Source: Bacteroidia bacterium (lineage in GTDB: Bacteria > Bacteroidota > Bacteroidia > CAIKAF01). Taken from it: a DNA stretch of 52,194 nt. This document shows positions 1-52,194 of this stretch, in pieces. The notes below the pieces were generated by a model. That model was not told the DNA's origin. It made no database searches and saw nothing but the letters and a program-made list of their open reading frames with translations. The stretch covers positions 1-52,194 of the forward strand of contig JACVCJ010000025.1 of the NCBI GenBank assembly GCA_016742095.1, in the 5' to 3' direction. Both the position numbers and the translations under genes were made by a program. Positions within the stretch are counted from its first letter, which is position 1. The number at the start of each line of letters is the position of its first letter.

Positions 1-332
1 TCTATACTGCGTACTTCTGTAAACGAGGCCGAAAGCAGTACCAGTACAAAACCGAAAACGATCAGTATAAGATCCAGGAAAAAGTAGCGCGTCCACCAGC
101 GGAATACCTTCGGGTTCAGCCGGATGAAAAGACCGGCCAGGGCACAGATCACTACCGTGACCAATGCACACAGCAATGCCGATACCGGGTGAAAGAAGAT
201 CAGTCCGGCCAGCCCGTCGATGCCTCCTTCGGTATCAAAAATGGCCATGGTCATGTACAGGATCATGAGCGTAGCCATGGTAAGGGCCAGCTGTCCCATA
301 AACATCAGTATATGTATCACTTTACGCACCAT
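1..332 (-). CDS. Partial membrane protein, 3' end beyond window
   Basis: Reading leftwards from an ATG at 330-332, an open frame of 110 codons runs off the left edge. The visible product has three or more hydrophobic segments (about residues 8-30, 45-68 and 84-104) with short charged loops, so it is an inner-membrane protein. I do not recognise the family. It follows the DinB-like gene by 35 bases on the same strand and is probably the last visible member of the run that starts with tsaD. The start is preceded by no clear ribosome site, which is normal for Bacteroidota. Confidence 0.65.
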   Translation of the reverse strand, partial: MVRKVIHILMFMGQLALTMATLMILYMTMAIFDTEGGIDGLAGLIFFHPVSALLCALVTVVICALAGLFIRLNPKVFRWWTRYFFLDLILIVFGFVLVLLSASFTEVRSI

Positions 333-367
333 CGTTATTCCACAGACCGGGTATACCCCTGTTTTAT

Positions 368-904
368 TTATACGAAAGAACGGCTCTCCAGGTTTCGCAG
401 GGTAATGGCCTCGTGGTGCTGCACGTGGTACATGGTAAAGTACATCATTTCGCGCAGGGTAAGCTTTCCCAGCAGGGGATGCGGCAGTATGTACAGGTCG
501 AGCTGTGCTTCGGAATAACGTTGCAGGGCCCGGTCCAGCTTTTTTACGGCCCGCAGCATGTTCTTCTCTACCCGTGCTTTTTCGGCCAGCGTTACAGGCC
601 GCGGTTTAAAACGCTCCGAAGCAATGCCGCCTTCTTCCAGTTTGCGCTTGTATTTGGCCACCACTTCATCGTAACTCCGTGAAGGGCGGTGGGCCGTGCC
701 GAACTTGCGCTTCAGCACAAAACCGGGCAACAGGCGCAGCATGGTCAGCGGTTTTACCGAAAGGTAAATATGTTCCATCTGCTGGGCGGCCGTCCATTTA
801 CCTTCGGGAGCGTAGAGGTAATCGATATCACTGAGGCCACTGATGAAGCCTGCGAACTGCCGGTGCCGTTCGTCCAGCTGCATACGTATTTCTTCGCGGG
901 TCAT
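368..904 (-). CDS. DinB-like family protein
   Basis: 178 residues with the pattern of the DinB/YfiT-like four-helix superfamily: a conserved WTAAQQMEHI segment near residues 37-46 and a MYHVQHHE segment near residues 159-166. These supply the histidines that bind a divalent metal in characterised relatives. Members are metal-dependent proteins, some of them thiol transferases, but no specific reaction can be assigned here. The length is usual for the family. It lies 71 bases downstream of the enoyl-CoA isomerase gene on the same strand and is probably co-transcribed with it. Confidence 0.8.
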   Translation of the reverse strand: MTREEIRMQLDERHRQFAGFISGLSDIDYLYAPEGKWTAAQQMEHIYLSVKPLTMLRLLPGFVLKRKFGTAHRPSRSYDEVVAKYKRKLEEGGIASERFKPRPVTLAEKARVEKNMLRAVKKLDRALQRYSEAQLDLYILPHPLLGKLTLREMMYFTMYHVQHHEAITLRNLESRSFV

Positions 905-975
905 AAGCTTGTGTTATACCCAAATGTACAAAGAAAAAAGACGTACTGCGGGGTACGTCTCTGTATCGGTTCTTT

Positions 976-1734
976 TTATTTTTTGAGGGAAGCCACCAGT
1001 GCATTCAGCACGTTGCGGGCATCGGGGTCCTGCCAGTGATGCAGGGTAGGCCCGAAAAACTCGTCGTAATGCGTGGTGTATTTGTGTACCAGTCCGGCAC
1101 GCATATTGCGTTTGGTGAGCGCAAAGGTCTTGGGCTCGAATGTGGCCAGTTCCTTCAGTTTGGCCCAGGCTTTGTCAAACACTTCTTCCTGCGGACACAC
1201 TTCATCCACAAAACCGCTCTGCAGCGCTTCGGCAGGCAGCAACAATTTGCCCTGCAGCAGGAACTGGTAAGCGTTCTTCTGCCCTACCACGGCGGCATAC
1301 ATTTCGAAAATAGGCTGTGGCACGGCAATGCCTACGGGTACTTCGTTGAGCCCGATGCGAAATTTTCCGTCGGCCATATAGCGGAAATCGCAGGTAAGCG
1401 CTACAATAGCGCCACCGGCCGGACTGTGCCCGTTAACGGCCGCCACCAGCGGTTTACCGAAAGAAAGCATCGTGCCGATCATGGTCGCGAACGAGTGCCA
1501 GAACTCCTGGGAGGTCTTTTCGTCGTAGGCGGCTACTTCCAGCACGTCGAGCCCTGCCGAAAAGAAATTGCCCTTACCGGTAATAATGGCCCCGCGTACG
1601 GAACTGTCCTTATCGAGTTGTCTGAACGTTTCGGCCAGTTCGTCGATCATGGCCTTATTCAGTGCATTGGCCGTACCTCTGTCGAGCGTAACCACGGCCA
1701 GGTTGTCGCGGTGTTCTGTTTTTATGAATTCCAT
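976..1734 (-). CDS. Enoyl-CoA delta isomerase (crotonase fold)
   Basis: 252 residues of the crotonase superfamily. The stretch from residue 99 to 139 contains NGHSPAGG (the oxyanion hole), ALTCDFRYMAD and IGLNEVPVGIAVP. This matches mitochondrial delta3,delta2-enoyl-CoA isomerase (ECI1) more closely than hydratases. The catalytic Glu of the isomerase is at 131, while the second Glu used by hydratases, expected in the GGxxE position near 110, is Ile. It would shift double bonds of unsaturated acyl-CoAs for beta-oxidation. It starts 12 bases after the TonB-dependent receptor gene ends. The function is inferred from motifs only. Confidence 0.82.
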   Translation of the reverse strand: MEFIKTEHRDNLAVVTLDRGTANALNKAMIDELAETFRQLDKDSSVRGAIITGKGNFFSAGLDVLEVAAYDEKTSQEFWHSFATMIGTMLSFGKPLVAAVNGHSPAGGAIVALTCDFRYMADGKFRIGLNEVPVGIAVPQPIFEMYAAVVGQKNAYQFLLQGKLLLPAEALQSGFVDEVCPQEEVFDKAWAKLKELATFEPKTFALTKRNMRAGLVHKYTTHYDEFFGPTLHHWQDPDARNVLNALVASLKK

Positions 1735-1746
1735 ACCTTGTGTTGT

Positions 1747-4239
1747 CTACCAGTCTTCACCCCCGTTGTTGTTGATGTCGCCACCGCCGTCGCCGCCCTT
1801 GCGGCTTTTACGGCTGCTGAAGTCCTGTTTGCCGAACTTGTAGGTCAGCGACAGGTTCAGGATGCGGGTCTCACGCTTACGGCTGAAGGTGCTCACAAAT
1901 GTAGCATCTCCGCCATCAAGTGCAAAACGGCGGGTGTTAAATACGTCCTGCAGACTCAGGTTGATGGACAATTTCTTTTTCAGTACATCGGCTTTCAGAC
2001 CCAGGTCGAGGCCCTGTACCGGCTTCGGACGGCCCTGCGGGGTAGCCGGCGCCCACCAGAACCCATAGGTGGCCTGGGCTTCCATCCAGCTGGTAATTTT
2101 AAAGCCGGTGAGTATGCGGCCCATACCCCCGATGCTCCAGTTACGCAGTCCCGCACCGAAATTGGTACCGTTGATCTGGTAATAGTACAGGTTGGCATTG
2201 GGCATCATGTACCACCATTTAAAGAACTCCATACGCGCCGTGAGCTCAAAACCCGCCGAGTGCGACTCGTTGAAGTTCTGGAACGAGGTAATACTTACCC
2301 CGTCGGAATTCACCGTACGGTAACGGCTGATCACATTGGTGGTGTAGCGGTAGTAAATGGTAGGTGAAATAGAATATTTTTTGCCGCCGTAGGAGTACGA
2401 GAACTCGAAACTGTTGGTGTACTCCGGGTTCAGCATGGGGTTACCCGTTTGCAGGTTCAGCGGGTCAGAATAACTGGTGAACGTATTCAGCTGGCGAAAG
2501 CCCGGACGGGATATACGGCGCGAATAATTGAGCTTGATATCGTTCTTGTCGTTGAATTTGTAGGAAAGGAACACACTCGGGAACCAGCTGAAATAATTGC
2601 GGGAGTTCTTGGACTGTGTAGTTACCAGGTCGGTATTGATAAGGGTTTCCTCCACACGCATCCCCAGTTTATAACCAAATTTATTGTACGATTTGGCCAT
2701 CTGTGCATAGGCGCCGTATACCTGCTCGTGGTATACAAAGCGGTTGGTGAGGTATGAATTTACGATATATTCGCCCGTCAGCGGATCGTAATTAAAATTG
2801 GTAAAATCGTTGTCATTATGACGTGCGGTGTATTTTACACCGGTTTCCAGTGAATAATTCTTTTTAAAGGGATGCGCATAGTCTATACTGGCCACAAAAT
2901 TACTGTTTTGCGACAGGTTTTCGGTACGCTGCCGCTGGTAATAACGCACCGAATTATTGTTAAGCCAGTCGAGGTAGGCGTTCAGGAAGGCTTCTTTCTC
3001 GTTCTCGTTATTACCGTTGAAGGTTGCGTCGATCGTGAGTTCCTGGTTGGCTTTCTTAAACTGGTGTTTGTAGTTTACATTCAGGTCGTAGTTATAGCGG
3101 ACCTGGTTCTGGGTGCTGGTACGGTACCATTCATTGGTCTGCACCAGGGATGAATCGTAAAAAGAGTAGAACGTTGCGTCCACGCTGTTGCCCGGGTTAT
3201 AGCCGAAACCACCGGAAATGCCCAGGGTATTGCGCGGGTTGATGTAAATGTCCATACCCAGGCGGCCCATGTGGTTCATCCGTTTGTTGAGGCCTTCACT
3301 GCGGGTATTCTGCTGGTACAGGGAATCTACGAGGTAACTGGTACGATAGCTGGTACCGTTGTTAAAGGTATTGTTACGGCGGAAGGAATAGTTACCGAAA
3401 ATATTAAAGCGTTTGTTGCGGTAGCTGAGATTGGCGGCGGCGTTGTATTTACCGCGGGTACCGGCGCCCAGCGTTACGCTGCCCGTCATACCCAGTATCT
3501 TGTTCTTTTTCAGCACCACGTTAATGATACCGGCCTGTCCGTCGGCATCGTACTTGGCATTGGGATTGGTAATTACTTCGATGCGCTCGATGGAAGAGGC
3601 CGGGATACTTTCCAGGATGGCCTGGCGGCTGCCGCCCGTAATACCCGAAGGCCGTCCGTCTACCAGTACGGTAACCCCTTCGGAACCGCGCAGGCTCAGG
3701 TTACCGTCGATGTCCACATTCACCGAAGGTATCTGGTTCAGGATGTCTACGGCCGAACCACCGCTGGTAGACAGCAGTTTTTCTGTATTATACACACGTT
3801 TATCGATCTCGTTCACCACCATGGGTGCATCGGCCACGATCTCCGCCCCTTTCAGGTTCTGGGACGACGGCTTCAGCAACACGGTGCCCAGGTCTTCGAG
3901 AGGCTCTTCGGCCGTGATACGCAGGGTATCGGTCTGGTACATGGTATAGCCCAGGAAGGTAATTTTTACCACGTAATTACCGGGAGCCAGGTTCTCGATC
4001 AGGAAAGACCCGTCGGTACCGGTGGTAGTACCGCCGGCCAGCCTGGTAAGACCGGGTTTGATAAGGGATACCGAAGCATATTCGACCGCCTTTTTGGTAG
4101 AGGCGTCCTTTACTTTACCGAATACCTTACCGGGACCCGATGCGGACGGATGTTCGCCCGGGACCTGGGCCAGGACGGTCAGGGAAAAAAAACACAGAAG
4201 TGCGCTCAGAATAATTCCTCTCATGGAGTAAATGTGCAT
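1747..4239 (-). CDS. TonB-dependent outer-membrane receptor
   Basis: 830 residues. A signal peptide (hydrophobic core near residues 8-22, cleavage after LAQ) is followed by a carboxypeptidase-regulatory-like beta domain (about 36-125), a plug domain (about 130-245, including LRGSEGVTVLVDGRPSG and IEVITNPNAKYD) and a long beta-barrel of the outer membrane beta-barrel family 3 type. The tail is Gly/Asp/Asn-rich and ends GGEDW. It is likely to import or bind a large ligand at the outer membrane, using TonB energy. No SusD partner is adjacent, so it is not a canonical SusCD pair. An ATG at 4224 would give a tighter signal peptide beginning MRGII and may be the true start. Confidence 0.85.
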   Translation of the reverse strand: MHIYSMRGIILSALLCFFSLTVLAQVPGEHPSASGPGKVFGKVKDASTKKAVEYASVSLIKPGLTRLAGGTTTGTDGSFLIENLAPGNYVVKITFLGYTMYQTDTLRITAEEPLEDLGTVLLKPSSQNLKGAEIVADAPMVVNEIDKRVYNTEKLLSTSGGSAVDILNQIPSVNVDIDGNLSLRGSEGVTVLVDGRPSGITGGSRQAILESIPASSIERIEVITNPNAKYDADGQAGIINVVLKKNKILGMTGSVTLGAGTRGKYNAAANLSYRNKRFNIFGNYSFRRNNTFNNGTSYRTSYLVDSLYQQNTRSEGLNKRMNHMGRLGMDIYINPRNTLGISGGFGYNPGNSVDATFYSFYDSSLVQTNEWYRTSTQNQVRYNYDLNVNYKHQFKKANQELTIDATFNGNNENEKEAFLNAYLDWLNNNSVRYYQRQRTENLSQNSNFVASIDYAHPFKKNYSLETGVKYTARHNDNDFTNFNYDPLTGEYIVNSYLTNRFVYHEQVYGAYAQMAKSYNKFGYKLGMRVEETLINTDLVTTQSKNSRNYFSWFPSVFLSYKFNDKNDIKLNYSRRISRPGFRQLNTFTSYSDPLNLQTGNPMLNPEYTNSFEFSYSYGGKKYSISPTIYYRYTTNVISRYRTVNSDGVSITSFQNFNESHSAGFELTARMEFFKWWYMMPNANLYYYQINGTNFGAGLRNWSIGGMGRILTGFKITSWMEAQATYGFWWAPATPQGRPKPVQGLDLGLKADVLKKKLSINLSLQDVFNTRRFALDGGDATFVSTFSRKRETRILNLSLTYKFGKQDFSSRKSRKGGDGGGDINNNGGEDW

Positions 4240-4248
4240 AATTGTTTG

Positions 4249-5139
4249 TCAGAATATCTGTTGGACAAGGGTTTTTAACAAAGGTTTAATAAAGACGGCA
4301 GAAATAATTACGGCGGCCCCGATAAAGAATGGAAGTCCGAGATCCTCCGCCTCGTTAAAGATCAGCGCGGCCATGATAATGCCGTACACCGGCTCCATAT
4401 TTACATACAGGTTCGATTTAAAGGCGCTGATGTACTTCAGGCAGTGCAGGGCCAGCACAAAGGTAAGCGCCGTGCATACCACCGAAAGGATAATGAGCCA
4501 GAGCCAGTCGGCAGGTTTCGGGTACAATACTTCGGGCAGGCTTTCCGGCGATTCGAACACGGGCAGCAGCAGGCTCAGGAACAGGAAACCGAAGCCCAGT
4601 TCCACGGCAGTGGCAGCCCTGGCGTCGAAACCCGTGGCGTATTTCTTGTTGAGCGTAGAGAACAGGGCGGCCAGGAAAGCAGCCAGGATACCTACACTGA
4701 AGGCGGCGGGGTCGATGGCGGAATCGGCATAGATAAAGCGCACCCCGGTAAATACCATGAGCCCGAGAAAGATATTGATCCAGTCGAAACGCGTACGTGT
4801 GATGAGCGGTTCCAGGATGGCTGCAAAGAACGAGCCCGTGGCCAGCGCCGAAAGGGCCACCGAAGCACTGTCGGCCATTTTGATGCTGCCGTAGAAACAG
4901 ACCCAGTGCAGGGCCGTGAGTATGCCTATAATGGCCAGGTGCAGTACCTGCCGGCGTTTAAAGGCGCGGATATGCTTCCACACGCCGGGTATACACATCA
5001 GGGTGAACACGGTGATCCAGAGGCGGTGCCACACCAGCACAGGCCCCGAAAGAGATATGAGCTTACCGAGTATGGCCGTGAATCCCCACAGCAATACTAC
5101 AAAATGCATCTGCAGATCGGCTGAACGTTCCTGTTTCAT
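4249..5139 (-). CDS. EamA/DMT-family membrane transporter
   Basis: 296 residues with about ten predicted transmembrane segments in two homologous halves, typical of the drug/metabolite transporter superfamily. The second half carries the recognisable NLYVNMEPVYGIIMAALIFNE stretch, where a conserved P-x-x sits in the ninth helix. EamA proteins export or exchange small metabolites, and the substrate cannot be told. It begins 2 bases after the stop of tsaD and ends 9 bases before the receptor start, so it is almost certainly in the tsaD transcript. Confidence 0.85.
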   Translation of the reverse strand: MKQERSADLQMHFVVLLWGFTAILGKLISLSGPVLVWHRLWITVFTLMCIPGVWKHIRAFKRRQVLHLAIIGILTALHWVCFYGSIKMADSASVALSALATGSFFAAILEPLITRTRFDWINIFLGLMVFTGVRFIYADSAIDPAAFSVGILAAFLAALFSTLNKKYATGFDARAATAVELGFGFLFLSLLLPVFESPESLPEVLYPKPADWLWLIILSVVCTALTFVLALHCLKYISAFKSNLYVNMEPVYGIIMAALIFNEAEDLGLPFFIGAAVIISAVFIKPLLKTLVQQIF

Positions 5140-5141
5140 GT

Positions 5142-6173
5142 TTACATCTCCATGCGGGCCATGGCCATTATATTCTGACTGCTGAAATCTCCCGCCAGGT
5201 ACTTAAAATGCCCGCTGACGGCGATCATGGCCGCGTTGTCGGTACAATAGGCAAAAGGCGGTATATGGGCACAGCAGCCCTGTTGTTCTGCCAGTTCTGC
5301 AAAACGGCGCCGTACTTCCGAATTGGCCGATACACCACCGGCCAGGGCTATATCTTTCACACGGTGGACGTTCAGTACCTGCTGCAGTTTATCCATCAGT
5401 ATCTCCGTAATAGTGAACTGGATGGATGCACAGAGGTCGTTCAGGTGCTTCGTAATAAAATCGGGGTCCTCTTTCTGCCATTTCTGCAGGGAATACAGCA
5501 CGGAGGTCTTAAAACCGCTGAAACTGTAATCATACCCTTTGATGGACGGGCGCGCAAAACGGAACGCCTGCGGGTTACCCTGCTGCGCCAGTTTATCTAC
5601 CAGAGGCCCTCCGGGGTAAGGCAGGCCCAGTATTTTGGCCGTTTTATCGAAGGCTTCGCCGGCGGCATCGTCGATGGTCCCGCCCAGCACCTCGAAACGG
5701 TCGAAGGCATGTACTTTTACGATCTGGGTATGTCCGCCGCTTACCGTAAGGCAGATAAAGGGAAACTCCGGCGGATCATATTCCGTGCCGGGCGTTTTGA
5801 TAAAGTGCGCCAGTATATGCGCCTGCATGTGGTGCACCTCGATGAGCGGACAATGCAGGGCCAGGGCCAGCGACTTGGCAAAGGACACGCCCACCATCAG
5901 CGAGCCGGGCAAACCGGGGCCGCGCGTAAAAGCCACTGCGGATATACTTTGTTTTGTTATTTTTGCGTTCTTGATGGCAGCATCTACAACCGGAATAATG
6001 CGGGCTTCATGTGCACGCGAGGCCAGTTCGGGTACCACCCCGCCCCAGGCTTTGTGCACATCCTGTGTGTACGTAACATTTGAGAGCAGTTCTCCGTTTA
6101 ATAATACGGCGGCTCCTGTATCGTCACACGAACTTTCTATTCCCAGGATGATGATGTCTGAATTTTGATCCAT
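5142..6173 (-). CDS. tsaD: tRNA N6-threonylcarbamoyladenosine transferase TsaD
   Basis: 343 residues from the ATG at 6171-6173. TsaD transfers the threonylcarbamoyl group to A37 of ANN-decoding tRNAs together with TsaB and TsaE. The ASKHA signature begins GIESSCDDTGAAV (11-23). The metal ligands are the HHMQAH histidines at 115 and 119 and the Asp in YCTDNAAM near the C-terminus. VPELASRAH is at 47-55. An open frame continues upstream of this ATG, but it reads through the opposite-strand gene and has no family similarity, so the family length fixes the start. It is head-to-head with the tamB-like gene, with only one base between the two starts. Confidence 0.95.
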   Translation of the reverse strand: MDQNSDIIILGIESSCDDTGAAVLLNGELLSNVTYTQDVHKAWGGVVPELASRAHEARIIPVVDAAIKNAKITKQSISAVAFTRGPGLPGSLMVGVSFAKSLALALHCPLIEVHHMQAHILAHFIKTPGTEYDPPEFPFICLTVSGGHTQIVKVHAFDRFEVLGGTIDDAAGEAFDKTAKILGLPYPGGPLVDKLAQQGNPQAFRFARPSIKGYDYSFSGFKTSVLYSLQKWQKEDPDFITKHLNDLCASIQFTITEILMDKLQQVLNVHRVKDIALAGGVSANSEVRRRFAELAEQQGCCAHIPPFAYCTDNAAMIAVSGHFKYLAGDFSSQNIMAMARMEM

Positions 6174-6174
6174 T

Positions 6175-9100
6175 TTGCAAAACGAGCACAAAAATACAGG
6201 AAAAGAAGAAACGAAAGCGCCCCGCCGACAAAGCCGCGCTAAAAAGTTCTTTAAATGGACCTTCCGGATCCTGCTGTCTTTTTTTGTTTTGCTGACTGTG
6301 ACCGCCCTGCTGCTGCGTATGCCCGCCGTACAGACCTTCCTGGCACAGAAACTGGCCGGGTACTTCAGCGATAAATGGGGCGTGGAAATGCATATCGACA
6401 AAGTGGAAATTAAATTTTTCTCCTCCGTCGAGCTCAAAGGTCTCACCATCGGCGACCATCACCAGGACACCCTGCTGCGTGCCGGCAGCCTGGAAGCCGG
6501 GATCGATTATTTCCGCATCCGGCAGAATGCCCTGTCCATTTCGCACGTGTACCTGGACGACGCCCTGTTCCGCCTGCACAAATACCCCAACGAAAAAGGC
6601 ATGAACCTCGACTGGTTCATCAAAAAGTTCAAGAGCGATAAGCCCAAAGACACCACGGCCAGTAAGCCCTTTCATTTTCTTATCCGCAATATCCGCTTCC
6701 GGAACGTGGCCTTTAACCTCATCGACGAGACCACCGATTCGCTGCCCGCACGTTTCCAGGCCAATAACATACGCACCCTGGTAAGCCAGGGCGATTTCAC
6801 CAATTTCCGCATCGCGAAAGACAGTATCATCTTCCGCATCGACCAGCTGCAGGCCCGCGATCATGCCGGGGTAGGCTTTGCCGATTTCAAGGGCGATTTC
6901 TGCATCAGTTCCAGCTGCCTTATGTTCGAGAACACGGCCTTCAAAACGCTCTCGGGCAGTGCCGTGAACGGCGATATACGCATGCTGTACAGTTCCTGGA
7001 GCAGTTACAGCCAGTTTATGGACAGCGTGCGCTTCGACTGTAAACTGACCAATACCACCCTGTATACCAAAGACATCGGTTATTTCGCCGGCAACCTCGA
7101 AGGGCTGGACATGGTGGCCGAGATCTCCACGCGGGCCAAAGGACCGGTATCGAACCTGCGCCTGCGCGACCTGGACATACGCACCGGCAATAACACCCGC
7201 ATACAAAGCGATATTGAAATGCGCGGACTGCCAAACATCAACGAAACCTTTTTTAACCTGGAGGCACAGAACATACAGACCACCATTGCCGACCTGGAAA
7301 GTTTTCCCATGCCGCCTTTCGGCAGCAGCAAACGCCTGGCGCTGCCCGAACAGGTACGTAACCTGCAACACATTGCCTTTACGGGGACCTTCACCGGTTT
7401 TTACAACGATTTTGTGTCCTACGGTAAATTTACGACGGGAGCGGGCACCCTGTTCACCGACCTGAAACTGAGCGGCGATACCGCGTTCGACAACCCACAC
7501 TACTCGGGCCGTCTGCGCAGCGAAGGTATTAACCTGGCCACCATACTGGGCACAGACGTACTGGGCCCGACCGTATTCGACCTCAACATCAAAGGCCATT
7601 CTTTCGATCCCAAAGAAATGGAACTGGCCTTCGACGGGGATATACGCAAGTTCACCCTCAATGGTTATACCTATTCCGATATCAATACCCGCACCGAATT
7701 TGTAAAAAACACCATCGACGGGCTCATTACCATACGCGACCCCCATGTACAGCTGGACGCCCAGGCTTATGTAGACCTGCGCGAAAAACAGCCGCATTAC
7801 ATCGCCAATGTACGTATACAGGAGTGGGACCTGCTCCGGACCAATATCTACAAAGATACCCTTACCCTGGCCAAAGCCCGCCTCGACGGCGATATACAGG
7901 GCTCGAACATCGACAATATGGTAGGCTGGCTGCGCGCCGACAGCATTTATTTCTTTAAGGAAGACAAGGGCTATTCCCTGAGCAGCCTGCAGGTAAATGC
8001 CGATACCATTGAGACCACGCGTACCTTCAGCATAAACTCCGATTACATCGACGCCCACCTGGCCGGTCACTTTAAGTTTGTACCGCTGTACAACAACATC
8101 CTGATGAATATAACGCGTTACCTGCCCTCGCTGCATATTCCCTACGATCCCAAGCTGGCTGCCACCGACGAGGCCATCGCCTTTGACATACAGTTCAAGA
8201 ACATTAAACCCATTACCGAAGTTTTTGTGCCGGCCTTTTACATGGAAGAAAATTCCGAAATAAACGGTATTTACCGCACCAACGGAGGTACGGTAGATAT
8301 GGTGGCCAATTCGGGCGGCGTGGGCTATGGTAATATCCGCCTAGTGGACTGGACCCTGAGCCTCGATAACAACGAACGCGAGATCGAGGTAAATACCCGG
8401 GCCGAACGCTTTCATATTTCCGACAGCACCTATTTTTCAGGCGTACGTCTTATTTCAGAGGCCTATACCGATTCGGTAACAATCACCCTCGACTGGCTGG
8501 GCGATTCCTACAATATTACCCGCGGTTTCTTTAAAGTAGGCACCCTGCTCGGCGCCGACAGCACCTATACCCTTACCGTGTTCCCTTCTTATTTTGCCCT
8601 GCAGGAAATGGAATATCGCCTGCGTACGGCCAGTTCCGTGGTATACAATACGGAGGGTATCCTGTTCGAAAAAATGGACTTCCGGGCCAGTAACGGACAG
8701 GTGTTCAGCATCGGGGGCAAGGCGGGCAAAAACTCAGACGATATACTCTCGCTGCATATCACACGCTTCCCGCTGGCCTTTGCCAATCGTTTCATCGGTT
8801 CGGAGGGCAGTACCGACCTGCGCGGGTACATCAGCGGCGATATCGGTGCCCACCGGCTTATGGCGCAGCCCTTCTTCGAGGCCGATCTCAGCGGCGACTC
8901 ACTTTACCTCAACAACAATGCCCTGGGTACGCTCCGGCTCAAGAGCGAATACGATATCGAACAGGAAATGCTCGCCATCAATTCCACGCTCAGTTACAAC
9001 AACCGCTACTCTCTTTCGGTGAACAACGGTAAGTTCTACCCGCTGCGCAAAAGCAACCAGTTCGATATTCCCCTCAGCCTCGACGATTTCAATATCGGTG

Positions 9101-10788
9101 TGGCCGAACTGTTCCTTGCCCCGGTATTCTCCGAAATGGCGGGCACCATCTCGGGCAACCTGCACCTGTACGGTTCGCTGAAAAAGCCCGACCTGCGCGG
9201 GAACGCCCTGCTTAGCGACGCCGCCTTTACCATACCCATTATCGGTACGCGTTACCAGCTGAATTCCGATAAAGCCAAAAGCATTGTACTCAACTCCCAG
9301 GAAATTAACTTCGGTACCATACGTGTTAAGGACCAGCGCGGCGAATCGGCCGTGGTCACCGGGCGCATCAAGCACAGCTATTTCTCCGATATGGAACTGG
9401 ACGTGGCCCTGCGCGCGCGGAATTTCCTGTTCCTGAACACCCGTTACAAAGAGGGCGACGCTTTTTACGGCACCATTCCCGCTACGGGCAACGTAAGCAT
9501 CGACGGGCCTTTCGACGATATTAAGATCACCGCCAATGTAACCACCAATGCAGGCGGAAAACTGTTCCTGCCCATGAACTCGGGCCCTTCCAAAGCTACG
9601 GACAACAGTTTCGTGATCTTTTACGACAGCCGTGATACGGCCAAGAACATCAACGACATACGCCTGCAGAAAGATATTTCGGTGGTTTCCCTGGATATGT
9701 TCGTGGACGTGACCGAGGACTGCGAGGTACAGATCATCTTCGACGAAAAGGTGGGCGATGTGCTCAAAGCCCAGGGACGAGGCAGTCTGCGCATTGAACT
9801 GAACAAACTGTACGAACTTTCGATGTACGGCGAATACGAAGTATATAAAGGCGATTACCTCTTTACGCTGGAAAATGTGATCAACAAAAAGCTGCAGCTG
9901 CGGCCCGGCGGTATGATCTACTGGTCGGGCGATCCGTATACGGCCAAGATCAACGCGTCGGCCATGTACGAGGTGCGTACCAGTCCCTACCCGCTGATGC
10001 AGAACCATACGCTGGGCTCTGCCGATTCCATGAAATACAAATCGAAGACCACCACCCAGGTGATCGTGAACCTGAAAGGCGACCTGATGAACCCGCTTAT
10101 TTCCTTTGATATCGAGTTCCCCACGCAGAGCGACGAGTTCAAGACCGCCATTAACGAACGCCTTACCAGCGAGGACGAACGCAATAAACAGGCCTTTGCC
10201 CTGCTGGTGCTTCGGCAGTTCGTACCGCCTTCGAATGCGAGCGGGTCCATCGGTTTTTCCGGCGGAGGCGCTGCCAGTTCCAGTTCACTCGAGGTACTGT
10301 CGAACCAGCTGAGCAACTGGCTGTCCACCCTTACCGGCAATGTGGACCTGGGCGTGCGTTACCGCGGCGCCGACGGTACGTCCAGCGGCAGCAACGAGGT
10401 AGAACTGAACGTATCGGGTAAATTCCTGAACGACCGCATCGTAGTGGACGGCAACTTCGGCGTGGCCACCAACAATACCGCTTCTGGCAGCAATAACAAC
10501 AACGCCAGCAAAACCGCGGGCATCATCGACGTAAATATCGAATACAAGATCACCAATGACGGCAAACTGCGTCTGCGCGCCTTTAACCGCTCCAACGACG
10601 GTTACCTTACAGTGGCCTTCCCGTATACACAGGGCGTGGGTCTCACCTACTCTACTTCTTTTGACACCTGGAAAGAGGTAAAGTTTAAAAAGAAACGGAA
10701 AAAGACCGAAGAGAAAGCACCGCAGCAACAAAAGGCAGCACCCAATACCAATACGCCGCCTGCCGAAAAAAAACAGAATGAAAAGTAA
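6175..10788 (+). CDS. tamB: TamB-like translocation/assembly module protein
   Basis: 1537 residues. A basic N-terminus leads to a single membrane anchor (about 25-48, FFKWTFRILLSFFVLLTVT), then about 1100 residues of AsmA/DUF748-like beta-rich repeats, then the DUF490/TamB C-terminal domain (about 1100-1490), which contains GNVSIDGPFDD and a VGVRYR-like barrel end. The tail is Lys/Gln/Pro-rich and low complexity. Such proteins bridge inner and outer membranes and move phospholipids or outer-membrane proteins. The only start before the anchor is TTG at 6175 (or ATT at 6172), since TGA stops the frame at 6166 and the next Met lies beyond the anchor. The gene is divergent from tsaD. Confidence 0.88.
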   Translation: MQNEHKNTGKEETKAPRRQSRAKKFFKWTFRILLSFFVLLTVTALLLRMPAVQTFLAQKLAGYFSDKWGVEMHIDKVEIKFFSSVELKGLTIGDHHQDTLLRAGSLEAGIDYFRIRQNALSISHVYLDDALFRLHKYPNEKGMNLDWFIKKFKSDKPKDTTASKPFHFLIRNIRFRNVAFNLIDETTDSLPARFQANNIRTLVSQGDFTNFRIAKDSIIFRIDQLQARDHAGVGFADFKGDFCISSSCLMFENTAFKTLSGSAVNGDIRMLYSSWSSYSQFMDSVRFDCKLTNTTLYTKDIGYFAGNLEGLDMVAEISTRAKGPVSNLRLRDLDIRTGNNTRIQSDIEMRGLPNINETFFNLEAQNIQTTIADLESFPMPPFGSSKRLALPEQVRNLQHIAFTGTFTGFYNDFVSYGKFTTGAGTLFTDLKLSGDTAFDNPHYSGRLRSEGINLATILGTDVLGPTVFDLNIKGHSFDPKEMELAFDGDIRKFTLNGYTYSDINTRTEFVKNTIDGLITIRDPHVQLDAQAYVDLREKQPHYIANVRIQEWDLLRTNIYKDTLTLAKARLDGDIQGSNIDNMVGWLRADSIYFFKEDKGYSLSSLQVNADTIETTRTFSINSDYIDAHLAGHFKFVPLYNNILMNITRYLPSLHIPYDPKLAATDEAIAFDIQFKNIKPITEVFVPAFYMEENSEINGIYRTNGGTVDMVANSGGVGYGNIRLVDWTLSLDNNEREIEVNTRAERFHISDSTYFSGVRLISEAYTDSVTITLDWLGDSYNITRGFFKVGTLLGADSTYTLTVFPSYFALQEMEYRLRTASSVVYNTEGILFEKMDFRASNGQVFSIGGKAGKNSDDILSLHITRFPLAFANRFIGSEGSTDLRGYISGDIGAHRLMAQPFFEADLSGDSLYLNNNALGTLRLKSEYDIEQEMLAINSTLSYNNRYSLSVNNGKFYPLRKSNQFDIPLSLDDFNIGVAELFLAPVFSEMAGTISGNLHLYGSLKKPDLRGNALLSDAAFTIPIIGTRYQLNSDKAKSIVLNSQEINFGTIRVKDQRGESAVVTGRIKHSYFSDMELDVALRARNFLFLNTRYKEGDAFYGTIPATGNVSIDGPFDDIKITANVTTNAGGKLFLPMNSGPSKATDNSFVIFYDSRDTAKNINDIRLQKDISVVSLDMFVDVTEDCEVQIIFDEKVGDVLKAQGRGSLRIELNKLYELSMYGEYEVYKGDYLFTLENVINKKLQLRPGGMIYWSGDPYTAKINASAMYEVRTSPYPLMQNHTLGSADSMKYKSKTTTQVIVNLKGDLMNPLISFDIEFPTQSDEFKTAINERLTSEDERNKQAFALLVLRQFVPPSNASGSIGFSGGGAASSSSLEVLSNQLSNWLSTLTGNVDLGVRYRGADGTSSGSNEVELNVSGKFLNDRIVVDGNFGVATNNTASGSNNNNASKTAGIIDVNIEYKITNDGKLRLRAFNRSNDGYLTVAFPYTQGVGLTYSTSFDTWKEVKFKKKRKKTEEKAPQQQKAAPNTNTPPAEKKQNEK

Positions 10789-10812
10789 ATCCATTGTTCC
10801 TTACACACACGC

Positions 10813-12678
10813 ATGAATTTTCTACAGACCGAAAAACTCCATAAAAGTTACGGCGACCGGGTATTGTTCCGCGACCTGGACCTGAGCCTCGACCAGGGCG
10901 ATAAAATGGCGCTGATCGCACCCAACGGCAAGGGCAAAAGCACCCTGATGAACATACTGGCCGGACTGGAGCATCCCGATTCGGGCCGGGTCACCTTCCG
11001 CAACGATATCCGCATCGGCTTTCTGCCGCAGGACCCGCCTTTTGATCCGCAGAGCAGCGCCTGGGACTGCATTTTTGATTCCGGTTCCGAAGTGGCCCGC
11101 ACCGTACGCCAGTACGAACAGGCCGTGGAACGCAGCGATACGGCCGGTATGCAGCACCTGCTGGGCGAAATGGACCGCCTGCACGCCTGGGGCTTTGAAA
11201 GTCGTGCCAAAGAAATCCTCGGCCGTCTGCAGATCACCGAACTCGATAAACCGGTAGGCACTTTTTCCGGCGGACAGAAAAAACGTGTGGCCCTGGCCAA
11301 ACTGCTGCTCGACGAACCCGACCTGTACCTGCTGGACGAACCCACCAACCACCTGGATATAGACATGGTGGAATGGCTGGAAGAAGAACTGAACACCGGC
11401 AAAAAGACCATACTGATGGTGACGCACGACCGCTATTTCCTGGACGATGTGTGCAACGGCATCATCGAGCTGGACGACAACAACGTATACTATTACAAGG
11501 GCGATTATGCCTATTACCTCGAAAAACGGGCCGAACGCCGCGCCGCCCAGCAGAGCGAGTACGACAGCAACCAGAACATACTGCGCCGCGAACTGGAATG
11601 GGTACGCCGGCAGCCCAAAGCCCGCGGCACCAAAAGTAAATCGCGCCTCGATGCCTATTACAACCTGAAAGACGAGACCAAACGCGTACGCGAGGAAAAA
11701 GGCATTGAAATGCAGGTAAAGATGCAGCACCTGGGCAGCAAGATCGTAGAGCTTATCAAGGTGAGCAAGTCCTATGGCGATAAAGTGCTGCTCGATAAAT
11801 TCACCTACACCTTTAACCGCGGCGAGCGCATTGCCATTGCCGGGGCCAACGGAACGGGCAAGACCACCCTGCTGAACATGCTGGTGGGCCGCATACAGCC
11901 CGATGCCGGTAAGATCATTGTGGGCGATACCATACAGTTCGGCTTTTACGAACAGAACGGCATGAAGTTCAGCGACGACGAACGTGTGATCGAGCACGTG
12001 CGCAAGATCGCCGAAGTGGTAGAGACCGCCTCCGGGCAAAAGATCAGCGCCTCGCAGATGCTCACCCGCTTCGATTTTCCGCCCGACCGCCAGTGGATCG
12101 TGATCGGCAAACTGAGCGGCGGCGAGAAAAAACGCCTGTACCTGCTTACCGTGCTGATGCAGAACCCCAATTTCCTGATCCTCGACGAACCGACGAACGA
12201 CCTGGACATACTTACGCTGAACAAGCTGGAAGAGTTCCTGCTCGATTACCCGGGATGCCTGGTAGTGGTAAGTCACGACCGGCATTTTATGGACAAGATC
12301 TGCGACCATACCTTTGTACTGGAAGGAAAAGGCCAGGTACGCGTATACCCGGGCAACTACACCCGTTACCGCGCCGAAAAACTGCACGAAAAGAACACAC
12401 AGCCTGCCGAAACCGTGAAACCCGCTACCGAAAAACCGGCGGAAGTACGTCCGGCCAAGGAAAAAATAAAGCTCAGCTTCAAGGAAAAAATGGAGTTTGA
12501 ACAGCTGGAGAGCGATATTCCGCGCCTGGAAGCCGAGAAAAAAGAACTGGAACAAGCGCTGGGCACCACCAGTGACGGTAATGAACTCACCCGTATTTCA
12601 GAGCGGCTCGGAAAAATAATCGGCGAGCTAGATGAAAAAAGTATGCGATGGCTTGAACTAAGCGAATTTATTGGTTAA
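10813..12678 (+). CDS. ABC-F family ATPase (Uup-like)
   Basis: 621 residues, soluble, with two ATP-binding cassettes. The first has Walker A APNGKGKST at 36-44, signature SGGQKKRVALAKLL and Walker B LYLLDEPTNHLD. A charged linker follows, then the second cassette with GANGTGKTT, SGGEKKRLYLL and FLILDEPTNDLD. The C-terminus is a Lys/Glu-rich coiled coil (about 540-621), as in Uup-type proteins. There are no membrane segments. ABC-F proteins act on ribosomes or nucleic acids; Uup relatives are linked to ribosome rescue or genome stability. It begins 24 bases after the tamB-like gene and probably shares its transcript. Confidence 0.9.
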   Translation: MNFLQTEKLHKSYGDRVLFRDLDLSLDQGDKMALIAPNGKGKSTLMNILAGLEHPDSGRVTFRNDIRIGFLPQDPPFDPQSSAWDCIFDSGSEVARTVRQYEQAVERSDTAGMQHLLGEMDRLHAWGFESRAKEILGRLQITELDKPVGTFSGGQKKRVALAKLLLDEPDLYLLDEPTNHLDIDMVEWLEEELNTGKKTILMVTHDRYFLDDVCNGIIELDDNNVYYYKGDYAYYLEKRAERRAAQQSEYDSNQNILRRELEWVRRQPKARGTKSKSRLDAYYNLKDETKRVREEKGIEMQVKMQHLGSKIVELIKVSKSYGDKVLLDKFTYTFNRGERIAIAGANGTGKTTLLNMLVGRIQPDAGKIIVGDTIQFGFYEQNGMKFSDDERVIEHVRKIAEVVETASGQKISASQMLTRFDFPPDRQWIVIGKLSGGEKKRLYLLTVLMQNPNFLILDEPTNDLDILTLNKLEEFLLDYPGCLVVVSHDRHFMDKICDHTFVLEGKGQVRVYPGNYTRYRAEKLHEKNTQPAETVKPATEKPAEVRPAKEKIKLSFKEKMEFEQLESDIPRLEAEKKELEQALGTTSDGNELTRISERLGKIIGELDEKSMRWLELSEFIG

Positions 12679-12691
12679 ATAGCCGTTAACT

Positions 12692-12722
12692 TTTCAATTT
12701 TATAGAGATTTATATAACTTCG
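12692..12722 (+). promoter_or_regulatory. Putative Bacteroidota promoter for the thiolase gene
   Basis: A TAACTTCG box (12715-12722) resembles the -7 element TAnnTTTG. A TTTC (12692-12695) sits exactly 19 bases upstream, at the usual -33 position (consensus TTTG). Both elements have one deviation. The ATG of the thiolase gene follows 22 bases later. This is motif matching by eye. Confidence 0.4.
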
Positions 12723-12744
12723 CAGGAAATTTTTTAAAGGTCTT

Positions 12745-13929
12745 ATGGAACGCAAAGAAGTATATATTGTATCGGCAGTACGCACGCCTATCGGAAGTTT
12801 TAACGGTCAGTTCTCTACAGTTTCGGCTACCCGTCTCGGTGCGGCCGCCATCAAAGGCGCCATCGAAAAAGCAGGTATCGCCCCCGAACTGGTTACGGAA
12901 GTTTTTATGGGTCATGTGCTGCAGGCCAATGCCGGTCAGGCGCCCGCCCGCCAGGCCGCTAAATTTGCCGGTCTGCCCGACAGCGTACACTGTACTACGG
13001 TAAACAAGGTTTGCGCATCCGGACTTAAATCCGTAATGCTGGCCGCACAGTCCATCATGCTGGGCGATAACGACATTGTGGTTGCCGGCGGTATGGAGAA
13101 CATGACACAGGTTCCCTATTACCTGGACAGCGCCCGCAACGGTTACCGCCTCGGTAACGGGCAGGTGATCGACGGACTGGTAAAAGACGGTCTTACCGAC
13201 GTATACCACAATTACCACATGGGCAATGCCGCCGAGCTCTGCGCCAAGGAATGCAATATCTCGCGCGAGGAACAGGACGCCTACGCCATCGAAAGTTACA
13301 AACGTTCACAGGCCGCCTGGGCTGCCGGTAAATTCAGCGAGGAGATCGTTCCCGTGGGTGTTCCGCAGCGCAAGGGCGACGACCTGCTGATCAGCGAAGA
13401 CGAAGAATACAAACAGGTTAAATTCGATAAAATTCCCGAACTGCGTCCCGTTTTCCAGAAAGAGGGAACCGTAACGGCCGCCAATGCCTCTACCCTGAAC
13501 GACGGGGCTGCCGCACTGGTACTGGTAAGTAAGGAAAAGGCCGAAGAGCTGGGCCTGAGACCGATTGCCCGTATCACCGGTTATGCCGATGCCGAGCAGG
13601 CTCCGGAATGGTTCACCACCACACCGTCCATCGCTCTGCCGCGTGCCGTGCAGAAAGCCGGTCTTACCCTGGAACAGGTGGATTATTTCGAGATCAACGA
13701 AGCCTTTTCCGTGGTATCCATTGCCAATAACCAGAAAATGAACCTGGACCCTGCCAAAGTGAACGTTAACGGAGGCGCCGTATCCCTGGGCCACCCGCTG
13801 GGTGCTTCGGGAGCGCGTATCCTGGTTACCCTGCTGCACGTACTGAAGCAGAACAACGCCAGAACAGGCGCCTGCGGTATCTGCAACGGCGGTGGCGGTG
13901 CCAGTGCCCTCGTGGTAGAAATGCTGTAA
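12745..13929 (+). CDS. Acetyl-CoA acetyltransferase (thiolase II)
   Basis: 394 residues, normal for the family. The nucleophilic Cys90 is in NKVCASGLK, His350 is in GHPLGASGARI and the second acid-base Cys380 is in GICNGGGGAS. NEAFS is present near 318. The enzyme condenses or cleaves acetoacetyl-CoA, and the short-chain degradative/biosynthetic type cannot be separated by sequence alone. It has no 3-hydroxyacyl-CoA dehydrogenase neighbour, so a role in acetoacetyl-CoA formation or short-chain fat breakdown are both possible. It heads a likely operon with the next two plus-strand genes (gaps of 4 bases each). Confidence 0.92.
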   Translation: MERKEVYIVSAVRTPIGSFNGQFSTVSATRLGAAAIKGAIEKAGIAPELVTEVFMGHVLQANAGQAPARQAAKFAGLPDSVHCTTVNKVCASGLKSVMLAAQSIMLGDNDIVVAGGMENMTQVPYYLDSARNGYRLGNGQVIDGLVKDGLTDVYHNYHMGNAAELCAKECNISREEQDAYAIESYKRSQAAWAAGKFSEEIVPVGVPQRKGDDLLISEDEEYKQVKFDKIPELRPVFQKEGTVTAANASTLNDGAAALVLVSKEKAEELGLRPIARITGYADAEQAPEWFTTTPSIALPRAVQKAGLTLEQVDYFEINEAFSVVSIANNQKMNLDPAKVNVNGGAVSLGHPLGASGARILVTLLHVLKQNNARTGACGICNGGGGASALVVEML

Positions 13930-13933
13930 GATC

Positions 13934-14716
13934 ATGGACCGTTTCTTCAGTACCCTGCAGGCTCTCTCACCTATGCTGCAAGCGGCAGACAGCCGCTCAC
14001 CCAAAATAGACGAACTCCTCTTCGGTGAGGTCTGCGAATGTATCGGAGAGGACGGCAAATACTATAAGGTGCGCCATCTGTGGGACCTTTGCGAAGGTTT
14101 TATACAGCGCAACCAGCTGGTACCTGTAGATGAAGCCTATGCCACGGCTTTTGCCGCCGGCAGATGGGAACGCCTGTTCATGCCTGCAGCCACTGTAGAG
14201 AACGAACGTTCGGGCATACAGTATACACTCTCGGCCGGCAGCGTACTGGCCGGACTGCAGGACAAGCGCTTCCGGCTGGCCGGGGAAACCTTCAGCCTGA
14301 TCAGTGCACAGCCCAACCGCATTCCCGCACGCACAGCCGACATCATACGCGACAGCGTGATCCTGTTCCTGAACGTACCCGAAGTACAGGGCGGACGCAG
14401 CATCATGGGCATGGACCCCGCAGGCTTCTGCCGGCAGGTGTTCGCCTTTGCAGGTATACGCCTGAGCCCCGGCTTCAGTGCCATGGCTGCCGAAGGTACG
14501 CATGTAGATTTTGTGCACGAACTGCGCTGCGGCGATATCGCTTTTTTCAGCAACCCCGAAGGAGAGATCATCCATGCCGGCATCAGCATCGACGACGGCT
14601 GGATCCTACATGCCGACGGCAAGGTAAAAAGCGGCCGCCTGGACCAGCAGGGCCTTTTCGACCCTAAAGAGAACCGATATATATACCAGCTCAGGCTGAT
14701 CAAACGTTATTTCTGA
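13934..14716 (+). CDS. NlpC/P60-like protein, catalytic Cys absent
   Basis: 260 residues. An SH3-like N-terminal region (about 25-125, with KVRHLWDLCEGFI) precedes an NlpC/P60 fold (about 130-260). The usual active-site block GIDCSGF reads GMDPAGF at 159-165, so Pro162 stands where the nucleophilic Cys belongs; a Cys does follow at 166. The histidine part is kept (HAGISIDDGWILHAD, His214 and His226). No signal peptide is visible. Active relatives cut gamma-D-glutamyl-diaminopimelate bonds in peptidoglycan peptides; this one is probably non-hydrolytic or uses a different residue. The 4-base gaps on both sides indicate co-expression with the thiolase and the membrane protein. Confidence 0.72.
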   Translation: MDRFFSTLQALSPMLQAADSRSPKIDELLFGEVCECIGEDGKYYKVRHLWDLCEGFIQRNQLVPVDEAYATAFAAGRWERLFMPAATVENERSGIQYTLSAGSVLAGLQDKRFRLAGETFSLISAQPNRIPARTADIIRDSVILFLNVPEVQGGRSIMGMDPAGFCRQVFAFAGIRLSPGFSAMAAEGTHVDFVHELRCGDIAFFSNPEGEIIHAGISIDDGWILHADGKVKSGRLDQQGLFDPKENRYIYQLRLIKRYF

Positions 14717-14720
14717 TACC

Positions 14721-15914
14721 ATGTTCCGCTTTCCCACACTTTCCACACAACAGATCGACTACCTGAATATGGGTCTCATGATCATTTCCCTGATCCTGGC
14801 CTATATACTGCCCTTTGAGGTATTTCTCTTTTCCTATGCCGTACTGGGGCCCCTGCACTACCTGACGGAGATATCCTGGCTGCATCAGAAAAAATACTAC
14901 GTATCGGTGCAGAAAGAACAGAACAAATGGATATTTCCCGTGGTGGTGGTGCTGCTGAGCATCATACTTACCATCGATAATATTTTTTCCCTGTTCAATA
15001 TCCCCATAGAACTGCCCACGGCACTGCGCGGTACCAATATCATCCTCTTCCTGTTCGGCCTGGCCTTTATCCTGATTATGCTGCGCCGGAACCTGCACCG
15101 CATCGTGGCCATCAGCGCACTTACCGTCCTCTGCCTGGTACTGAACATTGAAAAACAGTGCATCACCTGCACCGACGAGGTAAGCGGCAAGACCATCGAA
15201 TACTGCGACCTGGACAACAAAAAAGGCAGCAGTAATTTTATACAGAGACGCTGCAAGGACGTCGACAATAACGGATACCTGGAGCCCGGCACGGACTTTG
15301 AACAGGGCTACTCCTACTACCCCGCGGTGATCCTGCTTTCCGCCTATATTCCCACCCTGATACACGTGTACATCTTTACCATGCTGTTCATGCTGTTCGG
15401 TGCACTCAAAAGTCGCTCGCGCAGCGGGAAAGCGGCCGTGGTACTGCTGATCGTATGCGGTGCTCTGCCCTTCCTGTTCGACGCTTCGTTCATTCCCTAT
15501 TCCATTTCAAAATTTGCCGAAGAGCGGTATACGGTCTCCTTCCTCGATCTGAACCAGCTGGTCTTCGAGAACTTCGGACTGGGCAGTACCGATGCCGGCA
15601 ATGTGTATACCTCGCGCGCAGGCATCATGCTCGGGCGTTTCATCGCATTTGCGTATACCTATCATTACCTGAACTGGTTCAGCAAGACCAGTATCATCCA
15701 GTGGCACAAAATGCCCGTACTGAACCTTTCGGTAGTGCTCATTCTCTGGGCGGCTTCGGTAGGTTTGTACCTCTACGACTACAAGACCGGCTTAACGGCC
15801 CTGCTGCTGCTCAGCTTCCTGCATGTGTTCATGGAATTCCCGCTCAACTTCCAGTCGCTGCGCGGCATTCTCGAATATGTAAATCCCTTCGGTAAAAAGG
15901 CGGTCCCGGCTTAA
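14721..15914 (+). CDS. Polytopic membrane protein with intramembrane histidines
   Basis: 397 residues with about nine to ten hydrophobic helices. Histidines recur within or beside helices: GPLHYLTE (His46), LIHVYIF, TYHYLNWF and SFLHVFMEF. An extramembrane loop (about 145-200) has C147xxC150, C162 and C178, and a DVDNNGYLEPG segment (180-190) resembling an EF-hand or dockerin-like calcium loop. I cannot name the family. The paired His-in-helix pattern is loosely like Brp/Blh-type carotenoid dioxygenases, but this is only a resemblance. It is the third gene of the thiolase operon and ends one base before the convergent SDR gene. Confidence 0.6.
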   Translation: MFRFPTLSTQQIDYLNMGLMIISLILAYILPFEVFLFSYAVLGPLHYLTEISWLHQKKYYVSVQKEQNKWIFPVVVVLLSIILTIDNIFSLFNIPIELPTALRGTNIILFLFGLAFILIMLRRNLHRIVAISALTVLCLVLNIEKQCITCTDEVSGKTIEYCDLDNKKGSSNFIQRRCKDVDNNGYLEPGTDFEQGYSYYPAVILLSAYIPTLIHVYIFTMLFMLFGALKSRSRSGKAAVVLLIVCGALPFLFDASFIPYSISKFAEERYTVSFLDLNQLVFENFGLGSTDAGNVYTSRAGIMLGRFIAFAYTYHYLNWFSKTSIIQWHKMPVLNLSVVLILWAASVGLYLYDYKTGLTALLLLSFLHVFMEFPLNFQSLRGILEYVNPFGKKAVPA

Positions 15915-15915
15915 T

Positions 15916-16803
15916 TTACAGGATATCGCTCAGGGTCAGGTGCTGGAACTCATGCGTCCAGAACGAACGCGTTTCCTGCACGGGATGCCCCAGGATGCGC
16001 TCCATGCCTTCGGTAGAGGCCACGTTATCCTTGAACAGCAGCTTGAACTGATCGTAGTTCATCAGTTCGGGGAACCAGACGGAAATAAAATTGCGGGTGA
16101 CCGGTTCGATCAGTTTCTTCGGTAATTCGATCGGGAACAGTTTTTCCTTACCCGAGGCCAGCAACAGCAGCTCCTTAAAACTAAAGGGCGTAGAGCCCAC
16201 CACGTCGATCGCTCCTGCCGGAATGTCCGGCTGCAGGCACAGATCGTGCAGCAGTTCGTTCAGGTCTTCGGGCATTACGGGCTGTACACGCGTTTCGGCA
16301 AAGCCCTGCGGCATGATCGGGCGATTTTGCAACACTTTACACATGAACACCAGCCACTTGAATTTTTTCACCAGCAGCGTACCGCTCAGGCATACGATGG
16401 AGGGCCGCAGTACGTAGGTATCGGGGTGACTGAGCAGCAGCTCATCGCCCAGGCCTTTGGTACGCAGGAAAGCGATGTCGTGTGCGGGATCGGCACCCAG
16501 GGCCGAAATATGAATAATGCGCGGGTTACCGATCCGGGCACGGTTGGCCAGGATGGTGCGCACCAGGTCCAGGTGTACTTTTTTAAAATCGTCCTCGCGG
16601 CTTTCGCGGATGATGCCGGCACAGTTGATGAGCACGTCCTGTTCGCCCAGGATACTCCAGTCGTGCAGGTCCGGATCGAACACAAAACAGCCTTCCACTC
16701 CCTTGCGTGAGCAGGGTGTGATCTGCATGTGAGGCAGCGCACGCAGCGCCGCTGTAATACTGGACCCGATAGCGCCCGAAGCGCCGATAATAACCACTCT
16801 CAT
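15916..16803 (-). CDS. Atypical SDR / NAD(P)-binding epimerase-like protein
   Basis: 295 residues. The N-terminal Rossmann motif is GASGAIGSS (7-15), and LINCAGIIR lies near 59-67. The Ser of HISALGADP (about 98-106) is present. The Tyr-x-x-x-Lys of classical SDRs is not seen in its normal place (LRTKGLGDELL instead), which fits the atypical NDUFA9/YbjT-like group. These bind NAD(P) and act as reductases or redox sensors. It is the last gene of a three-gene minus-strand operon with a membrane protein and a GbsR regulator. The substrate is unknown. Confidence 0.75.
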   Translation of the reverse strand: MRVVIIGASGAIGSSITAALRALPHMQITPCSRKGVEGCFVFDPDLHDWSILGEQDVLINCAGIIRESREDDFKKVHLDLVRTILANRARIGNPRIIHISALGADPAHDIAFLRTKGLGDELLLSHPDTYVLRPSIVCLSGTLLVKKFKWLVFMCKVLQNRPIMPQGFAETRVQPVMPEDLNELLHDLCLQPDIPAGAIDVVGSTPFSFKELLLLASGKEKLFPIELPKKLIEPVTRNFISVWFPELMNYDQFKLLFKDNVASTEGMERILGHPVQETRSFWTHEFQHLTLSDIL

Positions 16804-16806
16804 AAC

Positions 16807-17244
16807 TTATGCCCCGAAATCTACGGCTTCGGACTGCGCCTGCAAATATAAATACATTCGGAGTTCATACATGCTAAGCCCGATATAATAAAGTGAGGCC
16901 GGTATGCCCAATATGGCCAGGCCACCGAAGGAGTACAGGTGCAGGTACGAATCCAGCAATTCGTTGTGTATACCCAGGTCATGCAGCAGCAGCGACAGCC
17001 CCAGGCAGGCCAGCAGGAATACCAGGGCCCGGAAGAGCGTATGAAAAATACGACGTCCGCGGGTAAGCCGGCGTTTATCCCGCTCGCGCAGGTAATAGAA
17101 CATGTGCGACAGCGTCTGCACAACAGCGATGACCAGGGAATAGAACAGCAGGCCCCGGAAAGGGTCGCTGAAAAGGCCCAGCAGCAGGGCGGCGCTAAGC
17201 ACCAGCAGTTGCAGGCTGAGGTCGAGGATACGGATAAATTTCAT
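16807..17244 (-). CDS. Four-helix small membrane protein
   Basis: 145 residues with hydrophobic segments at about 8-26, 31-50, 67-88 and 104-123, and a basic cytoplasmic loop (RERDKRRLTRGRR) between the second and third. I do not recognise the family. It lies 3 bases upstream of the SDR gene and 14 bases downstream of the GbsR-type regulator, so it belongs to that operon. A role beside the SDR, such as handling a lipid or quinone-linked substrate, is only a guess. Confidence 0.7.
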   Translation of the reverse strand: MKFIRILDLSLQLLVLSAALLLGLFSDPFRGLLFYSLVIAVVQTLSHMFYYLRERDKRRLTRGRRIFHTLFRALVFLLACLGLSLLLHDLGIHNELLDSYLHLYSFGGLAILGIPASLYYIGLSMYELRMYLYLQAQSEAVDFGA

Positions 17245-17258
17245 ATCGTGTGGTGATT

Positions 17259-17762
17259 TTATTTCATAATGCGGCTGAGTACGTGCCAGAGTTTCGATTC
17301 TTCCATGCGGATGATGCGGTCGAGCAGCTGATCGCCGTCCTTCACAAAGGCCTCTATCTCCCGGATACGCTTGCGCAGGTCGGCAGCTTCGGGCGAATCG
17401 TCGTCCTTATCCACCCGTATTTCCGACAGGGCGCCGATCAGGGGCGAAATTTCCCGTTTGCGGCGTTCCCGTACAATGGTAAGCGCCACCTTATGCAGGT
17501 CTTTTTCGGCCACAAAGAACTCGCGTCGCTCCCCTTTTACGCTTACCCGGCGCACCAGGTTCCACTCGATGAGGGCACGCACGCTCATATTGGCATTACC
17601 GCGTGATATCTGCAATTCCCCGATCAGGGCGTCGGTGTGGAGAGGTTCTTCGCTCAGCAAAAGCAGGGCATGCACACGGGCCATGGTAGCGCTGATGCCC
17701 CAGGAGCTGCCCAGGCTGCCCCATACATTGATCAGTTGCTCACGGGCTTCTTCATACTTCAT
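17259..17762 (-). CDS. GbsR/MarR-type transcriptional regulator
   Basis: 167 residues of the GbsR-like winged-helix group. It contains GSLGSSWGISATMARVHALL (about 15-34) and the DNA-reading region LQISRGNANMSVRALIEW (about 50-67), with the wing VKGERREFFV after it. The C-terminal part is charged and helical and suits dimerisation. It is first in the operon ending at 15916 and is divergent from the LuxR-type gene with a 155-base spacer, where it probably autoregulates. The effector is unknown. Confidence 0.85.
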   Translation of the reverse strand: MKYEEAREQLINVWGSLGSSWGISATMARVHALLLLSEEPLHTDALIGELQISRGNANMSVRALIEWNLVRRVSVKGERREFFVAEKDLHKVALTIVRERRKREISPLIGALSEIRVDKDDDSPEAADLRKRIREIEAFVKDGDQLLDRIIRMEESKLWHVLSRIMK

Positions 17763-17867
17763 AGAAAGGTGTCCGGCGGAAAAACCGGCAGTTCAAAGTT
17801 TCGGAAATTTCCATAACTTTCAAACTTTACTGAAAATTTAAATAATTTAATACCTGATCTTACCGCC

Positions 17868-17901
17868 TTGTATGAAAGCACATAAAGAATTATTACTTTT
17901 G
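17868..17901 (+). promoter_or_regulatory. Putative promoter for the LuxR-type gene
   Basis: TACTTTTG at 17894-17901 is a perfect match to the Bacteroidota -7 box TAnnTTTG and lies 16 bases before the ATG. A TTG at 17868-17870 is the best upstream partner, but the 23-base spacer is at the long end. The messenger would have a very short leader. Confidence 0.5.
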
Positions 17902-17917
17902 CGGCAGATTTTACAAG

Positions 17918-18619
17918 ATGTCAGCGCAGGAACCCAACATACGCATACTGCTCGGGGATACACAATACCTCATAAAAGCGGGGCTTACACAGCTTATCCG
18001 CGAAAATTCCGACCTGGAGCCGGCCGGTTCGGTACACAACCTGGCCGACCTGCAGGACAGGCTACACAGCGAAGATTTTGACCTGCTGATCGTAGACAAG
18101 AATTTCGGTGATTTTTTCGAAGAGGAGAACCTGCCGCTTACCGGTGAGATCTTCAAACAGAAGTACGTGCTGGCCATATCCGACATGGACAAGGAAGGCA
18201 TTTACCGCATACACAAGCATCATCTTACGGGTTTTATCACCTACGAAAGCAGCAAGGAAGAGATCCTGGAGGCGATACGCAAATCGGCCGCAGGCATCAA
18301 GTTCTTCAGTCCGCGCATTGTAGAAGCTCTTATTGCCATGACCTATGGTCCGGGAGCCGCTGCGGGCATGCGTCCGGGAACGGCGGCCGAACGCGACCGG
18401 AAGAACGTACAGAGCGAAGCCGCAGCCTTACTGTCGGACCGTGAGAAAGAGATACTGCAGCTGGTGGTAAAGGGCAAAACGGCACAGGAAATGGCCGACG
18501 ATCTTTTCCTGAGCATACATACCATTTACACCCACCGCAAGAACATCCTGAAAAAACTTTCCTGCAAAAACGCTACGGAATTACTTAATTTCGCCATGAA
18601 CAACAATCTCATGGAATAG
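17918..18619 (+). CDS. LuxR-family response regulator, atypical receiver
   Basis: 233 residues. An N-terminal receiver-like domain (8-125) keeps one acid-pocket residue (Asp14) and the phospho-acceptor Asp60 in LLIVDKN. The conserved Lys after strand 5 is missing (GFITYESSKEE where GFLxKxxxxEE is usual). The C-terminal LuxR helix-turn-helix (about 167-225) has LSDREKEILQLVVKGKTAQEMA and SIHTIYTHRKNI. It lies 5 bases before the CDF exporter gene, so it may control or be co-expressed with metal export. Whether it is phosphorylated is uncertain because of the missing Lys. Confidence 0.82.
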   Translation: MSAQEPNIRILLGDTQYLIKAGLTQLIRENSDLEPAGSVHNLADLQDRLHSEDFDLLIVDKNFGDFFEEENLPLTGEIFKQKYVLAISDMDKEGIYRIHKHHLTGFITYESSKEEILEAIRKSAAGIKFFSPRIVEALIAMTYGPGAAAGMRPGTAAERDRKNVQSEAAALLSDREKEILQLVVKGKTAQEMADDLFLSIHTIYTHRKNILKKLSCKNATELLNFAMNNNLME

Positions 18620-18624
18620 GCATT

Positions 18625-19539
18625 ATGGCGCAGCATTCGCACCCGGACACGCATACCTGCACGCACGATCATGGGCACGATCACGGTCATGCCCACGGGA
18701 AGACGACCCGGGCTATTGTCTGGGCACTGGTACTGAATGCCGTTTTTACCGTTATCGAATTCACGGCCGGTTCCCTGTCCCACTCCGCCGCCGTATTATC
18801 GGATGCCGTGCACGACCTGGGCGATTGTTTCACCATTGGTTTTGCCCTGGTGCTGCAACGGTATGCAGGCAGGAAGGCCGACCGGCGTTTTCCCTTCGGT
18901 TACGGGCGTTTATCGGCGGCATCGGCTTTTGTTACGTCGGTAATTCTCATCACGGGATCGGTTTTTATGCTGGTTGAATCGGCACAACGTATCCTGGAAG
19001 ACGACCACCAGATCCGCACTACCATTGTGATACCGGTGGCCTTTGCGGGGCTGCTTTTCAACGGGCTGGCAGCGCGTTTTCTCTTCCACGGACATACGCA
19101 CGATCCGGGGCATGCCCGCAAGGCCATTGCCCTGCACTTTATCGAGGACATACTGGGCTGGGCCGCGGTACTGGCGGGCAGCATCATTATACATTTTACC
19201 GGGTATACGGCCATCGACTCTATACTCTCTGCCGGCATCAGCCTGTTCATCCTGTACCAGGCGCTACGCAACCTGCTGCGGGTGGTCCCGGTATTTTTCG
19301 ATACCCTTCCGGCTTCGGTAAATGCCGCCGCCGCCGAACTGGCCGTAGTAAGCATTTTTGGAGAAGAGGCGCTGCACAAACTACGCATATGGACCATCGA
19401 CGGCAGCAGTCACGCCGCCATTGTCAGCCTGAAACTCCCCGCCACGGTCCCTGCAGAAGAGCTCTCCGCACAAAAGGAGGCCCTGCGCAAGGCCCTGTCC
19501 ACCCAGCAGATCCATACGGTTTATTTTGATCTTGTTTAG
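18625..19539 (+). CDS. Cation diffusion facilitator metal exporter
   Basis: 304 residues. The N-terminus is His-rich (HDHGHDHGHAHG, 14-25) and probably binds metal. Six transmembrane helices follow. Helix 2 carries DAVHDLGD and helix 5 carries HFIEDILG, the transport-site residues of Zn/Cd/Co-type CDF proteins. A short cytoplasmic ferredoxin-like domain forms the C-terminus (about 215-304). It exports divalent cations by proton antiport. It follows the LuxR-type regulator by 5 bases. Confidence 0.9.
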   Translation: MAQHSHPDTHTCTHDHGHDHGHAHGKTTRAIVWALVLNAVFTVIEFTAGSLSHSAAVLSDAVHDLGDCFTIGFALVLQRYAGRKADRRFPFGYGRLSAASAFVTSVILITGSVFMLVESAQRILEDDHQIRTTIVIPVAFAGLLFNGLAARFLFHGHTHDPGHARKAIALHFIEDILGWAAVLAGSIIIHFTGYTAIDSILSAGISLFILYQALRNLLRVVPVFFDTLPASVNAAAAELAVVSIFGEEALHKLRIWTIDGSSHAAIVSLKLPATVPAEELSAQKEALRKALSTQQIHTVYFDLV

Positions 19540-19809
19540 CTTGGCAGCTATTCGCTGACAGCTTGCTGCTTATAGTCCGGCTATGCACTATATAGTCTGA
19601 CTAAATTTTCGTTCGTAAAATTAAATGCTACGTTCATGTATAAAATTTAAATATGCACCGATTGTTAATAACATAAACAATTAATAATCAATAAAAATAA
19701 CGTCATCCTATTTACAAATAACCAGAAATAGTTTACTTCATTTTAACTTTCATAAAATTCATTTTAACAGCTGCCTGCTATATCAAAGAAACTAATTACT
19801 AAGAAAGTA

Positions 19810-19928
19810 GCTTCCGGGTGTTGCGCATTTTTAGTATATACATCAATTTCAGCAGGAATAAATACCGGGTTTTTGCAGGAAAATAGTCTGTCCGAAGCTG
19901 CCGATACTTATTAACGCAGCCCGGAAGC
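19810..19928 (+). promoter_or_regulatory. Long-range inverted repeat in a gene-free stretch
   Basis: The 436 bases from 19540 to 19975 hold no gene and are AT-rich. Within them GCTTCCGGG (19810-19818) pairs perfectly with CCCGGAAGC (19920-19928), and TGCG (19822-19825) with CGCA (19915-19918) stacks inside. This could fold a 119-base leader just upstream of the LytTR gene, or be a protein-binding repeat. An approximate -7 box (TATTTTG, 19944-19950) lies after it, which would instead place the repeat upstream of transcription. Confidence 0.4.
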
Positions 19929-19975
19929 CAGCGGGCTTAATTGTATTTTGAGTGCTGCTTTACAACACCTTAGAA

Positions 19976-20743
19976 ATGACAAAAGCGCACAAATTCATAC
20001 TGCCCGTTTACCGGCACCTGAAGGATATTATCATTGTGGAAGACAGCATAGTAGACTATCATTACATCTGCAGGCTGATACGAAAGATCAATCCTTCGTT
20101 CGAACTGTTCCATGCCACGGATTTCAGTATCCTGCTACAGCTTCTTGAACAGCGGAAACCCACACTGGTCATCTACAACACGCGTGTGGGGCGCCGGAGT
20201 TTCTTCAGCTTTTACGACAGGCACGAACAACTGCACGATATTCCTTTCCTGATCGTTTCACAGCATACCGAACTGGCGCTTCAGGCTTTTCAGCGCAGGG
20301 CCGTACACTTTATAAAAAAGCCGGCGCGCATGGAGGAACTGGCAGATGCGTTCCGGCGCGTAGAAGAAGGATACAAGATGAGATCGGCCTTCGAACACAA
20401 CGAGCAGAGCCTGTACCTTCCCGTACTGCGCGATAAGGCCCTGTATTACGTTCCCTATACCGATGTGGTGTACCTGCGGGCCAGCGGTTCGTACACCTTT
20501 ATTGTGCTGAAGAGCCGCGAGCAGATATGCGTATCGAAGAACCTCGGGCATTACGAGGCCCTGCTGCCCGGCTTTTTTGTAAGGATAAACAAATCGGTCA
20601 TTATTAATATACGTTTTATAAAACGTATATACAAAGACAATACCGGCATCGAACTCGGAGACTTTGCAGCCTTCGATATCTCGATACGCCGCCGTCCCAA
20701 TGTATTAAAGCAGATACAGATGTTTCTTTCGGGCAGTATCTAA
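19976..20743 (+). CDS. LytTR regulator with phospho-dead receiver
   Basis: 255 residues from the ATG at 19976; an in-frame GTG at 19952 would add eight. The receiver domain (16-135) has Glu22-Asp23 and Lys114, but the phospho-acceptor position is Asn68 (LVIYNTRVG), where the paralogue at 27482 has LIICDIELG. The C-terminal LytTR DNA-binding domain (about 155-255) has DVVYLRASGSYTFI, VSKNLGHYEALLP and FVRINKSVIIN. It probably acts independently of phosphorylation. Its stop overlaps the convergent kinase stop by 4 bases. The two LytTR genes flank the T9SS cassette. Confidence 0.85.
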   Translation: MTKAHKFILPVYRHLKDIIIVEDSIVDYHYICRLIRKINPSFELFHATDFSILLQLLEQRKPTLVIYNTRVGRRSFFSFYDRHEQLHDIPFLIVSQHTELALQAFQRRAVHFIKKPARMEELADAFRRVEEGYKMRSAFEHNEQSLYLPVLRDKALYYVPYTDVVYLRASGSYTFIVLKSREQICVSKNLGHYEALLPGFFVRINKSVIINIRFIKRIYKDNTGIELGDFAAFDISIRRRPNVLKQIQMFLSGSI

Positions 20744-21765
20744 AAGGTTACACGGCTCAGCTGTTCCCTGCCGGCCAGCGTGATCTTTACCTCAAAGGTA
20801 TTGTTCATGCTCTGCACAAAACAGGTAAGCCCGAGGTCCTGCGTGGTTTTCTCGATGAACTTACGCCCCATGCCTGTCGATTTCTTCCAGGTGCGGAAAA
20901 ACACCGACTGCGCTTTTTCTTCGGACCTGTATACGTTTTTTACGACCAGGAAACCTTTATCGGCCGACACATGGATCTCGGTGCCCTCTTCCGCATATTT
21001 AACGGCATTGTCGAGAATATTGAACATGAGGTGACGGAACAGGAAACGGTTGGATACGATACAAAGCCCGGGGTCCAGGTCCACGCGTATTCTTTTGTTT
21101 TCGAGCCGGGTGGCCGAGGAGAACACATCGCAGAGCTCGGTAATGAGTGCCGAAAGCGAAAAGTCCTGAAAATCGGACCGGGCATGCGGCATATCTTTTT
21201 CGTTATAGAGATAGAGCAGCGAATTGATAAAAAATATCTGCCGTTCGATCATTTCCACCTTTTCGTGGATATGCGTCTGCAGCGAGGTGTCCTGGTTCTC
21301 GATCTCGATCAGCATCAGGCTGGCCTGCAGGGTGGCAAGCAGCCCCTTCAGATCGTGCGAGAGCAGCGAATAGAGCTCATTCTTTTCCTTGATGTTCTTT
21401 TCCAGTTTGCTTACGCAGGTGTCCAGGTTCACGTAGAGGTTGCCGCTTTCATCGCTGAAATGCAGCTGTTCTTTCTGCCAGCTTTCACCGCTTATGTACT
21501 TGTTCAGTTTGTTCGACATGAGGCGGGTCGGCTCGGTGATCTTGTTCAGGAAATACAGCAGCACGCCCATGGTAATGGCCGTAAATACAAAGAGGATCAG
21601 CAGACCGCTCCCGGTGCCGAGATCTGAATAACTGATGAGAAAAAAAGCAAGGATACCGATACATACAGCATAGGCTCCTCCTGAAATAAGGAAGGCTGCT
21701 CTGTAGGAAATTTTACGCTGGGAAGGAGGGCGGGTAATCTGTTGATGGAATTTAAGATGCTCCAT
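20740..21765 (-). CDS. Membrane sensor histidine kinase, degenerate ATP lid
   Basis: 341 residues from the ATG at 21763-21765; an in-frame TTG at 21798 is less likely. Two transmembrane helices (about 22-45 and 52-73) enclose almost no periplasmic loop, followed by a HAMP-like linker. The phospho-acceptor His137 is in SLLSHDLKG and the N-box is HLMFNILDNAVKYA (245-258). The G1 motif DxGxG is not recognisable (DKGFLVVKNV) and the G2 region reads STGMGRKFI. The short loop suggests it senses the membrane or works with another protein. It is convergent with the phospho-dead LytTR gene. Confidence 0.8.
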   Translation of the reverse strand: MEHLKFHQQITRPPSQRKISYRAAFLISGGAYAVCIGILAFFLISYSDLGTGSGLLILFVFTAITMGVLLYFLNKITEPTRLMSNKLNKYISGESWQKEQLHFSDESGNLYVNLDTCVSKLEKNIKEKNELYSLLSHDLKGLLATLQASLMLIEIENQDTSLQTHIHEKVEMIERQIFFINSLLYLYNEKDMPHARSDFQDFSLSALITELCDVFSSATRLENKRIRVDLDPGLCIVSNRFLFRHLMFNILDNAVKYAEEGTEIHVSADKGFLVVKNVYRSEEKAQSVFFRTWKKSTGMGRKFIEKTTQDLGLTCFVQSMNNTFEVKITLAGREQLSRVTF

Positions 21766-22021
21766 ACTAAAGGTTGTTAATTGGTTTAGGATATTCAAAG
21801 TTAATAAAAAAATGCCCTCTTCTTACGTAAGTGAAAAATCGGCCTGCGTTCCTTAAAAAAGCGCCTACCTTCATAAATAAACAATATACTATATACCAAT
21901 AAATTACACACAAACCAAGCTAAACACGCCGGCACTGAACCCTATTGAAGCATAGCCGAAAAGACAGGAAAATAAAAAATACACAAAAATCTAAAATACA
22001 GGTATTTAAAACGAAAATCGC

Positions 22022-22060
22022 ATGTAGAATTTCTATGGACGACCTCTGTATATTCTACAT
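22022..22060. promoter_or_regulatory. Inverted repeat upstream of the T9SS cassette
   Basis: The gene-free, AT-rich 404 bases from 21766 to 22169 contain ATGTAGAAT (22022-22030) and its exact inverse ATTCTACAT (22052-22060), 21 bases apart. It lies about 110 bases before the start of the cargo gene, a plausible operator position for one of the LytTR regulators. No perfect TAnnTTTG box was found; TACATTTT near 22106 is the nearest. Confidence 0.35.
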
Positions 22061-22169
22061 TCATTAATTAAACCTCAACGTTCGTTAAATATACGCTAAC
22101 GGGGATACATTTTCGCACTTTCATTCAAAGCATATGGAATAATTTTACTCAACATCAACTAATTACTCT

Positions 22170-24455
22170 ATGAAAAAATCACTACTCTTTTTGTTGTGTG
22201 CTTTCGTGCTGAAAACCGCTATACGCGGGCAATTTTATTCGGATACGCTCTTCTTCGCCAATACATGTCCCACAGGCGTGGCCTGTACAGGAGGCTGTAC
22301 AGATCCCATGTTTGCCGTGGACAGCAATCTGATGAACTTTGCCACGCTTTACAACGGGCTCGGTGTAGGCAGCTCTGTAAGCATTGAATATGGATTTTCG
22401 GTACCCGCCCAGGGAGGCGCCCTCATCGGCATTACTCTCCAGGAAGGGAACCAGTTCCTGAGCGTGGGACTACTCTCCAACATCACCGTGGAGCTCTTCA
22501 GCAGCACGGGTACACTGGTTGGTCAGAAGGCCGGCCTCGACCTGCAGGACCTCGGGCTCCTCAGTAGTAACGGTTCGGTGCCCACCTATGTGGTCTCCTT
22601 CTTTACCGCACCGGGTAACTACAATATACAGCGGGTGCGCGTTACCCTGGGCGGAGTAGCCAATGTGCTGAACGATATCCGTGTGTATAACGCCTTTTAC
22701 CTGGACCCGGCGCAGAACACCAGCGGCAATATCTGCGGGCTGGAATACGCCGTGAACCATGTAAGCTCTTCCTGCTCCGGCCTGCTCTGCAGCGTGCAGA
22801 ATCCCCAGCTGGCCGTGGACCTGCTGAACTACGATGACTATGCCACACTGAACATTCCCGTGGGACTGCTGGGAGTACTGGGTACGGCCCAGATCGAACT
22901 TTCGTGGAATACTCCCGGCGATTCGGGCGATTTCGTAGGGTTCATCATCGGGCAGCAGAACCTGGTACTGAGCGTAGCCCTGCTCGATGCCATGGACGTG
23001 GAACTGATCGACAGCAGCGGCAACGTGGTCTTTGCCCAGCTCGGGTTCCAGACGGTAGGACTCACGCTCCTTTCCGGGACCTCCGATAAATCGATCATCG
23101 GGTTCTACTCACCCGTCAAGTTCGTAAGCGCCAGGCTGCGGCTCACCCAGCTGGTAGGCCTGCTTACCTCGCTGCGGGTATACGGGGCGGTAAAATTCAA
23201 TCCGACCCCGCAGGTGATTGGGATCAGCTCATCGGCCACGGGTAATCTGTGCCAGGGCGATACGGTGACGCTCACGGCTTCATCAGGATACGCACAGTAT
23301 TTCTGGTCAACGGGCGATACGACGCAGACGATCTCCGTAACACAGTCGGGCAACTATACGCTTACGGCGGTAGACTCATCGGCCTGTACCTTCTATTCCA
23401 CCGTGGCCCCGGTAACCTTTAACCCGCTGCCCGCAGCGCCGGCACTGGCTGCCGTGAGTGCCAATCCGCTTACCATCTGCCAGGGCGATACGGCTACGCT
23501 TACGGTAAACAGTTCGTCGCTGCCCTTTACCTGGAGCACCGGCGATACCACGCAGAGCATTCCCGTGACCACAGCCGGCTTTTACTACGCCGGCGTTACG
23601 GATACACTGGGTTGCAGCAGCTATTCCGATACCGTACAGGTGAACATAGAAACAGCAGACATATCGCTGCTCAGCGCGGCGAACGATATCTGTGCCGGCA
23701 CACCGGTTACCATAACGGTACTGGCCAACGGCACGGTTACCTGGAACGACGGCAGCATGGGAACTTCGTATATGGTTTCTCCCGTTACCACCACTACCTA
23801 TACCGCCTTTGTAATTACGACACACGGTTGTAACGATATGCTGCAGGTGACCATCAACGTGGCCGATTCCACACCGGTGGCACAGGCCATGGACGATAAC
23901 GGTACCATCGAAGAGAACGATATGAACATTGCCCTGGACGTAGGCAACAACGACGTACTGCACGGTACGCCCGCATGGACCATCCTGGCGGGACCGCAGC
24001 ACGGCAGTGCCGGCATACAGAATGGCGAAATTACGTATACACCTTCGCCTAATTATTTCGGGAACGACAGCATTCAATACGAAGTATGCACCGATAACAT
24101 ATGTGGTAATGTATGCGACACGGCCTGGCTTCGTATACTCATCCAGGAAGATCCGGACGGTTCCAACAACCCGCTGATACGTGTACCCGGAGGTGTGTCG
24201 CACAATGGCGACGGCGTAAACGATCTGCTGGTGATCGAAGGTATTGAATACTATCCGAACAACCGGCTTACCATACTGAACCGCTGGGGCGAAGTGGTAT
24301 ACAGATCGGCTCCCTACACCAACAACTGGGACGGATATGCCAATACCGGCCTGGTGGCAGGACACGACAAGCTTCCCGATGGCACCTACTATTATGTGCT
24401 GATCCTGGGAGATGAATCCAAACCGATGAGAGGTTTTATTGAACTGCGTAAGTAA
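22170..24455 (+). CDS. Secreted adhesin-like protein with T9SS type B tail
   Basis: 761 residues. A signal peptide (1-20) is followed by two related beta-rich modules (about 22-178 and 185-345, each with a Cys-containing start and an xxLRVYxAxxF-type end) and two Ig/PKD-like repeats (about 350-420 and 425-500, each with C-QGDT and STGDTTQ). A third Ig-like module and a cadherin-like domain (about 570-665, ending in the NYFGNDSIQYEVC region) come next. The C-terminal gliding-associated type B sorting domain (about 675-761) has NGDGVNDLLVI, LTILNRWGEVVY and LPDGTYYYVL. It would be exported by T9SS and surface-held. It heads a cassette with the next two genes. Confidence 0.88.
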   Translation: MKKSLLFLLCAFVLKTAIRGQFYSDTLFFANTCPTGVACTGGCTDPMFAVDSNLMNFATLYNGLGVGSSVSIEYGFSVPAQGGALIGITLQEGNQFLSVGLLSNITVELFSSTGTLVGQKAGLDLQDLGLLSSNGSVPTYVVSFFTAPGNYNIQRVRVTLGGVANVLNDIRVYNAFYLDPAQNTSGNICGLEYAVNHVSSSCSGLLCSVQNPQLAVDLLNYDDYATLNIPVGLLGVLGTAQIELSWNTPGDSGDFVGFIIGQQNLVLSVALLDAMDVELIDSSGNVVFAQLGFQTVGLTLLSGTSDKSIIGFYSPVKFVSARLRLTQLVGLLTSLRVYGAVKFNPTPQVIGISSSATGNLCQGDTVTLTASSGYAQYFWSTGDTTQTISVTQSGNYTLTAVDSSACTFYSTVAPVTFNPLPAAPALAAVSANPLTICQGDTATLTVNSSSLPFTWSTGDTTQSIPVTTAGFYYAGVTDTLGCSSYSDTVQVNIETADISLLSAANDICAGTPVTITVLANGTVTWNDGSMGTSYMVSPVTTTTYTAFVITTHGCNDMLQVTINVADSTPVAQAMDDNGTIEENDMNIALDVGNNDVLHGTPAWTILAGPQHGSAGIQNGEITYTPSPNYFGNDSIQYEVCTDNICGNVCDTAWLRILIQEDPDGSNNPLIRVPGGVSHNGDGVNDLLVIEGIEYYPNNRLTILNRWGEVVYRSAPYTNNWDGYANTGLVAGHDKLPDGTYYYVLILGDESKPMRGFIELRK

Positions 24456-24472
24456 CCAACGAAGCAATTTTT

Positions 24473-25435
24473 ATGAAAAAGATCTTTAATACCATACTGT
24501 ACAGTTCGGTCGGAATGCTGGCATTCTTTACCGCAACCACCAAAACGATGGCTCAGGATATACCCCACTACTCACTCTACATGTTCCACCAGCCATTTAT
24601 CAACTCGGCCGCTTCCGGCTCCTACGACGGTATTTTCGGCGGACTGATCGTAAACAACCAGATGATGGGCTTTACCGGTGCACCGGTTGTGGCCACGCTC
24701 GATGTGGGCGGCCCCATCGGCAATACCAACCTGGTACTGAGCGGACAGCTCGCCCATGAAAAAATAGGTGTATCGAACCGTACCAATTTCGGCATTACGG
24801 CCGCCTACCGCGTAAAACTCGACCTGAAGAACTACCTTTCTTTTGGTATATCGGTGGGTGCCAAATACGTAAATTCCGACTTCTCCTCGCTCAACAACGG
24901 CGGTGTGTCCGATCCTACGTTCAATAACCGCATCAGTTACGTTTCGCCTACCATACGTGCCGGCGTGTACTATTTCCGCAATAATTTCTATGCCGGCGTG
25001 GGTGTGAACAATATCCTGAGCGATAACCTGAACAACAATAACCTGGGCCGCATCCGCGACGTGGAGGCTGATCCGCGCTCCATGCACTGGTTTGCGCAGG
25101 CCGGTTACCAGGTACGTTTTGCACAGGTATGGAAATTTCAGCCTTCCGTACTGCTGAAACACGTGGCTGGTGCGCCCTTCCAGTTTGATGTGAACGCACA
25201 CTTCATGGTGAAGGACCGTGTGGGTTTCGGGGCCTCGTACCGTTCCATCGGGACCACCGTTCTGCTCATTGACTACACCTTCCGCCAGGGCGTTACCATC
25301 GGCTATTCGGGCAATTTTGCCGTAAACAACAAGGCCAAGGCCGCCTTTATGGGGCATGAGATATTCCTGGGTTTCCGCCTGAAAAACACGAAGAACAAGA
25401 GCAACTACATCGGCGTGGACGTACCGCGTTTCTAA
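24473..25435 (+). CDS. PorP/SprF-family T9SS outer-membrane protein
   Basis: 320 residues. A signal peptide (cleavage after TMAQ, about 28) is followed by the PorP/SprF start DIPHYSLYMFHQPFINSAASGS (in part at 29-48) and a predicted 14-strand-type outer-membrane barrel. These proteins anchor or guide type B T9SS cargo at the cell surface. It sits 17 bases after the type B cargo gene and 20 bases before the PorE-like gene, the usual arrangement for a dedicated cargo/partner pair. Confidence 0.9.
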   Translation: MKKIFNTILYSSVGMLAFFTATTKTMAQDIPHYSLYMFHQPFINSAASGSYDGIFGGLIVNNQMMGFTGAPVVATLDVGGPIGNTNLVLSGQLAHEKIGVSNRTNFGITAAYRVKLDLKNYLSFGISVGAKYVNSDFSSLNNGGVSDPTFNNRISYVSPTIRAGVYYFRNNFYAGVGVNNILSDNLNNNNLGRIRDVEADPRSMHWFAQAGYQVRFAQVWKFQPSVLLKHVAGAPFQFDVNAHFMVKDRVGFGASYRSIGTTVLLIDYTFRQGVTIGYSGNFAVNNKAKAAFMGHEIFLGFRLKNTKNKSNYIGVDVPRF

Positions 25436-25455
25436 ATCCCTAAAACGAATCCGTT

Positions 25456-27390
25456 ATGAAAAACAAGATATTCTATGGTCTGTTGACGGCCGCTTTGTTT
25501 GCAGGCCTGAGTTCTGCCTCACGGGCACAGCTTTTCGGGGACGAGATCGCCGATAACGAGTTCAGCCGCGGCAATTACCGCAAAGCGCTGGAATACTACA
25601 ACGAAATGGCGGCCAAGGACCGCTCGGGCAAATACCTGTACAAGATCGCCGATTGCGAACTGGAACTGAAGAATTATGCCGAGGCCGAAAAGCACTATGC
25701 CACCTACCTCGAAAAGCATCATTCGCCGCTGGCCGTACGCCTCAACTACGCACAGGCCCTGATGTACACGGGTAATTACGACGCGGCCCGCGAGCAGCTG
25801 GTCCTGTTTAAGAACGGGAATCCCGGCAAAGATGTGTACCGTGCCGATGTCATGCTGAAAAGCATCGATTATGCCCGGCAGCATGCCGAAACGGACACGA
25901 ACGAAAAGTTCAGCATCATCAAATCGAACATACAGCTGGGTGGCCTGTACCTGGGCGGCAACTCCTTCCGCGATGCACTGCTTACCACCAAACCGGCCGA
26001 TGCCAATGCCGATGCACCGCAGTACTCCTTTGCGTCGTATCCCTACGGACTGGATAAACCCTATACGGCCGTTACGTATACCGACAGCATCAACAACAAA
26101 TTCTACATGGGCGCTCCCAGCTTTACCGGTGATTGCAAGACCATGTACTTTACGGCCAATAAATCGGCGACAGATAAGGCCAGTCCGAAGCAGTACAGCA
26201 AAAGCAACCTGAGCAGCAGCGGCCGCAATACGCTTACGATCTTCCGTTCTTCGCTCAAAGACGGCAAGTGGACCGATATTACGCCCTTACCGTTCACCTC
26301 CAACGAGTTCAGCGACACCCATCCCTTCATTACACCGGATGGCAGACACCTGTACTTTGCATCGAACCGTCCCGGAGGCTTCGGCGGCTTTGATCTCTAC
26401 TACTGCAAAAGCGAAGGCAAAGACAAATGGAGTGCTCCGCTGAACCTGGGCGGCAAGATCAACACGCCGTACGACGAGCTGAATCCCTTTGCCCTCGGTG
26501 ATACGATGCTGTATTTCTCATCGGAAGGCAAGACCGGTTACGGCGGCGCCGATATCTATTACTGCCACGGCCAGGAACACCGCTGGGGCGAACCCGAGAA
26601 CATGGGCCCGGGTTTCAATTCCTTTGCCGACGATTTTGGTATATCCTTCGACACCTCGGGCACCTACGGACTGTTTGCGTCCAACCGCGATACCCGCAAA
26701 GGTGTGGACGAAGTGTGGTACTTCAGCCGTGTAATTACGTATATTAATGGTGGTGGTCTGACCAAGGACAAGTTCAACGGCACTACCCTGCCCGGCGTAC
26801 AGATCAGCATTTTTGAACAGGGTCGTACAGAACCCGTTGCCACGCTTACTTCGGACAAGGAGGGTAATTATCGTTACGATAAATTTGAGCCTAACAAAAA
26901 ATACCTGATCCGGGGCGACAAGGAAGGGTACCTGCGTCGTGAGGTACAGGTGGATCCCCGGTTCACGGCCATGGACAAAATAGATCTTTCCCTGGACCCC
27001 AAACTGAAAAAGAACGACGTTTTTGCCTTTAAGGACATCCTGTTTGAATACAACAAGGCCGATCTGCTGCCGGCTTCGGTCTCTACCCTGAACCGCCTGG
27101 CCGAACTGCTGATCGTCAACTCAGAGGCCATCGTGGAACTGAGTGCACACACCGACTGCCGGGGCAACGACGGGTATAACGACCGCCTGTCCCAGCGCCG
27201 TGCCGAGTCTGCCGTAAATTACCTGGTTTCCATGGGCGTGAATGCCGACCGCATCATTGCCGTGGGATACGGGGAACGTAAGCTGAAGAACCGTTGCCGC
27301 GACGGCGTTCCCTGCAGCGAAGAAGAGCATGAAGTAAACCGGCGTGTGGAAATTAAAGTTATTGATATGAAACAATTATCGCAGATGTAG
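25456..27390 (+). CDS. PorE-like OmpA-family protein (TPR, PD40, CRD, OmpA)
   Basis: 644 residues with the domain order known for P. gingivalis PorE: signal peptide (1-24), TPR-like helices (about 30-140), WD40/PD40 beta-propeller blades (about 190-420, with HPFITPDGRHLYFASNRPGG), a carboxypeptidase-regulatory-like domain (about 430-515), and an OmpA C-terminal domain (about 530-640, with SAHTDCRGNDGYNDRLSQRR). It should tether the T9SS attachment machinery to peptidoglycan. It is the third gene of the type B cassette and is followed by a strong hairpin. Confidence 0.87.
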   Translation: MKNKIFYGLLTAALFAGLSSASRAQLFGDEIADNEFSRGNYRKALEYYNEMAAKDRSGKYLYKIADCELELKNYAEAEKHYATYLEKHHSPLAVRLNYAQALMYTGNYDAAREQLVLFKNGNPGKDVYRADVMLKSIDYARQHAETDTNEKFSIIKSNIQLGGLYLGGNSFRDALLTTKPADANADAPQYSFASYPYGLDKPYTAVTYTDSINNKFYMGAPSFTGDCKTMYFTANKSATDKASPKQYSKSNLSSSGRNTLTIFRSSLKDGKWTDITPLPFTSNEFSDTHPFITPDGRHLYFASNRPGGFGGFDLYYCKSEGKDKWSAPLNLGGKINTPYDELNPFALGDTMLYFSSEGKTGYGGADIYYCHGQEHRWGEPENMGPGFNSFADDFGISFDTSGTYGLFASNRDTRKGVDEVWYFSRVITYINGGGLTKDKFNGTTLPGVQISIFEQGRTEPVATLTSDKEGNYRYDKFEPNKKYLIRGDKEGYLRREVQVDPRFTAMDKIDLSLDPKLKKNDVFAFKDILFEYNKADLLPASVSTLNRLAELLIVNSEAIVELSAHTDCRGNDGYNDRLSQRRAESAVNYLVSMGVNADRIIAVGYGERKLKNRCRDGVPCSEEEHEVNRRVEIKVIDMKQLSQM

Positions 27391-27401
27391 CGTACTATGT
27401 A

Positions 27402-27446
27402 GGATACGAAAGAGAACATCTCACCCGGTGTTCTCTTTCGCTATCC
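27402..27446 (+). terminator. Strong hairpin after the T9SS cassette
   Basis: CGAAAGAGAACA (27407-27418) pairs perfectly with TGTTCTCTTTCG (27429-27440) around a 10-base loop. GGATA/TATCC extends the stem by five pairs past one bulged C. There is no T tract, so it may end or attenuate transcription, or protect the upstream messenger end, rather than be a classical terminator. It begins 12 bases after the PorE-like stop. Confidence 0.5.
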
Positions 27447-27481
27447 GTAATGACGTATACCTTAAAACCTATACCCTGCCT

Positions 27482-28228
27482 ATGAAATCGGATTTTACGC
27501 ATCTGAATGATATCATCATTCTGGAGGATACCATCGTGGATTTTACTTTCCTGCAGAGAATAACCCAGAAACTGCTCCCCTACGCTTCTATCCGCCATGC
27601 GCACAGCATCGAACGCTTCAAACAGCTTTTCGAACAGGCGCGCCCGACCCTCATTATCTGCGATATTGAACTGGGACATGAAAATTCGCTCGATTTTTTC
27701 AACAGCAACCAGATCCTGGAAGATACGCCGCTGATCATTACCTCGAACCATCCCGAATTCGCCGTACCGGCCTTTCGGCTCAAAGCGTTCCATTACCTGG
27801 AAAAACCGGTAAAGATGACCGAGCTGGCCGAGGCCTTCGAACGCATCGAATCACACTACAAGGCCCGCACCTTTGTGCCCTCGGCGCAGAGTTCGAACAA
27901 CCTGATGGTGAATACCGACAAGTTCATTTCGTTCCTGAACATGGACGAGATCGTACAGCTTACGGCCGACGGGCCCTACACGCATATCCGCCAGGAGAAC
28001 GGCAAGATCACCATCGTTTCCAAGAACCTGGGCTCTTACGAGGCCAAACTGCCGGCTCATTTTGTGCGGGTGAACAAATCGGTGATCATCAATATGCGTT
28101 TCGTAGACCGCATCCGCAAAGACAATACGGTGATCGAGCTGCGCGACCATCCGCCCGTGGAAATTTCCGTCCGCCGCAAAGTAGAAGTGATGGAACAGAT
28201 CAAGAAATTCTTTGCCGGGGAACTCTGA
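27482..28228 (+). CDS. LytTR response regulator with intact receiver
   Basis: 248 residues from the ATG at 27482; an upstream GTG at 27428 falls inside the hairpin and is unlikely. The receiver domain has Glu15-Asp16, the phospho-acceptor Asp61 (LIICDIELG) and Lys110 (YLEKPVK). The LytTR domain (about 145-248) has LSSNN-type linker, LTADGPYTHIR, VSKNLGSYEAKLP and FVRVNKSVIIN. It is a clear paralogue of the LytTR protein at 19976. Its position after the T9SS cassette suggests control of surface secretion. The cognate kinase may be the one at 20740-21765, but this is inferred from proximity. Confidence 0.88.
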   Translation: MKSDFTHLNDIIILEDTIVDFTFLQRITQKLLPYASIRHAHSIERFKQLFEQARPTLIICDIELGHENSLDFFNSNQILEDTPLIITSNHPEFAVPAFRLKAFHYLEKPVKMTELAEAFERIESHYKARTFVPSAQSSNNLMVNTDKFISFLNMDEIVQLTADGPYTHIRQENGKITIVSKNLGSYEAKLPAHFVRVNKSVIINMRFVDRIRKDNTVIELRDHPPVEISVRRKVEVMEQIKKFFAGEL

Positions 28229-28264
28229 AGTATTTCTTACACTTCCCGGCACTTTTGAAAAGTG

Positions 28265-28272
28265 TATATTTG
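28265..28272 (+). promoter_or_regulatory. -7 box for elbB
   Basis: TATATTTG matches the Bacteroidota -7 consensus TAnnTTTG exactly and ends 9 bases before the ATG at 28282, implying a leaderless or nearly leaderless messenger. No good -33 TTTG was found 19 bases upstream (CTTC there). Confidence 0.5.
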
Positions 28273-28281
28273 CGGAAAGTG

Positions 28282-28980
28282 ATGAGAATGAAAATTGCAG
28301 TTTTACTTTCAGGATGCGGCGTATACGACGGCGCCGAGATACAGGAAAGTGTGTTCACGCTGGCGGCCATTGCCCGTAACGGCGGCGAATACCAGGTTTT
28401 TGCCCCCGATGTGGAAATGCACCATGTGATCGATCATACCACGGGGAACGAAATGCCCGAAAAACGCAATGTACTCATTGAAGCGGCCCGCATTGCCCGC
28501 GGTAATATCCGTAACATTACGGAGTACGATCCGGCGGCTTTCGACGCACTCATCATCCCCGGCGGATTCGGCACGGCCAAAAATCTTACGGACTGGGCTT
28601 TCAAAGGTCCGGACGGGACCGTGAACGCAGCCGTGGCTTCGGCCATTACGGCAACGCGCGAAGCCGGTAAAGTGATCGGCGCCTTTTGCATGGGTCCGGT
28701 AGTGGTGGCCAAAGCCCTGGGCAATGCGCATCAGCATGCCGTTTTGTCTGCGGGCAGTACCGAAGCGGCTTCTCCCTACAATATCGGCGCCATTCATGCC
28801 GGTATGGAAAGCCTGGGTATGCAAACGCAGAACGCCACCATCACGGAGATCAGCATCGACCGCGAGAACCGTATCGTATGCGCACCCTGCTACATGCTGG
28901 ACGCGGGCATCCTGGAAGTACAGAACAATATAGAAACAGCCGTAAGGGCCATTGCTGATCTAATCCGGAACAAGGCATGA
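28282..28980 (+). CDS. elbB: ElbB-like glyoxalase (DJ-1/PfpI superfamily)
   Basis: 232 residues from the ATG at 28282; an ATG at 28288 gives the equally good start MKIAVLLSGCGVYDG. It contains LSGCGVYDGAEI, HHVIDHTTGNEM, RNVLIEAARIARGNI, ALIIPGGFGTAKNL and the nucleophile-elbow Cys in GAFCMGPV. This is the ElbB branch of the class I glutamine-amidotransferase-like fold, reported as a glyoxalase with a link to isoprenoid synthesis in E. coli. The -7 box placement supports the start. Its stop overlaps the next gene by 4 bases. Confidence 0.92.
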   Translation: MRMKIAVLLSGCGVYDGAEIQESVFTLAAIARNGGEYQVFAPDVEMHHVIDHTTGNEMPEKRNVLIEAARIARGNIRNITEYDPAAFDALIIPGGFGTAKNLTDWAFKGPDGTVNAAVASAITATREAGKVIGAFCMGPVVVAKALGNAHQHAVLSAGSTEAASPYNIGAIHAGMESLGMQTQNATITEISIDRENRIVCAPCYMLDAGILEVQNNIETAVRAIADLIRNKA

Positions 28981-29726
28981 TCGACGGTAAAAAAGTAGTG
29001 GTCGTACTCCCGGCCTACAACGCAGCGCTTACCCTGGAACAGACCTACCGCGAAATTCCGCTCGACCTGGTGGACGAAGTGGTGCTGGTAGACGATGCCG
29101 GTAAGGACAATACGCTGGAAGTAGGCGCGGCCCTGGGCATTAAGCACCTGATCCGGCACGAAAAGAACAGGGGCTACGGCGGCAACCAGAAGACCTGTTA
29201 CCGCAAGGCCCTGGAACTGGGTGCCGATATCGTGATCATGGTTCACCCCGATTACCAGTACACGCCCAAACTGATACCGGCCATGGCCTCCATTATTTCG
29301 CAGGGCCTGTATCCCGTAGTGCTGGGTTCGCGCATACTGGGCAACGGCGCACGCAAAGGCGGCATGCCCCTGATCAAATACGTGGCCAACCGCATACTGA
29401 CCTTTGTACAGAACATACTGGTGAACCAGAAACTTTCCGAGTACCACACCGGTTACCGTGCCTTTTCACGCGAGGTGCTGGAAAAGATCGACATCGAGGT
29501 GAACTCCGACAATTTCCTGTTCGATAACCAGATGCTGTCCCAGATCATTTATGCCGGTTTCGGGATCGGCGAAGTGACCTGCCCTACCAAGTATTTCGAA
29601 GAGGCCAGTTCCATTAACCTGAAGAACAGTGCCATTTACGGCATCGGCTGTCTGCAGGTCTCGGTGATACACCGTTTGTGCAAATGGGGCCTGATGTCGC
29701 ACCCGATGTACCGTTTTAAAAAGTAA
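28977..29726 (+). CDS. Family 2 glycosyltransferase
   Basis: 249 residues of GT-A fold. It has VVLPAYNAALTLEQTYREI at the N-terminus, VLVDDAGKDNT (about 36-46) and NRGYGGNQKTCYRKALE. The metal-binding DXD equivalent is HPDYQY near 89-94. There is no membrane segment. It resembles dolichyl/undecaprenyl-phosphate sugar synthases that feed membrane glycosyltransferases, and the following gene is exactly such a GT-C enzyme, so it may make the lipid-linked sugar donor for it. Coding overlaps on both sides (4 bases with elbB, 1 base with the next gene). Confidence 0.88.
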   Translation: MIDGKKVVVVLPAYNAALTLEQTYREIPLDLVDEVVLVDDAGKDNTLEVGAALGIKHLIRHEKNRGYGGNQKTCYRKALELGADIVIMVHPDYQYTPKLIPAMASIISQGLYPVVLGSRILGNGARKGGMPLIKYVANRILTFVQNILVNQKLSEYHTGYRAFSREVLEKIDIEVNSDNFLFDNQMLSQIIYAGFGIGEVTCPTKYFEEASSINLKNSAIYGIGCLQVSVIHRLCKWGLMSHPMYRFKK

Positions 29727-31345
29727 TGAGTATACGTTTAAAATATTCGCTGTGGCTGATCGCCGCCTCCCTTATTTTTTACTATCCGTTCCTGGGCGGG
29801 GTTCACCTGTTCGACTGGGACGAGATCAACTTTGCAGAGATCGCCCGCGAAATGATCATCAGCGGCGATTACCTGCGGCCGACCATCAATTTTGAACCGT
29901 TCTGGGAAAAGCCCCCGCTGTTTATCTGGATGCAGGTACTGAGCATGAAAATGTTCGGCATCAACGAATTTGCGGCCCGTTTTCCAAATGCGGTCTGCGG
30001 CACGCTGACGCTGCTGGCGCTCTTTTCCATGGGCAGCCGCCTGCGTAACGAAAAATTCGGTTTCTGGTGGGCCCTGGCTTACCTGGGATCGATACTGCCC
30101 CACCTGTATTTTAAATCGGGGATCATCGACCCCTGGTTCAACCTGTTCATTTTCAGCGGCCTTTACCGGTTTTACCGCTATAAGACTGAAGATTTTCAGC
30201 ACAGACACATCGTATATTCCGCCATTTTTATCGGCCTGGCCGTACTGACCAAAGGTCCGGTGGCCCTGGCACTGTTCGGGCTCACGGCTGCGCTCATCTA
30301 CCTGTTTACAGGTTTCCGGCAGTTCGTACGTCCGCTGGCCCTGCTGCTGTGGCTCCTTGTGTTCGTACTGACCATCGGCACCTGGTACGGCGCAGAAACG
30401 CTGGTACACGGGCCCTGGTTCATGGAACAGTTCCTCGTGTACCAGGTACGTCTCTTCAGCACAGAAGATGCCGGTCACGGCGGTTTTGCGGGTTACCACT
30501 TTATTGTACTGCTCTTCGGCTGTTTCCCGGCTTCGGCCTTTGCCCTGCCGACACTTTTTAAAAAGACGGACGCTTACGAAAAGAACGGCCGGCTGTCCTT
30601 CCTGTTCATGCAGAAAGTTTTGCTGCTGCTGGTGCTGGTCCTGTTCAGCGTGGTAAAGACCAAGATCGTACATTATTCCTCGCTGGCCTATTTCCCGCTC
30701 ACCTACCTGGCCGCGGCCGAAATACTGCGTATCCTGGAGCAGAAAAAGCCCCTGCACATCCTGTCGAAGATCGCCCTTCCGCTTACGGGTTTTATTTTTG
30801 GTCTGGCCGTGCTGGCCCTGCCCCTCGCCTGGCCCTACAAAGATCAGTTCATAAACCAGGTACAGGACATGACCGCCCGCAATTCCCTGCGGGATATTCC
30901 CATACATTTTGCCTGGTATACCTATCTGCCGGGGCCTTTTATCCTGCTTACGATCATCGGGAGCCATTATTTATACAAAGTAATGCCGGTACGCTCGCTG
31001 CAGCTGCTTTTCCTGGGCAGCGCCATCGGCATCAGCGCTACTATTTATGCGTTCATCGGACGTATCGAACAGTTTTCACAGAGTATACCCATACGTTATT
31101 TTATCGAGAAACAGCGCAATTACGTGGCCGTGTACGGTTACAAGAGCTATGCCCATCTTTTCTACGGCAATACACAGCATGTGATGCCTCCGGCAACGGA
31201 TGTAAATTCTTCAGAAAATATGTTCGTGGTGGCCAAGGAAAGCTCCCTGGAAGAGATCAGGGCCCGTTACCCCGAATGGCAGCTCCGCGAAATGCGCGGC
31301 GGATGGCTCCTGTATTTTAAACCGGCGCCCTACAAGGGCAACTGA
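29726..31345 (+). CDS. ArnT/PMT-like membrane glycosyltransferase (GT-C)
   Basis: 539 residues with ten or more transmembrane helices. The first outside loop has FDWDEINFAEIAREM (about 29-43), with the catalytic Asp-Glu pair of family 39/83 transferases. EKPPLFIWMQ and FKSGIIDPWFN follow. It transfers a sugar from a polyprenyl-phosphate carrier to lipid A or protein in the periplasm; the acceptor is unknown. The start overlaps the stop of the GT2 gene, which implies a shared pathway. Its 3' end overlaps the convergent PAP2 gene by 16 bases. Confidence 0.87.
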   Translation: MSIRLKYSLWLIAASLIFYYPFLGGVHLFDWDEINFAEIAREMIISGDYLRPTINFEPFWEKPPLFIWMQVLSMKMFGINEFAARFPNAVCGTLTLLALFSMGSRLRNEKFGFWWALAYLGSILPHLYFKSGIIDPWFNLFIFSGLYRFYRYKTEDFQHRHIVYSAIFIGLAVLTKGPVALALFGLTAALIYLFTGFRQFVRPLALLLWLLVFVLTIGTWYGAETLVHGPWFMEQFLVYQVRLFSTEDAGHGGFAGYHFIVLLFGCFPASAFALPTLFKKTDAYEKNGRLSFLFMQKVLLLLVLVLFSVVKTKIVHYSSLAYFPLTYLAAAEILRILEQKKPLHILSKIALPLTGFIFGLAVLALPLAWPYKDQFINQVQDMTARNSLRDIPIHFAWYTYLPGPFILLTIIGSHYLYKVMPVRSLQLLFLGSAIGISATIYAFIGRIEQFSQSIPIRYFIEKQRNYVAVYGYKSYAHLFYGNTQHVMPPATDVNSSENMFVVAKESSLEEIRARYPEWQLREMRGGWLLYFKPAPYKGN

Positions 31346-32010
31346 TCCTTTTTCCGGCGCAGGAACGGCAGTATCGCTTTACGTAACGCGTGAGTCCGCA
31401 AAGCCCACTGCGAGCGGAAAAATACATGGTACCATACCAGGGCCCAGCTTACCCCGATGACCGAACCCGTGAGTACGTCCGGCAGGAAATGCTGAGACAG
31501 GTAAATACGGCTGAAGCCCACCAGCAAAGCGACCGACAACGCACAGGCACCCGTGAGCCGTTTTCCGGACCAGAGGGCAAAAAGGCACATGAGGGCAAAA
31601 ATATCGGTGGTATGTCCCGAAGGAAAAGAGGCCGATTCGTACAGGCGTACGCCTTCCACCCAGTGCCAGCCCGGCGTATCTTTAAAAACGGTGCGCGGAC
31701 GTTCTACACCTTCGAAAAGCGTATGTTTCAGCAGTTGGGTAGTGAGCGCGGCGGAGGTCCAGCCGGCCAGCAGCGAGAACAGGTGTGCCCGCGTGTGCAG
31801 CAGCGTATATAGTATGAGCAATGCCAGCCCGATGCCTTCGGCGGCCTTGGTGGCATAGAAGAAGAAAAAATCAAAAAAAGGAGCATGTTTCGTGTTGATC
31901 CAGGCCTGTATTTCCGTTTTGGAATGAAAGGCCAGGGCCAGTGCGGCCACGCAAACAAACAACAGCCAGCCCGAAAAAAAGACCCTGTTTTGCCGGAGCG
32001 CGGTGTTCAT
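31330..32010 (-). CDS. PAP2-family membrane phosphatase
   Basis: 226 residues with about five helices. It has the three phosphatase motifs: KHTLFEGVERPR (K-x6-RP), SFPSGHTT (PSGH) and SRIYLSQHFLPDV (SR-x5-H). Such enzymes dephosphorylate undecaprenyl pyrophosphate, phosphatidate or lipid A. It begins one base from the end of the START-like gene on the same strand and is convergent with the GT-C enzyme. Confidence 0.9.
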   Translation of the reverse strand: MNTALRQNRVFFSGWLLFVCVAALALAFHSKTEIQAWINTKHAPFFDFFFFYATKAAEGIGLALLILYTLLHTRAHLFSLLAGWTSAALTTQLLKHTLFEGVERPRTVFKDTPGWHWVEGVRLYESASFPSGHTTDIFALMCLFALWSGKRLTGACALSVALLVGFSRIYLSQHFLPDVLTGSVIGVSWALVWYHVFFRSQWALRTHALRKAILPFLRRKKDQLPL

Positions 32011-32011
32011 A

Positions 32012-32407
32012 TCAGGCTGCGCCTATGGCGTGCATCAGTTCGCTTACCTGTGTTTCCCAGAGCAGGAAGGTCTCGTCCTTTTCGCCGGGTTCACAGAAAT
32101 CAACAATCACCAGGGCCACATCATTGGTGAGTTCGTCTACCTTAATAGACATTTCAAAGTAGTCTCCCACGTGCGAATTATCCGTCCATTCAAAGCGTAC
32201 GGCCTCATTGTCCTCCAGTTCGATCAGTTCGGCGGATTCTTCTTCATCGCCCCAGTGGAACACGAAGATATCGCCGCGGGTCTCCACTTTTTCGGCAAAC
32301 CATTCGGCCAGCCCTGTGGAAGTCGAGATCATCTGGTACAATAACCTGGCGGAACACTTGATCGGGAACTCAAATTCAACCTGTTCAATCTTCTTTTTTT
32401 TGGCCAT
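32012..32407 (-). CDS. START-like domain protein
   Basis: 131 residues with a basic N-terminus (MAKKKK), then a START/SRPBCC-like helix-grip fold: FPIKCSARLLYQMIS, LAEWFAEKVE, FHWGDEEE and VRFEWTDN. It matches the short START-like proteins common in Bacteroidota. It has no signal peptide, so it is cytoplasmic and may bind a hydrophobic ligand; no function is proved. It lies 1 base upstream of the PAP2 gene. Confidence 0.82.
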   Translation of the reverse strand: MAKKKKIEQVEFEFPIKCSARLLYQMISTSTGLAEWFAEKVETRGDIFVFHWGDEEESAELIELEDNEAVRFEWTDNSHVGDYFEMSIKVDELTNDVALVIVDFCEPGEKDETFLLWETQVSELMHAIGAA

Positions 32408-32668
32408 AGATACAATATACGGATTGTTTTACTCTCTTGTTTAAGTGCGGCAATATACACAAAAGGTATTAATGCCAAACACGAATTTGGGCTAAAGGAC
32501 GGACGGCAGCAATTTTTTGCTGATAATGTGCCGTTTGAGGGCTTTTTTTAATCTGCTTTTAACATTTTGAAGGGCCTGAAAACGGCTGCGGGAGGTAAAA
32601 ACGGCCGGTGTATCTCATTTTTTGACATTCATAATCAACCGAATAAAACAAAAAACGACGGGGACTGT

Positions 32669-32696
32669 TTTGAAATTAAAAATTCAGCTATATTTG
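32669..32696 (+). promoter_or_regulatory. Promoter of the tRNA-Met gene
   Basis: TTTG at 32669-32672 and TATATTTG at 32689-32696 match the Bacteroidota -33 and -7 boxes, 16 bases apart, and the tRNA begins 11 bases later. The rest of the 300-base stretch 32408-32668 is AT-rich and I see no gene in it. Confidence 0.65.
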
Positions 32697-32707
32697 CACC
32701 CCGATTC

Positions 32708-32781
32708 GGCGAGGTAGCTCAGCTGGTTAGAGCGCATGATTCATAATCATGAGGTCGAGAGTTCAAGTCTCTCTCTCGCTA
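32708..32781 (+). tRNA. tRNA-Met (CAT), CCA not encoded
   Basis: The gene folds as a full cloverleaf. The acceptor stem is GGCGAGG/TCTCGCT with two G-U pairs, the D stem GCTC/GAGC, the anticodon stem CATGA/TCATG with loop TTCATAA (anticodon CAT), and the T stem GAGAG/CTCTC. A is the discriminator. It looks like elongator tRNA-Met. Its 3' part, from 32751, is supplied by the integrated element and is repeated at 44659. Confidence 0.93.
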
Positions 32782-32829
32782 CTTATAGACGATAAAGGAA
32801 AAGCCAGGATTCATAGTCCTGGCTTTTTT
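32751..32829 (+). repeat. attL direct repeat (79 bp)
   Basis: The 79 bases from the variable loop of tRNA-Met through the T tract of its terminator are identical to 44659-44737. Weaker similarity extends left to about 32729, into the anticodon stem and loop. This is the left attachment site of the integrated element. Confidence 0.92.
32800..32829 (+). terminator. Rho-independent terminator after tRNA-Met
   Basis: AAAGCCAGGA (32800-32809) pairs with TCCTGGCTTT (32817-32826), followed by T residues to 32829. It is duplicated intact in attR (44708-44737). Confidence 0.88.
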
Positions 32830-32834
32830 GTTGT

Positions 32835-32858
32835 ATGTAAGATTTCATGTAAGATTTT
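32835..32858 (+). repeat. Tandem 11-bp repeat between attL and integrase
   Basis: ATGTAAGATTT occurs twice in direct tandem (32835-32845 and 32847-32857, 12-base period), between the attL core and the integrase stop. Position and size fit arm-type binding sites for the integrase. An 8-base partial copy (ATGTAAGA) lies at 44543-44550 near attR. Confidence 0.4.
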
Positions 32859-32861
32859 AGG

Positions 32862-34127
32862 CTACTTGCCACCAAAGATTTTAATTGCAAGCACTCCTTT
32901 TTCAATCGCAGAAAGAATAGTCGGGTCAAGATAATGGTTTTCTAATACCTCGGTACTTGCATGCGAAGTGAGAATGCCCGTTTCTTTTCCCATAGCAGTG
33001 TCAACCCACGAAATATAGGTTTTTCTCAAATGCCGGAATGAAATTTCCCGTGTTATGCCTGCCTGTTTGCGGAAATGGGTGAACCCCTTTGAGAGAGCAT
33101 CCATAATAGTTTTCAGCTTCTCTATTCGGTCAGGGTTCAGAATGTACCTATCGGTGTCCTTGTAATTACCGTAACCAAGATGCACTAAGAGGTCGTGCAA
33201 GTCTGCGTTTATTGGCACATACTTATGTGCAACCTCCTGTTGTTCCTTGCGGTTCACTTTGAGGTTAGGAACTAAGATAAACAGCACACCGTTGAACTCC
33301 TTGATGTCTGTCCATTTCAGTATCACTATTTCTTCGCGCCGCAATCCCGTCAGCAGTCCTAATCGGAAGCCGTCTTTGAGATACGGACGGTAGAAATTTT
33401 TTCGTTCTCCTTTGCCTCCCAATACCTCGGTGCGCTTTGCCGTATCTACGGCATGTAGAATGGCATCAAATTCGGCGCGGGTTAATGTCAGCTTTTGCGT
33501 GGGCGGTACCGACTTACTCTCATACACTAAAAACGGATTTTTCATGTCCACATCTTCAACGGAAATCAGGAAATCAAAGAATGCTTTTAGTGCGCCCAAA
33601 ATGCGGTTAAATGTCCGTGGTTCATAGTTCTCCTGTTCAAGCCATTTATACAATCCTGAAACATCATATTTGTTCACGTCGGTTACTCGCACGTGATTGA
33701 TGTCTGTGCGCTGCTTTACAATATCGGCAAAGTACAGGCAGTACCGGATGCACTCGTCTCGGTGTGCTTTTGATACGGTCTTCTTGTGCTGCTCCAGTTC
33801 GTGGTTTCCCTCTAAATACTGATTGTATTTCAGGATTGCAGATGCGAGCGAATAGTCGTTTACTTCCGGAGCAATCTGCGGTTGCGATGCAGCATACGTG
33901 TTGTTCTTTATGTCCTTTCTGAACTCTATGGCTTGCTGCACAGCTTCATCGTAGTTGCGGGTGTCGAGCGTTTTTATTTTTGGATTTTTAGAGCCTGAAA
34001 CATATACGAATACAGCATACTTCTGTGTATCATAATGTTTACACGTTGAGTTATACTTATTACATTTCCCGCAATGGATTTTCAGCCCCTTATGCGGCTT
34101 CTTCGGCATTTTTAGTCTTTCTGTCAT
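32862..34127 (-). CDS. int: Tyrosine recombinase (integrase)
   Basis: 421 residues. The catalytic residues of phage-type integrases are visible: Arg263 in GLLTGLRREE, His366 and Arg368 in SFRHLRKT, His389 in TSHAST and the nucleophile Tyr399 in ENHYLDP. The core-binding SAM-like domain is at about 92-190. The N-terminus has C19, C22, C29 and H31 (HCGKCNKYNSTCKHY), a likely zinc-binding arm module that is uncommon. It lies directly after attL and overlaps the upstream xis-like gene by 4 bases. It should catalyse integration into and excision from tRNA-Met. Confidence 0.93.
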   Translation of the reverse strand: MTERLKMPKKPHKGLKIHCGKCNKYNSTCKHYDTQKYAVFVYVSGSKNPKIKTLDTRNYDEAVQQAIEFRKDIKNNTYAASQPQIAPEVNDYSLASAILKYNQYLEGNHELEQHKKTVSKAHRDECIRYCLYFADIVKQRTDINHVRVTDVNKYDVSGLYKWLEQENYEPRTFNRILGALKAFFDFLISVEDVDMKNPFLVYESKSVPPTQKLTLTRAEFDAILHAVDTAKRTEVLGGKGERKNFYRPYLKDGFRLGLLTGLRREEIVILKWTDIKEFNGVLFILVPNLKVNRKEQQEVAHKYVPINADLHDLLVHLGYGNYKDTDRYILNPDRIEKLKTIMDALSKGFTHFRKQAGITREISFRHLRKTYISWVDTAMGKETGILTSHASTEVLENHYLDPTILSAIEKGVLAIKIFGGK

Positions 34128-34486
34128 TTGTTTAGTTTTTGAATGAGCTTTTCATCCGATACTGAGAGTGGCTGTACCGTTGTTGTTGCGTTGCAGAAGT
34201 TCTCACGTATTTCTGCGATAACCAACCTGCACACGGCAGGGTCTTTGGCGACAATTTGGTACCGATACTCCCAGTCGTTCGGAAATTTTCTCCTTAATTC
34301 TCGCACGTATAGTCGGTCAAGAGCAATCGCAACATCCACCGCAAACACTTTTCGTACGCGGCATATCATGTGTACTGCAATACCGTTGTCCGCAAGCCAT
34401 TTGGCTGCGGTATCAACATCTTTCACGCCAAGCGTAATAGCAGCTTCGCGCAGGGTTATCAGTTCCATGTGGCGTGGGATAGGCAT
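34124..34486 (-). CDS. Excisionase-like helix-turn-helix protein
   Basis: 120 residues from the ATG at 34484-34486 (a second Met at 34468). LITLREAAITLGVKDVDTAAKWLADNGI (about 8-35, given here in two overlapping parts: LITLREAAITLGV and TAAKWLADNGI) is the winged-helix pattern of excisionase and MerR-like HTH_17 proteins, followed by a basic Arg-rich stretch. Its stop overlaps the integrase start (ATGA). It probably sets recombination direction or regulates the integrase. The excisionase role is inferred from position and HTH type. Confidence 0.65.
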   Translation of the reverse strand: MPIPRHMELITLREAAITLGVKDVDTAAKWLADNGIAVHMICRVRKVFAVDVAIALDRLYVRELRRKFPNDWEYRYQIVAKDPAVCRLVIAEIRENFCNATTTVQPLSVSDEKLIQKLNK

Positions 34487-34581
34487 ACAATACAAGAGAA
34501 TTGTGAGGGTCTTGACTTTTCTACAATGAGAGAGTAGATTAAAACTGTGTTCATGGTTTCTTGTCGCAGAGAGAACCATAC

Positions 34582-34613
34582 CCCGTCGCGAAAGGAAGTG
34601 CGACGGGTTTTTT
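34582..34613 (+). terminator. Rho-independent terminator, plus strand
   Basis: CCCGTCGC (34582-34589) pairs with GCGACGGG (34600-34607), followed by six T. A second hairpin, ATGGTT/AACCAT, lies just before it (about 34553-34579). Any plus-strand transcript ending here would be antisense to or upstream of the xis-like gene; I see no protein gene for it. Confidence 0.6.
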
Positions 34614-34648
34614 ATATGCTCATAAAAACGAGTATGTTGGCACAGGGC

Positions 34649-34754
34649 TTGACGGTGGGTGTTGAACCTACTATATTTAGAAATAGGTCTGCATTATTAT
34701 GCATATTAAAAATGTACTTCCTGTAAGCATATACACTGCTTACAGGATTTTTTT
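34649..34754 (+). ncRNA. Candidate small RNA with sigma70-like promoter
   Basis: TTGACG (34649-34654), a 17-base spacer and TATATT (34672-34677) form a textbook sigma70-type promoter, unlike the TAnnTTTG type of the host. About 70 bases later CCTGTAAGC (34720-34728) pairs with GCTTACAGG (34738-34746) and is followed by ATTTTTTT, a good terminator. The implied transcript (about 34684-34754) has no open frame of note. It may be a small regulatory RNA, or the promoter may be a chance match. Confidence 0.3.
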
Positions 34755-34837
34755 GTCTTTTACAAAAAGGGAATAAAAAATGGTATGGTGAGTACCTCAA
34801 TCGAGTTGGTTGGTAGGTATGTTCAAAAGTACGTATT

Positions 34838-35008
34838 ATGGCAAACCCGCGCAAGGGTTTCACATCCGTTGTGTATGCAGGGTACGGGGTGCAACCCCGC
34901 CAGATCGCCTTTGACGAACGTGTCAACGGAGGAAAAGGCAATCTGGCATTTCATATATTCTCTAAATGTAATACTGTGGCTCCGTGCAGCGCACGGACAT
35001 TGCATTAA
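34838..35008 (+). CDS. Possible 56-residue protein in a strongly structured region
   Basis: An ATG at 34838 opens 56 codons to TAA at 35006-35008, beginning MANPRKGFTSVVYAGYG and containing the basic and polar stretch PRQIAFDERVNGGKGN. I know no family. The same DNA holds four hairpins: AAACCC/GGGTTT (34843-34860), CGGGGT/ACCCCG (34885-34899), a 13-pair stem with one mismatch (34899-34912 with 34934-34947), and CCGTGC/GCACGG (34982-34996). It may therefore encode a structured RNA rather than a protein. No promoter was identified. Confidence 0.3.
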   Translation: MANPRKGFTSVVYAGYGVQPRQIAFDERVNGGKGNLAFHIFSKCNTVAPCSARTLH

Positions 35009-35041
35009 CAAAAAAATAACATTTCCCCAAGGTATGTTTAT

Positions 35042-35076
35042 AAAAAAACCGACCCGAATTTCTCCGAGTCGGTCTT
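35042..35076 (-). terminator. Terminator of the element lipoprotein gene
   Basis: On the minus strand, ACCGAC (complement of 35068-35073) pairs with GTCGGT (complement of 35048-35053) and is followed by seven T. It lies 33 bases past the stop of the lipoprotein gene. Confidence 0.75.
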
Positions 35077-35108
35077 TGGGCATCATACCCCCTTATACAA
35101 ACGCGTTG

Positions 35109-35510
35109 TTATTTTTCTCGCACATAATCCGCCCGATATAGCACACCGCTGGTGTCGGTCAATACCAGCTCCTTACGGGTCAGCCGCGCTATGCGATACG
35201 GTGTCTTGCCCACGATCAGCAGCTTCCGGTCAGGGGACACCGAAAAGAACTCAACCGTTTCCACGGTATCGCCCGCTAACGTGTAGGTCGTGGTCAGGGC
35301 ATCACAAGTCGTCACAATCTTGCTGCAATGCTGAAACCGGAGCTGTACCGCGCATCCGGGACAGTAATCCAGTCCGTTGTAATAGAAATAGGTCATGCGC
35401 CAAGCACCAGCCAGGCTGTCCATGCCGTCTTGTTCCTTGTCGGTGCAGGATACAACCATGACCGCACAATAGGCAACAACAGCCGCCCACATAAGGTGTC
35501 GTTTAAACAT
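35109..35510 (-). CDS. Small lipoprotein with lipocalin-like pattern
   Basis: 133 residues from the ATG at 35508-35510. A lipoprotein signal (AVMVVSC) puts the lipidated Cys at residue 22. The mature part begins with a charged linker, then LAGAWRMTYFYYNGLDYCPGC, QHCSKIVTTCD and repeated beta-strand segments. Four Cys residues suggest two disulphides. The GxW-type start and size fit the small lipocalin-like lipoproteins of Bacteroidota, but this is tentative. A near-identical copy lies at 51861 onwards (94 of 104 aligned residues identical), which is evidence of recent duplication or transfer. Confidence 0.75.
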   Translation of the reverse strand: MFKRHLMWAAVVAYCAVMVVSCTDKEQDGMDSLAGAWRMTYFYYNGLDYCPGCAVQLRFQHCSKIVTTCDALTTTYTLAGDTVETVEFFSVSPDRKLLIVGKTPYRIARLTRKELVLTDTSGVLYRADYVREK

Positions 35511-35694
35511 ATACTTATTGATTAAAAGATTACAAAAGGAAAACCCCGAACAGAGAACCTGCTGGTGAATAAACAGTACGAAAGTTAAAGCATGGAAATA
35601 GTCGAGCGTATCGCTGCTGCGGAGGCTGAATAATGGGACGATATGTAAACGGAGTTGTTGGGACATGATAAAGGCGTGAACCTGACCTCATCCC

Positions 35695-35805
35695 CAACTC
35701 AGGCACTGGTATGCCCATCAGAAAAATGAAGTAAGCCCACGCCCTTGTGGACGCGACTTACAGCCATTGTTTTCTGATGTTTGTGAAATTACCAGTTTCG
35801 AGTTG
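35695..35805. repeat. 111-base nested stem with five concentric helices
   Basis: In the gene-free stretch 35511-36044, five inverted pairs nest without overlap: CAACTC/GAGTTG (35695-35700, 35800-35805), ACTGGTA/TACCAGT (35705-35711, 35790-35796), CATCAGAAAA/TTTTCTGATG (35716-35725, 35770-35779), GTAAG/CTTAC (35731-35735, 35757-35761) and CCAC/GTGG (35737-35740, 35747-35750). All are exact. The outer two resemble the R and L boxes of an integron attC site but deviate from its consensus ends. It may be a single-strand-folding recombination or transfer site, or a structured RNA. Confidence 0.6.
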
Positions 35806-36013
35806 AGAAAACGACTGCTCGCAATGCGATACGCTATGTAGGTACTACGTTATGTTTCTATATGGTTTGTGTTTTGATGAAAGGCAAATATAAGGGAAAT
35901 TCATGCGGGATCAGAAATTATACAGATGCAGAAAACCAAACAGCATTGTTAAATTTTGTAAAAAAAATTGAAGTTCAAAATTTTTTATATTTTTGGGTAA
36001 CGTTTAACCGAAG

Positions 36014-36042
36014 TTGCGCACCCTTAAATTCTTGTACCTTTA
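36014..36042 (+). promoter_or_regulatory. Promoter of the Kir-like gene
   Basis: TTG (36014-36016) and TACCTTTA (36035-36042) fit the Bacteroidota -33 and -7 boxes with an 18-base spacer. The ATG at 36045 follows at once, so the messenger would be leaderless. This decides the start of the gene. Confidence 0.5.
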
Positions 36043-36044
36043 CC

Positions 36045-36611
36045 ATGCATAAAATTTACCTTGAAAGGTGGATGTCAAATACATTTACGTTTGCAGACGT
36101 GAATATATTTGCAACAATCGTCCTTAATTTGGGTTGTGGGTTGCTATTGTTGTTTATTATCTTGTTTTTTCTAAAACCCAGAGTAGACTTTGCAAAAAAA
36201 ATTGTGTTCTGTACGAACGAAGACGGAATTATTGTATATAAATTTAAATTTAGAAACGCATCTGTGTTTATGGCATACGACATCAATATAGAACTGATAC
36301 GTGTAAGGAAAGAAGGGTTTATGAGACGTACAAAAAGAATCACTCTTAAAACAGAGCGAATTACTCACATGGAAAGCCTTTCTCGCTCTCTTATCTTTAA
36401 AAGAAGGCATGGCTTGCATGCAGCACGGACAAAATCAATAGAGCCTCTAAAAGATTTTTTTGCTGATCCCAGTGTGCATCTTGAGTTAAGAGTAACCTTA
36501 AGACATGGCTTATCCGGATTAAGCGCTCAACATAAACATACCTATAAAACTATTGACGTTTTTGAAGAAGGTGATTTTGCCGTAGGCCATTCCTTTGAGG
36601 TTTTAAAATAA
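36045..36611 (+). CDS. Membrane-anchored Kir-cytoplasmic-domain-like protein
   Basis: 188 residues. One transmembrane helix (about 21-43) is followed by a soluble beta-rich domain. Its segments FRNASVFMAYDINIELIRVRK, LHLELRVT-like VHLELRVTLRHGLSG, KHTYKTIDVF and FAVGHSFEVL follow the order seen in the cytoplasmic immunoglobulin-like domain of inward-rectifier potassium channels. There is no pore helix or GYG-type filter, and only one helix. It may be a derived regulatory or effector protein. An open frame extends 61 codons upstream, but the promoter boxes favour this start. It is AT-rich compared with host genes and sits within the element. Confidence 0.5.
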   Translation: MHKIYLERWMSNTFTFADVNIFATIVLNLGCGLLLLFIILFFLKPRVDFAKKIVFCTNEDGIIVYKFKFRNASVFMAYDINIELIRVRKEGFMRRTKRITLKTERITHMESLSRSLIFKRRHGLHAARTKSIEPLKDFFADPSVHLELRVTLRHGLSGLSAQHKHTYKTIDVFEEGDFAVGHSFEVLK

Positions 36612-36712
36612 TGATTTACAACTACTTACAATTCGTTATAATTGACATGAACCATTTAAATTTAGAAATTATGAAAGTAAGATTCAAAGACTGGGAAGAA
36701 GAAGATGACTAA
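36611..36712 (+). CDS. 33-residue peptide coupled to the Kir-like gene
   Basis: The ATG shares its A with the preceding stop (TAATG), the signature of translational coupling. The product starts MIYNYLQFVIIDMNHL and ends FKDWEEEDD: hydrophobic first half, strongly acidic tail. It is followed after 28 bases by a good terminator, so the two genes form a closed transcript. Alternative Met starts at 36647 and 36671 would give 21 or 13 residues. Function unknown; it could be a partner or inhibitor of the Kir-like protein. Confidence 0.4.
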   Translation: MIYNYLQFVIIDMNHLNLEIMKVRFKDWEEEDD

Positions 36713-36740
36713 CCAGTCAAAAGCATGTCAAGCTTTAGAC

Positions 36741-36769
36741 AAGGGCAGTCCGGTAGGGTGCCCTTTTTT
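36741..36769 (+). terminator. Rho-independent terminator
   Basis: AAGGGCA (36741-36747) pairs with TGCCCTT (36759-36765) and is followed by T residues to 36769. It closes the Kir-like operon. Confidence 0.82.
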
Positions 36770-36813
36770 GTTTGGACTAATTTATAAAAAACCACCCCAT
36801 AGGGTGGCTTTTT

Positions 36814-37269
36814 TCATTTCATCCCCTCTACATACGCACACACTACCGCTTCCAGTAGCTTGTCCCAATATGGGTTGCGTAACCGTAGATACTTGTGATA
36901 CGGTACGGTCAACTCCGGCAATAATGCTACTACATGGGCAAACAGGCTTCTTTTGTTCCTGTGATTCCCTGGTGGTAGCGTAGTTCGGAGTACCTGCGTG
37001 GTATACGTGGTAACAGGTATTGTATGCTGTTCTGCTATGCGCTGTATGGTACAGATAAGGCACTCTTTCGTAGGGGAGCTTCTGTCCGTGTGGCGTTGCA
37101 TCAGCGCAATGTGCGTTATACCGTATTCTCGTATGGCGGACGATACCGTGGCTATGGCTGCGGTATTTTTCGTGTGCTGGCTCCGGTCCAGGAGCCGGCC
37201 GTTGCTTAGTACGGCTACGCCCGTGATCCGAGAGCCGGTGCTAATCCCGAGAATGGTAGCGCGGGTCAT
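36814..37269 (-). CDS. RuvC/RNase H-like protein, first catalytic Asp replaced
   Basis: 151 residues from the ATG at 37267-37269. ILGISTGSRITGVAVL (6-21) aligns with the RuvC start ILGIDPGSxxTGxAVL, but the first metal-binding Asp is Ser10. A C-terminal Asp136 in YWDKLLEAVVCAY matches the last acidic position. The overall length is right for RuvC-type resolvases. It may be an inactive, structure-binding relative or use other ligands. It overlaps the upstream 76-residue gene by 29 bases, so both are co-expressed. Confidence 0.6.
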   Translation of the reverse strand: MTRATILGISTGSRITGVAVLSNGRLLDRSQHTKNTAAIATVSSAIREYGITHIALMQRHTDRSSPTKECLICTIQRIAEQHTIPVTTYTTQVLRTTLPPGNHRNKRSLFAHVVALLPELTVPYHKYLRLRNPYWDKLLEAVVCAYVEGMK

Positions 37270-37471
37270 ACTGTTTAATGAGAAAGATAAAAAAGGCTGC
37301 ACGGTTGGTGGTAATCTGCTCCGGCGGTGTTGCCATAACCTTGTCGAGTTTTTCTTTCAGAAAGGAAGCTGGGTATCGCTGTACGTACTTTCTGTACAAC
37401 GGCCAAGCTCCAGGCTCATTGAGCGTATTTGCCAGCATGTGTGCAAATGCATCCTGTTGTGTTGAATCCAT
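37241..37471 (-). CDS. Unrecognised 76-residue protein
   Basis: Begins MDSTQQDAFAHMLANTLNE and has a compact helical middle: YPASFLKEKLDKVMATPPEQ then NRAAFFIFLIKQY. I cannot name the family; a short domain of this YPxxFLxxxL...FxxLIxxY pattern seems familiar from mobile elements, but this is only memory. It overlaps the RuvC-like start by 29 bases in another frame and lies 48 bases downstream of the XRE regulator gene. Confidence 0.6.
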   Translation of the reverse strand: MDSTQQDAFAHMLANTLNEPGAWPLYRKYVQRYPASFLKEKLDKVMATPPEQITTNRAAFFIFLIKQYDPRYHSRD

Positions 37472-37519
37472 AGTGTGGATAAGGTGTTAACGAATAATAC
37501 GTCGAACGACGTTATGTAT

Positions 37520-37798
37520 TTAGTATTTCGTCGTTCGATTCGACGTAGGAGGTTTTTGTGGTTTGGAGCATTCCTGCAGCTGATTCAGGAAATCACCGTA
37601 CAGCGAAGAAGCCTCTGCGTTATAGAGGTTCATCATTTTGAGCAAATTGAGCCCAGTTGGCATAGCATTGCCCCGCTCCCATTCAGTAATCACAGACTGA
37701 TTGTTTATATTGAGGTGTCGCGCCACCTGCTTATACGATAATCCTTTTGCTAATCTATGCCTGCGTAGTTGGTTTGGGTATTTCTTTTTGGTATTCAT
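37520..37798 (-). CDS. XRE-family (Cro/CI) repressor
   Basis: 92 residues from the ATG at 37796-37798. The HTH is LRRHRLAKGLSYKQVARHL then NINNQSVITEWERGNAMP (about 10-48), a canonical lambda-repressor-type fold, followed by a short helix and a disordered tail. It is first of a three-gene run with the 76-residue and RuvC-like genes. A perfect palindrome (37847-37864) sits in its own promoter region, and a near copy lies upstream of the VirD4-like gene, so it probably represses both. Confidence 0.85.
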   Translation of the reverse strand: MNTKKKYPNQLRRHRLAKGLSYKQVARHLNINNQSVITEWERGNAMPTGLNLLKMMNLYNAEASSLYGDFLNQLQECSKPQKPPTSNRTTKY

Positions 37799-37846
37799 AC
37801 ATATCAAACCGTACCATGCACAAACAAGGGCAATAAGATGTATTTT

Positions 37847-37864
37847 TTCGCAGTTGACTGCGAA
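37847..37864. promoter_or_regulatory. XRE operator palindrome O1
   Basis: TTCGCAGTTGACTGCGAA is a perfect inverted repeat, 8 bp per arm around TG. It lies 49 bases upstream of the XRE start and 15 bases from the end of the serine recombinase gene. Read on the minus strand it matches 14 of the first 15 bases of the site at 39768. Confidence 0.6.
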
Positions 37865-37879
37865 CCTGTGGGGATAAGT

Positions 37880-39487
37880 TTATGAAGCACTTACATTTCT
37901 TGTAAGAATATCGTACAGGTGTATCAGATTGCTTTTTATTTGCGCTGCTTGTAGCACGATAGTGTCGTCATCTTTACTACTTTTTTTGGAACTTCGTTTT
38001 GAGAAGAACCCATTCTGGGAAAGGGGTACTGAAAACAGCTCATTCGCCTTGAAATTAAAGGCTCGCTGGGCGGTTCGACTTTTTTCTTTCAAAAGGGTCA
38101 TTCCGCAAGGAAAGGCGAACCATTGTAATGCTAATTTTTGCTCAAATGGGGCTATTTCCCATGTTTTTGCAGGGCTTTTCAGGAATTGCAGTGTTGTGTC
38201 TACTACATTGTCCCAATCCTGTTTATCGCGTTTGTCTATGCGAGAAAGTGCCAAATGCAGTTTCCCGATTTCATGCTCAATTACATCCAACTCCTGCTTT
38301 AAAATGGCATCAGGAATAACGCCTGTATAGTTCTTCTCAATAAGTGTACGCTGCCGCCTTTGGAGTTCTTGAACCTGCTTTTTTAATAGTTCTGTTTCCC
38401 GTTGCTCACGTTCCGTTTTTTCAATAAAGACTTCTTGTACAAATGCATGCAGTTTTTGTTGGTCTTCCTTTGAGTATCGTAGTTTGTCTAATTCGATTTT
38501 AAACAAAGATTCCATGTATTCTTTTTTGTGCATACCGCTTTCGCTTTTGAAACGGTAATAGGCATAGCGTTTATTTCTTCCACGGCTCCAACAGCCGGTT
38601 ATCTTACGTCCGTATTCCGAGATAATAAAGCGGCGCAGCGGGAAATCGGGATTTTCTTTTTGGTATACGAAAGCCCGTCGGGTTTTGCCTGCCAATACTC
38701 GCTGTACCTGATCGAAAGTTTCTTGGCTCACTATGGGGTCAAAAATACCTCTGTAACGTGTTCCGTACTTAACAATCCACCCTGCGTATATTTCAGAGCG
38801 GAGCATGCGGTAAAACAACGATTTTGCAATCGGTTTCCCTGATTTTGTCAGCAGCCCCTCTCGTGTCATCTTGGCGCGTATATCTTCTAATGTTCCCGTA
38901 TACTGCGCTACTTCCTCGAATGTCTTTCGGATTATTGGCGCAAAATGATTAGGCGCGATATTGGATTTTCCTGCAACGCGCACATTGTCGTATCCGTAGG
39001 GGGCAAGAAACACAAAACGTCCCTCTTTTACAGCCTCCTCCATACCGCCCTTTGTTCGTTCCGCACGCATGTCGTTGTCAAACTGGCTGACACTTACAAT
39101 AACATTCTCCATAAACCGCCCTGCGGGTGTATTTTCAAAGTATTCAGTAATGGATTTAATTTCTACGTCATATCGTTTGAGCAAAATTCGTATATAGCTG
39201 TAATCGTCAGATTGTCGGGCGATACGGTCTAATTTATACGTCAAAACTGCCTCAATCTTATTCTTGCGGTTGGTGCAGTAGGTCAGCATTCGCTGTAACT
39301 CTGTTCGAAGCGTAGTTTTTGCACTCTCTCCCTGCTCAACAAAGACTTCTACAATCTCATAATTATGTTTGAGGGCGTATTCACGACAAAGCCGCTCCTG
39401 GGTAACAAGGCTGTTGCCTTCATCTACTTGTTCACGGGAAGATACGCGGGTATAAATAATCGCTCTTTTGAAACGGTTATCCTTCAT
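37880..39487 (-). CDS. Large serine recombinase
   Basis: 535 residues from the ATG at 39485-39487. The resolvase domain starts RAIIYTRVSSREQ with the nucleophile Ser16, and has RTELQRML and YKLDRIARQSDD. The recombinase domain (about 160-270) is followed by a zinc-ribbon-like region (about 290-330) that keeps the KITGCWSRGRNKRYAYY pattern but has lost the usual paired Cys. A coiled coil (about 370-440) follows. It can integrate, excise or resolve DNA. It is AT-rich relative to the host. It is a second recombination system inside the tyrosine-integrase island. Confidence 0.9.
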   Translation of the reverse strand: MKDNRFKRAIIYTRVSSREQVDEGNSLVTQERLCREYALKHNYEIVEVFVEQGESAKTTLRTELQRMLTYCTNRKNKIEAVLTYKLDRIARQSDDYSYIRILLKRYDVEIKSITEYFENTPAGRFMENVIVSVSQFDNDMRAERTKGGMEEAVKEGRFVFLAPYGYDNVRVAGKSNIAPNHFAPIIRKTFEEVAQYTGTLEDIRAKMTREGLLTKSGKPIAKSLFYRMLRSEIYAGWIVKYGTRYRGIFDPIVSQETFDQVQRVLAGKTRRAFVYQKENPDFPLRRFIISEYGRKITGCWSRGRNKRYAYYRFKSESGMHKKEYMESLFKIELDKLRYSKEDQQKLHAFVQEVFIEKTEREQRETELLKKQVQELQRRQRTLIEKNYTGVIPDAILKQELDVIEHEIGKLHLALSRIDKRDKQDWDNVVDTTLQFLKSPAKTWEIAPFEQKLALQWFAFPCGMTLLKEKSRTAQRAFNFKANELFSVPLSQNGFFSKRSSKKSSKDDDTIVLQAAQIKSNLIHLYDILTRNVSAS

Positions 39488-39752
39488 AGTGCCTGTTTTG
39501 GGCAAAGGCTACATCTACTAATAGTATAGCGAGATAGCGCAAGGCGGCTTCTTTGCCCATCGTGTTAGGGTTCGGATAATTACCCAAAGAGGGACAACGG
39601 TTAGCTGTTTTGTTGCTACACAAAAACATCCGTTGCCCCTCTTTGGGTTCAAAATGTGACACAGCTTTTCTTTTGTTTTTGTGTAGCCTTTTCATAGTAG
39701 CAAAAACAGAAGCCTCCGTTAATACCTCCATTCTGCCCATTTTCATATCCAC
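39477..39752 (-). CDS. Small protein upstream of the serine recombinase
   Basis: 91 residues from the ATG at 39750-39752, with further Met codons at 3, 7, 20, 42 and 65. Its stop overlaps the recombinase start by 11 bases. The C-terminal part KEAALRYLAILLVDVAFAQ is a well-formed amphipathic helix; the N-terminal half overlaps a large inverted repeat (39582-39648). The true protein may be only the last 27 residues (from Met65, MGKEAALRYL). I do not recognise a function. Confidence 0.45.
   Translation of the reverse strand: MDMKMGRMEVLTEASVFATMKRLHKNKRKAVSHFEPKEGQRMFLCSNKTANRCPSLGNYPNPNTMGKEAALRYLAILLVDVAFAQNRHYEG
39582..39648. repeat. Large inverted repeat near the recombinase/ATPase divergence
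   Basis: ACCCAAAGAGGGACAACGG (39582-39600) pairs with CCGTTGCCCCTCTTTGGGT (39630-39648), 18 of 19 positions. The loop itself contains TGTTTTGT against ACAAAAACA (about 39606-39628). In addition GCTACACAAAAACA (39615-39628) has an exact inverse TGTTTTTGTGTAGC at 39674-39687, allowing two alternative folds. It lies inside the small gene and 180-250 bases before the VirD4-like start. It could be a transfer origin, a recombination site or an RNA switch. Confidence 0.6.
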
Positions 39753-39767
39753 AGGTAAGTGGATTTT

Positions 39768-39787
39768 TTCGCAGACAACTGCAAGAA
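39768..39787. promoter_or_regulatory. XRE operator-like site O2
   Basis: TTCGCAGACAACTGCAAGAA is an imperfect palindrome sharing TTCGCAG-N-CAACTGC with the inverse of O1. TCCACAGG, also near O1, lies just before it. A -7-like TATTTTG (about 39797-39803) follows, then the ATPase ATG at 39831. Confidence 0.5.
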
Positions 39788-39830
39788 AATCCCTCTATTT
39801 TGGGGAAAAGTATCGGGGTACGCTTGGGAT

Positions 39831-41003
39831 ATGTATGAACCACACAACCCCATTACGTATATCGGTCAGACCACCTGGCGCGGACAGCACAAAACATTCG
39901 GCATTAAAGAACAAGACCGCTTTACCGGCATGTATCTGCTCGGAAAATCGGGCTCCGGTAAGACACATCTGTTACAAACTATGGCGTTATCTGATATACA
40001 AATGGGGCGCGGATTAGCATTCCTCGATCCCCACGGAGATGCTGCCCAGTACCTCCTGAACCATATACCAAAACACCGGCAAGGGGATGTAATCTACTTC
40101 AACCCCTCAGACCTCGATATAGTAAGCGCCTTTAATCCATTGGAAGGCATACCGCCGGCATACCACCATATCGCGGTATCGGGGCTTATCGGTACGTTCA
40201 AACGCATATTTGAGAGTTCCTGGGGAAACAAACTGGAACACGTTATGCGATTTGCGCTGCTCACCCTTATTGCTGCCGAGGGTACCACGCTGCTCGACCT
40301 GCCGCGCCTCCTTACCGACTACACCTACCGCTACGAACTACTCGCCACCTGGATACGCGAACCGCATATACTGAACTTTTGGGAGCAGGAATACGACCGC
40401 CTAAGCAAGTCTGCACAAAATGAGTTAGTCGCGCCCATCATGAACAAAATTGGCATCTTTCGCGCCAATGCACCGCTCCGTAACGTATTTGGGCAGCAGA
40501 CCTCAGATTTTCGTATACAAGAAATCATGGACGGCAAAAAGATACTTATTGCGAACGTATCAAAGGGAACATTGGGGGAAGACACATCACGGATCATGGG
40601 CAGCTTCCTCATGACCTCATTTATGAACGGCGCACAATTTCGAGCGCACCAAAGCGAAGAAACCCGCGTACCGTTCTTTTTGTATGCAGATGAAGCGCAC
40701 AACTTCATATCGGTAGCTATTGCACAAATACTCTCCGAATGCCGCAAGTTTAAGCTGGGACTAATTGCAGCACACCAGTATCTGTCTCAAATGCCAGACG
40801 AAGTACAGGATGCGATGTTTGGAAATATCGGGACCCTTCTGTGCTTCCGCGTTGGTTCTACCGATGCGAGGCGATTAGTCCACGAATTTGCACCCGTCTT
40901 TGATGTACAGGATTTGCTGCACCTGCGGCAGTATCACTTTTATATCAAGCTCTGTATCGACGGAGTGACCAGTATGGCATTTAGTGGGAGGACGATAAAA
41001 TAA
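39831..41003 (+). CDS. VirD4/TraG-type (HerA-FtsK) DNA-pump ATPase
   Basis: 390 residues from the ATG at 39831; an upstream in-frame ATG at 39759 overlaps operator O2 and is unlikely. Walker A GKSGSGKT is at 38-45, FLDPHGD at 64-70, FNPLEG at 101-106 and Walker B YADEAHNF at 285-292. The sensor-like HQYLSQMPDEV is at 315-325. No transmembrane helix precedes the ATPase, unlike most conjugative coupling proteins. It would move DNA during transfer or segregation. No relaxase is nearby. The compact form is reminiscent of Patescibacteria versions, which needs a search. Confidence 0.82.
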   Translation: MYEPHNPITYIGQTTWRGQHKTFGIKEQDRFTGMYLLGKSGSGKTHLLQTMALSDIQMGRGLAFLDPHGDAAQYLLNHIPKHRQGDVIYFNPSDLDIVSAFNPLEGIPPAYHHIAVSGLIGTFKRIFESSWGNKLEHVMRFALLTLIAAEGTTLLDLPRLLTDYTYRYELLATWIREPHILNFWEQEYDRLSKSAQNELVAPIMNKIGIFRANAPLRNVFGQQTSDFRIQEIMDGKKILIANVSKGTLGEDTSRIMGSFLMTSFMNGAQFRAHQSEETRVPFFLYADEAHNFISVAIAQILSECRKFKLGLIAAHQYLSQMPDEVQDAMFGNIGTLLCFRVGSTDARRLVHEFAPVFDVQDLLHLRQYHFYIKLCIDGVTSMAFSGRTIK

Positions 41004-41030
41004 AACCCCCTCCGACCCGAGAGGGGGTTT
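41003..41030. terminator. Bidirectional terminator
   Basis: AAACCCCCTC (41003-41012) pairs with GAGGGGGTTT (41021-41030). It serves the ATPase gene on plus and the convergent small gene on minus. Confidence 0.75.
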
Positions 41031-41050
41031 AATGAAAATAAATCATCACC

Positions 41051-41263
41051 CTACTTTTTCTTCTTATCTAAAGAATCAATAGTTGCACTAAGCGCCTTAT
41101 CCGTCACATCAATAGTTGCACTAAGCGCCCTATCTGTTAAGTCGATAGCTCCTCCAAGAGCTTTATCTAACAGATCAATAGGATCAAACCATGAAGACGA
41201 TGATTTTTGCGGTTCTGAGGTTTTTCCCTCATTGCACGAGCATGAGCATTTACAATTACACAT
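41051..41263 (-). CDS. Cys-rich, tandem-repeat small protein
   Basis: 70 residues. MCNCKCSCSCNEG at the N-terminus gives five Cys in the first ten residues, a probable metal-binding or lipid-modified head. After a Ser-rich linker come tandem 11-residue repeats of the form D-x-TDxALSATI (about 30-62: LDKALGGAID, LTDRALSATID, VTDKALSATID, SLDKKKK). At the DNA level a 33-base unit is repeated. The repeats should form an amphipathic helix. I know no family. It is convergent with the ATPase gene and has its own upstream region. Confidence 0.55.
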   Translation of the reverse strand: MCNCKCSCSCNEGKTSEPQKSSSSWFDPIDLLDKALGGAIDLTDRALSATIDVTDKALSATIDSLDKKKK

Positions 41264-41349
41264 AATTTATTAATTTTATGCCTACAAGGTACAGTATATG
41301 TACTTGTTACTAAAGTCCAACATCAACCGCAAAAGTCCAACATCTTATC

Positions 41350-42045
41350 ATGCCCCCAAGAACAAGCGATGTGTGCCTTTCTGAAAATCAGGTACAAGAA
41401 TTATCAGAACAGATAAAAAGCGTTTTCCGTAGCCGTTCCAATTCAACAGCACCGTTTACTAAGACAAAAGGAAGTCCTGTATACGAAGAATTAAAAGATT
41501 TAATATATACTTATACTGGTGTCTATTTCAGTACATCAACCCTAAGAAATCTTCTTACAGGAAGCCATAATGGGCGTTTTAGAAATGATACTCATAATGC
41601 GCTGACCGTATTCATATTGAAATCCATGAAGAATAATTATGATGAAAATATAAATCCTGATTATCAGCGCATCTTTTGGGGCGTGAACCACAATCTTCCA
41701 CCCGGCGCGTTTATTGAGCGTACCAAAGGGGAATTTATCTCTTGGGAACAATTAAAAAAAGAATTGGACAATAGTGCGATCAACCAATGTCCTCGTATTA
41801 TTCCAGTTGGTTCTCAAGTTGTACTTGCTCCATTTTATGGTAAAGATGATTGGCTTGTTAATATCATTAATACAAAAGGTGAAACCATCGGATCAGTGTG
41901 GATTGGTGGCGACCCGTACAATAATTGGAATCAAGACGGGCTGGTTCGCGTAGGTAAAACGATTAGCGATACGGAATGGGAAGTGTACCAAGTTCTGGCT
42001 CGTTACCCAGATGCCTCATACAGAATTGTAAAATCCTTTGTGTAG
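41350..42045 (+). CDS. Unrecognised 231-residue protein
   Basis: No signal peptide or membrane segment. Two parts are visible: an N-terminal helical region (about 10-95) with ENQVQELSEQIKSVF and FSTSTLRNLLTGSHNGRFR, which looks like a DNA-binding-type fold, and a beta-rich C-terminal region (about 140-231) with GSQVVLAPFYGKDDWLV, VWIGGDP and GLVRVGKTISDTEWEVYQV. The second part could bind a ligand. AT-rich codon use sets it apart from the host genes. It ends in a gene-free stretch with a terminator at 42119. Function unknown. Confidence 0.7.
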   Translation: MPPRTSDVCLSENQVQELSEQIKSVFRSRSNSTAPFTKTKGSPVYEELKDLIYTYTGVYFSTSTLRNLLTGSHNGRFRNDTHNALTVFILKSMKNNYDENINPDYQRIFWGVNHNLPPGAFIERTKGEFISWEQLKKELDNSAINQCPRIIPVGSQVVLAPFYGKDDWLVNIINTKGETIGSVWIGGDPYNNWNQDGLVRVGKTISDTEWEVYQVLARYPDASYRIVKSFV

Positions 42046-42118
42046 TTTGACTTTTTGTATCGAAAATGATTTACTTTAAACGTCGCCTCCGTCAGGACAA
42101 GACATTTACATTACACAG

Positions 42119-42153
42119 CCCCTTTTGACCTGAATAGGTAAAAGGGGTTTTTT
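42119..42153 (+). terminator. Rho-independent terminator
   Basis: CCCCTTTT (42119-42126) pairs with AAAAGGGG (42140-42147), followed by six T. It ends the 231-residue gene transcript. The remainder of 42046-42339 shows no gene. Confidence 0.8.
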
Positions 42154-42339
42154 GTTGTCTTTATTTATTCATAACGCCATACAGGAAAAATCCTCATCAA
42201 AAACAGGAATTTTCCCTGTTGGTTTTTAGTTCTTCGTTCAATTACTTTGTCTTCATCTCAACCGAGAGCCTTATACAAACAACAATGCTGACGCAGACCT
42301 CTATCTGCACTTTTTGTAATTAATTCTAAATACTTCAAT

Positions 42340-42834
42340 ATGAAAGTAGCAAAAATGAGCATTGCCATACTGGCAATCGGAATGGCGCTGACTTCCTGCC
42401 AAAAAGGAGAAGACACGCTGAAAGACAATGTAGGAACCGCGAACATCCAAAAGGATTCGCCGACCATGCTGAAAGTAAAGACATGGTACCATCAACCGGC
42501 GGTTCCCAATGGCCCGTCGGAAACATGGTATTGTTCGGGGATGGCGACAAACTGTATGTCTACCGTCACTATCAGACCAAAAGATTTAGTCGTATTCGAC
42601 GACATCTTTAATGCACTGGACGACAACGACTATGCCGAAGTCCTGAACATCATCTGGGCGAATGGTACGGAAGTAAAGAATGTGATGGGCAACGACCTGC
42701 ACGATGCAGTCGTAAACGGCACGCTGAAACTCAGCTACAAGGGCGAAAGTCCTGACGGCACAGGCGAAGACCTGTACCTGCTGTTCACTGATAATGTGGG
42801 CAACATTGATGCAGTAATTCCTATCAACAAGTAG
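42340..42834 (+). CDS. Hypothetical lipoprotein, 164 residues
   Basis: A lipoprotein signal peptide ends in ALTSC (Cys20), followed by a charged linker. The mature part has a Cys pair in WYCSGMATNC and an acidic segment around DDIFNALDDNDYAEV. No family recognised. GC content and codon use are closer to the host than those of the gene before it. It is followed by its own terminator and precedes two further lipoprotein genes, so the right end of the element carries an envelope cargo set. Confidence 0.72.
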   Translation: MKVAKMSIAILAIGMALTSCQKGEDTLKDNVGTANIQKDSPTMLKVKTWYHQPAVPNGPSETWYCSGMATNCMSTVTIRPKDLVVFDDIFNALDDNDYAEVLNIIWANGTEVKNVMGNDLHDAVVNGTLKLSYKGESPDGTGEDLYLLFTDNVGNIDAVIPINK

Positions 42835-42849
42835 TAACAAATGTCTGTG

Positions 42850-42877
42850 CGGAGGCTTCTACGGAGCCTCCGTTTTT
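42850..42877 (+). terminator. Rho-independent terminator
   Basis: CGGAGGCT (42850-42857) pairs with AGCCTCCG (42865-42872) and is followed by five T. It lies 16 bases after the 164-residue gene. Confidence 0.8.
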
Positions 42878-42879
42878 CT

Positions 42880-42887
42880 TATTTTTG
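42880..42887 (+). promoter_or_regulatory. -7 box of the propeller-like lipoprotein gene
   Basis: TATTTTTG is an exact TAnnTTTG match ending 7 bases before the ATG at 42895, implying a leaderless start. The -33 position would fall in the preceding terminator stem, and no clear TTTG is there. Confidence 0.5.
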
Positions 42888-42894
42888 ATACAGC

Positions 42895-44091
42895 ATGAAC
42901 ACACGCATAGTATACGCAGTCCTCATTGCCATACTCTTTGCCGGTTGCGGAAACAGGAGAACAAAAGTACCGCATTCGGACAAACGCTTTGTCGCCATAG
43001 ATAGCTTTGAGATACAGACAGGCTTTATGCCCTCGTCCGTGTATTCAGGCTTCGTACAGGTCGGTGATAGCGGATACCTCTACCTTGCAAATCTACTCGT
43101 GCACGATTCAATTCATTTCTATACCTATCCCGAACTCAAAAAACGAAAAGTCATACCGCTTACAACTATTATGGACAGGGGATATGAACTGTATAACATA
43201 CAGGTCGCAAGCCTCGATTCCATTATGCTCATGGGCAGGTATCACAATATCCTGTTCACCATTGACGACAAAGGGAACATTATCAACGAGCGTGACCTGA
43301 ACCCGTTAGCTGATGCGGATTCTTTTCATATCGACCTTGACCTCCTGCGGGGAAACAATCAAAACCTGTTCACATTTAACGGGAAACAGTATCTACTTCT
43401 GAATGCTGCGAATAGTAGCGTCAAGCCCTATCCTCAAAGTAGTGTGGCAGATGCGTATCGGCTGTATGGCAGTCGCTATACTGACCCCTCGCTTGCCTTA
43501 TATTCCCTGAACGACAATACATTGCGACTGGATTCGCTCGCCCTATTCCGTCCGCTCAATCCTGAGGGAAAATTCATGACAACCAATGCGTTGTATGGTT
43601 ATGTACGGTTTCAAAACAACGTACTCCTGCTTACACCTACCAGTGATACTCTGTATGTCATAAACCCTGAACGGCTGTCCCTTGAACGCAAAATTCAAAT
43701 AACGTACAGTGAGATGGATAAAATAGGGGCAAAACCTACACCCATCTCGGAAGAAAACATTGCTAATGCTTCAAAGTTGTTCACGGAGAGTATGCTGAAA
43801 GGCGGCTATTTGAGTTATCTTTTTACAGATTGGGAACATACACACGTATTTGTCGCAATTATACCTTCAAGGTCGCAAGAAGAAATAGATAATAAGACAG
43901 ACAAGGGAATTACCTTTATTGTTCTTGATCGTAATCTTGAACCGGTAGATGAAGAATATTTTTTCAGTCCCACTACGAGAGTTGGTTTTAATATTGCCGT
44001 CAGTAACGGTTTCCTCTTTTCTCTTGATACGCCCAATAATCCGAACTTTGACGAAACCAAAGCCCGCTTTGCCCTGTACCGTTATGAATAA
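42895..44091 (+). CDS. DUF4221-like beta-propeller lipoprotein
   Basis: 398 residues. The lipoprotein signal ends LFAGC (Cys18). The rest is beta-rich with blade-like units: DSGYLYLANLLVHDSIHFY, DSIMLMGRYHNILFTIDD, GKQYLLLNAANSS and THVFVAIIPS. The pattern suits the DUF4221 or 6-bladed-propeller lipoproteins of Bacteroidota, though I cannot confirm which. The next gene starts inside its last codons, so the two are coupled. These pairs of propeller lipoprotein plus Cys-containing lipoprotein may form a periplasmic or surface complex. Confidence 0.7.
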   Translation: MNTRIVYAVLIAILFAGCGNRRTKVPHSDKRFVAIDSFEIQTGFMPSSVYSGFVQVGDSGYLYLANLLVHDSIHFYTYPELKKRKVIPLTTIMDRGYELYNIQVASLDSIMLMGRYHNILFTIDDKGNIINERDLNPLADADSFHIDLDLLRGNNQNLFTFNGKQYLLLNAANSSVKPYPQSSVADAYRLYGSRYTDPSLALYSLNDNTLRLDSLALFRPLNPEGKFMTTNALYGYVRFQNNVLLLTPTSDTLYVINPERLSLERKIQITYSEMDKIGAKPTPISEENIANASKLFTESMLKGGYLSYLFTDWEHTHVFVAIIPSRSQEEIDNKTDKGITFIVLDRNLEPVDEEYFFSPTTRVGFNIAVSNGFLFSLDTPNNPNFDETKARFALYRYE

Positions 44092-44548
44092 GAACATTGT
44101 TATATTTCTTATAGCCCTCCTGCTTGCATCCTGCGGCACAAAGTCCGATGCACGTACCGAGGCGCTGAACACGTACCTTTCCGAGCAGTTCAAAGCGAAA
44201 GTAGACACCAGCTGGAAAGGAATTGTAGTCTTAACCATGAACGGCTGCTTTTCCTGCAACCGTCATTTCCTCGAAACCATGACCGCACAGCCCGACCTCT
44301 CCGATTACGCAGTACTCGTGTCCGCTGCTGCTGGTACGATACCTCCGAAAGCATACGAAGGGAAGCAGGCAGCCGTAGTGTGGAAGGACTACCAAGACCG
44401 TTTCTACAATACGCAGCTCATGAAATCGTCGGGGATTATCTACACTAAGCAGGGTGTTGTCGATACCATTGTGGACATGCGTTCCGATGGATTGGAACAA
44501 CAGATAGAATACATGCGGCAGCGGTTTTCAGAGAGTAAGTCTATGTAA
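44084..44548 (+). CDS. Lipoprotein with thioredoxin-like CxxC
   Basis: 154 residues from the ATG at 44084, overlapping the upstream stop by 8 bases. The lipoprotein signal ends LLASC (Cys17). IVVLTMNGCFSCNRHFLETM (about 47-66) has a CFSC motif on a hydrophobic strand, the layout of thioredoxin-fold active sites, and is followed by alternating strands and helices. A cis-Pro partner is not obvious. It is probably a thiol-disulphide protein of the envelope acting with the preceding lipoprotein. It is the last element gene before attR. Confidence 0.68.
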   Translation: MNKNIVIFLIALLLASCGTKSDARTEALNTYLSEQFKAKVDTSWKGIVVLTMNGCFSCNRHFLETMTAQPDLSDYAVLVSAAAGTIPPKAYEGKQAAVVWKDYQDRFYNTQLMKSSGIIYTKQGVVDTIVDMRSDGLEQQIEYMRQRFSESKSM

Positions 44549-44658
44549 GAAAAGTATGTCAGAATATCGCTCTTAATCCGTCTTAACCCCTCCTCACCAA
44601 AATCTCAAATCACTGATAATCAATACACATACAATCAGAACGCGTGATTCATAATCAC

Positions 44659-44737
44659 GAGGTCGAGAGTTCAAGTCTCTCTCTCGCTACTTATAGACGA
44701 TAAAGGAAAAGCCAGGATTCATAGTCCTGGCTTTTTT
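44659..44737 (+). repeat. attR direct repeat (79 bp)
   Basis: Identical to 32751-32829, including the T arm, acceptor 3' strand and terminator of tRNA-Met. To its left, CGTGATTCATAATCACG (44643-44658 region) repeats the anticodon arm with one compensated base-pair change. The gene-free bases 44549-44636 before it are AT-rich and would include the right arm of the attachment site. Confidence 0.92.
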
Positions 44738-44760
44738 TGTTCGGAGTGAGGAAGTTTATA

Positions 44761-44907
44761 TCAGGCCCTTATTTTTAGGTTCCTGCGGTCCTGGCCCTTC
44801 CCCATTCTCTTGGTAGCATCAATGGCATCCCATAGTAATGAAACCGCCTGCACCGGACGGACGGGCCTCCTACTGTCAGGCTGTTTTATACAGGTTCTGC
44901 CGGTCAT
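44761..44907 (-). CDS. Possible 48-residue basic protein
   Basis: From an ATG at 44905-44907, preceded by AAAGGA two bases upstream, a frame of 48 codons ends at 44761. It starts MTGRTCIKQPDSRRP and continues AVSLLWDAIDATKRMGKG, a believable amphipathic helix, ending in a basic tail. No family recognised. It is divergent from the SNF2-like gene and lies just outside attR, so it may be a regulator of that operon or a remnant of an older insertion. Confidence 0.4.
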   Translation of the reverse strand: MTGRTCIKQPDSRRPVRPVQAVSLLWDAIDATKRMGKGQDRRNLKIRA

Positions 44908-45010
44908 ATTCCTTTGGATAATTTAGGTATTTTACCTCACTGCACGTGAAATACCCGCCTCATTTTGCTATCTTTAATGATAATTTTCGTGAACCCAACA
45001 TTTCCTTAAA

Positions 45011-46648
45011 ATGGTTTTCCATTCCTTACAAAGCCGCATTAAGGGTGCTGTGCTGTGGCAGCAATATGGCCTGCGGCGCCTATACGTTCCCTACAGGCAT
45101 CCTTATAAGAATCTTATCGTTAAATGCTGGTTCGAGAGAAACAGAGGTCTTGTCGATATCCGTGTAAGTGTCAGCTGTACAGATATGCGTCTGAGTGCCC
45201 ACTGGTGCAATGCCGAAGCAGAAAGGCTGCGCCATCAGTTGCGGGCCCAATACCATGAACTGCTCAACGAGTGTGAATTAGCGGCTGCTTCCGTACAGTC
45301 CCTTACAGACCTCAGGGATGATGTGCCGCCTGTCTTTACGGGTATTCCGACGACCTGTTCCAAAGAAGCGATCTCGTTCCTGTGCGGACTTAAGGTCGGC
45401 GCTCTTTTTGGCGTATACGGCAGCGGCAAAACCCGGGTGGCGCTCGATGTTGCCTATTCCCGCTTTCAGGCAGGGAAAATAGCAAAGGTGCTGATACTTT
45501 GTCCGACGTCCCGCGCAGAGGACTTCCGGGCACTGTTCAGTCACATACATCCGTACCATGTACTGCCGTACAAGATCATCAGTACGGAAAGCCTGGGCAG
45601 AAGCGGGCGCTGTTACTTCCTGGCTGAAGAGTATGCAGATGCCCGTACCATGATCATCATAGATAACAGCCACCTGGTAAAATCGCCCCTGGCGCAGCGA
45701 AGCAACCGCACGTTGCAGATCTGCCAAAAGGTCGTGTATAAACTGATCCTTTCAGATATCCCGGTCACGGAATCGCCGGCCAATCTCTACATGCAGTATG
45801 CGATGCTTGATCGCCGCATCATCGGAAGCCATAGCTGGGCAAAATTCGCGCGGCAGTTTCTTTTGCTTGGCGGCATCTACTGCAAGGAAGTGCTCGGATA
45901 TAAAAACCTGGATTATCTTACTTCGCTGGTCAGTCCCTATACATTTCAGATCAGGAAGAACAACTCCCAAAAGCCATACGGGAGATTTTACTTCCGCGAA
46001 GTATGCAGCCTGACTGAAAAACAGTCCCGATGCTACCAGGATACCAAACGGGAACTGCTCTACCTGATCATCCGCCAGGAATTGGACCCCGGGCGCCTTA
46101 TGAGGTACCTGATCCGGCTGCAGCAAATTGCCTGTGGGTTTTGTAAATGGGAAGGACGCTACCACTTCCTGGGAACCCACAAGCTCTCGCTCATGAACCG
46201 GCTGCCGTTGGAGGGACAGGTAGTGTTCTTCTGCAAATATCTGTTTGAAGTACAACTTCTCATGCAGCACTTCGGGCCTGAGCACTGCGTCCAGTTTACC
46301 AGCCTGAACCCGCAGAACAGGGAAGCCGGCAAGCAGCAGTTCATCAATGGGCAAAAGCAGTTCTTTATAACGACAACCAGCAACGACTGCACCATACTGG
46401 ACGGACTTATCGTATCCAATAAGCTCGTATTCTTCAGCAAACCGTTTCAGAACCTGTCCACCCGCTGGATCAGCAGCATCGACCAGCCGGGACAGACCCG
46501 CGATGTATTCATTTACGATCTGCGCACGGACAGCGGCATCGACCGGTATATCGACCGGACCATCCGTCGCAAAAAGCTGCTGGAACAGGAAGTGACCTCA
46601 TTACTATTTAATAAAACCCGGTTAAGAGCCTATGTCGAAGCATTATAA
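45011..46648 (+). CDS. Degenerate SNF2-like helicase
   Basis: 545 residues. Walker A GVYGSGKT is at 134-141. The DEAH-box position reads IIIDNSH (216-221) and the motif III position reads LILSDIPVTESP where SNF2 proteins have LTGTPIxN. VKSPLAQRSNR before it is SNF2-like. The C-terminal part has FFCKYLFEVQLLMQHF and the motif VI-like SSIDQPGQTRDVFIYDL then a GIDRYIDRTIRRKK segment. ATPase ability is doubtful because the Walker B Glu is replaced by Asn. The N-terminal 120 residues are unassigned. It overlaps the next gene by 17 bases. Confidence 0.75.
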   Translation: MVFHSLQSRIKGAVLWQQYGLRRLYVPYRHPYKNLIVKCWFERNRGLVDIRVSVSCTDMRLSAHWCNAEAERLRHQLRAQYHELLNECELAAASVQSLTDLRDDVPPVFTGIPTTCSKEAISFLCGLKVGALFGVYGSGKTRVALDVAYSRFQAGKIAKVLILCPTSRAEDFRALFSHIHPYHVLPYKIISTESLGRSGRCYFLAEEYADARTMIIIDNSHLVKSPLAQRSNRTLQICQKVVYKLILSDIPVTESPANLYMQYAMLDRRIIGSHSWAKFARQFLLLGGIYCKEVLGYKNLDYLTSLVSPYTFQIRKNNSQKPYGRFYFREVCSLTEKQSRCYQDTKRELLYLIIRQELDPGRLMRYLIRLQQIACGFCKWEGRYHFLGTHKLSLMNRLPLEGQVVFFCKYLFEVQLLMQHFGPEHCVQFTSLNPQNREAGKQQFINGQKQFFITTTSNDCTILDGLIVSNKLVFFSKPFQNLSTRWISSIDQPGQTRDVFIYDLRTDSGIDRYIDRTIRRKKLLEQEVTSLLFNKTRLRAYVEAL

Positions 46649-47825
46649 GCAACAGAACGTATACGAGGCGGCTGTGGAACGTATGGATTTTGTCTTCACG
46701 CATTTTGAAAAGGTCTATGTTTCCTTCAGCGGGGGAAAAGACAGCGGCCTTATGCTGCACCTGGCCCTGGAAGCCGCCCGCAGACATAAAAGACTGCCCC
46801 TGGATGTGCTTATCATAGACCTGGAAGCCCAGTACCGGCATACCGCAGACTTTCTCCTTCGTGTGGCTGAGCAGCCTGATGTACGGGTCCACTGGGTCTG
46901 CCTGCCCATTCACCTGCGCAATGCCGTAAGTCAGTATACGCCCCACTGGCTCTGCTGGGACCCGGACAAAGAAACATCCTGGGTACGGGAACTGCCCCGG
47001 CATTCCGGGGTGATCTCGGATGAGCATTTTTTCCCGTTTTTCCGCAGGGGCATGGAGTTTGAAGAATTTGTGCCCAGATTCGGCAGCTGGTTCGCCGGAG
47101 ATACGGACACCGCCTGCCTGGTCGGCATTCGTTCTGACGAAAGCCTGAACCGTTTCCGGACCATAAAGGACAGCCGTAAAGAGACCTTTCAGGGTAAGAC
47201 ATGGAGTACCAAAGTGAGTACTCACCTGTATAACTTCTATCCCATTTATGACTGGAGCACGGAGGATGTATGGATCGCTAACGGAAAATTCGGCTATGAC
47301 TATAATAAGATCTACGATCTTATGTACCTGGCGGGCGTACCGCTGAGCCAGCAGCGTTTGTGCCAGCCCTTCGGGGACGACCAGCGGAAAGGATTATACC
47401 TGTACAAGATCCTGGAACCGGAAACCTGGGGGCGCGTCGTTAGCCGCGTGGAAGGCGCTAATTTCGGGAACCGTTACAGCGAGAATAACCAGCACGCACT
47501 GGGGCATTTTCGCCTGCATCTGCCGGAAGGGCACACCTACGAGAGCTATGCCAAATTTCTGCTCGATACGATGCCGCCTCATCTGAAAGAGCATTACACG
47601 GTCAAAATAAACAAGTTCATCGCCTGGTGGGAAAAACAGGGCATGGCATCGATGCCGGATACGGCCGATCCCGTACTGGAAGCACAGAAAAAGGCCCCTT
47701 CCTGGCGCCGGGTATGCAAGGTGCTCCTGAAAAACGACTATTGGTGTACGGGATTGTCTTTCGGGCCCACCAAACGGGATATGGAGCGTCAACAGCAACT
47801 CATTCTAAAATACATGACATTATGA
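46632..47825 (+). CDS. ibrA: IbrA-like PAPS reductase / DUF3440 protein
   Basis: 397 residues. An adenine-nucleotide alpha-hydrolase (PP-loop) motif YVSFSGGKDSGLML is at 29-42. IDLEAQYRHT, LVGIRSDESLNRF and YPIYDWSTEDVW follow the PAPS-reductase-family core, and the C-terminal third is the DUF3440 region (including PLSQQRLCQPFGDDQRKGL). PP-loop enzymes adenylate substrates, often for sulphur transfer; relatives DndC and SspD act in DNA phosphorothioation. IbrA itself has no settled reaction. It overlaps both neighbours (17 and 4 bases), which points to a joint function. Confidence 0.87.
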   Translation: MSKHYKQQNVYEAAVERMDFVFTHFEKVYVSFSGGKDSGLMLHLALEAARRHKRLPLDVLIIDLEAQYRHTADFLLRVAEQPDVRVHWVCLPIHLRNAVSQYTPHWLCWDPDKETSWVRELPRHSGVISDEHFFPFFRRGMEFEEFVPRFGSWFAGDTDTACLVGIRSDESLNRFRTIKDSRKETFQGKTWSTKVSTHLYNFYPIYDWSTEDVWIANGKFGYDYNKIYDLMYLAGVPLSQQRLCQPFGDDQRKGLYLYKILEPETWGRVVSRVEGANFGNRYSENNQHALGHFRLHLPEGHTYESYAKFLLDTMPPHLKEHYTVKINKFIAWWEKQGMASMPDTADPVLEAQKKAPSWRRVCKVLLKNDYWCTGLSFGPTKRDMERQQQLILKYMTL

Positions 47826-48421
47826 TAACAGCTTTCCTGCAACAGTATGCAAATGCACCGTTTGAAGAAAAAGTTCGGATATTTAACGAATGTTCCCAGC
47901 AACTATATGACTTTCTTGGCCTGGAACATCCGGTACTGAACGTTTCGCTGGTTCCCATAGAGACGATAAAAGGGAACGACTACAACCCGAACAAGGTTGC
48001 TCCTCCTGAAATGAAACTGCTCAAGCTTTCCATTACCAAAGATGGCTTTACCATGCCCGTTGTGGTAGCAGGTGAAAATACCTCTGAAGAATTTGTCATA
48101 GTTGACGGCTTTCACAGAAGAACGGTCGTAGACCGGTCCCAACCCATCAAAGACAGTCTGAAAGGCTATTTACCCGTTGTTAAGTTACAGAAAAGTATCG
48201 AAGAGCGTGTTACCGCGACAGTACGCCATAACATGGCCAGGGGCACGCACCAGGTGGAACTGACCGCCAAACTGGTAACGCTCCTCAAGAAACACAACTG
48301 GAGCAATGAACGGATCGCAAAAGAGCTGGGCATGGATGCGGATGAAGTACTTCGCCTCAAGCAGATATCAGGGCTGGCCGAAGCATTTGCCGACAAGGAA
48401 TTTTCAAAGGCGTGGGAATAA
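47822..48421 (+). CDS. ibrB: IbrB-like ParB/sulfiredoxin-fold protein
   Basis: 199 residues from the ATG at 47822, overlapping the ibrA-like stop as ATGA. A ParB N-terminal-like domain (about 40-125) contains VPIETIKGNDYNPNKV, FTMPVVVAG and IVDGFHRRTVV (His98-Arg99-Arg100), followed by a helix-turn-helix-type region (about 140-185) with HNWSNERIAKELGMDADEV. ParB/Srx-fold proteins bind nucleotides and some cut DNA. With IbrA it forms a recognised phage- and plasmid-borne pair. The gene-free 301 bases after it hold a proline- and lysine-rich 38-codon frame (48482-48598) that I do not trust. Confidence 0.85.
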   Translation: MITAFLQQYANAPFEEKVRIFNECSQQLYDFLGLEHPVLNVSLVPIETIKGNDYNPNKVAPPEMKLLKLSITKDGFTMPVVVAGENTSEEFVIVDGFHRRTVVDRSQPIKDSLKGYLPVVKLQKSIEERVTATVRHNMARGTHQVELTAKLVTLLKKHNWSNERIAKELGMDADEVLRLKQISGLAEAFADKEFSKAWE

Positions 48422-48671
48422 CCTATCGCACAACAAAAAAAACCGAAACAGGACCCCTGCTGATCTAAAGAGGGATTGCAGATGCCTTCCGCAACAGGAG
48501 AGAAATCCGGAAAGAAGCGCGATGATCTTCCGGCAAAGCCAAAGACCAATGCGGATCCGTCCCCAACTCCGCGGCAATCAGGACAAAGGGCCGGGTAAGA
48601 CCCGCTTAGGCTCCGCAGCAGATCCCGGCGAAAAAGAAGTAACGTCGCATTTTCACTGACTTCATAACGCA

Positions 48672-48701
48672 AAAGCCCGACCGGATATGCAGTCGGGCTT
48701 T
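48672..48701. terminator. Bidirectional terminator
   Basis: AAAGCCCGAC (48672-48681) pairs with GTCGGGCTTT (48692-48701). It lies between the convergent ibrB-like and S74 genes and has A/T tracts on both sides. Confidence 0.82.
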
Positions 48702-48722
48702 CTTATTGAATTTCCCGGGTCT

Positions 48723-51584
48723 TTAATTTTTAACCATTCTCTTCGTCGCATATACTTTACCGTCCAGGATAAGGGAGTAGGTGTATATCCCGGTGCTAAG
48801 ATCATCGGCATATACGTTAACGCGCCCCCATCCCCGATCAGGGATGCTCAGCATTTTTATCACTTTACCATTCATATCGGTAAACATCATCTGGGCCTGC
48901 CGGATCTCTGCAGGAATATGGAATTGTATCGATGTGTTTTCTGCAAAGGGATTGGGCACATTCTGATCGAGCACGACCATATAGGTATTGCTCAGTTCTA
49001 CGTCAATTTCGCTGATCTCCTGTTGCTGCACGTCACCATCCGGCCGTGGCTGAGAACAGCACCCGGCAATGAGGGTATACAGGTTTGCGATATCCGTCTG
49101 CATTTGCGTAACACGCGCACTCAGGGAGTCGATCAGCGAGTCCTGAACGGCTATGGAATCCTGCAGGCTCTTTACCGCACCGATAAGTATGGGGACAAAC
49201 TCGATGTAATTCACGCCTTTTACCAGCCGGGGCTTATAAACGGTATCCAGCAGAGAATCCAGCGTGGCCCTGTATAAACCCTCTTTCACAAGTTCCGGCA
49301 AGGTAATTTCCACTTCCTGCGACAGTACGCCATAGTGAGTACGGTCATCAAAATTAGCCTGGGGAAGCATTGCAGATTTATAATTGTAGGAATACACGTT
49401 TATGTTCTTCAGTATGTCCAATGCGTTGGTTATAGGAGCAATATTCGTTTTCAGACTGGAATCGGAAGGAAAGTTAACCGTTTGCAGCCACGAGGTACCA
49501 CCCGCAAAAAAGCCAGCGTACGACAGGGGATTTGTGTTGCCCGGTAAGACTTCGGCATAGACTCCGTAACATTCAGCATTCGGCGAATCTGCCTGGAAAA
49601 GTCCGCCCATAACCCGTACGGCAGACGATGGGCTGCGTGCGTATCCCCTGGCACCAACCGGCTCTATAAAATTCTGCATATCTCCCAGCGCATACCCATA
49701 GGTACCGTGTACCATTCTCATGGCAGCGCCCTGTGCAGCCTGCTGGCCGTTGCCCAGGCCGAAAAGCCCGGTAGCCATGGGCACATTGGCACCAACGTTG
49801 AAAACACGTCCTTCCAGTCCGGTGGCGCCGCTGAAAATATTCTGCCAGGACAGATTACCGGCATTGGTATTAAAGAGGGCGCCTGCGTTTTCTACATTAT
49901 TGATCAGGTACATCTTAGATGATTGGTCTGTGCCCGAGTTGGGATTACTGACCCCGAAACTGATCAGGTTATTTCCGGGGCTGTTGATGCCCTGGAACAA
50001 AAGATCGAAATTGTTCATGGCAATCGTACGATTACCGGTGAAGAGCCCGCTGGGAGTACCACCCGTAAGATACCCGAGCTGCACATTGTTAGCCAGATTG
50101 GGGTCTATACTACACCCGTTATCCGCCGTAACAGTGCCTGAAATAGTAGTAATATCCCGCCAGTGCAGACGCCCGAAGTCATTAGGATTGCGCACCAGGA
50201 TCTGGGTCAGGGTATTGTCCTGGGAAACTGTCCGGATTCTTGTGTCTCCGTCTACATCGAGGGTGGCTCCGACGTAGTTATTGGCGGTAGGACTGATCGT
50301 ACTGAAATCACCTATGCCAAGTGATGGCTTGTTTATTATTGCCGGATTAGAGACAGTATTAAGCATGCCTGGGACAAAACGAGCGACCTCCACTCCATCC
50401 GTGCCGGTAGAAGGAGGTGTTCCGCTACCTGTCCCCGTTGTAGAAGTGAAAATGAAGCGCAAATTATCCGGACCGCCAAATCCACTTATTGGCAGTTGGT
50501 TATCTCCCCAGGATAAAACAGCATCGTGCACCCCAGTTACAGCGGCGTTGGGTTTCAGTCCAAGAAAGACGTGGTCGCTGGCTTTTGTTACCAGTATGCC
50601 CACATCCATCCAGCTCCTGACACCGTCAAGTCCTACACCCGTAGCAGACAAGGTATTGTCTCCCATATGAAGCAATGCCAGTGGACGTGTTAAGGGGAAG
50701 TCAGGGTCATGCGTGATGCCGATACGAGTAAAATCCTTAGCAAAGCCAAAGGGGTTTGTGGGATCGGAGGGGCCTAAGGCGCCGATCTGGGTAATCCGCA
50801 TGCGTTCATTATTTGCACCAGTTCCTGTATTTAGGCTAGTCAGAAACTGAAACATGTGGTTTTCATTGTTGGCCAGACGTGCAACAGAATTATTGTTTCC
50901 AAGTACAAATCCATCTGTTAAACCTGCTCCTGAACTGTTGTTTGATATTTGGATATTGTTGCTGTTACCACCATCATGGATGTGCAGTTGCTGTTGGGGG
51001 GCAATAGGGGTAGTGGGTGTTATAAAGTCACCTAACCCCATACGACCAGCTGCAGTGAACAGGGCAACCTCTCTGTCCAGCGTAGGTTGAATGCCAATAG
51101 TTCGGGTGAAAATAAAACGAAGCCGGGTCGGCAAATTGCCCGGTCCTTCATCGTCTCCCCAGCTTACTACGGCGTCACTTCGCATACCACTGGCAAGTTC
51201 TGTTGCGTCTAATTCACGCATGCCTACATATAGGTTGTTGCTCTCATGGTTCATGTATACACCCGTTCGCATCCATCTTCGCCAACCGGTGCCATTTCCT
51301 GTTCCTGAGTTTCCGCTGATATGAAGCTGTGTCCAGGGGGTCATGGTATTTATACCGACGAACCCATTGGCGGCGATATTACCGGCTCCAACATAAGGTG
51401 GATATACGATGTTTTGATTGATCCGCATACGAAAGGTGTTGTTGGTACGAAAGTCGAGATCTCCTGCGGTAGAATACCCCAAAAAATAGCCTGAGGCCCA
51501 TGAATTACCTACGGTAGTACTCTGGGCAAATAAACCCGGAGTAATGCCCGATAAGCCAAGCAGTGTTAAAAGTAATTTTTTCAT
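48723..51584 (-). CDS. Secreted S74-chaperone protein with T9SS type A tail
   Basis: 953 residues from the ATG at 51582-51584, with signal peptide MKKLLLTLLGL to LFAQ (about 21). A long Gly/Asn/Thr-rich beta region has several related units beginning LGIGDF, LHISGNSG or LLHMGDNT followed by R-x-W-M-x-x-G-x-x. The peptidase S74 intramolecular chaperone (about 700-790) has SSLKTNIAPI, YGVLSQEVE and IEFVPILIGAVKSLQ, then a coiled coil. The last 80 residues are a type A T9SS sorting domain (NVPNPFAENTSIQFHIP to YATKRMVKN). It is probably a trimeric surface fibre. An upstream Met at 51635 is less likely. Confidence 0.87.
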   Translation of the reverse strand: MKKLLLTLLGLSGITPGLFAQSTTVGNSWASGYFLGYSTAGDLDFRTNNTFRMRINQNIVYPPYVGAGNIAANGFVGINTMTPWTQLHISGNSGTGNGTGWRRWMRTGVYMNHESNNLYVGMRELDATELASGMRSDAVVSWGDDEGPGNLPTRLRFIFTRTIGIQPTLDREVALFTAAGRMGLGDFITPTTPIAPQQQLHIHDGGNSNNIQISNNSSGAGLTDGFVLGNNNSVARLANNENHMFQFLTSLNTGTGANNERMRITQIGALGPSDPTNPFGFAKDFTRIGITHDPDFPLTRPLALLHMGDNTLSATGVGLDGVRSWMDVGILVTKASDHVFLGLKPNAAVTGVHDAVLSWGDNQLPISGFGGPDNLRFIFTSTTGTGSGTPPSTGTDGVEVARFVPGMLNTVSNPAIINKPSLGIGDFSTISPTANNYVGATLDVDGDTRIRTVSQDNTLTQILVRNPNDFGRLHWRDITTISGTVTADNGCSIDPNLANNVQLGYLTGGTPSGLFTGNRTIAMNNFDLLFQGINSPGNNLISFGVSNPNSGTDQSSKMYLINNVENAGALFNTNAGNLSWQNIFSGATGLEGRVFNVGANVPMATGLFGLGNGQQAAQGAAMRMVHGTYGYALGDMQNFIEPVGARGYARSPSSAVRVMGGLFQADSPNAECYGVYAEVLPGNTNPLSYAGFFAGGTSWLQTVNFPSDSSLKTNIAPITNALDILKNINVYSYNYKSAMLPQANFDDRTHYGVLSQEVEITLPELVKEGLYRATLDSLLDTVYKPRLVKGVNYIEFVPILIGAVKSLQDSIAVQDSLIDSLSARVTQMQTDIANLYTLIAGCCSQPRPDGDVQQQEISEIDVELSNTYMVVLDQNVPNPFAENTSIQFHIPAEIRQAQMMFTDMNGKVIKMLSIPDRGWGRVNVYADDLSTGIYTYSLILDGKVYATKRMVKN

Positions 51585-51795
51585 ATAAATATTAGGATTT
51601 AGTGAAACAATAATCATGTTAGACGAATACCGCAAATCTTTGCTTCCCGAGGTATATCATTCAAATGGTAGCCCCTATTTTCAAATTTACATCCAGTAGG
51701 TCAATAATCTTCCAATCATTGTATTAATGGCTATTTGAATTGTATAGCCGGCACTAACTCTATTAATATCCAATCAAACGAAGCTCATATATAAT

Positions 51796-51831
51796 CTAAG
51801 ACCGCCCGAGGGTACCCTCGGACGGTCTTAG
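51796..51831 (-). terminator. 36-base near-perfect palindrome
   Basis: CTAAGACCG, one mismatch, CCGAGGGT/ACCCTCGG, one mismatch, CGGTCTTAG: the whole 36 bases pair with themselves except one position. It lies 29 bases past the stop of the partial lipoprotein gene, where the element copy has its terminator, so it is probably a terminator lacking a T tract. The rest of 51585-51860 shows no gene. Confidence 0.6.
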
Positions 51832-51860
51832 GACCTCATGCCCTCTTATACAACACGCTT

Positions 51861-52194
51861 TTAATTCTCTCTTACATAATCCGCCCGGTACAGGACACCA
51901 CTGGTATCGGTCAGCACCAGTTCCCTGCGCGTCAGCCGTGCTATGCGATACGGCGTCTTTCCTACCGTCAGCAGCTTCCGGTCAGGGGATACCGAAAAGA
52001 ACTCAACGGTTTCCACGGTATCGCCCATCAGGGTGTAGGTTGTGGTCAATGCGTCACAGGTTGTCACGATCTTGCTGCAATGCTGGAACCGCAGTTGTAC
52101 AGGGCATCCGGGACAGTAGTCCAACCCATCATAGTAATCGTACGTCATGCGCCGGGTACCGGCCAGGCGGTCCATACCCCCCTTTTCCTTTTCG
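51861..52194 (-). CDS. Partial lipoprotein, paralogue of the element copy
   Basis: The frame enters from the right edge and ends at 51861. The 111 visible residues align end to end with the lipoprotein at 35109-35510: from the shared Met, 94 of 104 are identical, including all four Cys (DYCPGC, QHCSK, TTCD). The signal peptide lies beyond the window. The near-invariant Trp after LAG in the element copy is Arg here. Similarity continues into the 3' flank (CTTATACAA, ACATAATCCGCC). It may belong to a second copy of the same kind of insertion or be the chromosomal source. Confidence 0.78.
   Translation of the reverse strand, partial: EKEKGGMDRLAGTRRMTYDYYDGLDYCPGCPVQLRFQHCSKIVTTCDALTTTYTLMGDTVETVEFFSVSPDRKLLTVGKTPYRIARLTRRELVLTDTSGVLYRADYVREN

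What the first reader, a model, noticed from the sequence alone, without database searches (positions are those of the whole stretch)
45011..48421. Compact SNF2-like / IbrA / IbrB operon beside a tRNA attachment site
Three genes overlap by 17 and 4 bases: a SNF2-like protein with degenerate motifs (DNSH for DEAH, SDIP for TGTP), a PP-loop PAPS-reductase/DUF3440 protein, and a ParB/Srx-fold protein. PP-loop plus ParB-fold plus SNF2 helicase recalls the parts lists of DNA phosphorothioation (DndC/SspD) and 7-deazaguanine (Dpd) systems, but no cysteine desulphurase or TGT is present. It may be an unreported nucleic-acid modification, sensing or defence unit.
Basis: partly seen in the sequence, partly recalled or inferred. 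Interest (0 to 1): 0.8.

Follow-up and report, generated by a model that had tools for sequence, protein, structure and literature searches.

The report
Phage-derived IbrAB operon with dead helicase
A widespread but unexplained phage gene trio (a DNA translocase plus the paired proteins IbrA and IbrB) has been kept on this bacterial chromosome with its translocase apparently unable to burn ATP but still conserved, which suggests a DNA-acting machine whose chemistry nobody has tested.

Summary
The three overlapping genes are real: SNF2-like 45011-46648, IbrA (PP-loop/DUF3440) 46632-47825 and IbrB (ParB fold) 47822-48421. The trio is not unique. The same order occurs in 28 of 80 viral contigs fetched by IbrA similarity, in 13 Bacteroidia genome contigs, in Streptococcus phages, and as core genes lmo1311-1310-1309 of Listeria. 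Helicase and IbrA trees conflict, so the pairing was re-formed several times, which points to functional coupling.

IbrA and IbrB here keep essentially every conserved residue. The helicase keeps Walker A but has lost the catalytic glutamate (DESH to DNSH) and the arginine fingers. A Sphingobacteriales MAG (L172) carries exactly the same 3.4-kb cassette with the same 17-bp and 4-bp overlaps. Its helicase is also dead (DKSH), 52% identical, with codon divergence showing purifying selection. It is therefore a conserved pseudo-ATPase, not a decaying gene.

The tRNA attachment site is real, but the trio lies 273 bp outside that element. Nothing supports membership in Dnd, Ssp or Dpd, or a defence role. 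Best guess: an IbrB-targeted, ATP-pyrophosphatase-driven complex acting on DNA, with the SNF2 protein now an ATP-binding, DNA-holding subunit. New variant of a known kind; the mechanism is inferred.

The parts
45011..46648 (+). SNF2/SF2-like pseudo-ATPase, 545 aa; Walker A GSGKT kept, DNSH, SDIP, motif V and VI degenerate
46632..47825 (+). IbrA: PP-loop ATP-pyrophosphatase domain (SGGKDS) plus DUF3440, 397 aa, conserved residues intact
47822..48421 (+). IbrB: ParB-type N-terminal NTP-binding fold plus helix-turn-helix, 199 aa, conserved residues intact
44637..44737 (+). attR: copy of tRNA-Met 3' part plus terminator; edge of the neighbouring integrated element, not part of the trio
32729..32829 (+). 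attL in the intact tRNA-Met gene (32708-32782) plus terminator
32862..34127 (-). tyrosine integrase of the 11.9-kb neighbouring element (context only)

Best explanation
This is a phage-derived IbrA-IbrB cassette kept on a Bacteroidota chromosome together with an SNF2-family partner that has lost ATP hydrolysis but is still maintained. Most likely working model: IbrB, a ParB-type NTP-binding protein with a helix-turn-helix, loads on particular DNA. IbrA, a PP-loop ATP-pyrophosphatase, adenylates a target there (a DNA base or backbone position, or a DNA-bound factor) so that it can be chemically altered. The altered DNA state changes gene expression or protects it. In phages the third gene is an active SNF2-type dsDNA translocase that would give the pair access to DNA. 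In this genome and in L172 it has become an ATP-binding, non-hydrolysing DNA-holding subunit. Shown: gene structure, folds, conserved residues, dead motifs, purifying selection, recurrent coupling. Inferred: ATP-PPase activity, DNA as the target, the helicase as scaffold, the outcome. The identity part is about 0.9 likely; the confidence given is for the whole mechanism.
For: The trio recurs in order in 28 of 80 IMG/VR loci fetched by IbrA similarity, in 13 Bacteroidia genome loci (L173-L185), in Streptococcus phage Pika, in Flavobacterium phage FCL-2 in the order helicase-IbrB-IbrA, and in Listeria core genes. The trees conflict: the window helicase joins L091/L092 (100/99), while its IbrA falls with the main Bacteroidota-phage set and the IbrAs of L091 and L092 go with Streptococcus phage Pika and FCL-2. 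Independent re-pairing implies coupling. IbrA keeps the PP motif SGGKDS; best solved folds are FAD synthase, APS reductase and ATP sulfurylase, Z 14-16, rmsd 3.5-5.0 over 169-189 residues. IbrB is a ParB N-domain plus HTH (KorB, Noc and ParB-CDP, Z 12-14). Helicase: of 139 columns invariant in 14 active relatives the window keeps 73/99 outside but 17/40 inside motifs, Fisher p = 0.0008. L172 has the same overlaps, E219 to K and R489 to S, and codon-position divergence 0.34/0.31/0.62.
Against: No modification, ATPase or DNA-binding activity has been measured for any member as far as the held literature shows. The one reported phenotype of IbrAB is activation of prophage eib genes in E. coli (title of Sandt et al. 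2002, cited in PMC10434257 and PMC6008420; the paper itself is not held), which needs no DNA modification. IbrA has no family-wide cysteine, which speaks against thiol-based sulphur transfer. Only two genomes carry the dead helicase form, and the motif test is weaker for L172 alone (p = 0.08).
Confidence: 0.42

Rival explanations
1. IbrAB is a transcription co-activator without covalent modification: IbrB binds promoter DNA through its HTH, IbrA acts as an ATP-dependent partner, and the SNF2 protein recycles or holds polymerase complexes, as RapA does.
For: Named 'co-activators of prophage gene expression' (PMC4490671, PMC5736727); IbrB closest folds include the transcriptional repressor KorB and its HTH matches sigma region-4-like domains.
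Against: The PP-loop catalytic motif is invariant across phages, plasmids and E. coli YbdN, which pure regulation would not require.
Confidence: 0.23
2. The cassette is only a prophage remnant: IbrAB is retained by chance and the helicase is a pseudogene in slow decay.
For: Helicase catalytic motifs are broken; no other phage gene remains beside it.
Against: A second genome keeps the same three genes with 52/76/79% identity, one gap in each helicase, third-position-biased divergence and shared derived dead residues. The homologous block ends exactly at the trio. Helicase and IbrA GC3 equals that of host core genes.
Confidence: 0.1
3. It is a host defence or toxin-antitoxin unit (IbrA toxin, IbrB antitoxin, helicase sensor).
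For: lmo1309/lmo1310 were listed as a candidate TA pair by guilt by association (PMC7020466); one bacterial locus each has Gabija- and Ssp-like neighbours.
Against: The unit is common in phage genomes themselves; no PADLOC model fits any of the three proteins well; no recurrent defence neighbours.
Confidence: 0.1
4. IbrA is a true auxiliary metabolic enzyme (PAPS reductase or sulphur assimilation).
For: PHROG and phage annotations call it phosphoadenosine phosphosulfate reductase (PMC10434257).
Against: It keeps the PP motif SGGKDS, has no ECGxH-type catalytic cysteine motif in its sequence and no family-wide cysteine, and is constantly paired with a ParB-fold protein that carries an HTH.
Confidence: 0.05

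Closest known systems
IbrA/IbrB of E. coli and YbdN/YbdM of E. coli K-12
   Same: Same two families, same order, overlapping genes; near-universal motifs SGGKDS, YPIYDW, NxYNPN, DGFHR, RHNxARG.
   Different: E. coli lacks the SNF2 partner; function known only as activation of prophage genes or as a CitR-repressed operon (PMC9068703).
Listeria lmo1311-lmo1310-lmo1309
   Same: Chromosomal SNF2-IbrA-IbrB trio in the same order, kept as core genes (PMC5736727, PMC7020466).
   Different: The helicase has intact catalytic motifs (DESL, GTP, SYGLN, ERRxYRTGQ) and, by its length and best phage matches, is of the 400-aa phage type; a small upstream gene is present.
Phage module phrog_5809-helicase-IbrA-IbrB (Flavobacterium FCL-2, Bacteroidota phages)
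   Same: Helicase, IbrA and IbrB adjacent, with 4-bp overlaps in many.
   Different: Helicase active, of about 400 aa, without the N-terminal 115-residue region; extra small gene; located near terminase and portal genes.
Inactive SWI2/SNF2 domain of DndH
   Same: An SNF2 domain without arginine fingers kept in a DNA-acting system and proposed to bind DNA (PMC10853773).
   Different: Only the C-terminal lobe, inside a large multidomain protein of a defence system; no IbrA or IbrB.

Membership tests
IbrA/IbrB (co-activators of prophage gene expression) | PP-loop plus DUF3440 protein followed by an overlapping ParB-like gene | tested here: met
IbrA/IbrB (co-activators of prophage gene expression) | Activates transcription of prophage genes | not testable with these tools
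   Needs expression experiments; primary paper not held
SNF2 ATPase (SF2) | Two-lobe SF2 sequence with Walker A | tested here: met
   Full-length homology to active relatives, GSGKT kept
SNF2 ATPase (SF2) | DExH glutamate and motif VI arginine fingers (ATP hydrolysis) | tested here: not met
   E219 to N, R489 to S, R492 to Q; E219 and R489 also lost in L172
DNA phosphorothioation (DndC / SspD / BrxP) | PP-loop sulphurtransferase matching DndC models | tested here: not met
   TIGR03183 22 bits against cut-off 290; PADLOC DndC 28 bits over a short stretch
DNA phosphorothioation (DndC / SspD / BrxP) | DndC cysteine dyad or other conserved thiols | tested here: not met
   No cysteine conserved across the IbrA family; the dyad is described in PMC10853773
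DNA phosphorothioation (DndC / SspD / BrxP) | Cysteine desulphurase and DndD/DndE or SspB/SspC neighbours | tested here: not met
   Flanking genes are an integrase-bearing element and an S74-domain protein; a desulphurase encoded elsewhere in the genome was not excluded
Dpd (7-deazaguanine in DNA) | TGT-like DpdA with DpdB/DpdC nearby | tested here: inconclusive
   No such gene among the annotated neighbours; no dedicated TGT model was run
CysH PAPS reductase | C-terminal catalytic ECGxH cysteine | tested here: not met
   Motif absent from the sequence; no family-wide cysteine
ParB CTPase clamp | ParB N-terminal fold plus HTH | tested here: met
ParB CTPase clamp | CTP binding, clamp closure, C-terminal dimer domain | not testable with these tools
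   GFHRR replaces GERR; at 199 aa there is little room for a C-terminal dimer domain; nucleotide binding needs an assay
Known anti-phage defence systems (PADLOC) | Whole-protein match to a system model | tested here: not met
   Only weak partial hits

The most novel reading that the evidence does not exclude
IbrA-IbrB is a new, ATP-pyrophosphatase-driven DNA modification system of phages, directed by a ParB-type clamp and served by an SNF2 translocase. Here it has been domesticated on a bacterial chromosome with the translocase turned into a conserved non-hydrolysing DNA-holding subunit.
Probability: 0.22. Interest if true: 0.82.

Novelty: new variant of a known kind. Interest (0 to 1): 0.52.

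Why it matters
IbrA relatives occur in 216 phage and 602 plasmid records and in E. coli and Listeria chromosomes, yet the pair is usually written off as a sulphur-metabolism 'PAPS reductase' and a 'partition protein'. Repeated independent pairing with an SNF2 ATPase, a ParB-plus-HTH fold for IbrB, and the absence of conserved thiols in IbrA point to a DNA-acting machine. A natural variant whose translocase has lost its catalytic residues but is still selected for separates the roles of ATP hydrolysis and DNA holding. Laboratory systems exist (E. coli K-12 ybdNM, S. thermophilus phages), so the question can be tested directly.

Tried and rejected
Membership in Dnd, Ssp, BREX-4 or CysH: rejected on model scores, cysteines and neighbours. 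Trio as cargo of the tRNA-Met element: rejected, because it lies outside attR and its helicase and IbrA GC3 (0.64-0.65) match core genes (0.66-0.68) rather than the element (0.42-0.55); IbrB GC3 is 0.52. Helicase as ordinary pseudogene: rejected. Empty-site comparison: the order has only 16 held genomes; the best one (G406) has tRNA-Met followed by unrelated genes, so no clean empty site was found. Solved structures matching the helicase by sequence: none. Dead-helicase relatives in viral contigs: none found with the window or L172 sequence; 1 of 395 sampled phylum genomes, this one only. The small upstream phage gene (phrog_5809) was not found in the window. Bacteroidota promoter motif upstream of 45011: none found. 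My first triple-alignment test (window against L091 and L092 only) showed no significant excess of motif loss (p = 0.56); the larger set of 14 active relatives did.

Full report
Observation. The window contains exactly what was described: three overlapping genes, helicase-like 45011-46648, IbrA 46632-47825 and IbrB 47822-48421. Family models confirm the calls: PF11922/PF01507 for IbrA, phrog_2159 ParB-like for IbrB, phrog_62 DNA helicase for the first gene. The genome has one DUF3440 gene. The tRNA-Met gene at 32708-32782 and its terminator are duplicated at 44637-44737 (97% over 101 bp). A tyrosine integrase sits beside the intact copy, so an 11.9-kb element occupies 32.7-44.7 kb. The trio begins 273 bp beyond attR, on the chromosomal side. 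Its helicase and IbrA have the third-position GC of core genes; the element does not.

Conservation. IbrA relatives occur in 216 phage and 602 plasmid records. Among 80 viral contigs fetched with this IbrA, 28 have the helicase directly upstream and IbrB directly downstream wherever the contig reaches, often with 4-bp overlaps. All 28 are among the closer IbrA relatives. The set was chosen by IbrA similarity in a viral collection, so these fractions do not measure how often the trio lies in prophages. Streptococcus phage Pika has helicase-IbrA-IbrB; Flavobacterium phage FCL-2 has helicase-IbrB-IbrA between terminase and portal. By counts per genus, Flavobacterium (90 and 90 records) and Streptococcus (21 and 18) phages have both IbrA and helicase relatives, whereas the 55 Mycobacterium IbrA records have no counterpart among the helicase genera listed. 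In Listeria the trio lies among housekeeping genes and is listed as core lmo1309-1311 (PMC5736727, PMC7020466).

Recurrent coupling. The helicase tree joins the window with L091 and L092 (100/99). The IbrA tree puts the window with the main Bacteroidota-phage set, L091 with Streptococcus phage Pika and L092 with FCL-2. Different helicase branches have thus been combined with different IbrAB branches more than once. The tree tool warns of long branches in the IbrA tree, but the identities agree: the window IbrA is 68% identical to L011 and 38-40% to L091 and L092, while its helicase is 38-39% identical to L091 and L092 and about 29% to L011. This is the best evidence here that the three proteins work together.

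State of the parts. Against about 75-78 relatives, the window IbrA and IbrB depart from strongly conserved columns at only 7 and 2 positions, none of them in the PP-loop or the NxYNPN / DGFHR motifs. The helicase departs at the DExH glutamate (E219 to N), motif III (GTP to DIP), motif V (GGTGLNG to DCTILDG) and both motif VI arginines, while Walker A is intact. Of 139 columns invariant in 14 active relatives of the same 550-aa type it keeps 74% outside motifs but 43% inside (p = 0.0008).

The decisive comparison is L172, a Sphingobacteriales MAG contig. Its homology to the window starts and stops with the trio. The overlaps are again 17 and 4 bp; identities are 52, 76 and 79%. The helicase aligns with one gap on each side and codon-position divergence 0.34/0.31/0.62. 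It too has lost E219 (to K) and R489 (to S), along with shared changes such as G488S, K484T, N464D and T248S. The inactivation therefore most likely predates the split and the protein has been kept since: a pseudo-ATPase. The flanks of L172 are ordinary chromosomal genes.

Folds. The IbrA model (pLDDT 82.5) matches PP-loop enzymes: FAD synthase, APS/PAPS reductase and ATP sulfurylase, Z 14-16. It keeps SGGKDS, typical of ATP-pyrophosphatases, and lacks the CysH ECGxH cysteine motif; no cysteine is universal across the family. 'PAPS reductase' is therefore a misleading name. The PP-loop reading is from general knowledge of that superfamily. The DUF3440 half was not covered by the structural matches. 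The IbrB model (pLDDT 85.8) is a ParB N-domain followed by an HTH, closest to KorB, Noc and CDP-bound ParB.

Mechanism. I favour an IbrB-targeted, IbrA-catalysed adenylation step on DNA or on a DNA-bound target, with an SNF2 translocase as access factor in phages and a non-hydrolysing DNA-holding subunit here. The published IbrAB phenotype, activation of prophage genes, fits either modification-dependent or plain regulation. A side lead supports DNA chemistry. In Bacteroidia mobile elements extra genes sit between helicase and IbrA: a GNAT acetyltransferase in L173 (8e-8), or methylase-like proteins in L180, L182 and L092 with weak matches below the Pfam cut-off. Thymidylate synthase and dCMP deaminase families also appear in those neighbourhoods.

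What is known and what is new. IbrAB is a named pair, and the trio is listed, unexplained, in Listeria. I found no paper among those held that treats the trio as a unit or reports a conserved catalytically dead version. Direct text searches for the combination returned nothing specific.

Noticed in passing
L173:4629-5033, L174:2806-3213, L177:9654-10076; L180:9613-11634; L182:9622-11601; L092:7613-9634: In Bacteroidia mobile elements the helicase and IbrA genes are separated by variable enzymes: a GNAT acetyltransferase, or two methylase-like proteins plus a protein of about 260 aa. This looks like an exchangeable modification slot.
   Followed up: partly
L173:1418-1993, L179:6862-7446, L182:6798-7370, L183:264-845: A gene of about 190 aa conserved upstream of the 550-aa-type helicase, no convincing Pfam match; by eye it resembles the HARP domain of SMARCAL1-type proteins (not tested).
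   Followed up: no
L131:3825-4145, L011:4492-4812, L030:4477-4803: phrog_5809, unknown protein of about 107 aa, is a frequent fourth gene directly upstream of the helicase in phages; not found in the window.
   Followed up: partly
window 32708-44737: 11.9-kb integrated element in tRNA-Met with tyrosine integrase, serine recombinase (37880-39505) and a TrwB/TraD-like coupling protein (39759-41003). The anticodon stem in attR differs from the intact tRNA by compensating changes (CATG/CATG against CGTG/CACG).
   Followed up: partly
L192 (NZ_LR134403.1, Listeria 'plasmid 6'): A record filed as a plasmid carries chromosomal housekeeping genes (rseP, frr, pyrH, tkt) and the trio; it looks like a misfiled chromosome piece. 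NZ_CP030101.1 (2.9 Mb) is probably the same kind of error.
   Followed up: no
window 48723-51635: 970-aa protein with a C-terminal Peptidase_S74 chaperone domain just downstream on the other strand; related proteins occur in family genomes, which lack the trio helicase.
   Followed up: partly
L012:3931-4629, L042:7899-8627, L047:1134-1817, L085:4131-4868: Some phages carry a second, shorter IbrA-like protein next to the IbrA-IbrB pair.
   Followed up: no
L111-L129 and similar: The helicase P0001 also matches long (about 1000 aa) chromosomal SNF2 proteins in many Bacteroidota genomes; these look like generic helicases, not trio members.
   Followed up: partly
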